45,253 nt of DNA. Source: Candidatus Portnoybacteria bacterium RBG_13_40_8 (GTDB lineage Bacteria > Patescibacteriota > Minisyncoccia > RBG-13-40-8-A). Positions 1 through 45,253 of the stretch are shown one piece after another (position 1 is the stretch's first letter; every line of letters begins with the position of its first letter). A program made the position numbers and the translations under genes. The notes beneath the pieces were generated by a model that worked only from the letters and a program-made list of their open reading frames with translations, did not search any database and had not been told where the DNA came from. Location: contig MHMT01000012.1 in the NCBI GenBank assembly GCA_001819435.1, positions 1-45,253 on the forward strand. Direction: 5' to 3'.

Positions 1-5
1 TTGAA

Positions 6-3000
6 GTGGGAACCGGTCTGTTCTATGTTAATACCGGTTCTTCATCTGTGCAGTTCGGAGGAACAAGCACTACTTCTTTTGTTGGACCGGTATCTATTTC
101 TGAAGATTTGGATGTTGGTTCTGGCCAATTATTTGTTGATAATAGTTCGGGATTTGTGGGAATCGGCTCAGTCAGCTTAGCTGCTGACGCGATATTAACC
201 GTGAGGCAGCAAGCTGATAGTCAAGGAATAAAAATATTTGGGTATGATGATGGAGACACAAGGTATGGACACATGTATATGGATTCAAATAACGATTTTT
301 ACATTAGAACAGATACTACTAGCACCCATATAATATTTAGCGCAGGAGGTTCTAATACGCTTATGATGGACGGTGATGGCGATTTTCAAGTAGGACAAAG
401 CTCTTATATGGCCAGGTTGATTAATAGCCAATCAGGCGGCACCCCTGTATTTAGTTTTAGTTCCGATGAAGATACCGGGATAGGCCAGATGGGTCCTGCT
501 GTTGCTGACTTTGATGCGGATACTCTCTCTCTAAGGGGTGGCGGCATTGCATTAATGCAACTTGGTGAATACGGTAATCTTCCTTTTGTCGGCATCGGCA
601 CAGCCGCAACAACTTCTTACACTTTCGCAGTGGATGGCACTGCCTCAATCTCTGATGACTTTTATGTGGGAGACAATCTATTAACATTAGACGTCTCAGA
701 AGCATCAGTATCATCAACCGGTAAATGGAAACTGACCACAACCGAAACAACCGGAGAAGGATTTTATATTGACGCTTCGAGTGTAACTACGGGAAATGGA
801 TTGTTGATTGAGGTTGATGGGACGGCGATGACTTCGGGTAAGGCACTGCAAATTACAAGAGATGGTGCGTCTATGTTTAATATCGGTGAGTGGGGCGACA
901 TATATGCAGCTGGGCAATTCTCTGGAAGCTACCTAACGATGACAAGCACTACCGCTAGTTATTTTACGGGTCCTCTTGGCATCGGGACAACTACTCCTTC
1001 CACCGAACTATCAATTGTCGGTACCGCCTCAATCTCCGAAGATCTCTGGGCATCGGGGGCATTCCAGTTCGGGGGAGGAGAATTAGAGGCAACACAATCT
1101 TATTCACGATTAGGTGGTAATGATACAGGTCATGGATTAGATAATGCCTATGACCTTTTAATTTCCGGAATGTTGGAAGTAGATGGGATGACCTATTTTG
1201 ATGGCGGAACTACCTTCGGCTCGACTGCCTCTGTAACTTCTGACTTCTCGGTTGGTGATTCCTTATTCTACGTCAATGTAGGTACTCAATCATATCAGTT
1301 TGGTGGTACGGGAACAGCGAGTTTTGCCGGAGATATAGATATGGAGGGTGATTTGAATGTTGGAAATAACGATTTATACATAGACAGTAGCACTGGTTAT
1401 GTTGGTATCGGCACCGGAGCCAGTATGTCGGCCAAATTCAATGTTGCCGGAACATCAACCGATAATGCCTACTTCTTCTACAATAATGCTGATGTGGGAG
1501 ATACGACTAATGGGCAATCTTTGTATGTATATAGAAGGGCGGCAGAGGGGGATGAGTATTTAAGGATGTATGTGGATGATTCTGCAGAGGCGATAATTGA
1601 AACTTCAATGGCCAATCTTAAATTTAATACTGGTGGTGCTACGATCGAAAATTGGGGGCCTGTAAATATAGGAACAAATTGGTATGGTTCGGGTGTCAAT
1701 TATTTCATTACTCAATACGGTTATATTACCGCAGCTTCTACTCAAAAATATATCCAATGGCAAGTATCGGATACAACCGACACATTCAATTTAACCAGAC
1801 AAGATGACTATATAGTTGGTTTTAATATCGGAATGCCTACATCAATATCCGATAATTTGGATGTTGATGGTATTGTTTCTATTTCCGATGGGCTTTATGT
1901 GGATACATTTACTTCTATTTCTGATGATTTATCTGTAGCTTCTTCCGGCTACACGATTGGTGATGATTATGGCCCGACTCTGTATATTGATACCGTGAAT
2001 GATTATGTGGGAATCGGGACGACAGCACCAACAACTAAGCTTTATATTCGGGGAACAGATCCGGAAATTACTTTATATGAATCTGCAACCGGGGCAATAA
2101 TGTCAATACAACAGGGTCAAGCTTTTGGGATTGTCGGTCCTGAAAGTGCCAGCGACTTATCTTTGCAAACAGGGGGAGGAAGTAAGATTTATATTCAACA
2201 TTCTGGTAGTTATGTTGGCATCGGCACATATTATCCCTCTGTCGAACTTTCAATCCTTGGTACAGCCAGTATCTCTCAAGACCTCTGGGCATCAGGTGCA
2301 TTCCAATTCGGAGGAGGAGAAATAACAGCAACAGCATCATATAGTAGGTTAGGTTTAAATAATACAGGTCATGGCCTAGATAATGCCTATGACTTACTAA
2401 TATCGGGAATGTTAGAAGTTGATGGAATGACCTATTTTGATGGCGGAACTACTTTTGGTTCAACTGCTTCAATAACCGGAGATTTCTCGGTTGGTGATTC
2501 CTTATTCTACGTCAATGTCGGTACTCAATCATACCAATTCGGTGGAACGGGAACAGCGAGTTTTGTCGGCCCAGTGAATATCTCCCAAGACCTGAATGTG
2601 TCAGAAGGCGATTTGTTTGTTGATGATTCAACCGGCTACGTAGGAATCGGTACGACAAATCCACTTAAAAAATTAAGCGTATCGGGAAATATATCGGGTA
2701 CCCAATTCGACGATTACGAAGATTCCAGCTATTACATCAATCCAAGTGCTGGCGATGTATCAATACTAGTTGCCGGTAACGTAGGCATCGGAACAAAGTC
2801 ACCCGATTCTCTGCTTGATGTTGCCGGTCAGATTATTGCTAGTAGCTCATATTTTACTGGCTTGACTCAATTAACTCATGCTTCTGTGTCTGATGATTTA
2901 GAATTAATGGGGGTAGCAAGCATTAGCGCTTCATCTGTCTTATTTAGACCAGAAACAAATTCAACAACTTTCCTCCAGATGGCTTCCGCGGCCTTTGTTG

Positions 3001-6000
3001 CTGGGGATGATTATCCGATATTTAATGTTGATACTCAAAATGGGAGAGTGGGAATTGGGACGGCGGCACCTGACAGTAAATTAACAATAAGTGGAAGTGG
3101 TACCCAAAATCTAAGAATTATATCAACCGATTATAATGATGCGGGTGTAATTTTACAAAGAGGAACCTACGGCACCGATGCATATTCTGATTGGTTTATT
3201 TATGATAGCGGAGGAACTTTGAAACTCGATTCTTATCAGTCTAGTAGTCAGAATACCAGAATGACTATTTTGACTACCGGAGAAGTTGGTATTGGTGATA
3301 CTGCTCCTGGCTATACCCTCTCTGTTGACGGCACTGCCTCAATCTCCGACAACTTCTACTTCGGCAACGATATGTTATGGAGCAACAGAACCGGAGATTT
3401 GATGATGTCATCAAGCAGTTGGATATTCGGAGGAGATGAAACTACCAATTCATTTACATTTGAAGGTATAGCATCTTTATCCGGTTATCTGGATTTCGGC
3501 GCTCTTGCTACCCCGTCAACTGGATTAGCAGCAGGCAGAGTATTCCGTTATGAAGACGACAATTCCTTATGGTATTACAATGGTAGCGACTGGCTTGATT
3601 TAACTGAAACCGGAGCCGGAGCAACAGGCATACCCGGAGGATCAGGCAATGAATTTCAATATAGAATAAATGGCACTACCTTTGGCGGGGCAGCAAGTTT
3701 AGTCTACGGAGGGGCAACCAGCATTCTTTCTTCCGCGTCATGGGACATTTCCGGAACTAATTGGAATTTGGATGCCATCGCCTCAATCAGTGGGGGTTTA
3801 TATCTTAGTGATGCATATAATAATGTATTGATTGGCCCGAGTACTGTCGGCACTACTTCCACTGGTTCTTACAATATATTTATGGGTGATGCGGCTGGTA
3901 CATATGCGGATGAGGTTAGTTATGGCACTTTTATAGGACAAAATGCTGGTCAATCTGCTATTAATGCTGATTATTCTTTTTTTGCAGGATGGAATGCTGG
4001 GCAATATGCGTCAAATTCCTCTGATAGTTTTATGGTGGGGCGAACCGCTGGTCAATATGCTGAAGATTCCTATAATAGTATTTTCATTGGAAACTGGGCA
4101 GGTAGATATGCTTCACAATCTACTTATAGCGTTATGATTGGAGAACAGGTAGGTGATTATGCTGATGATGTTGATTATAGTGTTTTTCTGGGAACAAATA
4201 CCGGTCAATATGCTGGAAATTCTGATAATAGTATTTTCATTGGAAATTCCGCTGGCCAATATGCTTCGGAATCTGGGTACTCTGTTTTTACAGGAGTTTA
4301 CGCAGGCCAATATGCGGAAAATTCATATAACAGTATTTTTGCGGGAAACTGGGCAGGTAGATATGCTTCACAATCTATTTATAGCATTATGATTGGAGAA
4401 CAAGTGGGCGATTATGCTGATGATGTTGATAATGTTGTTTTTCTGGGAAGATTGGCCGGTCAATATGCTGCAGATGCTGATAATAGTATTTTTATGGGAC
4501 AAGAAGCAGGTCAACATGCTTCGGAATCTCAGTATTCTGTTTTTATGGGACGCGATGCTGGCCAATATGCCAAAGATTCTCAGTATAGTGTTTTTATTGG
4601 CGACTGGTCAGGTCAATACGCTTCAGGTTCTTCTTTTACCTTTATGAGTGGGCAATCCGCGGGTGCGGACGCTGCAGACGCTGACAATAGTATTTTTATG
4701 GGGCAAGACAGCGGTGCATATGCTGGATATTTAGATGAAAGTATTTTTATGGGACATCTGGCAGGAACATATGCATCAGAGTCCAGTTATAGTTATTTTA
4801 TTGGTGGTGCTGCAGGTCAATATGCTTCTATATCCAACAACAGCGTTATGGTTGGATATGGTGCTGGTCAATATTTTGGCACTGACAATTCAGCAGATGG
4901 TAGGGTTACTTTTATTGGTGATAATGCTGGTAATTCGGCCATAGATTCTGATTATAGCGTGATGATTGGACCCGGGGCAGGTCAATACGCGTCAGAATCA
5001 GGAGGTAGCGTTTTTATAGGATCGCAGACAGGCGATTATGCTCAAAATTCTGATGATAGTGTTTTCATCGGAGACTGGACAGGGAGATATGCTTCACTAT
5101 CCACTGAAACCGTGCTGGTAGGGCCCTATGCAGGTGATTATGCCGGAGATGTTGATTATGGTGTTTTTATGGGAACCGGCGCAGGCGGATATGCTATAAA
5201 TTCTGATAATAGTACTTTTGTGGGACCCTGGGCAGGTCAATCTGCCTCAGAATCCGTCAGTAGCGTTTTTATAGGAATAGGCGCTGGTCAATATGCTGAA
5301 GATTCTGATAATAGTGTTTTTATGGGGAACGGGACAGGGAGCTATGCCTCGCTATCCACCGGAACTACTATGATTGGGGGCGCCGCAGGTTATTATACCG
5401 GTGATGCTGATTATAATACCTATCTCGGCGGATATGCCGGTCAATACGCTGGCGAAGGCGATAATAACACATACATCGGCTATCAAGCAGGGGAAAATGC
5501 TTCCGGTTCTTCCAATGTATTTATAGGCTTTGATGCTGGTTCTGATGAAACCGGTTCCAACCTTTTGTATATCGAAAACTCTGCTGGCACAACCCCTCTA
5601 ATCTACGGCGACTTTACCAATAATTATGTTTCCATATCCAATGATTTATATACTGCCGGCAATTTATATACGAATGGTACCGCGAGTATTTCTGGGGCCT
5701 TGACCGTTGATGGTACAGCCACTTCTTCTTTTGCCGGCACCATTCATATATTTAAAGCGGAGTCAGGGATAGAGGCCAATGAATATTCAGATGATTTTAT
5801 CATAGAAGCTAATGGTGATGCCGGAATGTCTATTCTCACGCCTGATTCAAGTGCGGGTTTCATTAATTTCGGCAGTCCGGGTGGAGATGTTGGTGCATTT
5901 CTAGAGTACAGTTACAACAGCGATAATTTTGGCATAGGAACAAATGAGACGGGTGGAAGACTTATATTCTATACCGATTATTATATAGAGGCTATGCGCA

Positions 6001-9000
6001 TTGATGCTAATGGTGATGTGGGTATCGGCGACACTGACCCAACCTACAAACTCTCTGTCGACGGCACTGCCTCAATCTCCGACAACTTCTACTTTGGCAA
6101 TGACATGTTGTGGAGCAACAGAACAGGAGATTTGATGATGTCATCAAGTTCCTGGATATTCGGCGGAGATGCAACCACCAATTCATTTACATTTGAAGGT
6201 ATAGCATCTTTATCCGGTTATCTGGATTGGGGAGCAATAGCTACTCCATCAGCTTATGCAGGCAGAATGTTCTATTCAGAAGAAAACAACTCAATGTGGG
6301 TCTATAGCGGCGGCTGGCTTGAATGGGGAGGAGGTGGAGGTGGAGGCGCTGATTCTGACTGGACAATCAATGTAAACGATATGTATTCAGCTGTATCCGG
6401 TAATGTGGGAATAGGCGACAGTGTGCCGGATTACAAACTATCCGTTGACGGCACAGCCTCAATCAGCGGAGGTTTATATCTCAGCGATGCTTACTTTAAT
6501 ACACTCATCGGTCCCGCTGTTGGCACTACCTCTACCAATTCTTTCAATATATTTATGGGCGATTCACCTGGTCAGTATGCGGATAGCGTTGAGTATGCTA
6601 ATTTTATTGGATTTTATGCTGGTCAATACGGAATAAATTCCGATTACAGTGTTTTTATGGGATACTGGGCGGGGAGATATGCTTCGGATTCTTATTCTAG
6701 TGTTTTTATCGGTGACGCCCCTGGCGCCTATGCCGAGGATTCGGATTACAGTGTTTTTATCGGAACAGTAGCTGGTTTGTATGCTTCTTTATCTAGAGAA
6801 AGTATTTTCATCGGACCTGAAGCGGGCCGATACGCTGGCAACGCCGATTACAATGTCTATCTTGGGAGTGAGGCAGGCACGTATGCCGGAGAAGGAGATC
6901 AGAACGTATACCTTGGATACCAAGCAGGTCGGAATGCTTCGGGTAGTTATAATGTATTTCTTGGTAATCAAGCCGGCTTCAATGAAACCGGAAACGACAA
7001 GTTATATATCGAAAACTCTAGCGGTGCCACTCCTCTCATCTACGGCGACTTCTCGTCTAATTATGTTTCTATCTCAACTAATTTATTCACCGACAATTTC
7101 TATACATCATACGCCTCAATCAGCAGTTATGCTGAATTCGGCCAGGCAGCTACTCCTTCAGCACCAGCAACCGGTCAGTTATTCCATGATACCGACAACC
7201 TCTTATACTACTACGATGGTACTGCCTGGTTAAACTTAACCAGCACATCAGCAGGAGGAACAATAGATGGCATAGGAACAGAAAACTACATTACTCTCTG
7301 GGATGATAGTGATTCTTTGACTAATTCCATTCTTTTCCAAAGCGGAACTTCGGAAATATTGGTATCAGGCAGTGCCACGTTTGATGGCACGGCTTCATTT
7401 TCCGGTGACACTACCATCGGCAACAACCTTTTCTTCGCCGACATCAGTGAAGCCTCAATATCAGTAGCCGGAGCAATAGAGGCAACGGGAATGATTCTTG
7501 GCAATAATATTAAGACGGACACAGATCTCGCCAATCTTTATCTCGGCACAGGTATCGGTTCTACTACAACTTCTTCCTACAATATCTTTATTGGAGATTT
7601 TACCGGAGCAGAGGCGGACGGGGCCAGTGGTTCTACTTTTATAGGAAGGCAAGCTGGCCGATATGCGGTAAATACTGATACTGCTGTTTTTATCGGCGGC
7701 TATGCGGGTCAGTATGCTTCAGAATCTAATTATTCAACTTTTCTGGGTTATCAGGCAGGTCGATACGCCGAATTTTCTAATGGTTCTACTTTTGTGGGTC
7801 AGTATGCCGGTTATATTGCTTCGCAATCTCCAAACAGCAATCTTTTGGGAAATTATGCTGGCGCCGATGCTGACAATATTGATGAAGTAGTATTTAACGG
7901 GTATATGGCGGGTCGTTTTGCAGGAGACTCTGGCTATTCTACTTTTATAGGGTCTCATGCTGGCGAATATGCTTCGGATTCTATTGATGCTACTTTTATT
8001 GGCTATGCTGCGGGTCAATACGCCGAAGATTCGGATTGGGCTACCTTTGTTGGTTATAATGCTGGTCAATATGCCTCGTTGACTTTGGGAAGCGTAATGC
8101 TGGGTCCGGGCGCTGGCCAGTATGTTGGGAATGCTGATTATGATGTTTATCTCGGCGATTCAGCGGGTCGATATGCTGGCGAAGGAGTTAATAATGTATA
8201 TATTGGATATCGAGCAGGTGAATATGCTTCTGGCAGTGGCAATGTTTTCATCGGCTTTGATGCTGGTTCCGATGAAACCGGTTCCAACCTTTTATATATC
8301 GACAACAGCAATATAACAACTCCTCTCATCTATGGCGACTTCTCTTCCAATTACGTATCAATATCCAATGATTTATATACCGCCGGTAATTTATATATCA
8401 ATGGCACTGCCTCAATCTCTGACGACTTCTATGTCGGCAATGATTCTTTATTCTTTGATTTATCCGCCGATACTTTCTATTCCTCAAGTAGTTGGGGAAT
8501 TGGCGGTACCGGTCTGGCTTTTAATCTTGATGCCACAGCCTCAATTTCCGGCGACCTCACGGTAACTGGCGATGATGTACTATTCCAACCATATACCAAT
8601 GGAACCGATAGCTTTATTATCGCTTCTTCCGGCTGGGCGAGCGGTGATGATTACGGACCATTATTTAATGTAAATACAACCGCTGCCTCAATTTCCATGA
8701 ATGGAGATTTGGCGGTATTTAAAGATTTTAATGTTGCCTCTGGCGCTATTCAGCACGATTATTCAAGCGGCATAACCTATATTGATTCTTTAAATATGGG
8801 CGCCTTATCCTTTGATACTGATGCGGGAGTTGTCAGTTGGGTAGATATGCCAGTAGCCACCACCGCAGCCAGTATTATAGAAAGCTACACTGCCCAGTTG
8901 GACGGCAACCCGATGATTACGGTTTATGGTTTAACCGATGGTTCGGGTGGAGTGACAAGTTTGGGAGTCGGAATTGGCGATACTGCTCCTTCTTATATGT

Positions 9001-12000
9001 TATCTGTTGACGGCACTGCCTCAATCTCCGACAACTTCTATTTCGGTAATGATATGTTGTGGAGCAACAAAACAGGAGATTTGATGATGTCATCAAGTTC
9101 CTGGATATTCGGAGGAGATGCAACCACCAATTCATTTACATTTGAAGGCATAGCATCTTTATCCGGTTATCTGGATTTCGGCGCTCTCGCCACTCCCACA
9201 ACAGGATTAGCAGCAGGAAGAGTATTCCATTATGAAGATGATAATAGTTTATGGTATTACAATGGTAGCGACTGGCTTGATTTAACTGAAACCGGAGCCG
9301 GAGCAACAGGCATACCCGGAGGATCAGGCAATGAATTTCAATACCGGGTAGATGCTACCACCTTTGGCGGAGCAGCAAGTTTGGTCTACGGAAGCGCAAC
9401 CAGTATTCTTTCTTCCGCATCATGGGACATTTCCGGAACTAATTGGAATTTGGATGCTATCGCCTCAATCAGTGGGGGTCTATATCTTAGCGATGCTTAC
9501 TATAATACGCTGATCGGACCTGCTGATGTCGGCACTACCTCCACTGGTTCTTATAATATATTTATGGGTTATCGCGCTGGCCAGTATGCGGATGAAGTTG
9601 GCTCCGCAAATTTTATAGGGTATCAAGCTGGTCGATATGCTATCAATGCTGACAGTAGTGTTTTTATAGGCATTAACGCAGGTATGTATGCCTCTGACTC
9701 TGAGGATGGTGTTATTCTCGGGCAACAGGCAGGTATGTATGCAGAAGATTCTGATAAGTCTGTTTTTATTGGAAGTAATGCGGGTCAATATGCTTCATTG
9801 TCGCTTGACAGTGTCATGATAGGTGAAGAAGCAGGGCGTTATACTGGAAATGCCGATAATAATACTTATCTTGGAAGTTTTGCTGGCTTATACGCCGGCG
9901 AAGGAGATAATAATGTGTATGTTGGTTATGATGCGGGGATGAATGCTTCTGGTAGTGCCAATGTATTTTTAGGTTATCTAGCTGGTCGAGATGAAACCGG
10001 TTCCAATCTTTTATATATCGAAAACTACTACGATGGTACTGCCTGGTTAAACTTAACCAGCACATCAGCAGGAGGAACAATAGATGGCATAGGAACAGAA
10101 AACTACATTACTCTCTGGGATGATACTGATAGTTTGACTAATTCAATAATTTACCAAAGCGGAACTTCGGAAATACTTGTTTCCGGCAGTGCCACGTTTG
10201 ATGGTTATGCCTCTATTTCCGGAGACCTTACAGTCACTGGCGATGATGTATTATTCAGGCCGCTTGTCGATGGAGCTGATACGTTTACAATTTCGTCATC
10301 CGGATTTGTGGCTGGCGACGATTACGCAATATTCAGTGTTGACACGCAAAATATAGCAGTAGGAATCGGCACAACAGCGCCAAATGCTTTATTGCATTTA
10401 AAGTCCATAGCACCACAGATAATGTTCACTGATTCTGACGATGGGGGCGATGAGTTTACACAGTATCTTAATGGCGGCATACTTCTAGTTGGTTATAATA
10501 ATACCGATAGTGTATATAATATAGCAATAGGTTCCGATAATCTTGTTGGTATCAGAGATGTTACCCCTGATTATGGTTTGGAAGTCGTTGCCTCATCAGC
10601 TGATGGCTATTTGGCAGTTTCTTCTGACGATGACGAGGCAAAAAACGCCAACATATTCTTAATCGATGAAAACGGTTATGTGGGTATCGGCGACACCGAC
10701 CCCATCTATAAACTTTCCGTCGACGGCACTGCCTCGATCTCCGGAGGATTATATTTGAGCGATGCTTACTATAATACGCTTATCGGCCCTACTACGGTTG
10801 GCACTACTTCCACTGGTTCTTACGATATATTTATGGGTGATGCGGCTGGTCAGTATGCAGATAGCGTTGAGTATGCTAATTTTATCGGAGTCGAAGCTGG
10901 TCAATATGGAATAAATTCCGATTACAGTATTTTCATAGGAGGACTTGCTGGCAAATTTGCCTCAGATTCAAGACAGTCCATTTTTATCGGCGGGCAAGCC
11001 GTTGGTCTTTATGCTGAAAATTCCGATGACAGTATTATGATTGGTGGATACGGGGCTGGTATGTACGCTTCATTGTCTTCATATAGCCTAATGATTGGAA
11101 CTGATGCGGGCCAGTATGCCGGTAATGCTGACTACAATACTTATCTCGGAGCCCATTCTGGCCAATACGCCGGTGAAGGAGATAACAATGTATATCTAGG
11201 ATTTCAGGCAGGTCAAAATGCTTCCGGTTCTTCCAATGTATTCATAGGTTATGACGTAGGTTCAGATGAAACCGGTTCCAACCTTTTGTATATCGAAAAT
11301 TCTGCTGGCACCACCCCTCTCATCTACGGCGATTTCTCATCAAATTATGTTTCCATATCTTCAAGTTTATTCACCGACAATTTCTATACATCATACGCCT
11401 CAATCAGCAGTTATGCTGAATTCGGCCAGGCAGCTACTCCTTCAGCACCAGCAACCGGTCAGTTATTCCATGATACCGACAACCTCTTATACTACTACGA
11501 CGGTTCTGCCTGGCTAAACTTAGCCAGCACATCAGCAGGAGGAACAATCGATGGTACGGGAACAGAAAACTACATTACTCTCTGGGATGATAGTGATTCT
11601 TTGACTAATTCAATTCTTTACCAGAGCGGAACTTCGGAAATATTGGTATCAGGTAGTGCTACTTTTGATGGATTGGTATCCTTATCAGATGAATTTACCG
11701 TAGCTTCTGGTATGGATATCGGCGGAGGGGATTTGTATGTAGATGCGTATGATGGAAAAGTTGGAATTGGGACAATTGGTCCAATATCCAAATTAGAAGT
11801 TGAGAATGCTAACACGGGAGATAACCTGTATGGTCTTTATGTTGACCAGAATGAACCTGATGCATATGCAATTCACACTTATGCGGACGGAGGATGGGGT
11901 TTAAGAGTACAGAGTGCCCTTAATACTGGTACCTCGTATCTTTTAGATATAGAAAACAGCGATGGTTCAATACTCGCAGTTACGGCCGAAGGCAATGTTG

Positions 12001-14990
12001 GTATAGGAGATACGGTTCCTGGATACAAACTCTCTGTCGACGGCACTGCCTCAATCTCCGGAGGATTATATTTGAGCGACGCATATAATAATGTACTTCT
12101 CGGACCCGCTAATATTGGCACTACCTCCACTGGTTCTTATAATATATTGATAGGAAATTCTGTTGGCTCAAATGCGGATGATTTAGATTATTCTACTTTT
12201 ATCGGGTCATCCTGGACTGGTCAATATGCGGGAAATTCTGATCAAAGTGTTTTTATGGGATATTTTACGGGCACCTATGCTTCAGATTCTGGTGGTAGTG
12301 TTTTTATGGGAACCAGCGCAGGCGCGTATGCTGAAGATTCTGATTGGAGTATCTTTATTGGTAATAATGCAGGCCTTTTTGCTTCAATGTCGACATACAG
12401 CACAATATTGGGTGCTGGCGCAGGTGTATGGATTGGTGATGCTGATTACAATACTTATCTCGGCGGTTATGCGGGTCAATACGCTGGCGAAGGCGATAAT
12501 AATGTGTATGTGGGATACGGAGCAGGCCAAAATGCTTCCGGCAGCGCCAATGTATTTTTAGGTTATCTGGCTGGTCGCGATGAAACCGGTTCCAACCTTT
12601 TGTATATCGAAAACTCTGCTGGCACCACACCTCTAATCTACGGCGATTTCTCATCAAATTATGTTTCCATTTCCGATAATCTATATATCTCCAACAATCT
12701 CTTTGTTGACGGCACAGCTTCCATATCCATAGCTTCAATATCTCAATATGCAATTTTTGGTGATATTGCTACTCCATCATCACCAGGTCTGGGCATGGTC
12801 TTCCATGATACCGGAGATAATGAATTATTATATTATGACGGCACTGGATGGCAGAATCTGGCAAGTCCCAGCGCCAGCGGATTATCCGGCGGTTTACAAA
12901 ATTATATCGGTATCTGGAATGGCACGGACAGCATGACTTACGATACTGAATTCTACTGGGATACTACCAACAACTGGCTGGGTATCGGCGATATTACTCC
13001 TGATGCAATGTTGGACGTCAATGGCGGCGCTTCAATATCAGAGGATTTCTCGGTTGGCGATTCCTTATTCTATGTCAATGTTGGCTCTTCTTCCGTGGAT
13101 ATAGGTGCTGCCGGTTCAGATGTATATATCGGTACAGAAGGAGATACCTCCACAATCAATTTGATTATTGAAGGCACTGGTAATCTTGGTATCGGCGATA
13201 CTACTCCCGACTGGAGATTATCGGTTGACGGCACGGCTTCTGTTTCCGGCAATGCATATTTCCCGAATACGCCCAACGTTACTGATTTAAGAACCGATGG
13301 CAGCGGTATGTTATATGACGCTTCTGACATGCGCTTAAAGAAAAATATTACTGATATCGATAATGCTTTAAGTAAATTGATGTCTTTGCGCGGCGTGACC
13401 TACAATTGGAAAACCCTGGAAGAAGGCAATGACTACATTACTATGGACGGTACGATAATGCATATGGGCTTTATTGCTCAGGAAGTAGCGAGCAGTTCTG
13501 TCTCCGAATTAGCCTATAGCCATACAAGATCTGGCCAGGAAATCTGGGCAGTGAGAGAAGGTGAAATGACGGCTTTACTAGTTGAAGCAATCAAAGAAAT
13601 GAACAGTATTATTGATTTATCCGATGCCCCGATTGATTCTGCTTCTTTAACCATCAGTCAATTGGGTAATGTCGGCATCGGCGGTACTGCCTCTATCTCC
13701 GGAGATTTGTATGTTGGTGGTTTAGCCACCGAATCAGCCGCGTTTGTCTATGTTGATACCGAGGGCAAATTACACGCCGGCGATGCTTATCAGGATTTGG
13801 CCGAATTTATGCCTTTGGCTTCTCAAAGTTTTGAAGCCGGTGATGTAATCACTTCCCGACTGGCCACTGACGAGGAAAAAGCCAATGGATTGACTACTGA
13901 ACCGTTTATCGGAGTAAAATCATCTACTTCTTATGACCAGAATTTATTGGGAGTAGTTTCTTATTCCGATATTCCGGCTTTGGGAACCAAACTGAACAAT
14001 AACTACTTGCCGATTTCTTTGGCTGGTCGTGTGCCGGTTAAAGTTTCCACTCAAAATGGAGCAATTAAGGAAGGCGATTATCTTACATCTTCTACTATTC
14101 CGGGTGTAGCCATGAAAGCCACTAATGCCGGTCCTGTTATCGGCAAAGCGCTTGAACCATATGCAAATCCTGACCCAGCAGTTGTGGGCAGAATTTTAAT
14201 GTTCGTGAATTCAACCTGGTACGGTGGCAAATCATCAGAAATTGTGATTAATCCTGACGGAACGGTTGATGACAAAGTGACAGTTGAATCCGGAGATTTC
14301 TTTGGGAACCTGACTGCGAGCTTAAGACAATTGGGCGTGGATATTGCCGATGGTGTGATTAAAGCCACTAAACTGGTAGTTAATGAAGTTAAAACCAAAG
14401 TATTAAGAATCTCGGTTGAAAAAGATAAAGATGCTACTGTTGGCACAGCCATAATCCCAGCCCAGCAGATTGAATTCAGGGTAGAAAATAGTTTGGTGGA
14501 GGCCAATTCCAAGATATTTATAACCTTTACCGCTGATACAGGTGGCAGAACCTGGCACATTTCGGAAAAAGTTGCCGGAAACGGGTTTACAATTCGCTTA
14601 AGCGATGTCACGCCCGAAGAATTGAGTTTTGATTATTGGATAGTTCTTGTCGAAGGACAAGATCGCGGATCTACGCAGATTGACCCTGCTTCGCAGGATA
14701 CGCAGACAGACGCAGAGCCCTACTGTGGGGATGGGATACTTTATGCGGGTGAGGAATGTGATGACGGAAATTTGATTGATGGAGATGGATGCGATGCAAC
14801 TTGCATGACAGAAGTTGTGAGTGAAGAGCCATCTTCACCTTCTGGCGAAAATGAAGAGCAAGCGCCGGTTGAGGAAACTACGCCACCAATTGAAGAAATC
14901 ACACCGCCAGTGGAGGAAATTGTCGCACCGACAGAAGAAACAACTCCGTCATCTGAACAAGGCACATCGACAGAAGAAACAGTAATTTAA
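6..14990 (+). CDS. Giant repetitive surface/fibre protein, 5'-truncated by the window; YadA-like 17-aa head repeats, S74 chaperone domain, DUF4215-like Cys motif, Pro/Glu/Thr-rich tail
   Basis: 4994-aa ORF open to the window edge; repeated xxFIGxxAGQYAxxSxxS units; SDMRLKKNITDIDNALSKLMSLRGVTYNWK...GFIAQEV matches S74/endosialidase chaperone; CGDGILYAGEECDDGNLIDGDGCDATC. Confidence 0.9.
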   Translation: MGTGLFYVNTGSSSVQFGGTSTTSFVGPVSISEDLDVGSGQLFVDNSSGFVGIGSVSLAADAILTVRQQADSQGIKIFGYDDGDTRYGHMYMDSNNDFYIRTDTTSTHIIFSAGGSNTLMMDGDGDFQVGQSSYMARLINSQSGGTPVFSFSSDEDTGIGQMGPAVADFDADTLSLRGGGIALMQLGEYGNLPFVGIGTAATTSYTFAVDGTASISDDFYVGDNLLTLDVSEASVSSTGKWKLTTTETTGEGFYIDASSVTTGNGLLIEVDGTAMTSGKALQITRDGASMFNIGEWGDIYAAGQFSGSYLTMTSTTASYFTGPLGIGTTTPSTELSIVGTASISEDLWASGAFQFGGGELEATQSYSRLGGNDTGHGLDNAYDLLISGMLEVDGMTYFDGGTTFGSTASVTSDFSVGDSLFYVNVGTQSYQFGGTGTASFAGDIDMEGDLNVGNNDLYIDSSTGYVGIGTGASMSAKFNVAGTSTDNAYFFYNNADVGDTTNGQSLYVYRRAAEGDEYLRMYVDDSAEAIIETSMANLKFNTGGATIENWGPVNIGTNWYGSGVNYFITQYGYITAASTQKYIQWQVSDTTDTFNLTRQDDYIVGFNIGMPTSISDNLDVDGIVSISDGLYVDTFTSISDDLSVASSGYTIGDDYGPTLYIDTVNDYVGIGTTAPTTKLYIRGTDPEITLYESATGAIMSIQQGQAFGIVGPESASDLSLQTGGGSKIYIQHSGSYVGIGTYYPSVELSILGTASISQDLWASGAFQFGGGEITATASYSRLGLNNTGHGLDNAYDLLISGMLEVDGMTYFDGGTTFGSTASITGDFSVGDSLFYVNVGTQSYQFGGTGTASFVGPVNISQDLNVSEGDLFVDDSTGYVGIGTTNPLKKLSVSGNISGTQFDDYEDSSYYINPSAGDVSILVAGNVGIGTKSPDSLLDVAGQIIASSSYFTGLTQLTHASVSDDLELMGVASISASSVLFRPETNSTTFLQMASAAFVAGDDYPIFNVDTQNGRVGIGTAAPDSKLTISGSGTQNLRIISTDYNDAGVILQRGTYGTDAYSDWFIYDSGGTLKLDSYQSSSQNTRMTILTTGEVGIGDTAPGYTLSVDGTASISDNFYFGNDMLWSNRTGDLMMSSSSWIFGGDETTNSFTFEGIASLSGYLDFGALATPSTGLAAGRVFRYEDDNSLWYYNGSDWLDLTETGAGATGIPGGSGNEFQYRINGTTFGGAASLVYGGATSILSSASWDISGTNWNLDAIASISGGLYLSDAYNNVLIGPSTVGTTSTGSYNIFMGDAAGTYADEVSYGTFIGQNAGQSAINADYSFFAGWNAGQYASNSSDSFMVGRTAGQYAEDSYNSIFIGNWAGRYASQSTYSVMIGEQVGDYADDVDYSVFLGTNTGQYAGNSDNSIFIGNSAGQYASESGYSVFTGVYAGQYAENSYNSIFAGNWAGRYASQSIYSIMIGEQVGDYADDVDNVVFLGRLAGQYAADADNSIFMGQEAGQHASESQYSVFMGRDAGQYAKDSQYSVFIGDWSGQYASGSSFTFMSGQSAGADAADADNSIFMGQDSGAYAGYLDESIFMGHLAGTYASESSYSYFIGGAAGQYASISNNSVMVGYGAGQYFGTDNSADGRVTFIGDNAGNSAIDSDYSVMIGPGAGQYASESGGSVFIGSQTGDYAQNSDDSVFIGDWTGRYASLSTETVLVGPYAGDYAGDVDYGVFMGTGAGGYAINSDNSTFVGPWAGQSASESVSSVFIGIGAGQYAEDSDNSVFMGNGTGSYASLSTGTTMIGGAAGYYTGDADYNTYLGGYAGQYAGEGDNNTYIGYQAGENASGSSNVFIGFDAGSDETGSNLLYIENSAGTTPLIYGDFTNNYVSISNDLYTAGNLYTNGTASISGALTVDGTATSSFAGTIHIFKAESGIEANEYSDDFIIEANGDAGMSILTPDSSAGFINFGSPGGDVGAFLEYSYNSDNFGIGTNETGGRLIFYTDYYIEAMRIDANGDVGIGDTDPTYKLSVDGTASISDNFYFGNDMLWSNRTGDLMMSSSSWIFGGDATTNSFTFEGIASLSGYLDWGAIATPSAYAGRMFYSEENNSMWVYSGGWLEWGGGGGGGADSDWTINVNDMYSAVSGNVGIGDSVPDYKLSVDGTASISGGLYLSDAYFNTLIGPAVGTTSTNSFNIFMGDSPGQYADSVEYANFIGFYAGQYGINSDYSVFMGYWAGRYASDSYSSVFIGDAPGAYAEDSDYSVFIGTVAGLYASLSRESIFIGPEAGRYAGNADYNVYLGSEAGTYAGEGDQNVYLGYQAGRNASGSYNVFLGNQAGFNETGNDKLYIENSSGATPLIYGDFSSNYVSISTNLFTDNFYTSYASISSYAEFGQAATPSAPATGQLFHDTDNLLYYYDGTAWLNLTSTSAGGTIDGIGTENYITLWDDSDSLTNSILFQSGTSEILVSGSATFDGTASFSGDTTIGNNLFFADISEASISVAGAIEATGMILGNNIKTDTDLANLYLGTGIGSTTTSSYNIFIGDFTGAEADGASGSTFIGRQAGRYAVNTDTAVFIGGYAGQYASESNYSTFLGYQAGRYAEFSNGSTFVGQYAGYIASQSPNSNLLGNYAGADADNIDEVVFNGYMAGRFAGDSGYSTFIGSHAGEYASDSIDATFIGYAAGQYAEDSDWATFVGYNAGQYASLTLGSVMLGPGAGQYVGNADYDVYLGDSAGRYAGEGVNNVYIGYRAGEYASGSGNVFIGFDAGSDETGSNLLYIDNSNITTPLIYGDFSSNYVSISNDLYTAGNLYINGTASISDDFYVGNDSLFFDLSADTFYSSSSWGIGGTGLAFNLDATASISGDLTVTGDDVLFQPYTNGTDSFIIASSGWASGDDYGPLFNVNTTAASISMNGDLAVFKDFNVASGAIQHDYSSGITYIDSLNMGALSFDTDAGVVSWVDMPVATTAASIIESYTAQLDGNPMITVYGLTDGSGGVTSLGVGIGDTAPSYMLSVDGTASISDNFYFGNDMLWSNKTGDLMMSSSSWIFGGDATTNSFTFEGIASLSGYLDFGALATPTTGLAAGRVFHYEDDNSLWYYNGSDWLDLTETGAGATGIPGGSGNEFQYRVDATTFGGAASLVYGSATSILSSASWDISGTNWNLDAIASISGGLYLSDAYYNTLIGPADVGTTSTGSYNIFMGYRAGQYADEVGSANFIGYQAGRYAINADSSVFIGINAGMYASDSEDGVILGQQAGMYAEDSDKSVFIGSNAGQYASLSLDSVMIGEEAGRYTGNADNNTYLGSFAGLYAGEGDNNVYVGYDAGMNASGSANVFLGYLAGRDETGSNLLYIENYYDGTAWLNLTSTSAGGTIDGIGTENYITLWDDTDSLTNSIIYQSGTSEILVSGSATFDGYASISGDLTVTGDDVLFRPLVDGADTFTISSSGFVAGDDYAIFSVDTQNIAVGIGTTAPNALLHLKSIAPQIMFTDSDDGGDEFTQYLNGGILLVGYNNTDSVYNIAIGSDNLVGIRDVTPDYGLEVVASSADGYLAVSSDDDEAKNANIFLIDENGYVGIGDTDPIYKLSVDGTASISGGLYLSDAYYNTLIGPTTVGTTSTGSYDIFMGDAAGQYADSVEYANFIGVEAGQYGINSDYSIFIGGLAGKFASDSRQSIFIGGQAVGLYAENSDDSIMIGGYGAGMYASLSSYSLMIGTDAGQYAGNADYNTYLGAHSGQYAGEGDNNVYLGFQAGQNASGSSNVFIGYDVGSDETGSNLLYIENSAGTTPLIYGDFSSNYVSISSSLFTDNFYTSYASISSYAEFGQAATPSAPATGQLFHDTDNLLYYYDGSAWLNLASTSAGGTIDGTGTENYITLWDDSDSLTNSILYQSGTSEILVSGSATFDGLVSLSDEFTVASGMDIGGGDLYVDAYDGKVGIGTIGPISKLEVENANTGDNLYGLYVDQNEPDAYAIHTYADGGWGLRVQSALNTGTSYLLDIENSDGSILAVTAEGNVGIGDTVPGYKLSVDGTASISGGLYLSDAYNNVLLGPANIGTTSTGSYNILIGNSVGSNADDLDYSTFIGSSWTGQYAGNSDQSVFMGYFTGTYASDSGGSVFMGTSAGAYAEDSDWSIFIGNNAGLFASMSTYSTILGAGAGVWIGDADYNTYLGGYAGQYAGEGDNNVYVGYGAGQNASGSANVFLGYLAGRDETGSNLLYIENSAGTTPLIYGDFSSNYVSISDNLYISNNLFVDGTASISIASISQYAIFGDIATPSSPGLGMVFHDTGDNELLYYDGTGWQNLASPSASGLSGGLQNYIGIWNGTDSMTYDTEFYWDTTNNWLGIGDITPDAMLDVNGGASISEDFSVGDSLFYVNVGSSSVDIGAAGSDVYIGTEGDTSTINLIIEGTGNLGIGDTTPDWRLSVDGTASVSGNAYFPNTPNVTDLRTDGSGMLYDASDMRLKKNITDIDNALSKLMSLRGVTYNWKTLEEGNDYITMDGTIMHMGFIAQEVASSSVSELAYSHTRSGQEIWAVREGEMTALLVEAIKEMNSIIDLSDAPIDSASLTISQLGNVGIGGTASISGDLYVGGLATESAAFVYVDTEGKLHAGDAYQDLAEFMPLASQSFEAGDVITSRLATDEEKANGLTTEPFIGVKSSTSYDQNLLGVVSYSDIPALGTKLNNNYLPISLAGRVPVKVSTQNGAIKEGDYLTSSTIPGVAMKATNAGPVIGKALEPYANPDPAVVGRILMFVNSTWYGGKSSEIVINPDGTVDDKVTVESGDFFGNLTASLRQLGVDIADGVIKATKLVVNEVKTKVLRISVEKDKDATVGTAIIPAQQIEFRVENSLVEANSKIFITFTADTGGRTWHISEKVAGNGFTIRLSDVTPEELSFDYWIVLVEGQDRGSTQIDPASQDTQTDAEPYCGDGILYAGEECDDGNLIDGDGCDATCMTEVVSEEPSSPSGENEEQAPVEETTPPIEEITPPVEEIVAPTEETTPSSEQGTSTEETVI
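3841..5580 (+). repeat. Array of about 31 17-aa (51-nt) YadA-like head repeats, block 1 of 6
   Basis: Manual segmentation of translation: IFIGNSAGQYASESGYS / VFTGVYAGQYAENSYNS / IFAGNWAGRYASQSIYS ... Confidence 0.85.
13323..13625 (+). other. Peptidase S74 / intramolecular chaperone domain within the giant ORF
   Basis: SDMRLKKNI (Ser-Lys region), LRGVTYNWK, GFIAQEV, LLVEAIKEMN motifs recognised by eye. Confidence 0.8.
14664..14716 (+). repeat. Dispersed ACGCAGAT/palindrome element, copy 1, in frame in the giant ORF
   Basis: cgcggatctacgcagattgaccctgcttcgcaggatacgcagacagacgcaga. Confidence 0.85.
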
Positions 14991-15147
14991 TTCTCAATTT
15001 CGAATTCTGAATTTCGAATCAATTTTAAATGACTTAAATTCGAAACCCCAAGCAGTACAGCAGAGCTGACTACGGGGCAGGCAGTTTCAAAATTCAGAAA
15101 TTCTGTAATTCAATCAAAATTCAAAATTAAAAATTCAAAATTATAAC
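14991..15147 (+). repeat. Heptamer-register intergenic repeat, interrupted by a GC-rich hairpin
   Basis: ttctcaa tttcgaa ttctgaa tttcgaa ... taattca atcaaaa ttcaaaa ttaaaaa ttcaaaa ttataac. Confidence 0.8.
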
Positions 15148-15148
15148 C

Positions 15149-15763
15149 GTGTCTAAAAAACTAATCCTCATTATTATCATAATCATTGTGCTTTCTGGCG
15201 CGATATATTTCGTTTTCTTAAATAAAAATTCCCTTCAAAGCGGGCAAGTATCCAATGGTATCAATGAATATCAACAAGTATCCGGCAACGAACAAACTTT
15301 CAAGATTACTCCAAGCGATAATAAAGAAAACAGTATTTATACCGACTCGCAATATAGATTTTCCTTTGAATATCCCAAAGATTTTACAGTAACAAAATTT
15401 CAGGAAGGGGAGGACGGTGATACAATATTGGTTCAGTATCGTGAGCAAAGCGAGCAAGTATCAACAAGTATCAATAAGTATCCGGATGGTAGTAGTTTCC
15501 AGATTTTTATTTCCCCTTTTGACGAGCCGGGACCATTGACCAAAGAAAGAATATTACAGGATTTGCCTGATTTAATCATAAAAAATCCCGAGCAAAGAGT
15601 TTTGAAAAACGGCGCCGTGGCTCTTGTCTTTTTCAGCGAAGAGCAGTCACTCGGCGAAACCAGAGAAATATGGTTTATTCATAATAATCACCTTTACCAG
15701 ATTACAACGAATAAGGAATTGGATGGATTGGTGGCAAAAATTCTTGAAACCTGGCGGTTTTAG
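15149..15763 (+). CDS. Small membrane-anchored extracytoplasmic protein (GTG start)
   Basis: 204 aa; N-terminal KKLILIIIIIIVLSGAIYFVF transmembrane segment. Confidence 0.75.
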   Translation: MSKKLILIIIIIIVLSGAIYFVFLNKNSLQSGQVSNGINEYQQVSGNEQTFKITPSDNKENSIYTDSQYRFSFEYPKDFTVTKFQEGEDGDTILVQYREQSEQVSTSINKYPDGSSFQIFISPFDEPGPLTKERILQDLPDLIIKNPEQRVLKNGAVALVFFSEEQSLGETREIWFIHNNHLYQITTNKELDGLVAKILETWRF

Positions 15764-15826
15764 TGAAATTCGAATTTAGAATTTTGAATTTCGAATCAAT
15801 TTAAAATGATTTAATTATTCAAACTT
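15764..15826 (+). repeat. Heptamer-register intergenic repeat (9 units)
   Basis: tgaaatt cgaattt agaattt tgaattt cgaatca atttaaa atgattt aattatt caaactt. Confidence 0.8.
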
Positions 15827-15827
15827 T

Positions 15828-16187
15828 ATGACCATGAATAAAAATAATTACGATTTAGAAGAAAGAACCGCGAAATTCGGAGAAGATATTATTGAATTTT
15901 GTAAATCTATAAATCAAGACGCTATTACTAAACCGATTATTAGCCAATTGATTCGTTCGGGAACGAGCGTAGGAGCTAATTATATGGAAGCTAACGCCGC
16001 TGCTTCTAAAAAGGATTTCAAAAACAAAATATTTATTTGCAAGAAAGAATCTCAAGAGACCAAGCACTGGTTAAGAATGATGGCGAAATCTAATCCGGAA
16101 AAAACAGAAGAAATACGTAAGTTATGGAAAGAATGCCAGGAATTAACTCTAATTTTCGGAAAAATCGTTTCGTCATTAAGAAAGTAA
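15828..16187 (+). CDS. Four helix bundle (S23 / 23S rRNA intervening-sequence-type) protein
   Basis: 119 aa; QLIRSGTSVGANYMEANAAASKKDFKNKIFICKKESQETKHWLRM is family-typical. Confidence 0.85.
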   Translation: MTMNKNNYDLEERTAKFGEDIIEFCKSINQDAITKPIISQLIRSGTSVGANYMEANAAASKKDFKNKIFICKKESQETKHWLRMMAKSNPEKTEEIRKLWKECQELTLIFGKIVSSLRK

Positions 16188-16397
16188 TTTGAAATTAGGT
16201 TATTCGAATTTGAATCAAAATTCAAAATTAAAAATTCAAAATTAAGCCCAGCATTTATTAAGCCGAAAATTCGAATTTCGAATTTCGAATCAATTTTAAA
16301 TGAATTAATTTCAAATTAAAAATTAGTCGTGTTTCAAAATTAAAAAATTAGATAATTCAATCAAAATTCAAAATTAAAAATTAGAAATTAAAGCCAA
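16188..16397 (+). repeat. Heptamer-register intergenic repeat (about 30 units)
   Basis: tttgaaa ttaggtt attcgaa tttgaat caaaatt caaaatt aaaaatt caaaatt ... Confidence 0.8.
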
Positions 16398-16399
16398 GT

Positions 16400-18499
16400 A
16401 TGAAAAAGTTTTTATATTTCATCATATTCACGTTTGGACTGCTAATAGCCCAGAATGCTTTTGCTAGCATAATTTTACGTCCCGTTTTTCATACTGGTCT
16501 TGTTGGCTATTGGTCTTTTCAGGAAGGCGCGGGAAATAATGTTTATGACAAAAGCGGAAAAGGAAATACCGGCACCTGGAACGGAACAGGAACCTCTCAC
16601 TGGGCAGACGGAAAAATCGGCAAAGGGGGAAGCTTTAACGGGACAGATGATTATGTTGCACTTTCTAATTCTTCGGATTATAAACCCACAAGCAGAGTAA
16701 CTATTTCAGCTTGGTTTAAAGCAGATGACTGGGATTCGAGTTTTGTAATTACAGGCATTAGTGTTGCCAACATGCATTTTTATATTGCTGAGGGCGGTGG
16801 TTATGAACATCCCACCATATATCTTACCTTTGCTGGCGCAGGCGCTCAGATGGCGCAATGGGCAAACCAAAGCTTAAATGTCGGACAGTGGTATCATATT
16901 GCCGGAGTATATGATGGTAATGATTTAATCCTTTATTTTGACGGTGTAGCCAGGAAAGTAACCAATATTGGCGTTGATACGATTAGCCAGCCAGCATCAA
17001 CTATGCTTATAGGTAGATTAGGAGCTGATTATTCCAATGGATTGATCGACGAAGTACGGATTTATAACCGCGCCTTGGATGAAAGCGAAATTTCCCGGCT
17101 TTATAAATTATCCCAGCCGAAAATATCAACTGTCGCCATGAATAATGGCTTGGTCGGCTACTGGGATTTTCAGGAAGGCGCGGGAAATAATGTTTATGAC
17201 AAAAGCGGTTATGACAATGACGGCATCTGGAACGGCACTGGTTCTCACTGGGCAGACGGCAAAATCGGCAAAGGGGGAAGTTTTAATGGGACCGATGATT
17301 ATGTTTATGTCACTGAACCTACAGGAGAATTAAACCTTGTAAATAACTTTACTTTAAGCGCCTGGATTAAGCCGGAAGATTCTTCGGGCACCAGGGCTAT
17401 TGTGGGCAGGTATTACCAATACGTCTTGTGGATTGAAAATGATAACACGCTTTCCGCCATAATTCGTAACTCGTCCGGCGATTATGAATATCCTACCAGC
17501 GGAACCGCCGTAACCGAAGGTGTATGGAGCCACGTTGCTATAACTTTCTCCGATAGCGTGGTCACTTTTTATATTAATGGAGTAAAAATCATAACAGACT
17601 CTATTGCTACTTCACAGATATTTTCAGACACGAATTATTATATGCATTTCGGAATTTATAGCAGTCTAGTCAGTCTGCGTTTTCCCGGAATCATCGATGA
17701 AATTAGGGCTTATAACCGTGTCTTAAGCGAAGGTGAGATGAGCCGGCTTTATAAATTATCCCAGCCGAAAATCAATGCTTCGCAAAACAACCAACTCACC
17801 AATGGCTTGGTCGGTCTTTGGTCATTTAATGGTTCTGATATTGATGGTAATGAGGCCTATGACCGCAGTGGTCAAGGAAATACCGGCACCATTGTGGGTG
17901 CAACAAAAACTATCGGCAAAGTGGGGCAAGCCATGGAATTCAACGGCACCAGCGATTATATCGCAATTACCGACGATTCGATTTTCGATTTAAACGCCAG
18001 CAACAGCTATTCCTGGTCATTCTGGATAAAACCGCAAAATTTAACCAATCCTAATACTATATGGTCTCAGGACCTCGGAATTGACGATGACACATATGTT
18101 CTTATCTATGCGGGCAGTTTTGATGTTGAGCGGTGGGGACCCGTAACCAATGGCATAGGAGCAGGATGGGTAAATCAAGGCAGTTCGGGCGGTGAACAAT
18201 TAATAGTTGAGACCAATAATAATGTTCTTACCTTAAATACTTGGCATCATGTTGTGATTACCTATACTTATTCGACAAACGCCCTAACCAGATTTAAGAT
18301 TTATGTTGATGGCGCTGATAAGACAACGGGGGCAGAGCAGGGAGGAACATCTATTGAAAATATTAGTCCTGCATATACTAGAATTGGTTCGAATCAACAA
18401 TACGGCGAATATTTCGACGGTATGATTGATGAAGCACGTTTCTACAACCGCGCACTGACAGCGCAAGAGGTGTTGAGATTATACAATATGGGACACTAA
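16400..18499 (+). CDS. Secreted protein with three LamG/concanavalin-like domains
   Basis: 699 aa; signal-like N-terminus; three copies of GLVGYWxFQEGAG...DKSGxGNTGxW...FNGTDDYV...DEVRIYNRAL. Confidence 0.85.
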   Translation: MKKFLYFIIFTFGLLIAQNAFASIILRPVFHTGLVGYWSFQEGAGNNVYDKSGKGNTGTWNGTGTSHWADGKIGKGGSFNGTDDYVALSNSSDYKPTSRVTISAWFKADDWDSSFVITGISVANMHFYIAEGGGYEHPTIYLTFAGAGAQMAQWANQSLNVGQWYHIAGVYDGNDLILYFDGVARKVTNIGVDTISQPASTMLIGRLGADYSNGLIDEVRIYNRALDESEISRLYKLSQPKISTVAMNNGLVGYWDFQEGAGNNVYDKSGYDNDGIWNGTGSHWADGKIGKGGSFNGTDDYVYVTEPTGELNLVNNFTLSAWIKPEDSSGTRAIVGRYYQYVLWIENDNTLSAIIRNSSGDYEYPTSGTAVTEGVWSHVAITFSDSVVTFYINGVKIITDSIATSQIFSDTNYYMHFGIYSSLVSLRFPGIIDEIRAYNRVLSEGEMSRLYKLSQPKINASQNNQLTNGLVGLWSFNGSDIDGNEAYDRSGQGNTGTIVGATKTIGKVGQAMEFNGTSDYIAITDDSIFDLNASNSYSWSFWIKPQNLTNPNTIWSQDLGIDDDTYVLIYAGSFDVERWGPVTNGIGAGWVNQGSSGGEQLIVETNNNVLTLNTWHHVVITYTYSTNALTRFKIYVDGADKTTGAEQGGTSIENISPAYTRIGSNQQYGEYFDGMIDEARFYNRALTAQEVLRLYNMGH

Positions 18500-18632
18500 A
18501 ATTTCGAATTCTGAATTTCGAATTTCGAACCAAATTCGAATGAATTAATTTCAAATTAAAAAATAGTCGTGTTTCAAAATTAAGTAATTCTGTAATTCAT
18601 TCAAAATTAAAAATTTAAAATTCAAAATTAAA
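18500..18632 (+). repeat. Heptamer-register intergenic repeat (19 units)
   Basis: aatttcg aattctg aatttcg aatttcg ... aattaaa aatttaa aattcaa aattaaa. Confidence 0.8.
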
Positions 18633-18634
18633 CT

Positions 18635-21600
18635 GTGCCTGAAAACTTTAAAAAACTCATCAAAACAAAAAAGACCCCGATAATCATCGGAACTATTTTA
18701 GCTATTTTTGTTGCCGTATTTTTGATTGGTCTAATCAGTACTTCTCTATCCGGTGGGTCGGCAATTAAAGTCGTTTCCGCGCAAAATGTTTTTCAGTCCG
18801 ATGAAACTCCGCAATTTATTTTTATCTACAAAAAACAGGCAAATATCTTTAATAGGATTCTTGTCAGTATTAAGAATCTATTCAGTAGCGAGAATAAAGA
18901 ACTTGAGACCACGGTGAGAATTTTCAATAATTATGGTCAGCAGATTGATGATCTTAATCCTCAAGTTAAACAAGAACCCAACGGAAAATTTACTGTTGAT
19001 TTGGACCATTCAAGATTTCAGCAGGAACTAAGACCCGGAAAATACAAAATGAAATTTGAAATCAAAGACCCCTCGAATTCCTCGGGGCAAGTGGCGACAT
19101 TTGAACAGGATTTTCGCTGGGGAGTTTTGGCAATTAACACCAATAAATCAATCTACATGCCGAACGAAGAAGTTTATTTGCAATTCGCGGCATTGAAAGA
19201 TAATGGTAAAACCGTATGTAACGCAAATTTACGTTTGCAAATCCAAACCCCAAACTCAAAAACTCAAATACTCTCTACTAATGATGGAACAATTAAATAC
19301 AGCGGAGAGTGTAAAGGCGATAATGTCACCAATGTTCCCGACTATTTTGCATATTATAATGTAAGCAAAAAGGGTAAATACGAAATGAAACTGATTAATT
19401 TGGACAATGGTTTTGAAATTACAGATTATTTTGAAGTCCGGGATTCAGTAGAGTTTGACGTGGAAAGAAGCGGTCCGACCAGAGTCTGGCCTTATGCCAA
19501 ATACGAAATTAAAATAAAAATCAAAGCAAATTCTGATTTTCAAGGAGAAATTGTTGAAACCGTGCCCATGACTTTTGCAATAGAGGAAAAATTGGGCGCA
19601 AAACAAGAACCGAATATGGATAACTATACCAAAACCATTACCTGGCAAACCGAAATCAAAAAAGGCGAGACAAAGGAATTCATTTATACTTTTGACGCGC
19701 CCAATGTCAGCCCGTATTTTTACCTTATTGGTCCGTTAAAAATGTATCAGCGTGAATCTGCGTATCCCGAAGGGGAAAATCAGCGTTTATCTGCGGTTTT
19801 TGCGGAGCAAAGACAATGGCAGATTGCCGCGGATGCCGAGACAGAGGTATATATCACTTATGACGAAACTCCCAACGGTTATTCTTGCGGAAGTAATTGC
19901 TTTCTGGTGCCGGAAGATTGGAATAGCGCCTCCAATAGCGTTGAAGTTATCGGCGGCGGCGGCGGAGGAGGAGACGGATCTAATAAATACGGCGGCGGCG
20001 GAGGTGGCGGAGGCGCTTATGCAAGGGGCGTTAACCTATCTTTTACCGCAGCAGCGCAGGTAGACTTCGGCGTGGGAGCGTCCGGCTCAGGAGGGAGTGG
20101 CGATGGCAATGGCACAGCTGGCGGTGATACATACTTTAATGCCTTAACTTTTGCGGCTTGCGAAACCTTGGGTTCTGCTAGCGGTGGCGGTGTTGGCTGC
20201 GTTGGCGCTAATGGTGGCGGTTTTGGCTATGGCGGAAATACCATGACTGGCGGAACTGGTGGGTTTAGCGTTGTTGGCAATGACATAGTAGCAAGCGGTG
20301 GCAATGGTGGTCTTGGGTGCGGGGCTACCGCTGCTGGTGGCGGAGGAGGAGGTGGTGGAGGCGCAGGCGGACCAAAAGGAGATATGCTTGGCAATAACGG
20401 TGGTATAGGTGCAGGAGACGGAAGCCCATCTTTAGGTGGTGGTGGTGGCGGTGGTGGTGGTGGTACGAATGGAGCCGCGCCAACACAGAGTGGAAATCCT
20501 ATGACATGCGGCTCTTATGCTGTCGGTACTGATGTGGGTGGCGTAGGAGGTGCTAATTGGGCCGGAAACGGTGCTGGTGCCGGGGGAGACCCTAATGGTA
20601 CAGAAGGTACGGTCGGAGGTGGTGGTGGAGGAGGCGATGATGGAGGTACGGGTAATGTAGGTGGCGCTGGTACAGAATGGACTGCTTCTTATGGTTCTGG
20701 CGGTGGTGGTGGAGGAGGAGGAGATGGCATGACGGGTGGCTATGGCGGCAAATATGGCGGCGGAGGAGGAGGCGGAGAAGCATGTACTGCCGCTACTTGT
20801 TACGGAGCAGGCGGCCTGATTCACATTGCCTATACTCCTGCGGTCAAAACTATTTCCGGTAATTGCAAAAAAGTAAACCAGTCAGACAATTGCGCTGTCT
20901 GCACCGGTTGCGTAAAAGCGGCAATAGAAGGAGTTGTGGATGGTGCAAGTGGGAATATTGATGCTTCCGGCGTTTGGACAATTACGCCGGCAACTACCCT
21001 GGCTGTTGATGATGTGATTGCGGTTTTCATCAATGATCAGGCAGTTGCCAGCAGAGCAGTGGCAGTCACCCGATACAACGGCTCCAGTAATGTTAGCGGC
21101 ATGCAGCTCTACGCACAGCATCTGGTTATTGGAAGCAATGATAACCGAACTGCCTCAAACAGTGATTTGGCTCTTTATGATTATTCTTCTTCCGGTGGCG
21201 ATGCCGACCTTTTCTTTGATGTTAATGCCAGCAATCAACTTACCGGTTGTATTGTTGATGGTTGCGAGAGCATGGAGCTTTATATTATGGCAAGCAATAA
21301 ATACACGCCAAGCTCAACCAGCGCAACATTTGTGGAGATTCACGATATTGAAATTGACGGCACTTTTGATATGACCCTTGGAACCGGCGCAAATTATGCA
21401 TCAATTTCCGGTTCTTGGAATAATGATAGTGTTTTTACTGCTGGAGATTCTACTATCTTTTTTATTGCTTCCGACAGTGATATTACGGGAATTCCGGAGG
21501 TCGTTTCCGCTTCAGCCGGTTCCACGAATTCATTTTATAACCTTACTTTTGGTGACAGCGCCACTTCGTCACTTACTGGTCACTGGGATTCGGCAGGAGA

Positions 21601-23101
21601 CATTGGTACTTTGACGGTGACAATGCAAATTGACCTTGCTGCTGGCACTTTACATATGAATGGTGCCGATAATGTAAGTCTTGCCGGAAATTTTTACACT
21701 GGTTCCAATGGCATCTATACTAAAAGCACAGGTACATTTACTTTTAATAAAAACGGCACCGCACTGTGGGGAGACTACAGAGGGACAAAATCCGATATGG
21801 GCGCAGTGGTAATTGACGGCGGTGGTTCGGCTACAACCGTTAATCTTCTTCAGAGCGTCAAGGCAACAAGCATAAACATTACTGGCAGCGACACGTTTGC
21901 TCCCAATGGTGCGTATACCTTGACTTTAACCGGCGCTGGCGCGGCTTTTACGAACTCTGGCACTTTTACTTGTTCTACTAGCACAATTGTTTATGAAGGA
22001 ACATCAGCTACTACTGTGGCCGCGTTAAACGGCACAAACCATTATTATAATCTCACTGTTGGTTTATCTACGGATACTGGCACGTTTTCTTATACTGCTG
22101 ACGGAGAAATTGAAGCATCGGGTTCAATGACTTTAATTGCCGGTTCTTCGGGCGTACATACTTTTGATATGAGCACCTATAATTTATCCGTAGGCGGCGG
22201 CGCAGCCAGTACCGGCGGAATAGCGGTTCCTGCTGGAACTGTATTTACTCAAACTTCGGGAACTACCAAAGTATATTCTTCCAGCGGCTCGGCAACAATC
22301 GGTGGCACAGGCACAACCAAATTTTATATTTTTCAAATCGGCAATGCTTCAGATGGCGCTACTTACACATTTAATTTAGGTGGAGACATAGGGGCATCGA
22401 GCAGTTTTACTCTTGCGGCCGGAGCTAGTCATGTTTTAGGCTTATCTTCTTATGAATTCGGGGTTTGGGGAAATTTTACCCTTGGCACAAGCGCCAGTTT
22501 AAGCGCCCAGACCGGGACTTTGAACTTTGGTAATAACACTTCCATGACCCTGACTTGTTCTACTGGTTGTGAGCCGTATAACCTGACTATTAATAAAACT
22601 GCAGCCGGAGATTCGGATGACAATGTTACTTTGGGGGCCGACCTTGTTGTTAGAAATATTTTGACCATTACTGATGGGGAGTTAGTTCAAGGGAATAATA
22701 ATGTTACAGTTGAGGGCACAAGCGCGGTTTCGGTCGCTGCGGCCGGAAAATGGAACAATATCGGCACTGGTGATTTGACTTTAGGCGGCACTTTTGCCAA
22801 TTCCGGCACAGTTGTTTTCAATACCAGTAATAATGGCTGTACCGGTGGCGGCATAGCTGATGATATCGCAATTACTTCTACTGCCGGCGGCACGCAAAGA
22901 AACTGGACTTCAACCTCACCGATTCAAATGTTTAATGTTTCAGTTACCGATATGACCAGCACTGCGGACATTATTGCTTATTCCAGCACCTTCAGTAATG
23001 TCGGTCCCAACTGGGCCCTTGTCAAATGCAGTGATTATTCTACGCCCTATAACAGGATTAAAGGCAGTACCAGAATAAAAGGAGGAACGAGGATAAAATA
23101 A
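18635..23101 (+). CDS. Large Gly-rich surface protein (GTG start), N-terminal TM, C-terminal RIKG(S/G)T repeats
   Basis: 1488 aa; TM near residues 15-35; poly-Gly tracts 19950-20790; beta-rich TGTFTF-type repeats; ends NRIKGSTRIKGGTRIK. Confidence 0.8.
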   Translation: MPENFKKLIKTKKTPIIIGTILAIFVAVFLIGLISTSLSGGSAIKVVSAQNVFQSDETPQFIFIYKKQANIFNRILVSIKNLFSSENKELETTVRIFNNYGQQIDDLNPQVKQEPNGKFTVDLDHSRFQQELRPGKYKMKFEIKDPSNSSGQVATFEQDFRWGVLAINTNKSIYMPNEEVYLQFAALKDNGKTVCNANLRLQIQTPNSKTQILSTNDGTIKYSGECKGDNVTNVPDYFAYYNVSKKGKYEMKLINLDNGFEITDYFEVRDSVEFDVERSGPTRVWPYAKYEIKIKIKANSDFQGEIVETVPMTFAIEEKLGAKQEPNMDNYTKTITWQTEIKKGETKEFIYTFDAPNVSPYFYLIGPLKMYQRESAYPEGENQRLSAVFAEQRQWQIAADAETEVYITYDETPNGYSCGSNCFLVPEDWNSASNSVEVIGGGGGGGDGSNKYGGGGGGGGAYARGVNLSFTAAAQVDFGVGASGSGGSGDGNGTAGGDTYFNALTFAACETLGSASGGGVGCVGANGGGFGYGGNTMTGGTGGFSVVGNDIVASGGNGGLGCGATAAGGGGGGGGGAGGPKGDMLGNNGGIGAGDGSPSLGGGGGGGGGGTNGAAPTQSGNPMTCGSYAVGTDVGGVGGANWAGNGAGAGGDPNGTEGTVGGGGGGGDDGGTGNVGGAGTEWTASYGSGGGGGGGGDGMTGGYGGKYGGGGGGGEACTAATCYGAGGLIHIAYTPAVKTISGNCKKVNQSDNCAVCTGCVKAAIEGVVDGASGNIDASGVWTITPATTLAVDDVIAVFINDQAVASRAVAVTRYNGSSNVSGMQLYAQHLVIGSNDNRTASNSDLALYDYSSSGGDADLFFDVNASNQLTGCIVDGCESMELYIMASNKYTPSSTSATFVEIHDIEIDGTFDMTLGTGANYASISGSWNNDSVFTAGDSTIFFIASDSDITGIPEVVSASAGSTNSFYNLTFGDSATSSLTGHWDSAGDIGTLTVTMQIDLAAGTLHMNGADNVSLAGNFYTGSNGIYTKSTGTFTFNKNGTALWGDYRGTKSDMGAVVIDGGGSATTVNLLQSVKATSINITGSDTFAPNGAYTLTLTGAGAAFTNSGTFTCSTSTIVYEGTSATTVAALNGTNHYYNLTVGLSTDTGTFSYTADGEIEASGSMTLIAGSSGVHTFDMSTYNLSVGGGAASTGGIAVPAGTVFTQTSGTTKVYSSSGSATIGGTGTTKFYIFQIGNASDGATYTFNLGGDIGASSSFTLAAGASHVLGLSSYEFGVWGNFTLGTSASLSAQTGTLNFGNNTSMTLTCSTGCEPYNLTINKTAAGDSDDNVTLGADLVVRNILTITDGELVQGNNNVTVEGTSAVSVAAAGKWNNIGTGDLTLGGTFANSGTVVFNTSNNGCTGGGIADDIAITSTAGGTQRNWTSTSPIQMFNVSVTDMTSTADIIAYSSTFSNVGPNWALVKCSDYSTPYNRIKGSTRIKGGTRIK
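19746..19796 (-). repeat. Dispersed ACGCAGAT/palindrome element, copy 3, inverted, in frame in the Gly-rich ORF
   Basis: reverse complement reads ccgcagataaacgctgattttccccttcgggatacgcagattcacgctgat. Confidence 0.75.
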
Positions 23102-23274
23102 ATTGACCTAATTGCTCTAATTGACCCAATCTAGAGAATTAACCTAATTATTCTAATTGACCTAATTAACCTAATCAAATCCCAAATCCCAATAACTAAA
23201 TCCCAAATTTAGACATTAGGCATTTAGGCATTGGGCATTGATTAGAATAATTAGAAATTAGGTTAATTAGAAAT
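23101..23274 (+). repeat. Nonamer then heptamer-register intergenic repeat
   Basis: aattgacct aattgctct aattgaccc ... then aaatccc aaatccc aataact aaatccc ... gaaatta ggttaat tagaaat. Confidence 0.75.
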
Positions 23275-23323
23275 TTTAAAACAAGTAGTTTTTGCTGTTT
23301 GTTTTTTTATTTTGACTTTTTGT

Positions 23324-23334
23324 TATGGTAGAAT
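23324..23334 (+). promoter_or_regulatory. Extended -10-like TATGGTAGAAT, 6 nt before ATG
   Basis: tatggtagaatgtgtttATG. Confidence 0.5.
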
Positions 23335-23340
23335 GTGTTT

Positions 23341-23733
23341 ATGCTAGCAAAACTGGAAAAATATTTATTCTACGCCTTTCTTTTTTTAATTCCCCTGCAA
23401 TTGCGAGCGACGATTTCTTGGCAGGGGAGCGAGTGGGATTCTGTTTTTTTATATTTAACCGATTTATTATTAATCGGCTTTTTATTTTTCGCGATTATCA
23501 ATAAAAGAATATCGTTCAGAAAAAGCGGTATTCTTTTATATTTATTTTTGGGACTTGCTTTAATCTCCATATTTGTTAGTTCGGATAAAGGGGTTAGTGT
23601 TTATCGCTTTATAAAATTACTGGAATTCGTAGCTCTATACATATATATGTGTAGTCAATTCAAAATTCAAAATTCAAAATTCAGACAATTTTATCTGTTA
23701 TTTTGTATTCGGCTGTTTTCCAGGCAATTTTAG
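23341..23733 (+). pseudogene. 5' fragment of O-antigen ligase/polymerase-like membrane protein (frameshifted; possibly phase-OFF)
   Basis: Hydrophobic ORF in frame 1; continues as the next ORF in frame 0 after (CAAAATT)3. Confidence 0.7.
23661..23681 (+). repeat. (CAAAATT)3 tandem heptamer at the frameshift in the ligase-like gene
   Basis: caaaattcaaaattcaaaatt read directly. Confidence 0.95.
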
Positions 23734-24737
23734 CCATTGTCCAGTTTTTTAAACAATCGAGTTTGGGTTTGAAATTTATTGAAGCCGGTCAATATCTACC
23801 TGGCGCGCCGGGAGTGGCTACTTTTATTTCCGGCAACGAGAAAATTATGCGTGCCTACGGCTCTTTTTCTCATCCCAATGTCTTGGCCGTATTTTTGTTG
23901 TTGGCTATTTTTTGTTTTTATTATTTATGGATTAAAGGATTCAATGGTCCCCGGTCCCCGGTTACTAGTTACTTGTTACCGGTTACTAGTTACTTATTAC
24001 TGGTCTTTGGATTATTTTTGACTTTTTCCCGCGGAGCAATTCTGGTTTTTCTGTTTATTAGTTTTACATTTCTCTTAACCAGATTTTTTCAGTTGCGGCA
24101 ATTATATCATACCGAAGAAAGATTGCTCGCCGGGAAAAAATTGATGATTTTAGCTTCATTTTTCGTGTTTTTTTCTTTAATCAGTGGTTTGATTGTCCTG
24201 CCCTACTTTAAAACCCGCTTTACGAAAATTTCTCTTGAAGAAGAAGCGATTGACCTCCGATTTTTTTACAATAAAATGGCTCTGTCTATGATAAAAGACA
24301 AGCCGTTTTTGGGAATCGGTATCGGTAATTTCGTTAATTTTTCCCGTAATTATCCGGCATTTTTAAGAGCAGCCGCCAAACTTGCCGCTTCCGGCGGTTT
24401 GACCGGTGGACAGGTTCCCGAATGGATTTATCAGCCAACCCACAATCTTTATTTATTGATTGCTTCGGAAATCGGAATTTTGGGCGCGTTAATCTTTTTA
24501 ATATTTTTATTTAAGAAATTTACTTACGGGGTTGGCCAGATTTTTAAAAATCTCAACGAAATCAATCCTTTGTTTTTTCTTTTTATCGGATTTTTGATTC
24601 TTGCCTTAAGCGACCATCTTTTCTGGACCCTACAGTCGGGAGGAATAATATTTTGGCTATCTTTAGCGTTATTAGAAAATCCAAACTATTTCAAAATCCA
24701 AACTATTTCAAAACAAATCCAAAATCCAAATGTTTAA
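23682..24737 (+). pseudogene. 3' fragment of O-antigen ligase/polymerase-like membrane protein (Wzy_C-like)
   Basis: SFSHPNVLAVFLLLAIF, LFLTFSRGAILVF, PFLGIGIGNF, YQPTHNLYLLIASEIGILG are family-typical. Confidence 0.75.
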
Positions 24738-24799
24738 AAATTCAATCATTTGAAATTGATTTGGAATAATTTGAGCTTTGAGATAATTTGAAATAATTT

Positions 24800-26155
24800 A
24801 TGCAATATATTTGCGATTTTCACATTCACTCCAAATACTCCCGCGCTACTTCTAAAGAAACAAATATTGAGAATCTGAACAAATGGGCGCGCATCAAGGG
24901 CGTTGATGTTTTGGGAAGCGGAGATTTTACCCATCCACTTTGGCTGAAAGAATTGAAAGAAAAGCTGATTCCAGCCGAAAAAGGGCTTTTCCGTTATAAA
25001 GATAAAAAAATAAAAAATAATCATAATGGATTTTTGATTAACGGAAACAATCATCAGCCGGAGACGAGATTTATTCTGACTACCGAGATTTCCAGTATTT
25101 ATTCCAAGGGAGGGAAAACCAGAAAAATTCACAATATAATTTTTGCTCCTAATTTTGAGGCAGTGGAAAAAATTAACACCCATCTGGGATGGATTGGTAA
25201 TTTAAAATCCGATGGTCGGCCGATTCTGGGATTGGATGCCAAAGAATTGGCAAAAATTGTTCTGAATATTTCCGAAGATTGCTTGATTATTCCTGCCCAT
25301 GCTTGGACGCCCTGGTTTTCTATTTTCGGTTCATTTTCCGGATTTGACTCGATTGAAGAGTGCTTCGAAGAATATACAAAATATATTTATGCTATTGAAA
25401 CCGGATTATCAAGCGATCCGGAAATGAATTGGCAGTTAAGTAAATTGGATAATATTACCTTAATTTCTAATTCCGATGCTCACAGTCCCGCTAAAATTGG
25501 CCGCGAGGCCAATATTTTTGAAGGCGAGAAAATAGATTATAATTTAATTGCTAACGCAATTAAACGCAGATCCACGCAGATTGAACCCCGACAAGTCGGG
25601 GATACGCAGATAAACGCAGAAAAAGAGTTACGATTGGTTAAAACCCTTGAGTTTTTTCCCGAAGAGGGAAAATATCATTGGGATGGCCATCGGAATTGCG
25701 GAATTGTTTTCAGCCCCGATGAATCGTTTAAATACAATAATGTTTGCCCGCGCTGCGGAAAACCATTAACCATCGGAGTAATGAACCGAGTCCGCCAGCT
25801 GGCTGACCGGCAAATAGGCGAAAAACCAATAAATGCCATTCCTTTTCAAAGACTGATTCCTCTGGAAGAGATAATTGCCGATGTAATTGGCATTGGTGTA
25901 GGCACTAAAGGAGTTAATGAACATTATAAAAACTTGATTAAGGTTTTTGGCAACGAATTCAAGATTTTATTGGAAGTCAGAAAAGAACAAATTGCCTCTG
26001 TCAGTTTGCCGGAGATTGCCGAAGGCATAGACAAGGTAAGACAGGGCAAAATTTCAGTATCCCCCGGTTATGATGGAGAATATGGGAAAATCAGTATTTT
26101 TGGCGATAACGAAGAAAGACCAAAAACCATCGGCAGCCAAGAAACCCTTTTTTGA
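24800..26155 (+). CDS. Endonuclease Q-like PHP-domain nuclease
   Basis: CDFHIHSKYSRATSKE PHP motif, SNSDAHSP, EFFPEEGKYHWDGHRNCG, CPRCGKPLTIGV zinc-finger part. Confidence 0.8.
   Translation: MQYICDFHIHSKYSRATSKETNIENLNKWARIKGVDVLGSGDFTHPLWLKELKEKLIPAEKGLFRYKDKKIKNNHNGFLINGNNHQPETRFILTTEISSIYSKGGKTRKIHNIIFAPNFEAVEKINTHLGWIGNLKSDGRPILGLDAKELAKIVLNISEDCLIIPAHAWTPWFSIFGSFSGFDSIEECFEEYTKYIYAIETGLSSDPEMNWQLSKLDNITLISNSDAHSPAKIGREANIFEGEKIDYNLIANAIKRRSTQIEPRQVGDTQINAEKELRLVKTLEFFPEEGKYHWDGHRNCGIVFSPDESFKYNNVCPRCGKPLTIGVMNRVRQLADRQIGEKPINAIPFQRLIPLEEIIADVIGIGVGTKGVNEHYKNLIKVFGNEFKILLEVRKEQIASVSLPEIAEGIDKVRQGKISVSPGYDGEYGKISIFGDNEERPKTIGSQETLF
25565..25620 (+). repeat. Dispersed ACGCAGAT/palindrome element, copy 2, in frame in the EndoQ-like ORF
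   Basis: cgcagatccacgcagattgaaccccgacaagtcggggatacgcagataaacgcaga. Confidence 0.85.
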
Positions 26156-26157
26156 AT

Positions 26158-26248
26158 TAATCTCTAATCTCAAAATCCTAATTTCTAAACAATCTCAAAT
26201 ATCAAAATTCAAAAATTTTAGAGATTAGAGATTAGAAATTAGAGATTT
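26158..26248 (+). repeat. Heptamer-register inverted repeat (13 units)
   Basis: taatctc taatctc aaaatcc taatttc ... gagatta gagatta gaaatta gagattt. Confidence 0.85.
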
Positions 26249-26258
26249 AAATTATTTT

Positions 26259-26939
26259 ATGGAAATTGTTAGCACGAATTCCGTTTTAAATCTTCTATAT
26301 ACTCACCGTTATATTTTTTCTTTTTTGGGCGCTTTTTTTGAGGGCACTTTTATTATGATTTTGACCGGCGTTCTTTACAAGCTCGGATATTTTAAATTTT
26401 GGGCATTATTCTCTGTGTTGTTGGGTGGGTATTTTCTTAATGGAGTAATATGGTATTTGATCGGAAGATATGGAGGTAATCATGTTTTAGAAAAATGGGG
26501 CAAGCGCCTTAATTTTACCAAAAATTTAGTGGAGAAATTGGAAGAATATTTTAAAAACCACAGCCTAAGAACGCTTTTTATAACTCGAATTACCTGGGGT
26601 TTTAGCATGCTTAGTTTTATGATTGCCGGCAGTTTTAAAATGAAATTTAAAAAATTTGCAGCCGTTAATTTGGCGGCTAGCGTTGTTTGGGTTTTGGGTT
26701 TAGTCGGTATTGGTTATGTTTTCGGGGCAAGCCTTAAGGGCCTTTCAATCGTCACCAAGAGCATCAGAATTGGGCTGACTATTGCCCTTTTTGCGATTAT
26801 AGTTTTTGTTTCTTTCCTGATTGTTTATTGGCTAAGATGGTTTGCCAGAACAAAATTTATCCAAGATTTAAGCGAGCACAAGGAATCACAATTTTTACGC
26901 TGGGTAGGAGAAAAAATCAGTAATTTCGGCAAAAAATGA
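26259..26939 (+). CDS. DedA/VTT-domain membrane protein
   Basis: 226 aa; FEGTFIMI, GGYFLNGVIWYLIGRYGG, TRITWGFSMLSFMIAG. Confidence 0.8.
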   Translation: MEIVSTNSVLNLLYTHRYIFSFLGAFFEGTFIMILTGVLYKLGYFKFWALFSVLLGGYFLNGVIWYLIGRYGGNHVLEKWGKRLNFTKNLVEKLEEYFKNHSLRTLFITRITWGFSMLSFMIAGSFKMKFKKFAAVNLAASVVWVLGLVGIGYVFGASLKGLSIVTKSIRIGLTIALFAIIVFVSFLIVYWLRWFARTKFIQDLSEHKESQFLRWVGEKISNFGKK

Positions 26940-26945
26940 TATAAT
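26940..26945 (+). promoter_or_regulatory. -10-like TATAAT, 6 nt before ATG
   Basis: tgatataataaaaaaATG. Confidence 0.45.
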
Positions 26946-26951
26946 AAAAAA

Positions 26952-27575
26952 ATGGGCAGATTCTCTATCAATAAAATAATTCGAATTCTCATCGGTGCGG
27001 ATTTTATCTTTCTTTCCGCTCTGGGTTTGATTACCCCGATTTTCGCTGTTTTTATCACCGGACAAATTAAAGGCGGAACAGTGGAGGTAGTTGGATTTGC
27101 CGCAGGTATTTATTGGATACTCAAATCTTTTCTGCAGTTGCCCATCGGTAAATTTTTGGACAAAAGAAAAGGAGAGAGAGACGATTTATGTTTTCTGGTA
27201 ATTGGTTATCTTATAGTGGCTTGCGTTCAGTTCGGTTATATTTTAAGTTCCTTGCCTTGGCATGTTTATCTTTTAGAAGGTATTTATGCCTTTGGTATGG
27301 CAATGGCTATTCCTGCTTGGCCTGCTATATTTACTCGTCATATCGACAAAGGCAAGGAAGCTTTTGAGTGGAGTCTAGAGAGCACTGCTTTAAGCTTTGG
27401 CAGCGGAGTTACCGGAGCGCTGGGCGGAATTTTGGTTGCCAAATTTGGTTTTAATTTAGTGTTTCTAGTCGCTGGTTTTATAGCCATGTTTGGAGGATTT
27501 CTTCCCTTGTTTATTGTTAAAGATGTTGAAAAGAAGGGAGATCATCATTTGAGGTTTTGGAGAAAAAGATTATGA
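26952..27575 (+). CDS. Half-size MFS-type transporter
   Basis: 207 aa, about 6 TM; ILKSFLQLPIGKFLDKRKGERD MFS loop motif. Confidence 0.7.
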   Translation: MGRFSINKIIRILIGADFIFLSALGLITPIFAVFITGQIKGGTVEVVGFAAGIYWILKSFLQLPIGKFLDKRKGERDDLCFLVIGYLIVACVQFGYILSSLPWHVYLLEGIYAFGMAMAIPAWPAIFTRHIDKGKEAFEWSLESTALSFGSGVTGALGGILVAKFGFNLVFLVAGFIAMFGGFLPLFIVKDVEKKGDHHLRFWRKRL

Positions 27576-27778
27576 TAAATGATAAAATAACCAAAAATAT
27601 GACCATTGATGAGGTTTTGAAAAAATATCCGCAAACAGCGGAGATTTTTCTAAAATACGGATTTCATTGTTTGGGATGCGCCGCAGCAACCTTTGAGACG
27701 CTTGAACAAGGAGCAACGGCCCATGGGATTACCGCAGAAGAGTTGTTGGAAGATTTGAACAAGACAATAGGGGCTTGA
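27572..27778 (+). CDS. DUF1858 domain / hybrid-cluster-associated redox disulfide protein
   Basis: MTIDEVLKKYPQTAEIFLKYGFHCLGCAAATFETLEQGATAHGI; ATGA overlap with the upstream stop. Confidence 0.85.
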   Translation: MINDKITKNMTIDEVLKKYPQTAEIFLKYGFHCLGCAAATFETLEQGATAHGITAEELLEDLNKTIGA

Positions 27779-27783
27779 TCTTT

Positions 27784-27952
27784 GGCAAACCAACGAATCA
27801 TTTCTCCAGCACGAAGTCGCCGAATATTTGTTATTTAATGTATTTGCACAGGCGTTTCTGTTTCTCGCTAAGTCAATACGATTTAGCGATTTTTATTTTT
27901 ATCTAAGTCGGACTTAGCTGCGAAACGCTTCCGAAATGATTATTGGTTTGCC
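27784..27952. other. Structured element with about 20-bp imperfect terminal inverted repeats; candidate ncRNA or MITE-like element
   Basis: GGCAAACCAAcgAATCATTTC (27784-27804) vs GAAATGATTaTTGGTTTGCC (27933-27952); nested GCGTTTC/GAAACGC. Confidence 0.6.
27865..27900 (+). terminator. Rho-independent terminator-like hairpin
   Basis: TCGCTAAGTC-AATAC-GATTTAGCGA followed by TTTTTATTTTT. Confidence 0.7.
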
Positions 27953-27963
27953 CGAATGATAAA

Positions 27964-27974
27964 TATGGTAAAAT
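27964..27974 (+). promoter_or_regulatory. Extended -10-like TATGGTAAAAT, 8 nt before polX ATG
   Basis: tatggtaaaatagaaatatATG. Confidence 0.5.
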
Positions 27975-27982
27975 AGAAATAT

Positions 27983-29719
27983 ATGGATAATAAAGAGATA
28001 GCGAAAATTTTATATGAAATTTCGGAATATTTGTCTATGGAAGATGTGCCGTTTAAGCCAAGGGCTTATGAAAGAGCAGCCATGGCTATTGAAGAATTGG
28101 AGAATAGAGTAGAAGATATTTATAAAAAAGAAGGACTGGAGGGATTAATAAATATACCGACTGTCGGCAAGGGCATTGCCGAGAGGATTAAAGAACTGAT
28201 AAGGACCGGTAAAATCAGATATTACGAACAATTAAAGAAGAAAACCCCGGTTAAAGTTGATGAACTTACGGCTGTGGAAGGGGTCGGTCCAAAGATAATC
28301 AAGAGATTATACAAAGAAATTGGCGTAAAGAATTTAATCGATTTGGAAAAAGCGGCTATGGCCGGAAAAATCAGAAAACTGGAAGGCTTTGGTCAAAAAA
28401 GCGAGGAGAATATTTTAAGAGGAATAAATTTTCTCAAGAGTAGCGGTGGTCGTTTTGTTTTGGGGTTTATAATGCCGGAAGTAAGAGAGATTGAAAAAAG
28501 AATTGGTGATTTTCCTGGCGTTAAAAAAGCAATTATTGCCGGTTCAATCAGAAGAATGAAAGAAACAATCGGTGATGGCGATTTATTGGTTACCGTTTCT
28601 TCTCCGCGGGCAGGACAAAAGATAATGGAGATTTTCGTGAATATGCCTGAAGTAATGCACGTTTATAGTCAAGGACCGACAAAATCTTCGGTAAGACTGA
28701 AAAATGGTATGGATTTTGACCTTCGGGTTGTGCCGGAAGAAAGTTTTGGCGCAGCTTTGCAGTATTTTACCGGCAGCAAAGACCATAATATTGAATTAAG
28801 AAAAATTGCCATTAAAAAAGGATTAAAACTTAATGAATATGGAGTGTTTCGGGGTAAAAAAATGATTGTCGGCAAAAACGAAGAGGAGGTTTATAAAATT
28901 TTGGGCTTAAAATGGATGGAGCCGGAATTGAGAGAGAATGCAGGAGAAATCGAAGCTGCGCAAAATAATAGATTGCCGAAAATAATCGGCTATAACGACC
29001 TCCAAGGGGACTTGCAAATTCAGACAAATTGGACCGATGGCTCAAATTCCATTGAGGATTATGTTGAAGAAGCAATAAAATTGGGCTTGGAATATATTCT
29101 GATTACCGACCACACCAAAAGCCTGGCAATGACTCATGGATTGGATGAAAGAGGGTTGGCGAGACAGGGAAGGGAAATAGATAAAATAAATTCAAAGCTC
29201 AAAGCTCAAAACTCAAAACTTAGGGTGTTGAAGGGAGCCGAGGTTAATATTTTAAAGGATGGTCGACTGGATATCAAAGACGATACTTTACATAAATTAG
29301 ACGTAGTGGCTATTGCTGTTCATTCGGGATTTAAAATGTCCAAACGCGATATTACCGAAAGAATTATTAAAGCGATGAAAAATCCTCATACTGATATTTT
29401 GTTTCATCCCACGGGCAGGTTAATCAATCAAAGACCACCATATGAAGTGGATGTGGAAAAAATAATCAGAGTAGCCAAAGAAACTAAAACAGTCTTGGAA
29501 GTTAACGCTTATCCGAATAGGTTGGATTTAAAAGACGAATACGCGCGCATGGCTAAGAATATGGGTGTGAAATTATCCATTGACTCGGACGCTCACCACG
29601 TTTCGCATCTTCATTTTTTGGAATTCGGCATTGCTCAGGCTCGTAGAGGATGGGTGGAGAAAAAGGATGTGATAAATGCCTGGCCAGTAGAAAAAATGTT
29701 AAAAATGCTGAAACATTAA
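27983..29719 (+). CDS. polX: DNA polymerase X family with C-terminal PHP domain
   Basis: 578 aa; HhH region, GSIRRMKETIGDGDLLV, DHTKSLAMTHGLDE, SIDSDAHH. Confidence 0.9.
   Translation: MDNKEIAKILYEISEYLSMEDVPFKPRAYERAAMAIEELENRVEDIYKKEGLEGLINIPTVGKGIAERIKELIRTGKIRYYEQLKKKTPVKVDELTAVEGVGPKIIKRLYKEIGVKNLIDLEKAAMAGKIRKLEGFGQKSEENILRGINFLKSSGGRFVLGFIMPEVREIEKRIGDFPGVKKAIIAGSIRRMKETIGDGDLLVTVSSPRAGQKIMEIFVNMPEVMHVYSQGPTKSSVRLKNGMDFDLRVVPEESFGAALQYFTGSKDHNIELRKIAIKKGLKLNEYGVFRGKKMIVGKNEEEVYKILGLKWMEPELRENAGEIEAAQNNRLPKIIGYNDLQGDLQIQTNWTDGSNSIEDYVEEAIKLGLEYILITDHTKSLAMTHGLDERGLARQGREIDKINSKLKAQNSKLRVLKGAEVNILKDGRLDIKDDTLHKLDVVAIAVHSGFKMSKRDITERIIKAMKNPHTDILFHPTGRLINQRPPYEVDVEKIIRVAKETKTVLEVNAYPNRLDLKDEYARMAKNMGVKLSIDSDAHHVSHLHFLEFGIAQARRGWVEKKDVINAWPVEKMLKMLKH
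29192..29219 (+). repeat. (TCAAARC)4 tandem heptamer inside polX
   Basis: tcaaagc tcaaagc tcaaaac tcaaaac read directly. Confidence 0.95.
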
Positions 29720-29844
29720 AATCTCTAATCTCGAAATTCCAATCTCTAAACAATCTCAAATACCAAAAAACCAAAACACTTTTGAATTTTGAAATTTGAG
29801 ATTTGAACTTATTTAGAAATTAGAGATTAGGATTTAGAAATTGA
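29719..29844 (+). repeat. Heptamer-register inverted repeat (18 units), related to 26158-26248
   Basis: aaatctc taatctc gaaattc caatctc taaacaa tctcaaa ... aaattag agattag gatttag. Confidence 0.8.
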
Positions 29845-30254
29845 AAAATTTTTTGAATAAAAAATTTTATATATTTTGGCTGCCAGTTATATTATGGGCG
29901 GGAATTATATTCTGGCTTTCTTCAATTCCTGATTTGGAAAGCGGATTAAAGCAGGATTTTATTTTGCGAAAAATTGCCCATATTTTGGAATTTGCCATTC
30001 TGACATTTTTACTAATCCGAGCAATAAATCAAGAAAATTTATCTATCAAGAAAACAATAATTTTCTCTTTGATTATTGCTCTTTTTTATGCTCTGTCTGA
30101 TGAATATCATCAGACTTTTATCGGAGGTCGCCAAGGGGCATTGAGAGACGCCGGGATTGATAGTATCGGTATTTTATTGACTGGTTTAGTGTGGTATATT
30201 AAAAAGAGGAACCCTGTACCGCAAGAGGTGCAGGGCGGGGGTCGACAAAATTAA
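29841..30254 (+). CDS. VanZ family protein (TTG start uncertain)
   Basis: FWLPVILWAGIIFWLSS...SDEYHQTFIGGRQGALRDAGIDSIG. Confidence 0.8.
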   Translation: MKNFLNKKFYIFWLPVILWAGIIFWLSSIPDLESGLKQDFILRKIAHILEFAILTFLLIRAINQENLSIKKTIIFSLIIALFYALSDEYHQTFIGGRQGALRDAGIDSIGILLTGLVWYIKKRNPVPQEVQGGGRQN

Positions 30255-30279
30255 TAACTAAATTTAATTTAATTTGATT

Positions 30280-30633
30280 ATGTTTTATAATTGTTGTCAT
30301 TTTGGTTTTTTGGCAGTTGTTTTGATTGTTTTAGGCGCCTTGGCTCTTTTGACCAACATGGGTTGGATAAATTCGAGTATTTGGCAATGGTGGCCGATTT
30401 TAATTGTTGGCGCGGGAATTTATCTTTTGATTATTCAGAAAAGAAGGAAAAAAATGACCATTCCCCGCGTTTTGGAAAGAATAGCCAGCGACGAAAAAGT
30501 TCAGGAAAAGCTTTCGAAAATCATCAATACCGTTGATGAAGTTGTGGATAAAAAACTGGATGAATGGCATAAGGAGGTAAGCCACAAAAAACCAACGAAA
30601 GATGAAGATATTGGCGGAGAACAAGAGAGCTAA
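30280..30633 (+). CDS. Small membrane protein, LiaF/DUF5668-like TM region
   Basis: FLAVVLIVLGALALLTNMGWINSSIWQWWPILIVGAGIYLLI. Confidence 0.6.
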   Translation: MFYNCCHFGFLAVVLIVLGALALLTNMGWINSSIWQWWPILIVGAGIYLLIIQKRRKKMTIPRVLERIASDEKVQEKLSKIINTVDEVVDKKLDEWHKEVSHKKPTKDEDIGGEQES

Positions 30634-31045
30634 ATTCGATTACGAATTACTGGAAACCTACGAAGCCGGTTTGGTTCTTCGGGGATTTGAGGTGAAAGCA
30701 ATAAAAACCGGCCATGTTAATTTATTGGGCTCTTATGTCGTAGGTAGGGAGAGCGAATTTTATTTAATAAATGCTTTTATTCCGTCTTATCAGCCGTCAA
30801 ATACTCCGGAAGATTACGACCCCTATAGAAGCAGAAAACTGTTATTAAAAAAAAACGAGATTAATTCTTTAATCGGGAAAGGCAAGACAAAAGGATTGAC
30901 ATTAATTCCAATAAAGATATATACTAAAAAATCCAGGATAAAACTGGAATTTGCCGTCGGAAAAGGCAAGAGAAAGATTGATAAGAGGGAGATAATAAAA
31001 AAGCGCGACATGGAACGAGAGGCTGGACGTCGTTTTAAAAATTAG
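30602..31045 (+). CDS. smpB: SsrA-binding protein SmpB
   Basis: ILAENKRAKFDYELLETYEAGLVLRGFEVKAIKTGHVNLLGSYV... Confidence 0.95.
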   Translation: MKILAENKRAKFDYELLETYEAGLVLRGFEVKAIKTGHVNLLGSYVVGRESEFYLINAFIPSYQPSNTPEDYDPYRSRKLLLKKNEINSLIGKGKTKGLTLIPIKIYTKKSRIKLEFAVGKGKRKIDKREIIKKRDMEREAGRRFKN

Positions 31046-31097
31046 AATTTTGAATTTAGAATTTGTTTAGAAATTAGAAATTAGAAATTAGAAATTT
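31042..31097 (+). repeat. Heptamer-register repeat between smpB and ssrA (8 units)
   Basis: ttagaat tttgaat ttagaat ttgttta gaaatta gaaatta gaaatta gaaattt. Confidence 0.85.
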
Positions 31098-31116
31098 CAT
31101 TGTGAAGCAATGGTAA

Positions 31117-31475
31117 GGGGGTGAAGGGTTTCGACAGAAAGTACTTTTAAAATAAGCAAGTCGAGGATGTCAGTTAGCTCGTAAAAATCTGGCAAAATAT
31201 AAGTGCAGTAAATTTTGCACCCGCTGTAGCTTAATACCTATAGCAATCTTAATCACCAACTCTCAATAGGTGATTAAGGTTTCATAGTTCCTCATTTGAG
31301 GTATTGAGATAAGTGTTTTAGTCTGTCCAAGCTAAAAGACTGATAAAAATTGGACTAGATTATTTGGATTTTTGTCTGTTTTATATTCATATAATCGAAT
31401 TCAATAAACAGAATATGCTTGTAGATTTATTTTAAAAAAACTTTTTGGATAGGAGTTCAACTCTCCTCACCTCCA
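31117..31475 (+). ncRNA. ssrA: tmRNA
   Basis: 5' GGGGGTGAAGGGTTTCGAC; 3' AGGAGTTCAACTCTCCTCACCTCC; 7-bp acceptor pairing; tag ORF GCA GTA AAT TTT GCA CCC GCT GTA GCT TAA. Confidence 0.92.
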
Positions 31476-31477
31476 CA

Positions 31478-31570
31478 TAAATTTTTCGCTTCGCTCAAAA
31501 TTTGAGTATTTAGTATTTTGTAGTTTGTATTTTGGGCGAGTGAACTATTTTTAAAAAAGCGAAAAATTTA
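31478..31570. repeat. 14-bp perfect inverted repeat bounding a 93-bp segment next to ssrA
   Basis: TAAATTTTTCGCTT (31478-31491) / AAGCGAAAAATTTA (31557-31570). Confidence 0.8.
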
Positions 31571-31604
31571 TCCCTAATTACAAATTACACACACTAATTA
31601 CAAA

Positions 31605-31952
31605 ATGTTTGATTTCGAAAATCTTGACGTTTATCAAAAATCAAAAGAACTGAACAAAGAAATTCTTAAATTCCTTAAAGAAAATAAATATATCGATTCC
31701 TATTTGAAAGACCAGCTTCGTCGGGCATCAATAAGTATAGTTATTAATATTGCCGAAGGAAGTGGTAAATATTCTAAAGCGGACAAAAAGAATTTTTATA
31801 CAACTGCGCGAGGGTCAGTATACGAATGTGTTTCATTATTTGAGATAATTTTAGAAGAGAATCAAATTACCAAAGAAAATTTTGATAGTTTTTACCAAAA
31901 ATACGAAATTATTTCCAAAATGTTATTGGGATTGATAAATAGTCAAAGATAG
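31605..31952 (+). CDS. Four helix bundle (S23-type) protein
   Basis: 115 aa; DQLRRASISIVINIAEGSGKYSKADKKNFYTTARGSVYECVSL. Confidence 0.88.
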   Translation: MFDFENLDVYQKSKELNKEILKFLKENKYIDSYLKDQLRRASISIVINIAEGSGKYSKADKKNFYTTARGSVYECVSLFEIILEENQITKENFDSFYQKYEIISKMLLGLINSQR

Positions 31953-31986
31953 TAAACACTTCTTCAAAAAAACGATTTCTAAATCA

Positions 31987-32547
31987 ATGTTTATAAGAAA
32001 ACCATTTTTCTTCAAAAAATTTCATAAAGGACCGAGAATCGTGGCCAATGAACAAATTAGAGCCCTCCAAGTTCAGGTGATTGATGAAACCGGAAAAAAT
32101 TTGGGGATTTTTGATACAAATAAAGCTATCGAGCTTGCCAAAGAAAGAGAGCTGGATTTGGTAGAGATTTCATCAAAGATTCAGCCGCCTATTTGCAAAA
32201 TAATCAATTACGGAAAATATCAATATATCCAAGAGAAAAAAATTAAAAAACAAAAAGCCCAGCAGAAAAAATTCGAAGTAAAGGAAATAAGAATAGGCTT
32301 CACGACCTCTCCACACGATTTAGAAATAAAAGCCAGGAAAGTGGAAGATTTCTTAAAAGATGGTCACAAGGTAAAAGTCGATATGAAGTTAAGAGGCAGA
32401 GAAAAAGCCCACGGAGATCTTGCCAGAGAGAAATTAAATACTTTTTTAACTATGATTACCATCGATTTTAAGATGGAGGAAGAGATAAAAAGAACCCCCA
32501 TGGGATTTACTTTACTAATATGCCCGGGAAAACCAAAAAATCAATAA
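31987..32547 (+). CDS. infC: Translation initiation factor IF-3 (start could be GTG at 32041)
   Basis: NEQIRALQVQVIDETGKNLGIF...KVKVDMKLRGREKAH. Confidence 0.95.
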   Translation: MFIRKPFFFKKFHKGPRIVANEQIRALQVQVIDETGKNLGIFDTNKAIELAKERELDLVEISSKIQPPICKIINYGKYQYIQEKKIKKQKAQQKKFEVKEIRIGFTTSPHDLEIKARKVEDFLKDGHKVKVDMKLRGREKAHGDLAREKLNTFLTMITIDFKMEEEIKRTPMGFTLLICPGKPKNQ

Positions 32548-32708
32548 GTAAAAGGTTTAGAATAACTAAGAACAAAAAACTGATGCGTCGACCGCAGCAC
32601 CAGGATCATTTGAGTGCCGGAGATTCAGGCAAAGAGAGAAGAAGGAAAAAAGGATTTAAAATGGTCAAAGACAACACGGCCAAACAGTTAATAAATACAC
32701 AATGCTAA
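32520..32708 (+). CDS. rpmI: Ribosomal protein bL35
   Basis: KTKKSISKRFRITKNKKLMRRPQHQDHL; position between infC and rplT. Confidence 0.88.
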   Translation: MPGKTKKSISKRFRITKNKKLMRRPQHQDHLSAGDSGKERRRKKGFKMVKDNTAKQLINTQC

Positions 32709-32709
32709 T

Positions 32710-33057
32710 ATGACAAGAGTTAAAAGAGGAGTTCAAAAAAGAAAAAGACGAAAGAAGGTTATAAAACAAGCCAAGGGATTCAAATGGGGGAGAAAAGCTA
32801 AATACAGGTTAGCCAAGGATGCTTTGCGTCACGCTTGGACTTACGCTTATCGTGACAGAAGAGCAAAAAAGCGGGAATTTCGTCAGCTTTGGAATATAAA
32901 AATCAATGCTATCTGCAGGGAAAATGGAATTTCCTATAGTCGATTTATAAATGCCATAAAAAAGGAAGGAATTATTATTGATAGAAAAATTTTGGCAGAA
33001 CTTGCCGAATTCAACCCCGATATATTTAAAAAAATTATTGAGAATGTAAAAAAATAA
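32710..33057 (+). CDS. rplT: Ribosomal protein bL20
   Basis: TRVKRGVQKRKRRKKVIKQAKGFKWGRKAKYRLAKDAL. Confidence 0.95.
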   Translation: MTRVKRGVQKRKRRKKVIKQAKGFKWGRKAKYRLAKDALRHAWTYAYRDRRAKKREFRQLWNIKINAICRENGISYSRFINAIKKEGIIIDRKILAELAEFNPDIFKKIIENVKK

Positions 33058-33075
33058 TAGCGAGACGACAGTGTT

Positions 33076-33098
33076 AAAGGGGCTGAAAAGCCCCTTTT
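33076..33098 (+). terminator. Rho-independent terminator after rplT
   Basis: AAAGGGGCT-GAAA-AGCCCCTTTT. Confidence 0.85.
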
Positions 33099-33117
33099 AA
33101 TAATCTAAAAATTGAGT

Positions 33118-33123
33118 TAAAAT
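33118..33123 (+). promoter_or_regulatory. -10-like TAAAAT, 7 nt before argS ATG
   Basis: gttaaaattaaatcaATG. Confidence 0.4.
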
Positions 33124-33130
33124 TAAATCA

Positions 33131-34837
33131 ATGACAGTTAAAGACGAGATAAAAAGCTTAATCTCTAAAACAACAAGAGAGAAAGTTGAATTTATAGTTG
33201 AGACACCCGAAATTAGAAATTATGGCGATTATGCCACTAATATTGCTTTGGTTTTGGCCAAAAAACTCAAAAAAGACCCGATTCAGATTGCCGAAGAGAT
33301 TAAATTTAAGCTCATTTCGTTTTTGAAAAAGGGAGATATAATCGAAAAAATAGAAATAGTTAAACCTGGATTTATAAACTTATTTTTGAAACCGGATTTT
33401 TTACAGAAAGAGTTGAAAAGTATTTTAAAGCAAGACAATAAATTTGGCAGCCAGGATATCGGGGGAAATAAAAATGTGATAATCGATTATTCTTCGCCTA
33501 ATGTGGCCAAACCGATGCATGTTGGCCATTTACGCTCAACTATTATTGGTCAGGCAATTTATAATTTGTATAAATTTTTAGGTTATAAAACCATTGGCGA
33601 CAATCATCTTGGCGACTGGGGCACTCAGTTCGGAATCATGATTGCCGGATGCAAGAAATATAAACCGAATATTTCGAATCTTGAAAAGATTACCACAGAT
33701 GAGATGTTGAATATTTATGTTAAATTTAATCGAGAGATTGGAGAAAATCCCGATTTACAGGAAGTAGCCAAGCAGGAATTTAAAAAACTGGAAGACGGAG
33801 ACAGGGAGAATCGAGAAATTTGGAGAATTCTAAGAAGAAAGTCGTTGGAAGATTTTAATAAAATCTACGAAATCCTAAAAATTAAATTTGATTTTATTCT
33901 CGGGGAAAGTTTTTATGAGGAACATCTGAAAGAAGAAGTTCAACATGCTCTGAAAAAGAAAGTAGCCGTTACAAATTCCGACGGTTCGATAATCATTCCC
34001 CTGGATGAATTTAACCTGATTCCATTTTTAATTCAGAAATCCGACGGAGCAACGCTTTATGGGACAAGAGACTTAGCCACCATAAGAGAGAGAGTTAAAA
34101 AATTCAAACCAGAAAAAATAGTTTATGTAATCGGCAATGAACAAGCCTTTTATTTGCAGCAGTTTTTTCGCGCAGCTGAACTTTTGGGGTATATTTCTTA
34201 CAATAAATTATTTCATATAAAATTTGGTTTAGTTTTGGACGAAAACCACAAGAAATTAGCCACTCGCGAAGGACGGGTAGTTAGCGCTGAAGAATTGATA
34301 AATAAGGTTATCGAATTGGCAGAAAAAATAATCAAAGAAAAAAACCCCAAATTACCGGACAAAGAAAGAGAGAGAGCAGCCAAAATCATCGGTATTGGCG
34401 CATTAAAATATAATGATTTATCACAAAATCGCCAAACAGATATTGTTTTTGATTGGGCCAAAATGCTGAGTTTTGAAGGTAATTCCGGGCCCTATCTGCA
34501 ATACACCTATGTTCGATTGGCGAGCATTATAAGAAAAACAAAATTAACTGATTTTAATCCCAAATTTCTGAAAGAAGAAAAAGAAATAGGAATTTTAAAA
34601 GAACTGATAAGATTCCCCGAAATTGTCCGAGAGACAGCCGAGAATTTTCAGATAAATAATTTAGCCAATTATTTATTTAAACTTGCAAATTCCATGAACA
34701 GTTTTTATGAGTCATTACCGGTTTTAAAAGCCGAGGAAAATATTAAATCAGCTCGATTAGCCCTAATTAAGGCAGCTTCAATTGTTTTGAGAAACGGCCT
34801 GAATTTATTGGGGATTGAAACATTAGACAAAATGTAA
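33131..34837 (+). CDS. argS: Arginyl-tRNA synthetase
   Basis: SSPNVAKPMHVGHLRSTIIGQ; GDWGTQFG; NSGPYLQYTYVR. Confidence 0.95.
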   Translation: MTVKDEIKSLISKTTREKVEFIVETPEIRNYGDYATNIALVLAKKLKKDPIQIAEEIKFKLISFLKKGDIIEKIEIVKPGFINLFLKPDFLQKELKSILKQDNKFGSQDIGGNKNVIIDYSSPNVAKPMHVGHLRSTIIGQAIYNLYKFLGYKTIGDNHLGDWGTQFGIMIAGCKKYKPNISNLEKITTDEMLNIYVKFNREIGENPDLQEVAKQEFKKLEDGDRENREIWRILRRKSLEDFNKIYEILKIKFDFILGESFYEEHLKEEVQHALKKKVAVTNSDGSIIIPLDEFNLIPFLIQKSDGATLYGTRDLATIRERVKKFKPEKIVYVIGNEQAFYLQQFFRAAELLGYISYNKLFHIKFGLVLDENHKKLATREGRVVSAEELINKVIELAEKIIKEKNPKLPDKERERAAKIIGIGALKYNDLSQNRQTDIVFDWAKMLSFEGNSGPYLQYTYVRLASIIRKTKLTDFNPKFLKEEKEIGILKELIRFPEIVRETAENFQINNLANYLFKLANSMNSFYESLPVLKAEENIKSARLALIKAASIVLRNGLNLLGIETLDKM

Positions 34838-34838
34838 A

Positions 34839-35405
34839 ATGAACTTGAGAAATACTTATTTCATAATGCGTCACGGTGGGTCAAAATGTAATGTAGAAGA
34901 ATTTATGTGTTCTTGGCCGGAAAAGCAGGAGTCACCTCTTACTAAAGATGGTAGGGCGCAAATTAAAATGATAATTCCTAAGGCAAAAAAAGCAAGGATA
35001 GATTTGATATTCTCTTCTGATCTTTTAAGAGCAAGACAGACGGCTCAAATTGTAGCTGAGGCGCTTGGGCTGAAAGTAAAATTTGACAAAAGATTAAGAG
35101 AATATAATTTTGGAATATACAACGGTAGACCGGCAGAAGAATGGGTTAGGTTTTTAAATGGTCAAAGGGATATGTTTAAAAAAAGACCGCCGAAAGGAGA
35201 AACAAGAAGAGAAATAAGAAAAAGAATGCTTGATTTTATAAAAGATATTGATAAAAAATATAAAAATAAAAGAATTCTTATTGTCAGTCATCGCGAACCA
35301 TTATTGGAATTACAAGCGGGCCTGATGGGTTTAAGTGATGAGGAAATATATAATAACAGCGTAAAATTAAGACTTGATACAGGAGAATTTAGAAAATTAT
35401 GCTAA
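34839..35405 (+). CDS. Histidine phosphatase family protein
   Basis: YFIMRHGGSKCN; FSSDLLRARQTAQI; ILIVSHREPLLEL. Confidence 0.85.
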   Translation: MNLRNTYFIMRHGGSKCNVEEFMCSWPEKQESPLTKDGRAQIKMIIPKAKKARIDLIFSSDLLRARQTAQIVAEALGLKVKFDKRLREYNFGIYNGRPAEEWVRFLNGQRDMFKKRPPKGETRREIRKRMLDFIKDIDKKYKNKRILIVSHREPLLELQAGLMGLSDEEIYNNSVKLRLDTGEFRKLC

Positions 35406-38287
35406 ACATTTCTGAAGTAGAGAAAAAAATATTGGAATTTTGGCAAAAGAACAAAGTATTCAAAAAATCCTTAGAAAAAAAATCACCCAAGGGTGATTTT
35501 GTATTTTATGAAGGGCCACCAACTGCGAATGGTAAGCCAGGTATTCATCATGTCTTGGCTCGGATCTTTAAAGATTTAATTCCTCGATACAAAACAATGC
35601 AAGGTTTTTATGTTGAACGAAAGGCAGGCTGGGATACTCACGGATTGCCCGTGGAGCTAGAAGTCGAAAAAGAACTGGGCCTTAAAAGCAAAAAAGAAAT
35701 TGAAGATTACGGCATTGATAAATTTAATAAAAAATGCAAAGAAAGTGTTTGGAAATATAAAGAAGAATGGGAAAAAATGACTGAAAGAATTGGTTTTTGG
35801 ATTGATATGGAACACCCTTATATTACATATGAAAATAGTTATATAGAGTCTTTGTGGTGGATTATAAAACAAGCGCATGAAAGAGGATTATTGTATAAGG
35901 GACACAAGGTGGTTCCGCAGTGTCCTCGTTGCGGGACGGGATTATCTTCGCATGAAGTTGCTCAAGGATATAAAAATATCGAGGAAGATTCGGTTTATGT
36001 GAAGCTTAAATTGAAAACGAAGCAAAAGATAAAGAATTTAGATATTGATGATAATACATATATTTTAGCTTGGACCACGACCCCTTGGACTCTACCTGGA
36101 AATATAGCATTAGCCGTTGGTGAAAATATTGATTATGTGGTTTTATCATATACGGAGTCCGTTAAAGATCGAACTTATGATATCGATGAAGGGGTTACTC
36201 GGGAAGTAAAATACATTATTTCAGAGGATTATTTACGCAATAATGAAGACTTACTTAAGACCGTTGTTGATAATGAAGAATTGCAAAAAATTAAAACAAT
36301 GTATTCCTTGAGATCCAACATATCCTCAGATAAGCTATATAGAATTAAAGGTAAAGATTTAATCGGCTTAAAGTATGAACCACTTTTCAAAGATATTATT
36401 AAAAAAAGCGACTTAAACTTTGACAACGCTTTTAAGATTTATGCTGCAGACTTTATTTCAACCGAAGACGGGACTGGAGTTGTGCATACTGCCGTAATGT
36501 ACGGCGTAGAAGATTATGATCTGGGAGAAAAAATAGGACTACCAAAGGTTCATACCGTAGATTTATATGGCAATTTTAATGATTTGGTTCCGCAGTGGAA
36601 AGGTAGATTTGTAAAAGATGTTGAAAAAGAAATTATTGATTATTTAAATGCAGAGGGTTATTTATATAAAACAGAAAAATATGCGCATGATTACCCTTTT
36701 TGCTGGCGTTGTGATTCGCCATTATTATATTACGCCAAGGATTCATGGTATTTCAAAGTTAGCGAACTAAAAAATGATTTAATAAAAAATAATTCAAAAA
36801 TTAATTGGATTCCCGAACATATAAAAGAAGGAAGATTTGGAGAATGGTTAAGAGAAATTAAAGATTGGGCAATTTCTCGAGAACGTTATTGGGGGACGCC
36901 AATTCCTGTTTGGGTATGCAATAAATGTAAAGGAATGAAAGTTATTGGTTCACGACAAGAATTGGGTGTTGATGAAAAATTTGATTTGCATCGTCCTTAT
37001 ATTGATGAAATTAAATTGAAATGCAAATGTGGCGGAGAAATGAAAAGAATTCCCGAGGTAATGGATTGTTGGTTTGATTCGGGGGCAATGCCATTTGCCC
37101 AATTTCATTACCCGTTTGAAAATAAAGAGTTAATTGATAAAGACAAACAATATCCGGCTGATTTTATTTCCGAAGCCATTGACCAAACACGAGGATGGTT
37201 TTATACATTATTGGCCGTTTCTACTTTATTAGACAAAGGAACATCTTATAAAAACGTGATTTGTCTTGGCCATATTTTAGATAAAAATGGTCAAAAAATG
37301 TCCAAACATATTGGAAATATTATTGACCCATGGGAAATGATCGAAAAATACGGCGCAGATGTTGTACGATGGCATCTATATACCATGAATCAGCCAGGAG
37401 AGACAAAAAGATTTGACGAGCAGGCATTAAAAGAATCGGGGAAGATGTTTATTACCCTATTGAATGTATTAACTTTTTACAAAATGTTCGCCAAAGAAAA
37501 GGTTGAAGACTTAAAAGAAAAAGACCTAGTTAATGTTTTAGATAAGTGGGTGAATTCGAAATTAAACTTATTAATTAAAAACACTACCGAAAAATTGGAT
37601 AAATATGATATTACTGGTGCCGCAAGAGAATTAGAAGAATTTATTAATGATCTATCTGTGTGGTATGTGAGGAGGTCTAGAGAACGATTTAAAACTGGCG
37701 ATGAAAAAGCTGTTAAAAGTTTAAGGCGAGTGATTTTTAATTTAATTAGACTACTTGCTCCTTTTATTCCATTTATTACAGAACACATTTATCAAGAACT
37801 TGGTGGTCGTTTAGAATCCATCCATCTGGAAGACTGGCCAGATGCAAAGGGTAAGTTTGTTGATAAAAAATTGGAAGAAAAAATGAAGCAAGTAAGAAAT
37901 ATTTGCAGTTTAGCTTTGCAGAAAAGAATGGAAGCCGGGATTCCGATAAGGCAACCGATATCGAGAACAGCCATGAGTTATGATTTAGAAGATGAATTTG
38001 AACAACTATACAAAGATGAATTAAATGTTAAAGAAGTAGTTAAAGGAGAAGGTTTAAGTCATGATACGATTATCACCGACGAGTTGAGAGAAGAAGGGAT
38101 TGTTAGGAACTTTGTAAGAAATATTCAGGCGAATAGAAAAAAAATGGGATTAACACCAAAAGATAAAATTCGGGTTTATTATTCCGAAAACAAAGAAGTT
38201 ATTGAAAAACATTCAGACCAAATCAAAAAACAAGTCATTGCCGAAGATATTTTGTTTGGCAATGAATTTAAGATTGAAAAAATTTAA
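35399..38287 (+). CDS. ileS: Isoleucyl-tRNA synthetase
   Basis: 962 aa; EGPPTANGKPGIHHVLARIFKD; AWTTTPWTLPGN; DKNGQKMSKHIGN. Confidence 0.95.
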   Translation: MLNISEVEKKILEFWQKNKVFKKSLEKKSPKGDFVFYEGPPTANGKPGIHHVLARIFKDLIPRYKTMQGFYVERKAGWDTHGLPVELEVEKELGLKSKKEIEDYGIDKFNKKCKESVWKYKEEWEKMTERIGFWIDMEHPYITYENSYIESLWWIIKQAHERGLLYKGHKVVPQCPRCGTGLSSHEVAQGYKNIEEDSVYVKLKLKTKQKIKNLDIDDNTYILAWTTTPWTLPGNIALAVGENIDYVVLSYTESVKDRTYDIDEGVTREVKYIISEDYLRNNEDLLKTVVDNEELQKIKTMYSLRSNISSDKLYRIKGKDLIGLKYEPLFKDIIKKSDLNFDNAFKIYAADFISTEDGTGVVHTAVMYGVEDYDLGEKIGLPKVHTVDLYGNFNDLVPQWKGRFVKDVEKEIIDYLNAEGYLYKTEKYAHDYPFCWRCDSPLLYYAKDSWYFKVSELKNDLIKNNSKINWIPEHIKEGRFGEWLREIKDWAISRERYWGTPIPVWVCNKCKGMKVIGSRQELGVDEKFDLHRPYIDEIKLKCKCGGEMKRIPEVMDCWFDSGAMPFAQFHYPFENKELIDKDKQYPADFISEAIDQTRGWFYTLLAVSTLLDKGTSYKNVICLGHILDKNGQKMSKHIGNIIDPWEMIEKYGADVVRWHLYTMNQPGETKRFDEQALKESGKMFITLLNVLTFYKMFAKEKVEDLKEKDLVNVLDKWVNSKLNLLIKNTTEKLDKYDITGAARELEEFINDLSVWYVRRSRERFKTGDEKAVKSLRRVIFNLIRLLAPFIPFITEHIYQELGGRLESIHLEDWPDAKGKFVDKKLEEKMKQVRNICSLALQKRMEAGIPIRQPISRTAMSYDLEDEFEQLYKDELNVKEVVKGEGLSHDTIITDELREEGIVRNFVRNIQANRKKMGLTPKDKIRVYYSENKEVIEKHSDQIKKQVIAEDILFGNEFKIEKI

Positions 38288-38329
38288 AATTGTCAGTCCA
38301 AGACTGATCCGCCTCGGGCGGAAAAAATC

Positions 38330-38803
38330 ATGATTAAAACCGAAGCGATTATTTTAAAATCAGCCGACTCCAACGAGGTGGACCGGCTTTTGACCATTTA
38401 TAGCGAAAAAATGGGGAAAATTAATATTTTTGCCAAAGGGGTAAAGAAACCAGAAAGCAAGTTACGTTACTCAATTGAACCGATTTCTTGGGTGCAGATG
38501 ATTTTGGTTGAGGGCAAGAATAGTCTAATTTTAAAAGACACAGTTATAAAGGATCAACTTTTAAACATTAAAAAAGATTTGGGGAAAATAAAAATTGCTA
38601 AAAAAATAACAGATTTGATTGATGAAGCAATCGCTGGGCAGGAAAAAGATGATGATGTTTGGCGCTTGATTTTAATGACACTTAAGGCTCTTAATGAAGA
38701 TAAAATTTCTTTTAAATCAGCAGTAGTTGATTTTCAGAATAATTTAATAAAAATCCTTGGCTATGACCCTGAAGCAGTAAGGGAATTAAAAGATATCTAT
38801 TAA
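38330..38803 (+). CDS. recO: DNA repair protein RecO (short form)
   Basis: KTEAIILKSADSNEVDRLLTIYSEKMGKINIFAKGVKKPESKL. Confidence 0.85.
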   Translation: MIKTEAIILKSADSNEVDRLLTIYSEKMGKINIFAKGVKKPESKLRYSIEPISWVQMILVEGKNSLILKDTVIKDQLLNIKKDLGKIKIAKKITDLIDEAIAGQEKDDDVWRLILMTLKALNEDKISFKSAVVDFQNNLIKILGYDPEAVRELKDIY

Positions 38804-38808
38804 AATGA

Positions 38809-38814
38809 TATAAT
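38809..38814 (+). promoter_or_regulatory. -10-like TATAAT, 7 nt before ATG
   Basis: gatataatataaattATG. Confidence 0.45.
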
Positions 38815-38821
38815 ATAAATT

Positions 38822-40663
38822 ATGGAAGGAGATTTTCAGATTAAACAAATAGAACCGCAACAAATTCCCGAGCAAGAGCCTGAACTTAAGAAAAAAAGAG
38901 GAGGGTTAGTTTCTTTATTTCATCGTAAAAATCTTCCCAGGACAGTATTTTCTATAATTTTTATTCTCCTTTTAATAGCTATAGGGGCAATTATTTGGGG
39001 TCAAATCAAGTTTAGTAAAAATAATATTCAAATTAATGTTAAAACTCCTCAAGACATCGCTTCAGGGAAAGAGTTTACCTTAACGGTTGAATATATAAAC
39101 GATAATCGAGTCAATTTGAATGATGCTTTTTTAATTATCGATTATCCGTCGGGAGTTTTTTCTATCGAGGGAGAGGAATTACCCCGAGAGCAAAGGAATT
39201 TGCAGATAATTCGTAAAAAATCAAGTGGCCGAGAAGATTTTAAAGTAAGATTCGTGGGAGATAAAGGCGAATTTAAAAACGTAAATGTCAGATTGGAATA
39301 CAGGCCACAAAATATTAGTTCTCGTTTTGAGAATTCTGTATCTGCTCGAATAGAAATCAACTCGGTTTTAATTGCTATAAAAATTGACGGTCCCGATAAC
39401 GTGATGTCGGGACAAGAAGCCGGATATTTAATTGAATATGAGAATAAGACAAACCGGGAAATTTCTGATTTAAGAATAGAGATAGACTATAATGAAGATT
39501 TTAAGATTAAAGAAACTAATCCAGAACCGGTAAAGGGAAGTAAAAATATTTGGCAAGTCAGTACTTTGAAAGCCGGAGAGAAGAGGGCAATTAATTTGAC
39601 TGGAATCTTAGAGGGCAACGAAGGTGAGGACAAGATTGTAAGAGCAACCATAGGCTGGGTTGAGAACGAACAGTTTCTTCTATATAGTCGTTCGGAGTAC
39701 AATACAAAGATTGCGGCATCACCTCTGCTGCTTTTTGCAGAATTGGAGGGCATTGACGAAGAAGGATGCAATATTAATTCTGGTGATCATTTGACTTATA
39801 AAATTAGCTTTAAAAATAATACCGATGTAGCCTTTAAAGAATTAATTTTAAAAACATTTCTAGAAGATAGTGTTTTTGATTTCAGAAAAGTTAATTTAGG
39901 GGGAGTAGGATTTTTTGACAGTCGGCAAAGTACCATTACTTGGGCCGGTGGCGAGGTTCCTATGTTGGATTTATTGGAACCGGGAAATTCAGGTGAAGTA
40001 AAATTCACGGTAGACCTAAAAAAGCCGATTCCAATGAGTGGTTACAATGCCAAGAATTTCCAAGCTAAAATAATAAGCGAGATAGGAACATTAACTGTTC
40101 CGGCTAAATTTGCTATTTCGGAATTAAAAATCGCCAAAGAGTTAAGCTGCAAAATCAATACTGACCTTAATGTAAAATCCAAAGCTTTTTATTATGACCC
40201 GTTACCGAGTATTCTGAACAAAGGACCACTGCCGCCAAAAGTTGATGAAGAGACCACCTACGCTATTCATTGGGAAATTACCAACAGTACCAATGATGTT
40301 GAAAGCGTAAGGGTATCCTCGGTATTGCCCCAGGGTATAACCTGGCTTAATTATTACATTAACAAAGTTTCCAATAGTCAAATTTATTATAATGAAAGAA
40401 CCAAAGAAGTAACTCTGGAGATTCCAAAAATTCCGGCAGGCGTTGGTTATACCTTGCCCGTTTACGAGTTTATTTTCCAGATAAGCCTTACTCCATCAAT
40501 AAATCAGATTGGACAAGCACCGCTTTTAATTAATGATACTATTATTGAAGGAAGAGATACCTTTACTAATATTAATTTGAGAGAGGAAAGCTCAGATATT
40601 AGTACCACCATTCCAGACGATCCAAAAGCAGCCTATATTTATGGTCGGGTAGTCGCTAAATAA
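38822..40663 (+). CDS. Membrane-anchored protein with beta-rich DUF11/Ig-like extracytoplasmic repeats
   Basis: 613 aa; single N-terminal TM; repeated SGQEAGYLIEYENKTNREISDLRIEIDY-like units. Confidence 0.65.
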   Translation: MEGDFQIKQIEPQQIPEQEPELKKKRGGLVSLFHRKNLPRTVFSIIFILLLIAIGAIIWGQIKFSKNNIQINVKTPQDIASGKEFTLTVEYINDNRVNLNDAFLIIDYPSGVFSIEGEELPREQRNLQIIRKKSSGREDFKVRFVGDKGEFKNVNVRLEYRPQNISSRFENSVSARIEINSVLIAIKIDGPDNVMSGQEAGYLIEYENKTNREISDLRIEIDYNEDFKIKETNPEPVKGSKNIWQVSTLKAGEKRAINLTGILEGNEGEDKIVRATIGWVENEQFLLYSRSEYNTKIAASPLLLFAELEGIDEEGCNINSGDHLTYKISFKNNTDVAFKELILKTFLEDSVFDFRKVNLGGVGFFDSRQSTITWAGGEVPMLDLLEPGNSGEVKFTVDLKKPIPMSGYNAKNFQAKIISEIGTLTVPAKFAISELKIAKELSCKINTDLNVKSKAFYYDPLPSILNKGPLPPKVDEETTYAIHWEITNSTNDVESVRVSSVLPQGITWLNYYINKVSNSQIYYNERTKEVTLEIPKIPAGVGYTLPVYEFIFQISLTPSINQIGQAPLLINDTIIEGRDTFTNINLREESSDISTTIPDDPKAAYIYGRVVAK

Positions 40664-40682
40664 AAATTTTATTAAGAATACC

Positions 40683-41987
40683 ATGGAAAATTTAATAGAA
40701 AAGATTGTATCGCTTTGCAAAAGACGGGGGTTCATTTATCCCGGTTCAGATATTTATGGCGGATTAGCCAATACTTTCGATTTTGGTCCATTGGGAGTGG
40801 AATTAGCTAACAATATCAAAAAAAGCTGGTGGAAGAAATTTGTTCAGGACAGAGACGATATGTATGGCTTAGATGGTGGTATTTTAATGAATCCCAAAAT
40901 CTGGGAAGCATCCGGCCATACCGCAGGCTTTATCGATGTCTTGGTAGAATGTAAAAAATGCCATAAAAGATTCAGGGCCGATCAAATAGATTCTAAAAAA
41001 TGTCCCGAATGCGGAGGAGAGCTTACCGAGCCGAAAAAGTTTGTCCCGATGTTTAAAACATTTATCGGGCCAGTGGAAGATTCTTCTTCGGTGGCGTATT
41101 TAAGACCGGAAACCGCTCAAGCAATTTTTGTAAATTTTAAAAACATAATCGACAGTTTTCATCCGGAAATTCCTTTCGGTATTGCCCAAATGGGAAAAGC
41201 CTTTAGAAACGAGATTACTTTAGGTAATTTTATATTTAGAAAATTGGAATTTGAACAAATGGAAATAGAGTATTTTATTCAAGGAAAAGATTGGGAAAAA
41301 TATTTTGAACTATGGAAAAAAGAAATGGAGGGATGGTTTTTGGGTTTGGGCATAAAAAAGAAAAGTGTCCGTTGGCGCGAACATAAAAAAGACGAACTCT
41401 CTCATTATTCCAAGCATACCGAAGATTTGGAATATAATTTCCCATTCGGCGGTTTTAAGGAGCTTTATGGTTTGGCTTATCGGACCGATTATGACCTGAA
41501 AAATCATTCCGATAAAAGTGGTAAAGATTTAAGATATATTGATTTAAAAACCAATGAGAGATTCTTCCCTTATGTAATTGAGCCATCCTTTGGTTTAGAA
41601 AGAACAATGTTGGCGGTTTTATCTGAGGCTTATGATGAAGAAGAAATAAAGGGAATAAAAAGAGTAGTCTTGAAATTTAAGCCCAGTTTAGCACCGATTA
41701 AAGTGGCAGTATTCCCGCTTTTAGCCAACAAACCAGATTTAATTAAAAAGGCCAGACAGGTTTACGAAATTATAAGACCGTATTTCTTGGCGATATGGGA
41801 CGACAGAGGGAATATCGGAAAAAGATATTATGCGCAAGACGAAGCCGGAACGCCATTTTGCGTAACAATTGATTTCGATACATTGGAAAAAGACGATGTT
41901 ACGGTGAGATATAGAGATTCAATGAAACAGGAAAGAGTGAAAATCGATGAATTGACGGATTATTTGAAGGAAAAATTAAATGAATAA
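40683..41987 (+). CDS. glyS: Glycyl-tRNA synthetase (single-chain, archaeal/eukaryote-type)
   Basis: 434 aa; RRGFIYPGSDIYGGLANTFDFGPLGVELANNIK; RPETAQAIFVNFKN. Confidence 0.93.
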   Translation: MENLIEKIVSLCKRRGFIYPGSDIYGGLANTFDFGPLGVELANNIKKSWWKKFVQDRDDMYGLDGGILMNPKIWEASGHTAGFIDVLVECKKCHKRFRADQIDSKKCPECGGELTEPKKFVPMFKTFIGPVEDSSSVAYLRPETAQAIFVNFKNIIDSFHPEIPFGIAQMGKAFRNEITLGNFIFRKLEFEQMEIEYFIQGKDWEKYFELWKKEMEGWFLGLGIKKKSVRWREHKKDELSHYSKHTEDLEYNFPFGGFKELYGLAYRTDYDLKNHSDKSGKDLRYIDLKTNERFFPYVIEPSFGLERTMLAVLSEAYDEEEIKGIKRVVLKFKPSLAPIKVAVFPLLANKPDLIKKARQVYEIIRPYFLAIWDDRGNIGKRYYAQDEAGTPFCVTIDFDTLEKDDVTVRYRDSMKQERVKIDELTDYLKEKLNE

Positions 41988-43257
41988 ACCGTATCAAAAA
42001 TTTATTTTTAAAAACGGACTAAGATTAGTCACTGTTCCGATGAAAAACACCAAGGCAGTGACTGTTTTAGTTTTGGTCGGCACCGGCTCAAAATACGAAA
42101 CCAAGGAAATCAACGGCATTTCTCATTTCTTGGAGCATATGTTTTTTAAGGGAACCAAAAAGAGATCCAATACCTTGGCTATTGCCGAAGCCTTGGACGG
42201 AGTTGGAGGAGAGTATAATGCTTTTACCGATAAAGAAGTGACTGGTTATTGGGCAAAAGTAGACAGTAAACATTTGGATTTGGCCCTTGATTGGGTTTCA
42301 GACATATTTTTAAATTCAAAATTAGAAGAACAAGAAATAGAAAGAGAAAGAGGAGTAATTATTGAAGAGATAAATATGTATTTGGACGATCCCAGAAGAT
42401 ACATCTGGGATTTATGGGAAAAATTGCTCTATGGGAACCAGCCAGCTGGCTGGTTAATTTCCGGAGAAAAGAAGACAATAAGAAAATTAAAGAGACAACA
42501 TTTTATAAATTATTTAAAAACTCATTATTCTTCTCGAAATACCATAATTGTAATTGCGGGTGGTATTAATAGAATTCAAAATTTGAAATTAAAAATTCAA
42601 AATTCTTTTCAATGGATAAACTTAGTTGAGCCCGGCTCAAAAAAGAGAGTTATTGAGAAACAAAATGAGCCCGGTCTTTTAATCCATTACAAAAAAACCG
42701 ACCAGACCCATCTTCGTTTAGGGTCCAGGGGATACAATATTTTCAATCAAGATAGGTATGTATTAAGTATTTTGGGTGTTATTCTGGGGGGCAGCATGAG
42801 TTCGCGACTTTGGATTGAGATAAGAGAAAGACACGGCTTGGCTTATTATGTAAGAACCGGCATCGAAAGTCATACCGATAGTGGGTGGCTGTGCAGCGGA
42901 GCAGGAGTTAATAATGACAAAGTAGATAAAGTTATTGAAATTATTCTTAGAAATTATAGATTAACCAAAGAACAAAAAATTGGTAAAGAAGAACTAAGAA
43001 AAGCAAAAGATTTTATTAAGGGTCGAACCATTTTGGCTATGGAGGAATCGGATGAACAGGCAGCATTTTATGCTTCTCAAGAACTTTTAGAAAACAAGAT
43101 TTTGACGTTGGAGGAAAAATTTGCTAAGATAGAAGCAGTGACAGCGAATGATATTCAAAGAGTGGCGAGAGATATATTTAAACCAGAAAAACTGAATTTA
43201 GCGCTTATCGGACCATTTAAGGATAAACAAAAGTTTCAGCGCTTGTTGAAACTATAG
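41980..43257 (+). CDS. M16 family zinc peptidase
   Basis: GISHFLEHMFFKGTKKRS (HxxEH), GGEYNAFTDKEVTGYWA. Confidence 0.93.
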   Translation: MNKPYQKFIFKNGLRLVTVPMKNTKAVTVLVLVGTGSKYETKEINGISHFLEHMFFKGTKKRSNTLAIAEALDGVGGEYNAFTDKEVTGYWAKVDSKHLDLALDWVSDIFLNSKLEEQEIERERGVIIEEINMYLDDPRRYIWDLWEKLLYGNQPAGWLISGEKKTIRKLKRQHFINYLKTHYSSRNTIIVIAGGINRIQNLKLKIQNSFQWINLVEPGSKKRVIEKQNEPGLLIHYKKTDQTHLRLGSRGYNIFNQDRYVLSILGVILGGSMSSRLWIEIRERHGLAYYVRTGIESHTDSGWLCSGAGVNNDKVDKVIEIILRNYRLTKEQKIGKEELRKAKDFIKGRTILAMEESDEQAAFYASQELLENKILTLEEKFAKIEAVTANDIQRVARDIFKPEKLNLALIGPFKDKQKFQRLLKL

Positions 43258-43262
43258 GACTT

Positions 43263-44288
43263 ATGGACAAATCAAAATCAATTAATATTTCCTGGAAATC
43301 AATTTTAAAAGTTGTTGCTGTTATTTTGTTTCTGATTTTTCTTTATTTAATCAGGGACGTTATTATAATTTTCATTTTTGCCTTAATTGTTGCTTCGGCT
43401 ATTGCTCCAGCCGTTGATTTGTTGGAGAAGATAAAAATACCCCGAGTTCTCGGAGCAGTGATTTCCTATATAATAATAATCGGGCTTCTGGCATTTTTAA
43501 TTTCTTTAGTTGTGGCGCCGGTTATTAGGGATATAAAAAATTTATCCTCTAATTTGCCGGAATATATTGAGAGCCTGACATTGAAGTTTAAATCTTTTGA
43601 AAAAACTTTTTCGAAATACGAAGGCGCCATAGAACAAATTCAGAAATTTTTTATCCAACTTGGTGAGCGCTTACAATCTTCGGAAAAGGGAATATTTTCT
43701 GGGGTTGTAAATATTTTTGGCGGGATATTTTCTTTCTTTTTGGCCCTGGTCATCTCTTTTTATCTTTCTGTTCAGAAAAAAGGCGTTCAACGAATCCTGG
43801 GTTCAATTAGTCCATTTAATCATCGAGATTACATTCTGGACCTTTGGGAAAGAGCCCAAAAAAAACTTGGTCGTTGGCTTCAGGGACAACTATTTCTGGG
43901 AATAATCGTTGGCGCGTTGGTTTATATTGGATTATATTTTCTTGATATAAAATACGCCCTTTTGTTGGCTATTTTAGCGGGCGTATTAGAAATATTTCCC
44001 TATATCGGTCCGGTGCTTGCCGCAATTCCGGCTGTAATTATAGGATTTTTACAGGCGCCTATTTTAGGTTTTTGGGTTTTAATTTTATATGTAGTGGTTC
44101 AACAGATGGAGAATTATTTAATCGTTCCTCTGGTTATCGGCAGAGTAGTTGGCTTAAATCCTATAATTGTAATAATGGCATTGTTGATTGGTGCTAAATT
44201 GGGTGGGATTTTAGGAATGATTTTAGCCGTTCCTCTGACGGCTGTATTCGCGGAATTTGTAAAAGATCTTGTTAAGAAAAAAGTATAA
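43263..44288 (+). CDS. AI-2E family transporter (UPF0118)
   Basis: 341 aa polytopic; LEIFPYIGPVLAAIPAVIIGFLQ. Confidence 0.9.
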   Translation: MDKSKSINISWKSILKVVAVILFLIFLYLIRDVIIIFIFALIVASAIAPAVDLLEKIKIPRVLGAVISYIIIIGLLAFLISLVVAPVIRDIKNLSSNLPEYIESLTLKFKSFEKTFSKYEGAIEQIQKFFIQLGERLQSSEKGIFSGVVNIFGGIFSFFLALVISFYLSVQKKGVQRILGSISPFNHRDYILDLWERAQKKLGRWLQGQLFLGIIVGALVYIGLYFLDIKYALLLAILAGVLEIFPYIGPVLAAIPAVIIGFLQAPILGFWVLILYVVVQQMENYLIVPLVIGRVVGLNPIIVIMALLIGAKLGGILGMILAVPLTAVFAEFVKDLVKKKV

Positions 44289-44769
44289 TTATACTTATTA
44301 TAATTACTAAAATTTGTGTTATTAGGCCAAAGAAGGTAATTTTACCTTCTTTTTCTTTATTTTTGTAAGTATGGAAAAATTGATGATGTAAATTTATATA
44401 TTTCTCCGAAAAGTTGCCTCCGATAATAACAAAAGAAAAAAGAAAAATATCTGGTAAAATAGCAAAAAAGATTCCCAATAATATAAAAATCAAATCCTTT
44501 AACATAAAAACATTAGATGAGAACCAGAGAGTTAAAAGAACAATTAAAAAACCAATTAAACCGTCGATTAAGATTTTAAATAAATCACAGAAAAGAGCTT
44601 TAAAATCTTTGGTTTTCGAAAAATTTCTTATTCCGTGATTAATATAATCCCAGTGAGGGAGTTTATCAAGAATAAGATGAGTAATTAGTCCCAAGATTAT
44701 AATAAGGCCAAGATTGTGGGTCTTGGCTCCAATGACCGCACCAGCTAAAATGTGAGGGATGAGAACCAT
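44272..44769 (-). CDS. Membrane protein, possible metal-dependent hydrolase-like family
   Basis: 165 aa; MVLIPHILAGAVIGAKTHNLGLIIILGLITHLILDKLPHWDY. Confidence 0.65.
   Translation of the reverse strand: MVLIPHILAGAVIGAKTHNLGLIIILGLITHLILDKLPHWDYINHGIRNFSKTKDFKALFCDLFKILIDGLIGFLIVLLTLWFSSNVFMLKDLIFILLGIFFAILPDIFLFSFVIIGGNFSEKYINLHHQFFHTYKNKEKEGKITFFGLITQILVIIISIIILFS
44330..44357 (+). terminator. Candidate terminator for the AI-2E operon, inside the convergent gene
   Basis: AAGAAGGT-AATTTT-ACCTTCTT followed by TTTCTTT. Confidence 0.5.
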
Positions 44770-44839
44770 ATTATATAAATATTATAATCAAAAATAACTT
44801 AACAATAAAGGTTTTTTTTGTTAAGCTGGAATTGAGATG

Positions 44840-44910
44840 CCCGGTAGTAGATTTTTGACTGCTACCGCGGTAGCAAATAAATTTTAATTAGTCAAAAATT
44901 CACTACTGGG
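44840..44910. repeat. 71-bp nested palindrome abutting the rsmI start codon
   Basis: CCCGGTAGTAGATTTTTGACT / AGTCAAAAATTCACTACTGGG, with inner GCTACCGCGGTAGC (44861-44874). Confidence 0.8.
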
Positions 44911-45253
44911 ATGGCTAAATTATATATTATCGCAACACCAATCGGTAATTTAAAGGATATTTCTATTCGGGCTTTGCACGTTCTGGAAGAAGTTGATTTA
45001 ATTTTATGCGAAGATACGCGGGTAAGCAAAAAATTGCTCGATTATTATAACATTAAAACTTTAGTTGAAAGCTATCATCAGCATAGCAATATTAAAAAAT
45101 TAGAATATATTAAAAATTTATTAAAACAAGGTAAAAACCTGGCCTTGGTTTCCGATTCTGGTACGCCCGGAATTTCCGACCCGGGGAATAAGTTAATAAG
45201 TATATTAGTAGGTGAGTCGGTGAGTAATTTAGAGATTATTCCGATTCCGGGTC
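44911..45253 (+). CDS. rsmI: 16S rRNA (cytidine-2'-O)-methyltransferase, 3'-truncated by the window
   Basis: MAKLYIIATPIGNLKDISIRALHVLEEVDLILCEDTRVSKKLL...LVSDSGTPGISDPG; extends to window edge. Confidence 0.92.
   Translation, partial: MAKLYIIATPIGNLKDISIRALHVLEEVDLILCEDTRVSKKLLDYYNIKTLVESYHQHSNIKKLEYIKNLLKQGKNLALVSDSGTPGISDPGNKLISILVGESVSNLEIIPIPG

Follow-up and report, generated by a model that had tools for sequence, protein, structure and literature searches.

Rickettsia palindromic elements, ~100–150 bp in length, lie in frame within many unrelated genes of a reduced genome, essential genes included. Short tandemly repeated repetitive (STRR) sequences were reportedly described by Vioque, in 1997, in cyanobacterial rnpB (cited in PMC2858038). 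In most surveyed genomes, heptanucleotides outnumber every other category of long simple repeat, as far as can be taken from the mention of that survey in a later paper (Mrazek 2007, cited in PMC4679880). Heptanucleotide units described in cyanobacteria and Xanthomonas include GGGNATC (PMC4692102) and TAACTGA (PMC4679880), and the repeats of Xanthomonas and Nostoc show a preference for four units (PMC4692102). In E. coli K1, the heptamer AAGACTC mediates phase variation of neuO; 3–53 units are found, 20 being the most common number, and 65.6% of 64 genomes carry the gene in the off state (PMC13001214). The glycan gene icaC of S. aureus contains a short tetranucleotide repeat that varies, and reversible switching has been demonstrated there (PMC4117637).

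The window analyzed here is a stretch of 45,253 nucleotides, contig C12 of the 690-kb, 33-contig draft genome of Candidatus Portnoybacteria bacterium RBG_13_40_8. An initial annotation of its sequence proposed that a CAAAATT repeat interrupts an O-antigen-ligase-like gene and acts as a phase-variation switch. The repeat itself is as described: three perfect tandem copies of CAAAATT occupy positions 23661–23681, within a heptanucleotide array (AATTCAA/CAAAATT, forward strand) that TRF delimits at 23657–23683 with a period of 7, 3.9 copies and a 100% match. The gene lies directly after genes for surface proteins (a LamG protein and a 1488-aa protein), again in agreement with the annotation, and the array is about a quarter of the way into it.

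Two ORFs on the forward strand share this gene. The upstream ORF, in frame 1, runs from an ATG at 23341 to a stop at 23731–23733 and encodes 130 aa as read; it is the N-terminal part of the Wzy_C-family ligase gene, and its residues up to ~103 (ending in LYIYM) are homologous to relatives. The C-terminal part (23655–24737) is in frame 0, where no stop occurs between 23655 and the one at 24735 and the first listed start is TTG 23703; the remaining frames across the gene are full of stops. The claim that these are two pieces of one protein is upheld by alignment to relatives of the same family, in which the ligase is a single uninterrupted protein of 433–469 aa. Homology to these intact relatives continues in frame 1 through LYIYM and resumes in frame 0 from TILSVILYSA, so the frame changes within ~23650–23687 (2.7% of the gene), on the array, where the annotation had placed it. 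The codons for the conserved LYIY and ILS are separated by 41 nt, or 2 mod 3, and therefore a change of +7 or −14 nt would join both parts in one frame, as had been calculated. Put differently, at the present array length the downstream frame is 2 nt over a multiple of three, or 1 nt short. The frame break is thus real in the assembly, and it is single.

Apart from this break, the gene appears sound. The downstream part matches Wzy_C (PF04932, E = 5.7e-19, 68.8 bits against a gathering cut-off of 31.7), which secures the assignment to O-antigen-ligase-like proteins. It retains the conserved motifs RAYGSFSHPN, TFSR and YQPTHNLYLL, and none of 2000 shuffles of this part was free of stops. The annotation had allowed for other disabling mutations in the gene; none is visible, and alignment to relatives revealed no second lesion in either half. 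Gene decay by several lesions was ruled out, both halves being otherwise intact and conserved. Accelerated evolution of the ligase was also considered and rejected: the ligase and its intact relatives show similar identity to the outgroup genomes G002 and G005, which gives no sign of long relaxed constraint. Judged from these comparisons, the frame break is probably young.

Another reading is that the gene is expressed across the break. Full-length protein might be made if ribosomes underwent a programmed −1 frameshift, or RNA polymerase slipped, within the array; alternatively, the halves might act as a split protein. Passage from frame 1 to frame 0 is indeed a −1 shift, the array contains repeated AAAA, and the two frames overlap by ~75 nt. 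On inspection, however, the frame that is read lacks a slippery heptamer of the canonical X XXY YYZ form, and runs of A do not exceed 4 nt. Moreover, the relatives examined encode the ligase in a single frame, and for the second half neither a good start codon nor a ribosome-binding site is apparent. We consider recoding or a split protein highly improbable.

The array at the break is one of several short repeats in this gene; the annotation mentioned neither the other two arrays nor how common heptamer arrays are across the genome. A second heptamer array region, in frame, spans 23946–24001 (forward strand; 2.4 copies of GGTCCCC followed by GTTACTA-type units) and sits in a loop where the relative G003 has a heptamer array of different sequence. 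Near the end of the gene, a short-repeat tail at 24676–24730 (forward strand) consists of a 17-nt unit, AAAATCCAAACTATTTC, followed by AAATCCA, and it lengthens the C-terminus past those of four aligned family relatives. At the sites of the break array and of the 23946–24001 region, the G003 ligase has heptamer arrays too, again differing in sequence but in frame. The ligase of G001, the closest relative as judged by the neighboring PHP protein (81% identity), has no arrays. Other in-frame repeat-like peptides occur in G003 (SAYAKASADDGS and SACSASKLSCVAGG, in L008:163–1500 on the minus strand and at the L008 ligase C-terminus), which suggests that genes also contain short elements of a second class. 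Upstream of the window ligase, a possible −10 element found by sequence inspection (TGG-TAGAAT, 23329–23334, forward strand) ends 6 nt before the ATG, and G003 has GGTAAAAT in its place; this element suggests that the ligase may have its own, near-leaderless promoter.

Several other features of the window were recorded. An uninterrupted ORF of 4995 codons (3–14990) is open at the window start and likely encodes a giant surface protein, toward the C-terminus of which lies a cysteine-rich acidic repeat. Downstream of the ligase lies a gene for a PHP-domain/TIGR00375-like protein (24800–26155, forward strand), which is its conserved downstream neighbor in relatives. An MFS-family ORF of 207 aa (26952–27575) matches the first half of the MFS profile, and a small ORF begins directly after it, near its stop; the 207-aa ORF is either a half-size transporter or a truncated gene. 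The tmRNA gene (31117–31476) is flanked on both sides by heptamer arrays (31067–31096 and 31505–31534). Finally, intergenic heptamer-type arrays form imperfect inverted repeats at 16185–16391, 23101–23291, 26158–26247 and 29720–29846; 26158–26175, for example, is 94% complementary to 26217–26234. Such inverted arrays could form hairpins between genes.

The CAAAATT motif is not confined to the ligase. The window contains 22 matches to (CAAAATT)3 with up to 3 mismatches, against 0.04 expected from dinucleotide shuffles of the window, so the motif is non-random yet far from unique. A scan for local matches at lags 4–15, performed on 420 kb of the genome including the window, identified 31 strong period-7 arrays. 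Seven was the only enriched short period: periods 4–6, 8–13 and 15 gave 0–2 strong arrays each, period 14 being excepted as a multiple of 7, and shuffles of a 199-kb subset gave no strong period-7 arrays. Within the 420 kb, these arrays are denser outside ORFs (0.36 per kb) than inside (0.04 per kb), and 15 of the 31 fall within ORFs. Of the 64 arrays at all sampled loci, 55 have 4–5 units after rounding, and the longest measures 47 nt. Enrichment of a 7-nt unit over other periods and greater density in intergenic DNA are both STRR-like properties. The RNase P RNA locus, inspected as a parallel to cyanobacterial STRR, showed just a weak heptamer-like stretch.

Within genes, the arrays extend to housekeeping functions. 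The exact (CAAAATT)3 21-mer occurs at three loci in the assembly, namely the ligase, tatD and lepA. In the latter two, the CAAAATT array is longer and in frame, reaching 32 nt (4.6 units; C4:1480–1511) in tatD and 37 nt (5.3 units; C20:1307–1343) in lepA. Further in-frame arrays were found in metG, leuS (two), tsaD (four, in L043:17348–18511 on the minus strand), ksgA and polX, as well as in an aminotransferase-V gene and a GT4 gene. The polX example lies in the window, at 29192–29220 (forward strand) in an intact PolX-type DNA polymerase gene (27983–29719). With tatD, lepA, metG, leuS, tsaD, ksgA and polX among their hosts, the arrays are not particular to surface or defense genes. In G003 and G004, the same variable loops of tsaD hold arrays with other units, and lepA of G003 has a different array-like peptide in the same loop; tsaD of the relatives G001, G002 and G005 has no arrays. 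Overall, the arrays form a dispersed class that returns to tolerant sites in proteins.

The housekeeping arrays also bear on whether the ligase break is an artifact of assembly, consensus or sequencing, with the true majority allele having an in-frame number of units. The genome is a draft in 33 contigs, and tandem repeats are where consensus errors occur. However, the ligase array is merely 27 nt long, and the same assembly contains both an unbroken ORF of 4995 codons and longer arrays that remain in frame in housekeeping genes. Indel errors therefore appear to be rare in this assembly, and we regard an error at the ligase as quite unlikely.

Comparison with homologues, a check that the initial annotation had recommended, yielded results that speak against a switch. 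Heptamer arrays of many unrelated units are present in 12 of 29 intact ligase homologues (one of these, L024, is T-rich and weak), and all 12 array-bearing genes are in frame and intact; because the 29 were chosen by alignment score, which favors unbroken genes, and come from other species, this is a test at the level of the family. The arrays recur at sites corresponding to window residues ~57, 102–114, 204–210, 271–286 and 388–419, and the two heptamer sites of the window ligase are among them. Two of the recurrent regions are hydrophobic and probably transmembrane, and units such as TTGTTTA encode hydrophobic peptides there. In the intact homologues L020, L021, L026 and L031, (TTGTTTA)6, (CTGTTCT)5 and similar arrays code for segments predicted to span the membrane, near window residues 271–286 or 406–419.

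We also looked for other broken ligases. Among the class-level matches listed, short frames away from contig ends were found only in the window ligase and in G154. The latter was rejected as another array-broken ligase, its short frame being due to an internal deletion and not to an array, and the remaining short-ORF homologues among the matches listed are at contig ends. As read from these predicted frames, off alleles are rare among ligase homologues. The genus is represented by one genome. Across the class, the gene is present in 135 of 293 genomes, which indicates that it is dispensable at class scale.

These observations permit an evaluation of the proposed contingency locus, in which slipped-strand mispairing at the CAAAATT array would toggle a surface-glycan ligase and the assembled allele would be off. 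One part of the proposal stands: a tandem repeat with a unit length not divisible by 3 lies in the reading frame, exactly at the break, with the rest of the gene intact. The gene is of a surface-glycan type and sits among surface-protein genes, and both heptamers (neuO, PMC13001214) and a low copy number (icaC, PMC4117637) have precedents. In addition, the sole broken gene that we found is one whose loss would be tolerable, as a selected switch would also give. The switch itself fares less well, given that similar arrays are in frame elsewhere. With 3.9 units, the ligase array is short beside the 3–53 (most commonly 20) of neuO, and unlike that of neuO it is not near the 5′ end. CAAAATT arrays with more copies occupy tatD and lepA, where frequent loss of frame would be costly; this makes a fast, selected switch less likely. 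The 12 of 12 array-bearing homologues in frame contrast with the 65.6% of neuO genomes that are off, and arrays of this class are not restricted to surface genes. We therefore view a contingency locus as unlikely.

The explanation that we consider probable is that turnover of an STRR-like heptamer array in a tolerant loop put this allele out of frame, without the array having evolved as a fast switch. Heptamer arrays throughout the genome, including in-frame arrays in housekeeping genes, point to a genome-wide repeat that broke one gene and not to a purpose-built switch. According to this model, short arrays, typically of 4–5 units, would arise and turn over in intergenic DNA and at structurally tolerant protein sites, and selection would retain the in-frame ones in essential genes. 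The ligase array would occupy a loop before a transmembrane helix of a Wzy_C-family membrane protein, and at its present length the allele would encode only a 130-aa stub. Replication slippage may have added or removed units and so produced the break, or the array may have arrived with the wrong length. We infer that this happened recently and that the break represents either a tolerated loss or a low-rate variant of a dispensable surface-glycan gene, from which selection would not have removed the out-of-frame array length. Since a one-unit slippage event could bring the frame back, and icaC offers a low-copy precedent, a low-rate, reversible off state is possible.

A broader proposal, to which we assign about even chances, is that an active process in many Paceibacteria/Parcubacteria-type genomes keeps generating heptamer arrays of 4–5 units whose sequence constantly changes, and that selection preserves them in frame at a limited number of tolerant sites of essential proteins. 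As part of the same proposal, loops and even transmembrane helices would draw on such arrays as raw material, and alleles with a broken frame, like this ligase, would appear now and then. Were the ligase array a real switch, this would be a case of phase variation of a surface-glycan gene in a candidate-phyla bacterium, and a narrow literature search found none. The point that is broader and better supported is that heptamer arrays lie repeatedly in frame in essential genes of these reduced genomes, where they recur at loop and membrane-helix sites with unrelated unit sequences. A limited literature search found no description of in-frame heptamer arrays in essential genes of Paceibacteria/Parcubacteria, and these arrays are more interesting than the ligase break. 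They raise the questions of why the unit is seven nucleotides and how non-triplet repeats are tolerated in essential reading frames. They also advise caution: non-triplet repeats in such genomes should not be equated with contingency loci from one sequence alone.

How, then, does this locus compare with the systems described at the outset? As a predicted ligase, the protein resembles other members of the Wzy_C/O-antigen ligase family (PF04932), being polytopic with a domain score above the cut-off and conserved motifs, and it differs in being split by a frameshift. With icaC it has in common that a one-unit change in a short repeat of low copy number truncates the product of a gene related to glycans; whereas switching has been demonstrated for icaC, the ligase array is known here from one assembled sequence. 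Like neuO, the ligase has a heptamer array within the reading frame of a glycan-modifying gene, and the number of units sets the frame. In neuO, however, the array lies close to the 5′ end and two thirds of genomes have the gene switched off, while the ligase array is about a quarter into the gene and its homologues are in frame.

For the arrays as a class, the closest parallels are repeats that are dispersed through a genome. Like Rickettsia palindromic elements, they occur in frame in many unrelated genes of a reduced genome, essential ones included; unlike those elements, they are tandem, with a 7-nt unit, a length of ~30 nt and many unrelated unit sequences. With the STRR and heptanucleotide repeats of cyanobacteria and Xanthomonas they have in common the 7-nt unit, genome-wide dispersal, extragenic enrichment and a peak at around four units. 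They differ from the latter in that their units are AT-rich, varied and without a G-quadruplex motif, in belonging to a different phylum, and in that roughly one in two of the strong arrays is found in frame within a protein gene, essential genes again included. The repeat is thus of an ordinary kind, and its genomic habit is uncommon.
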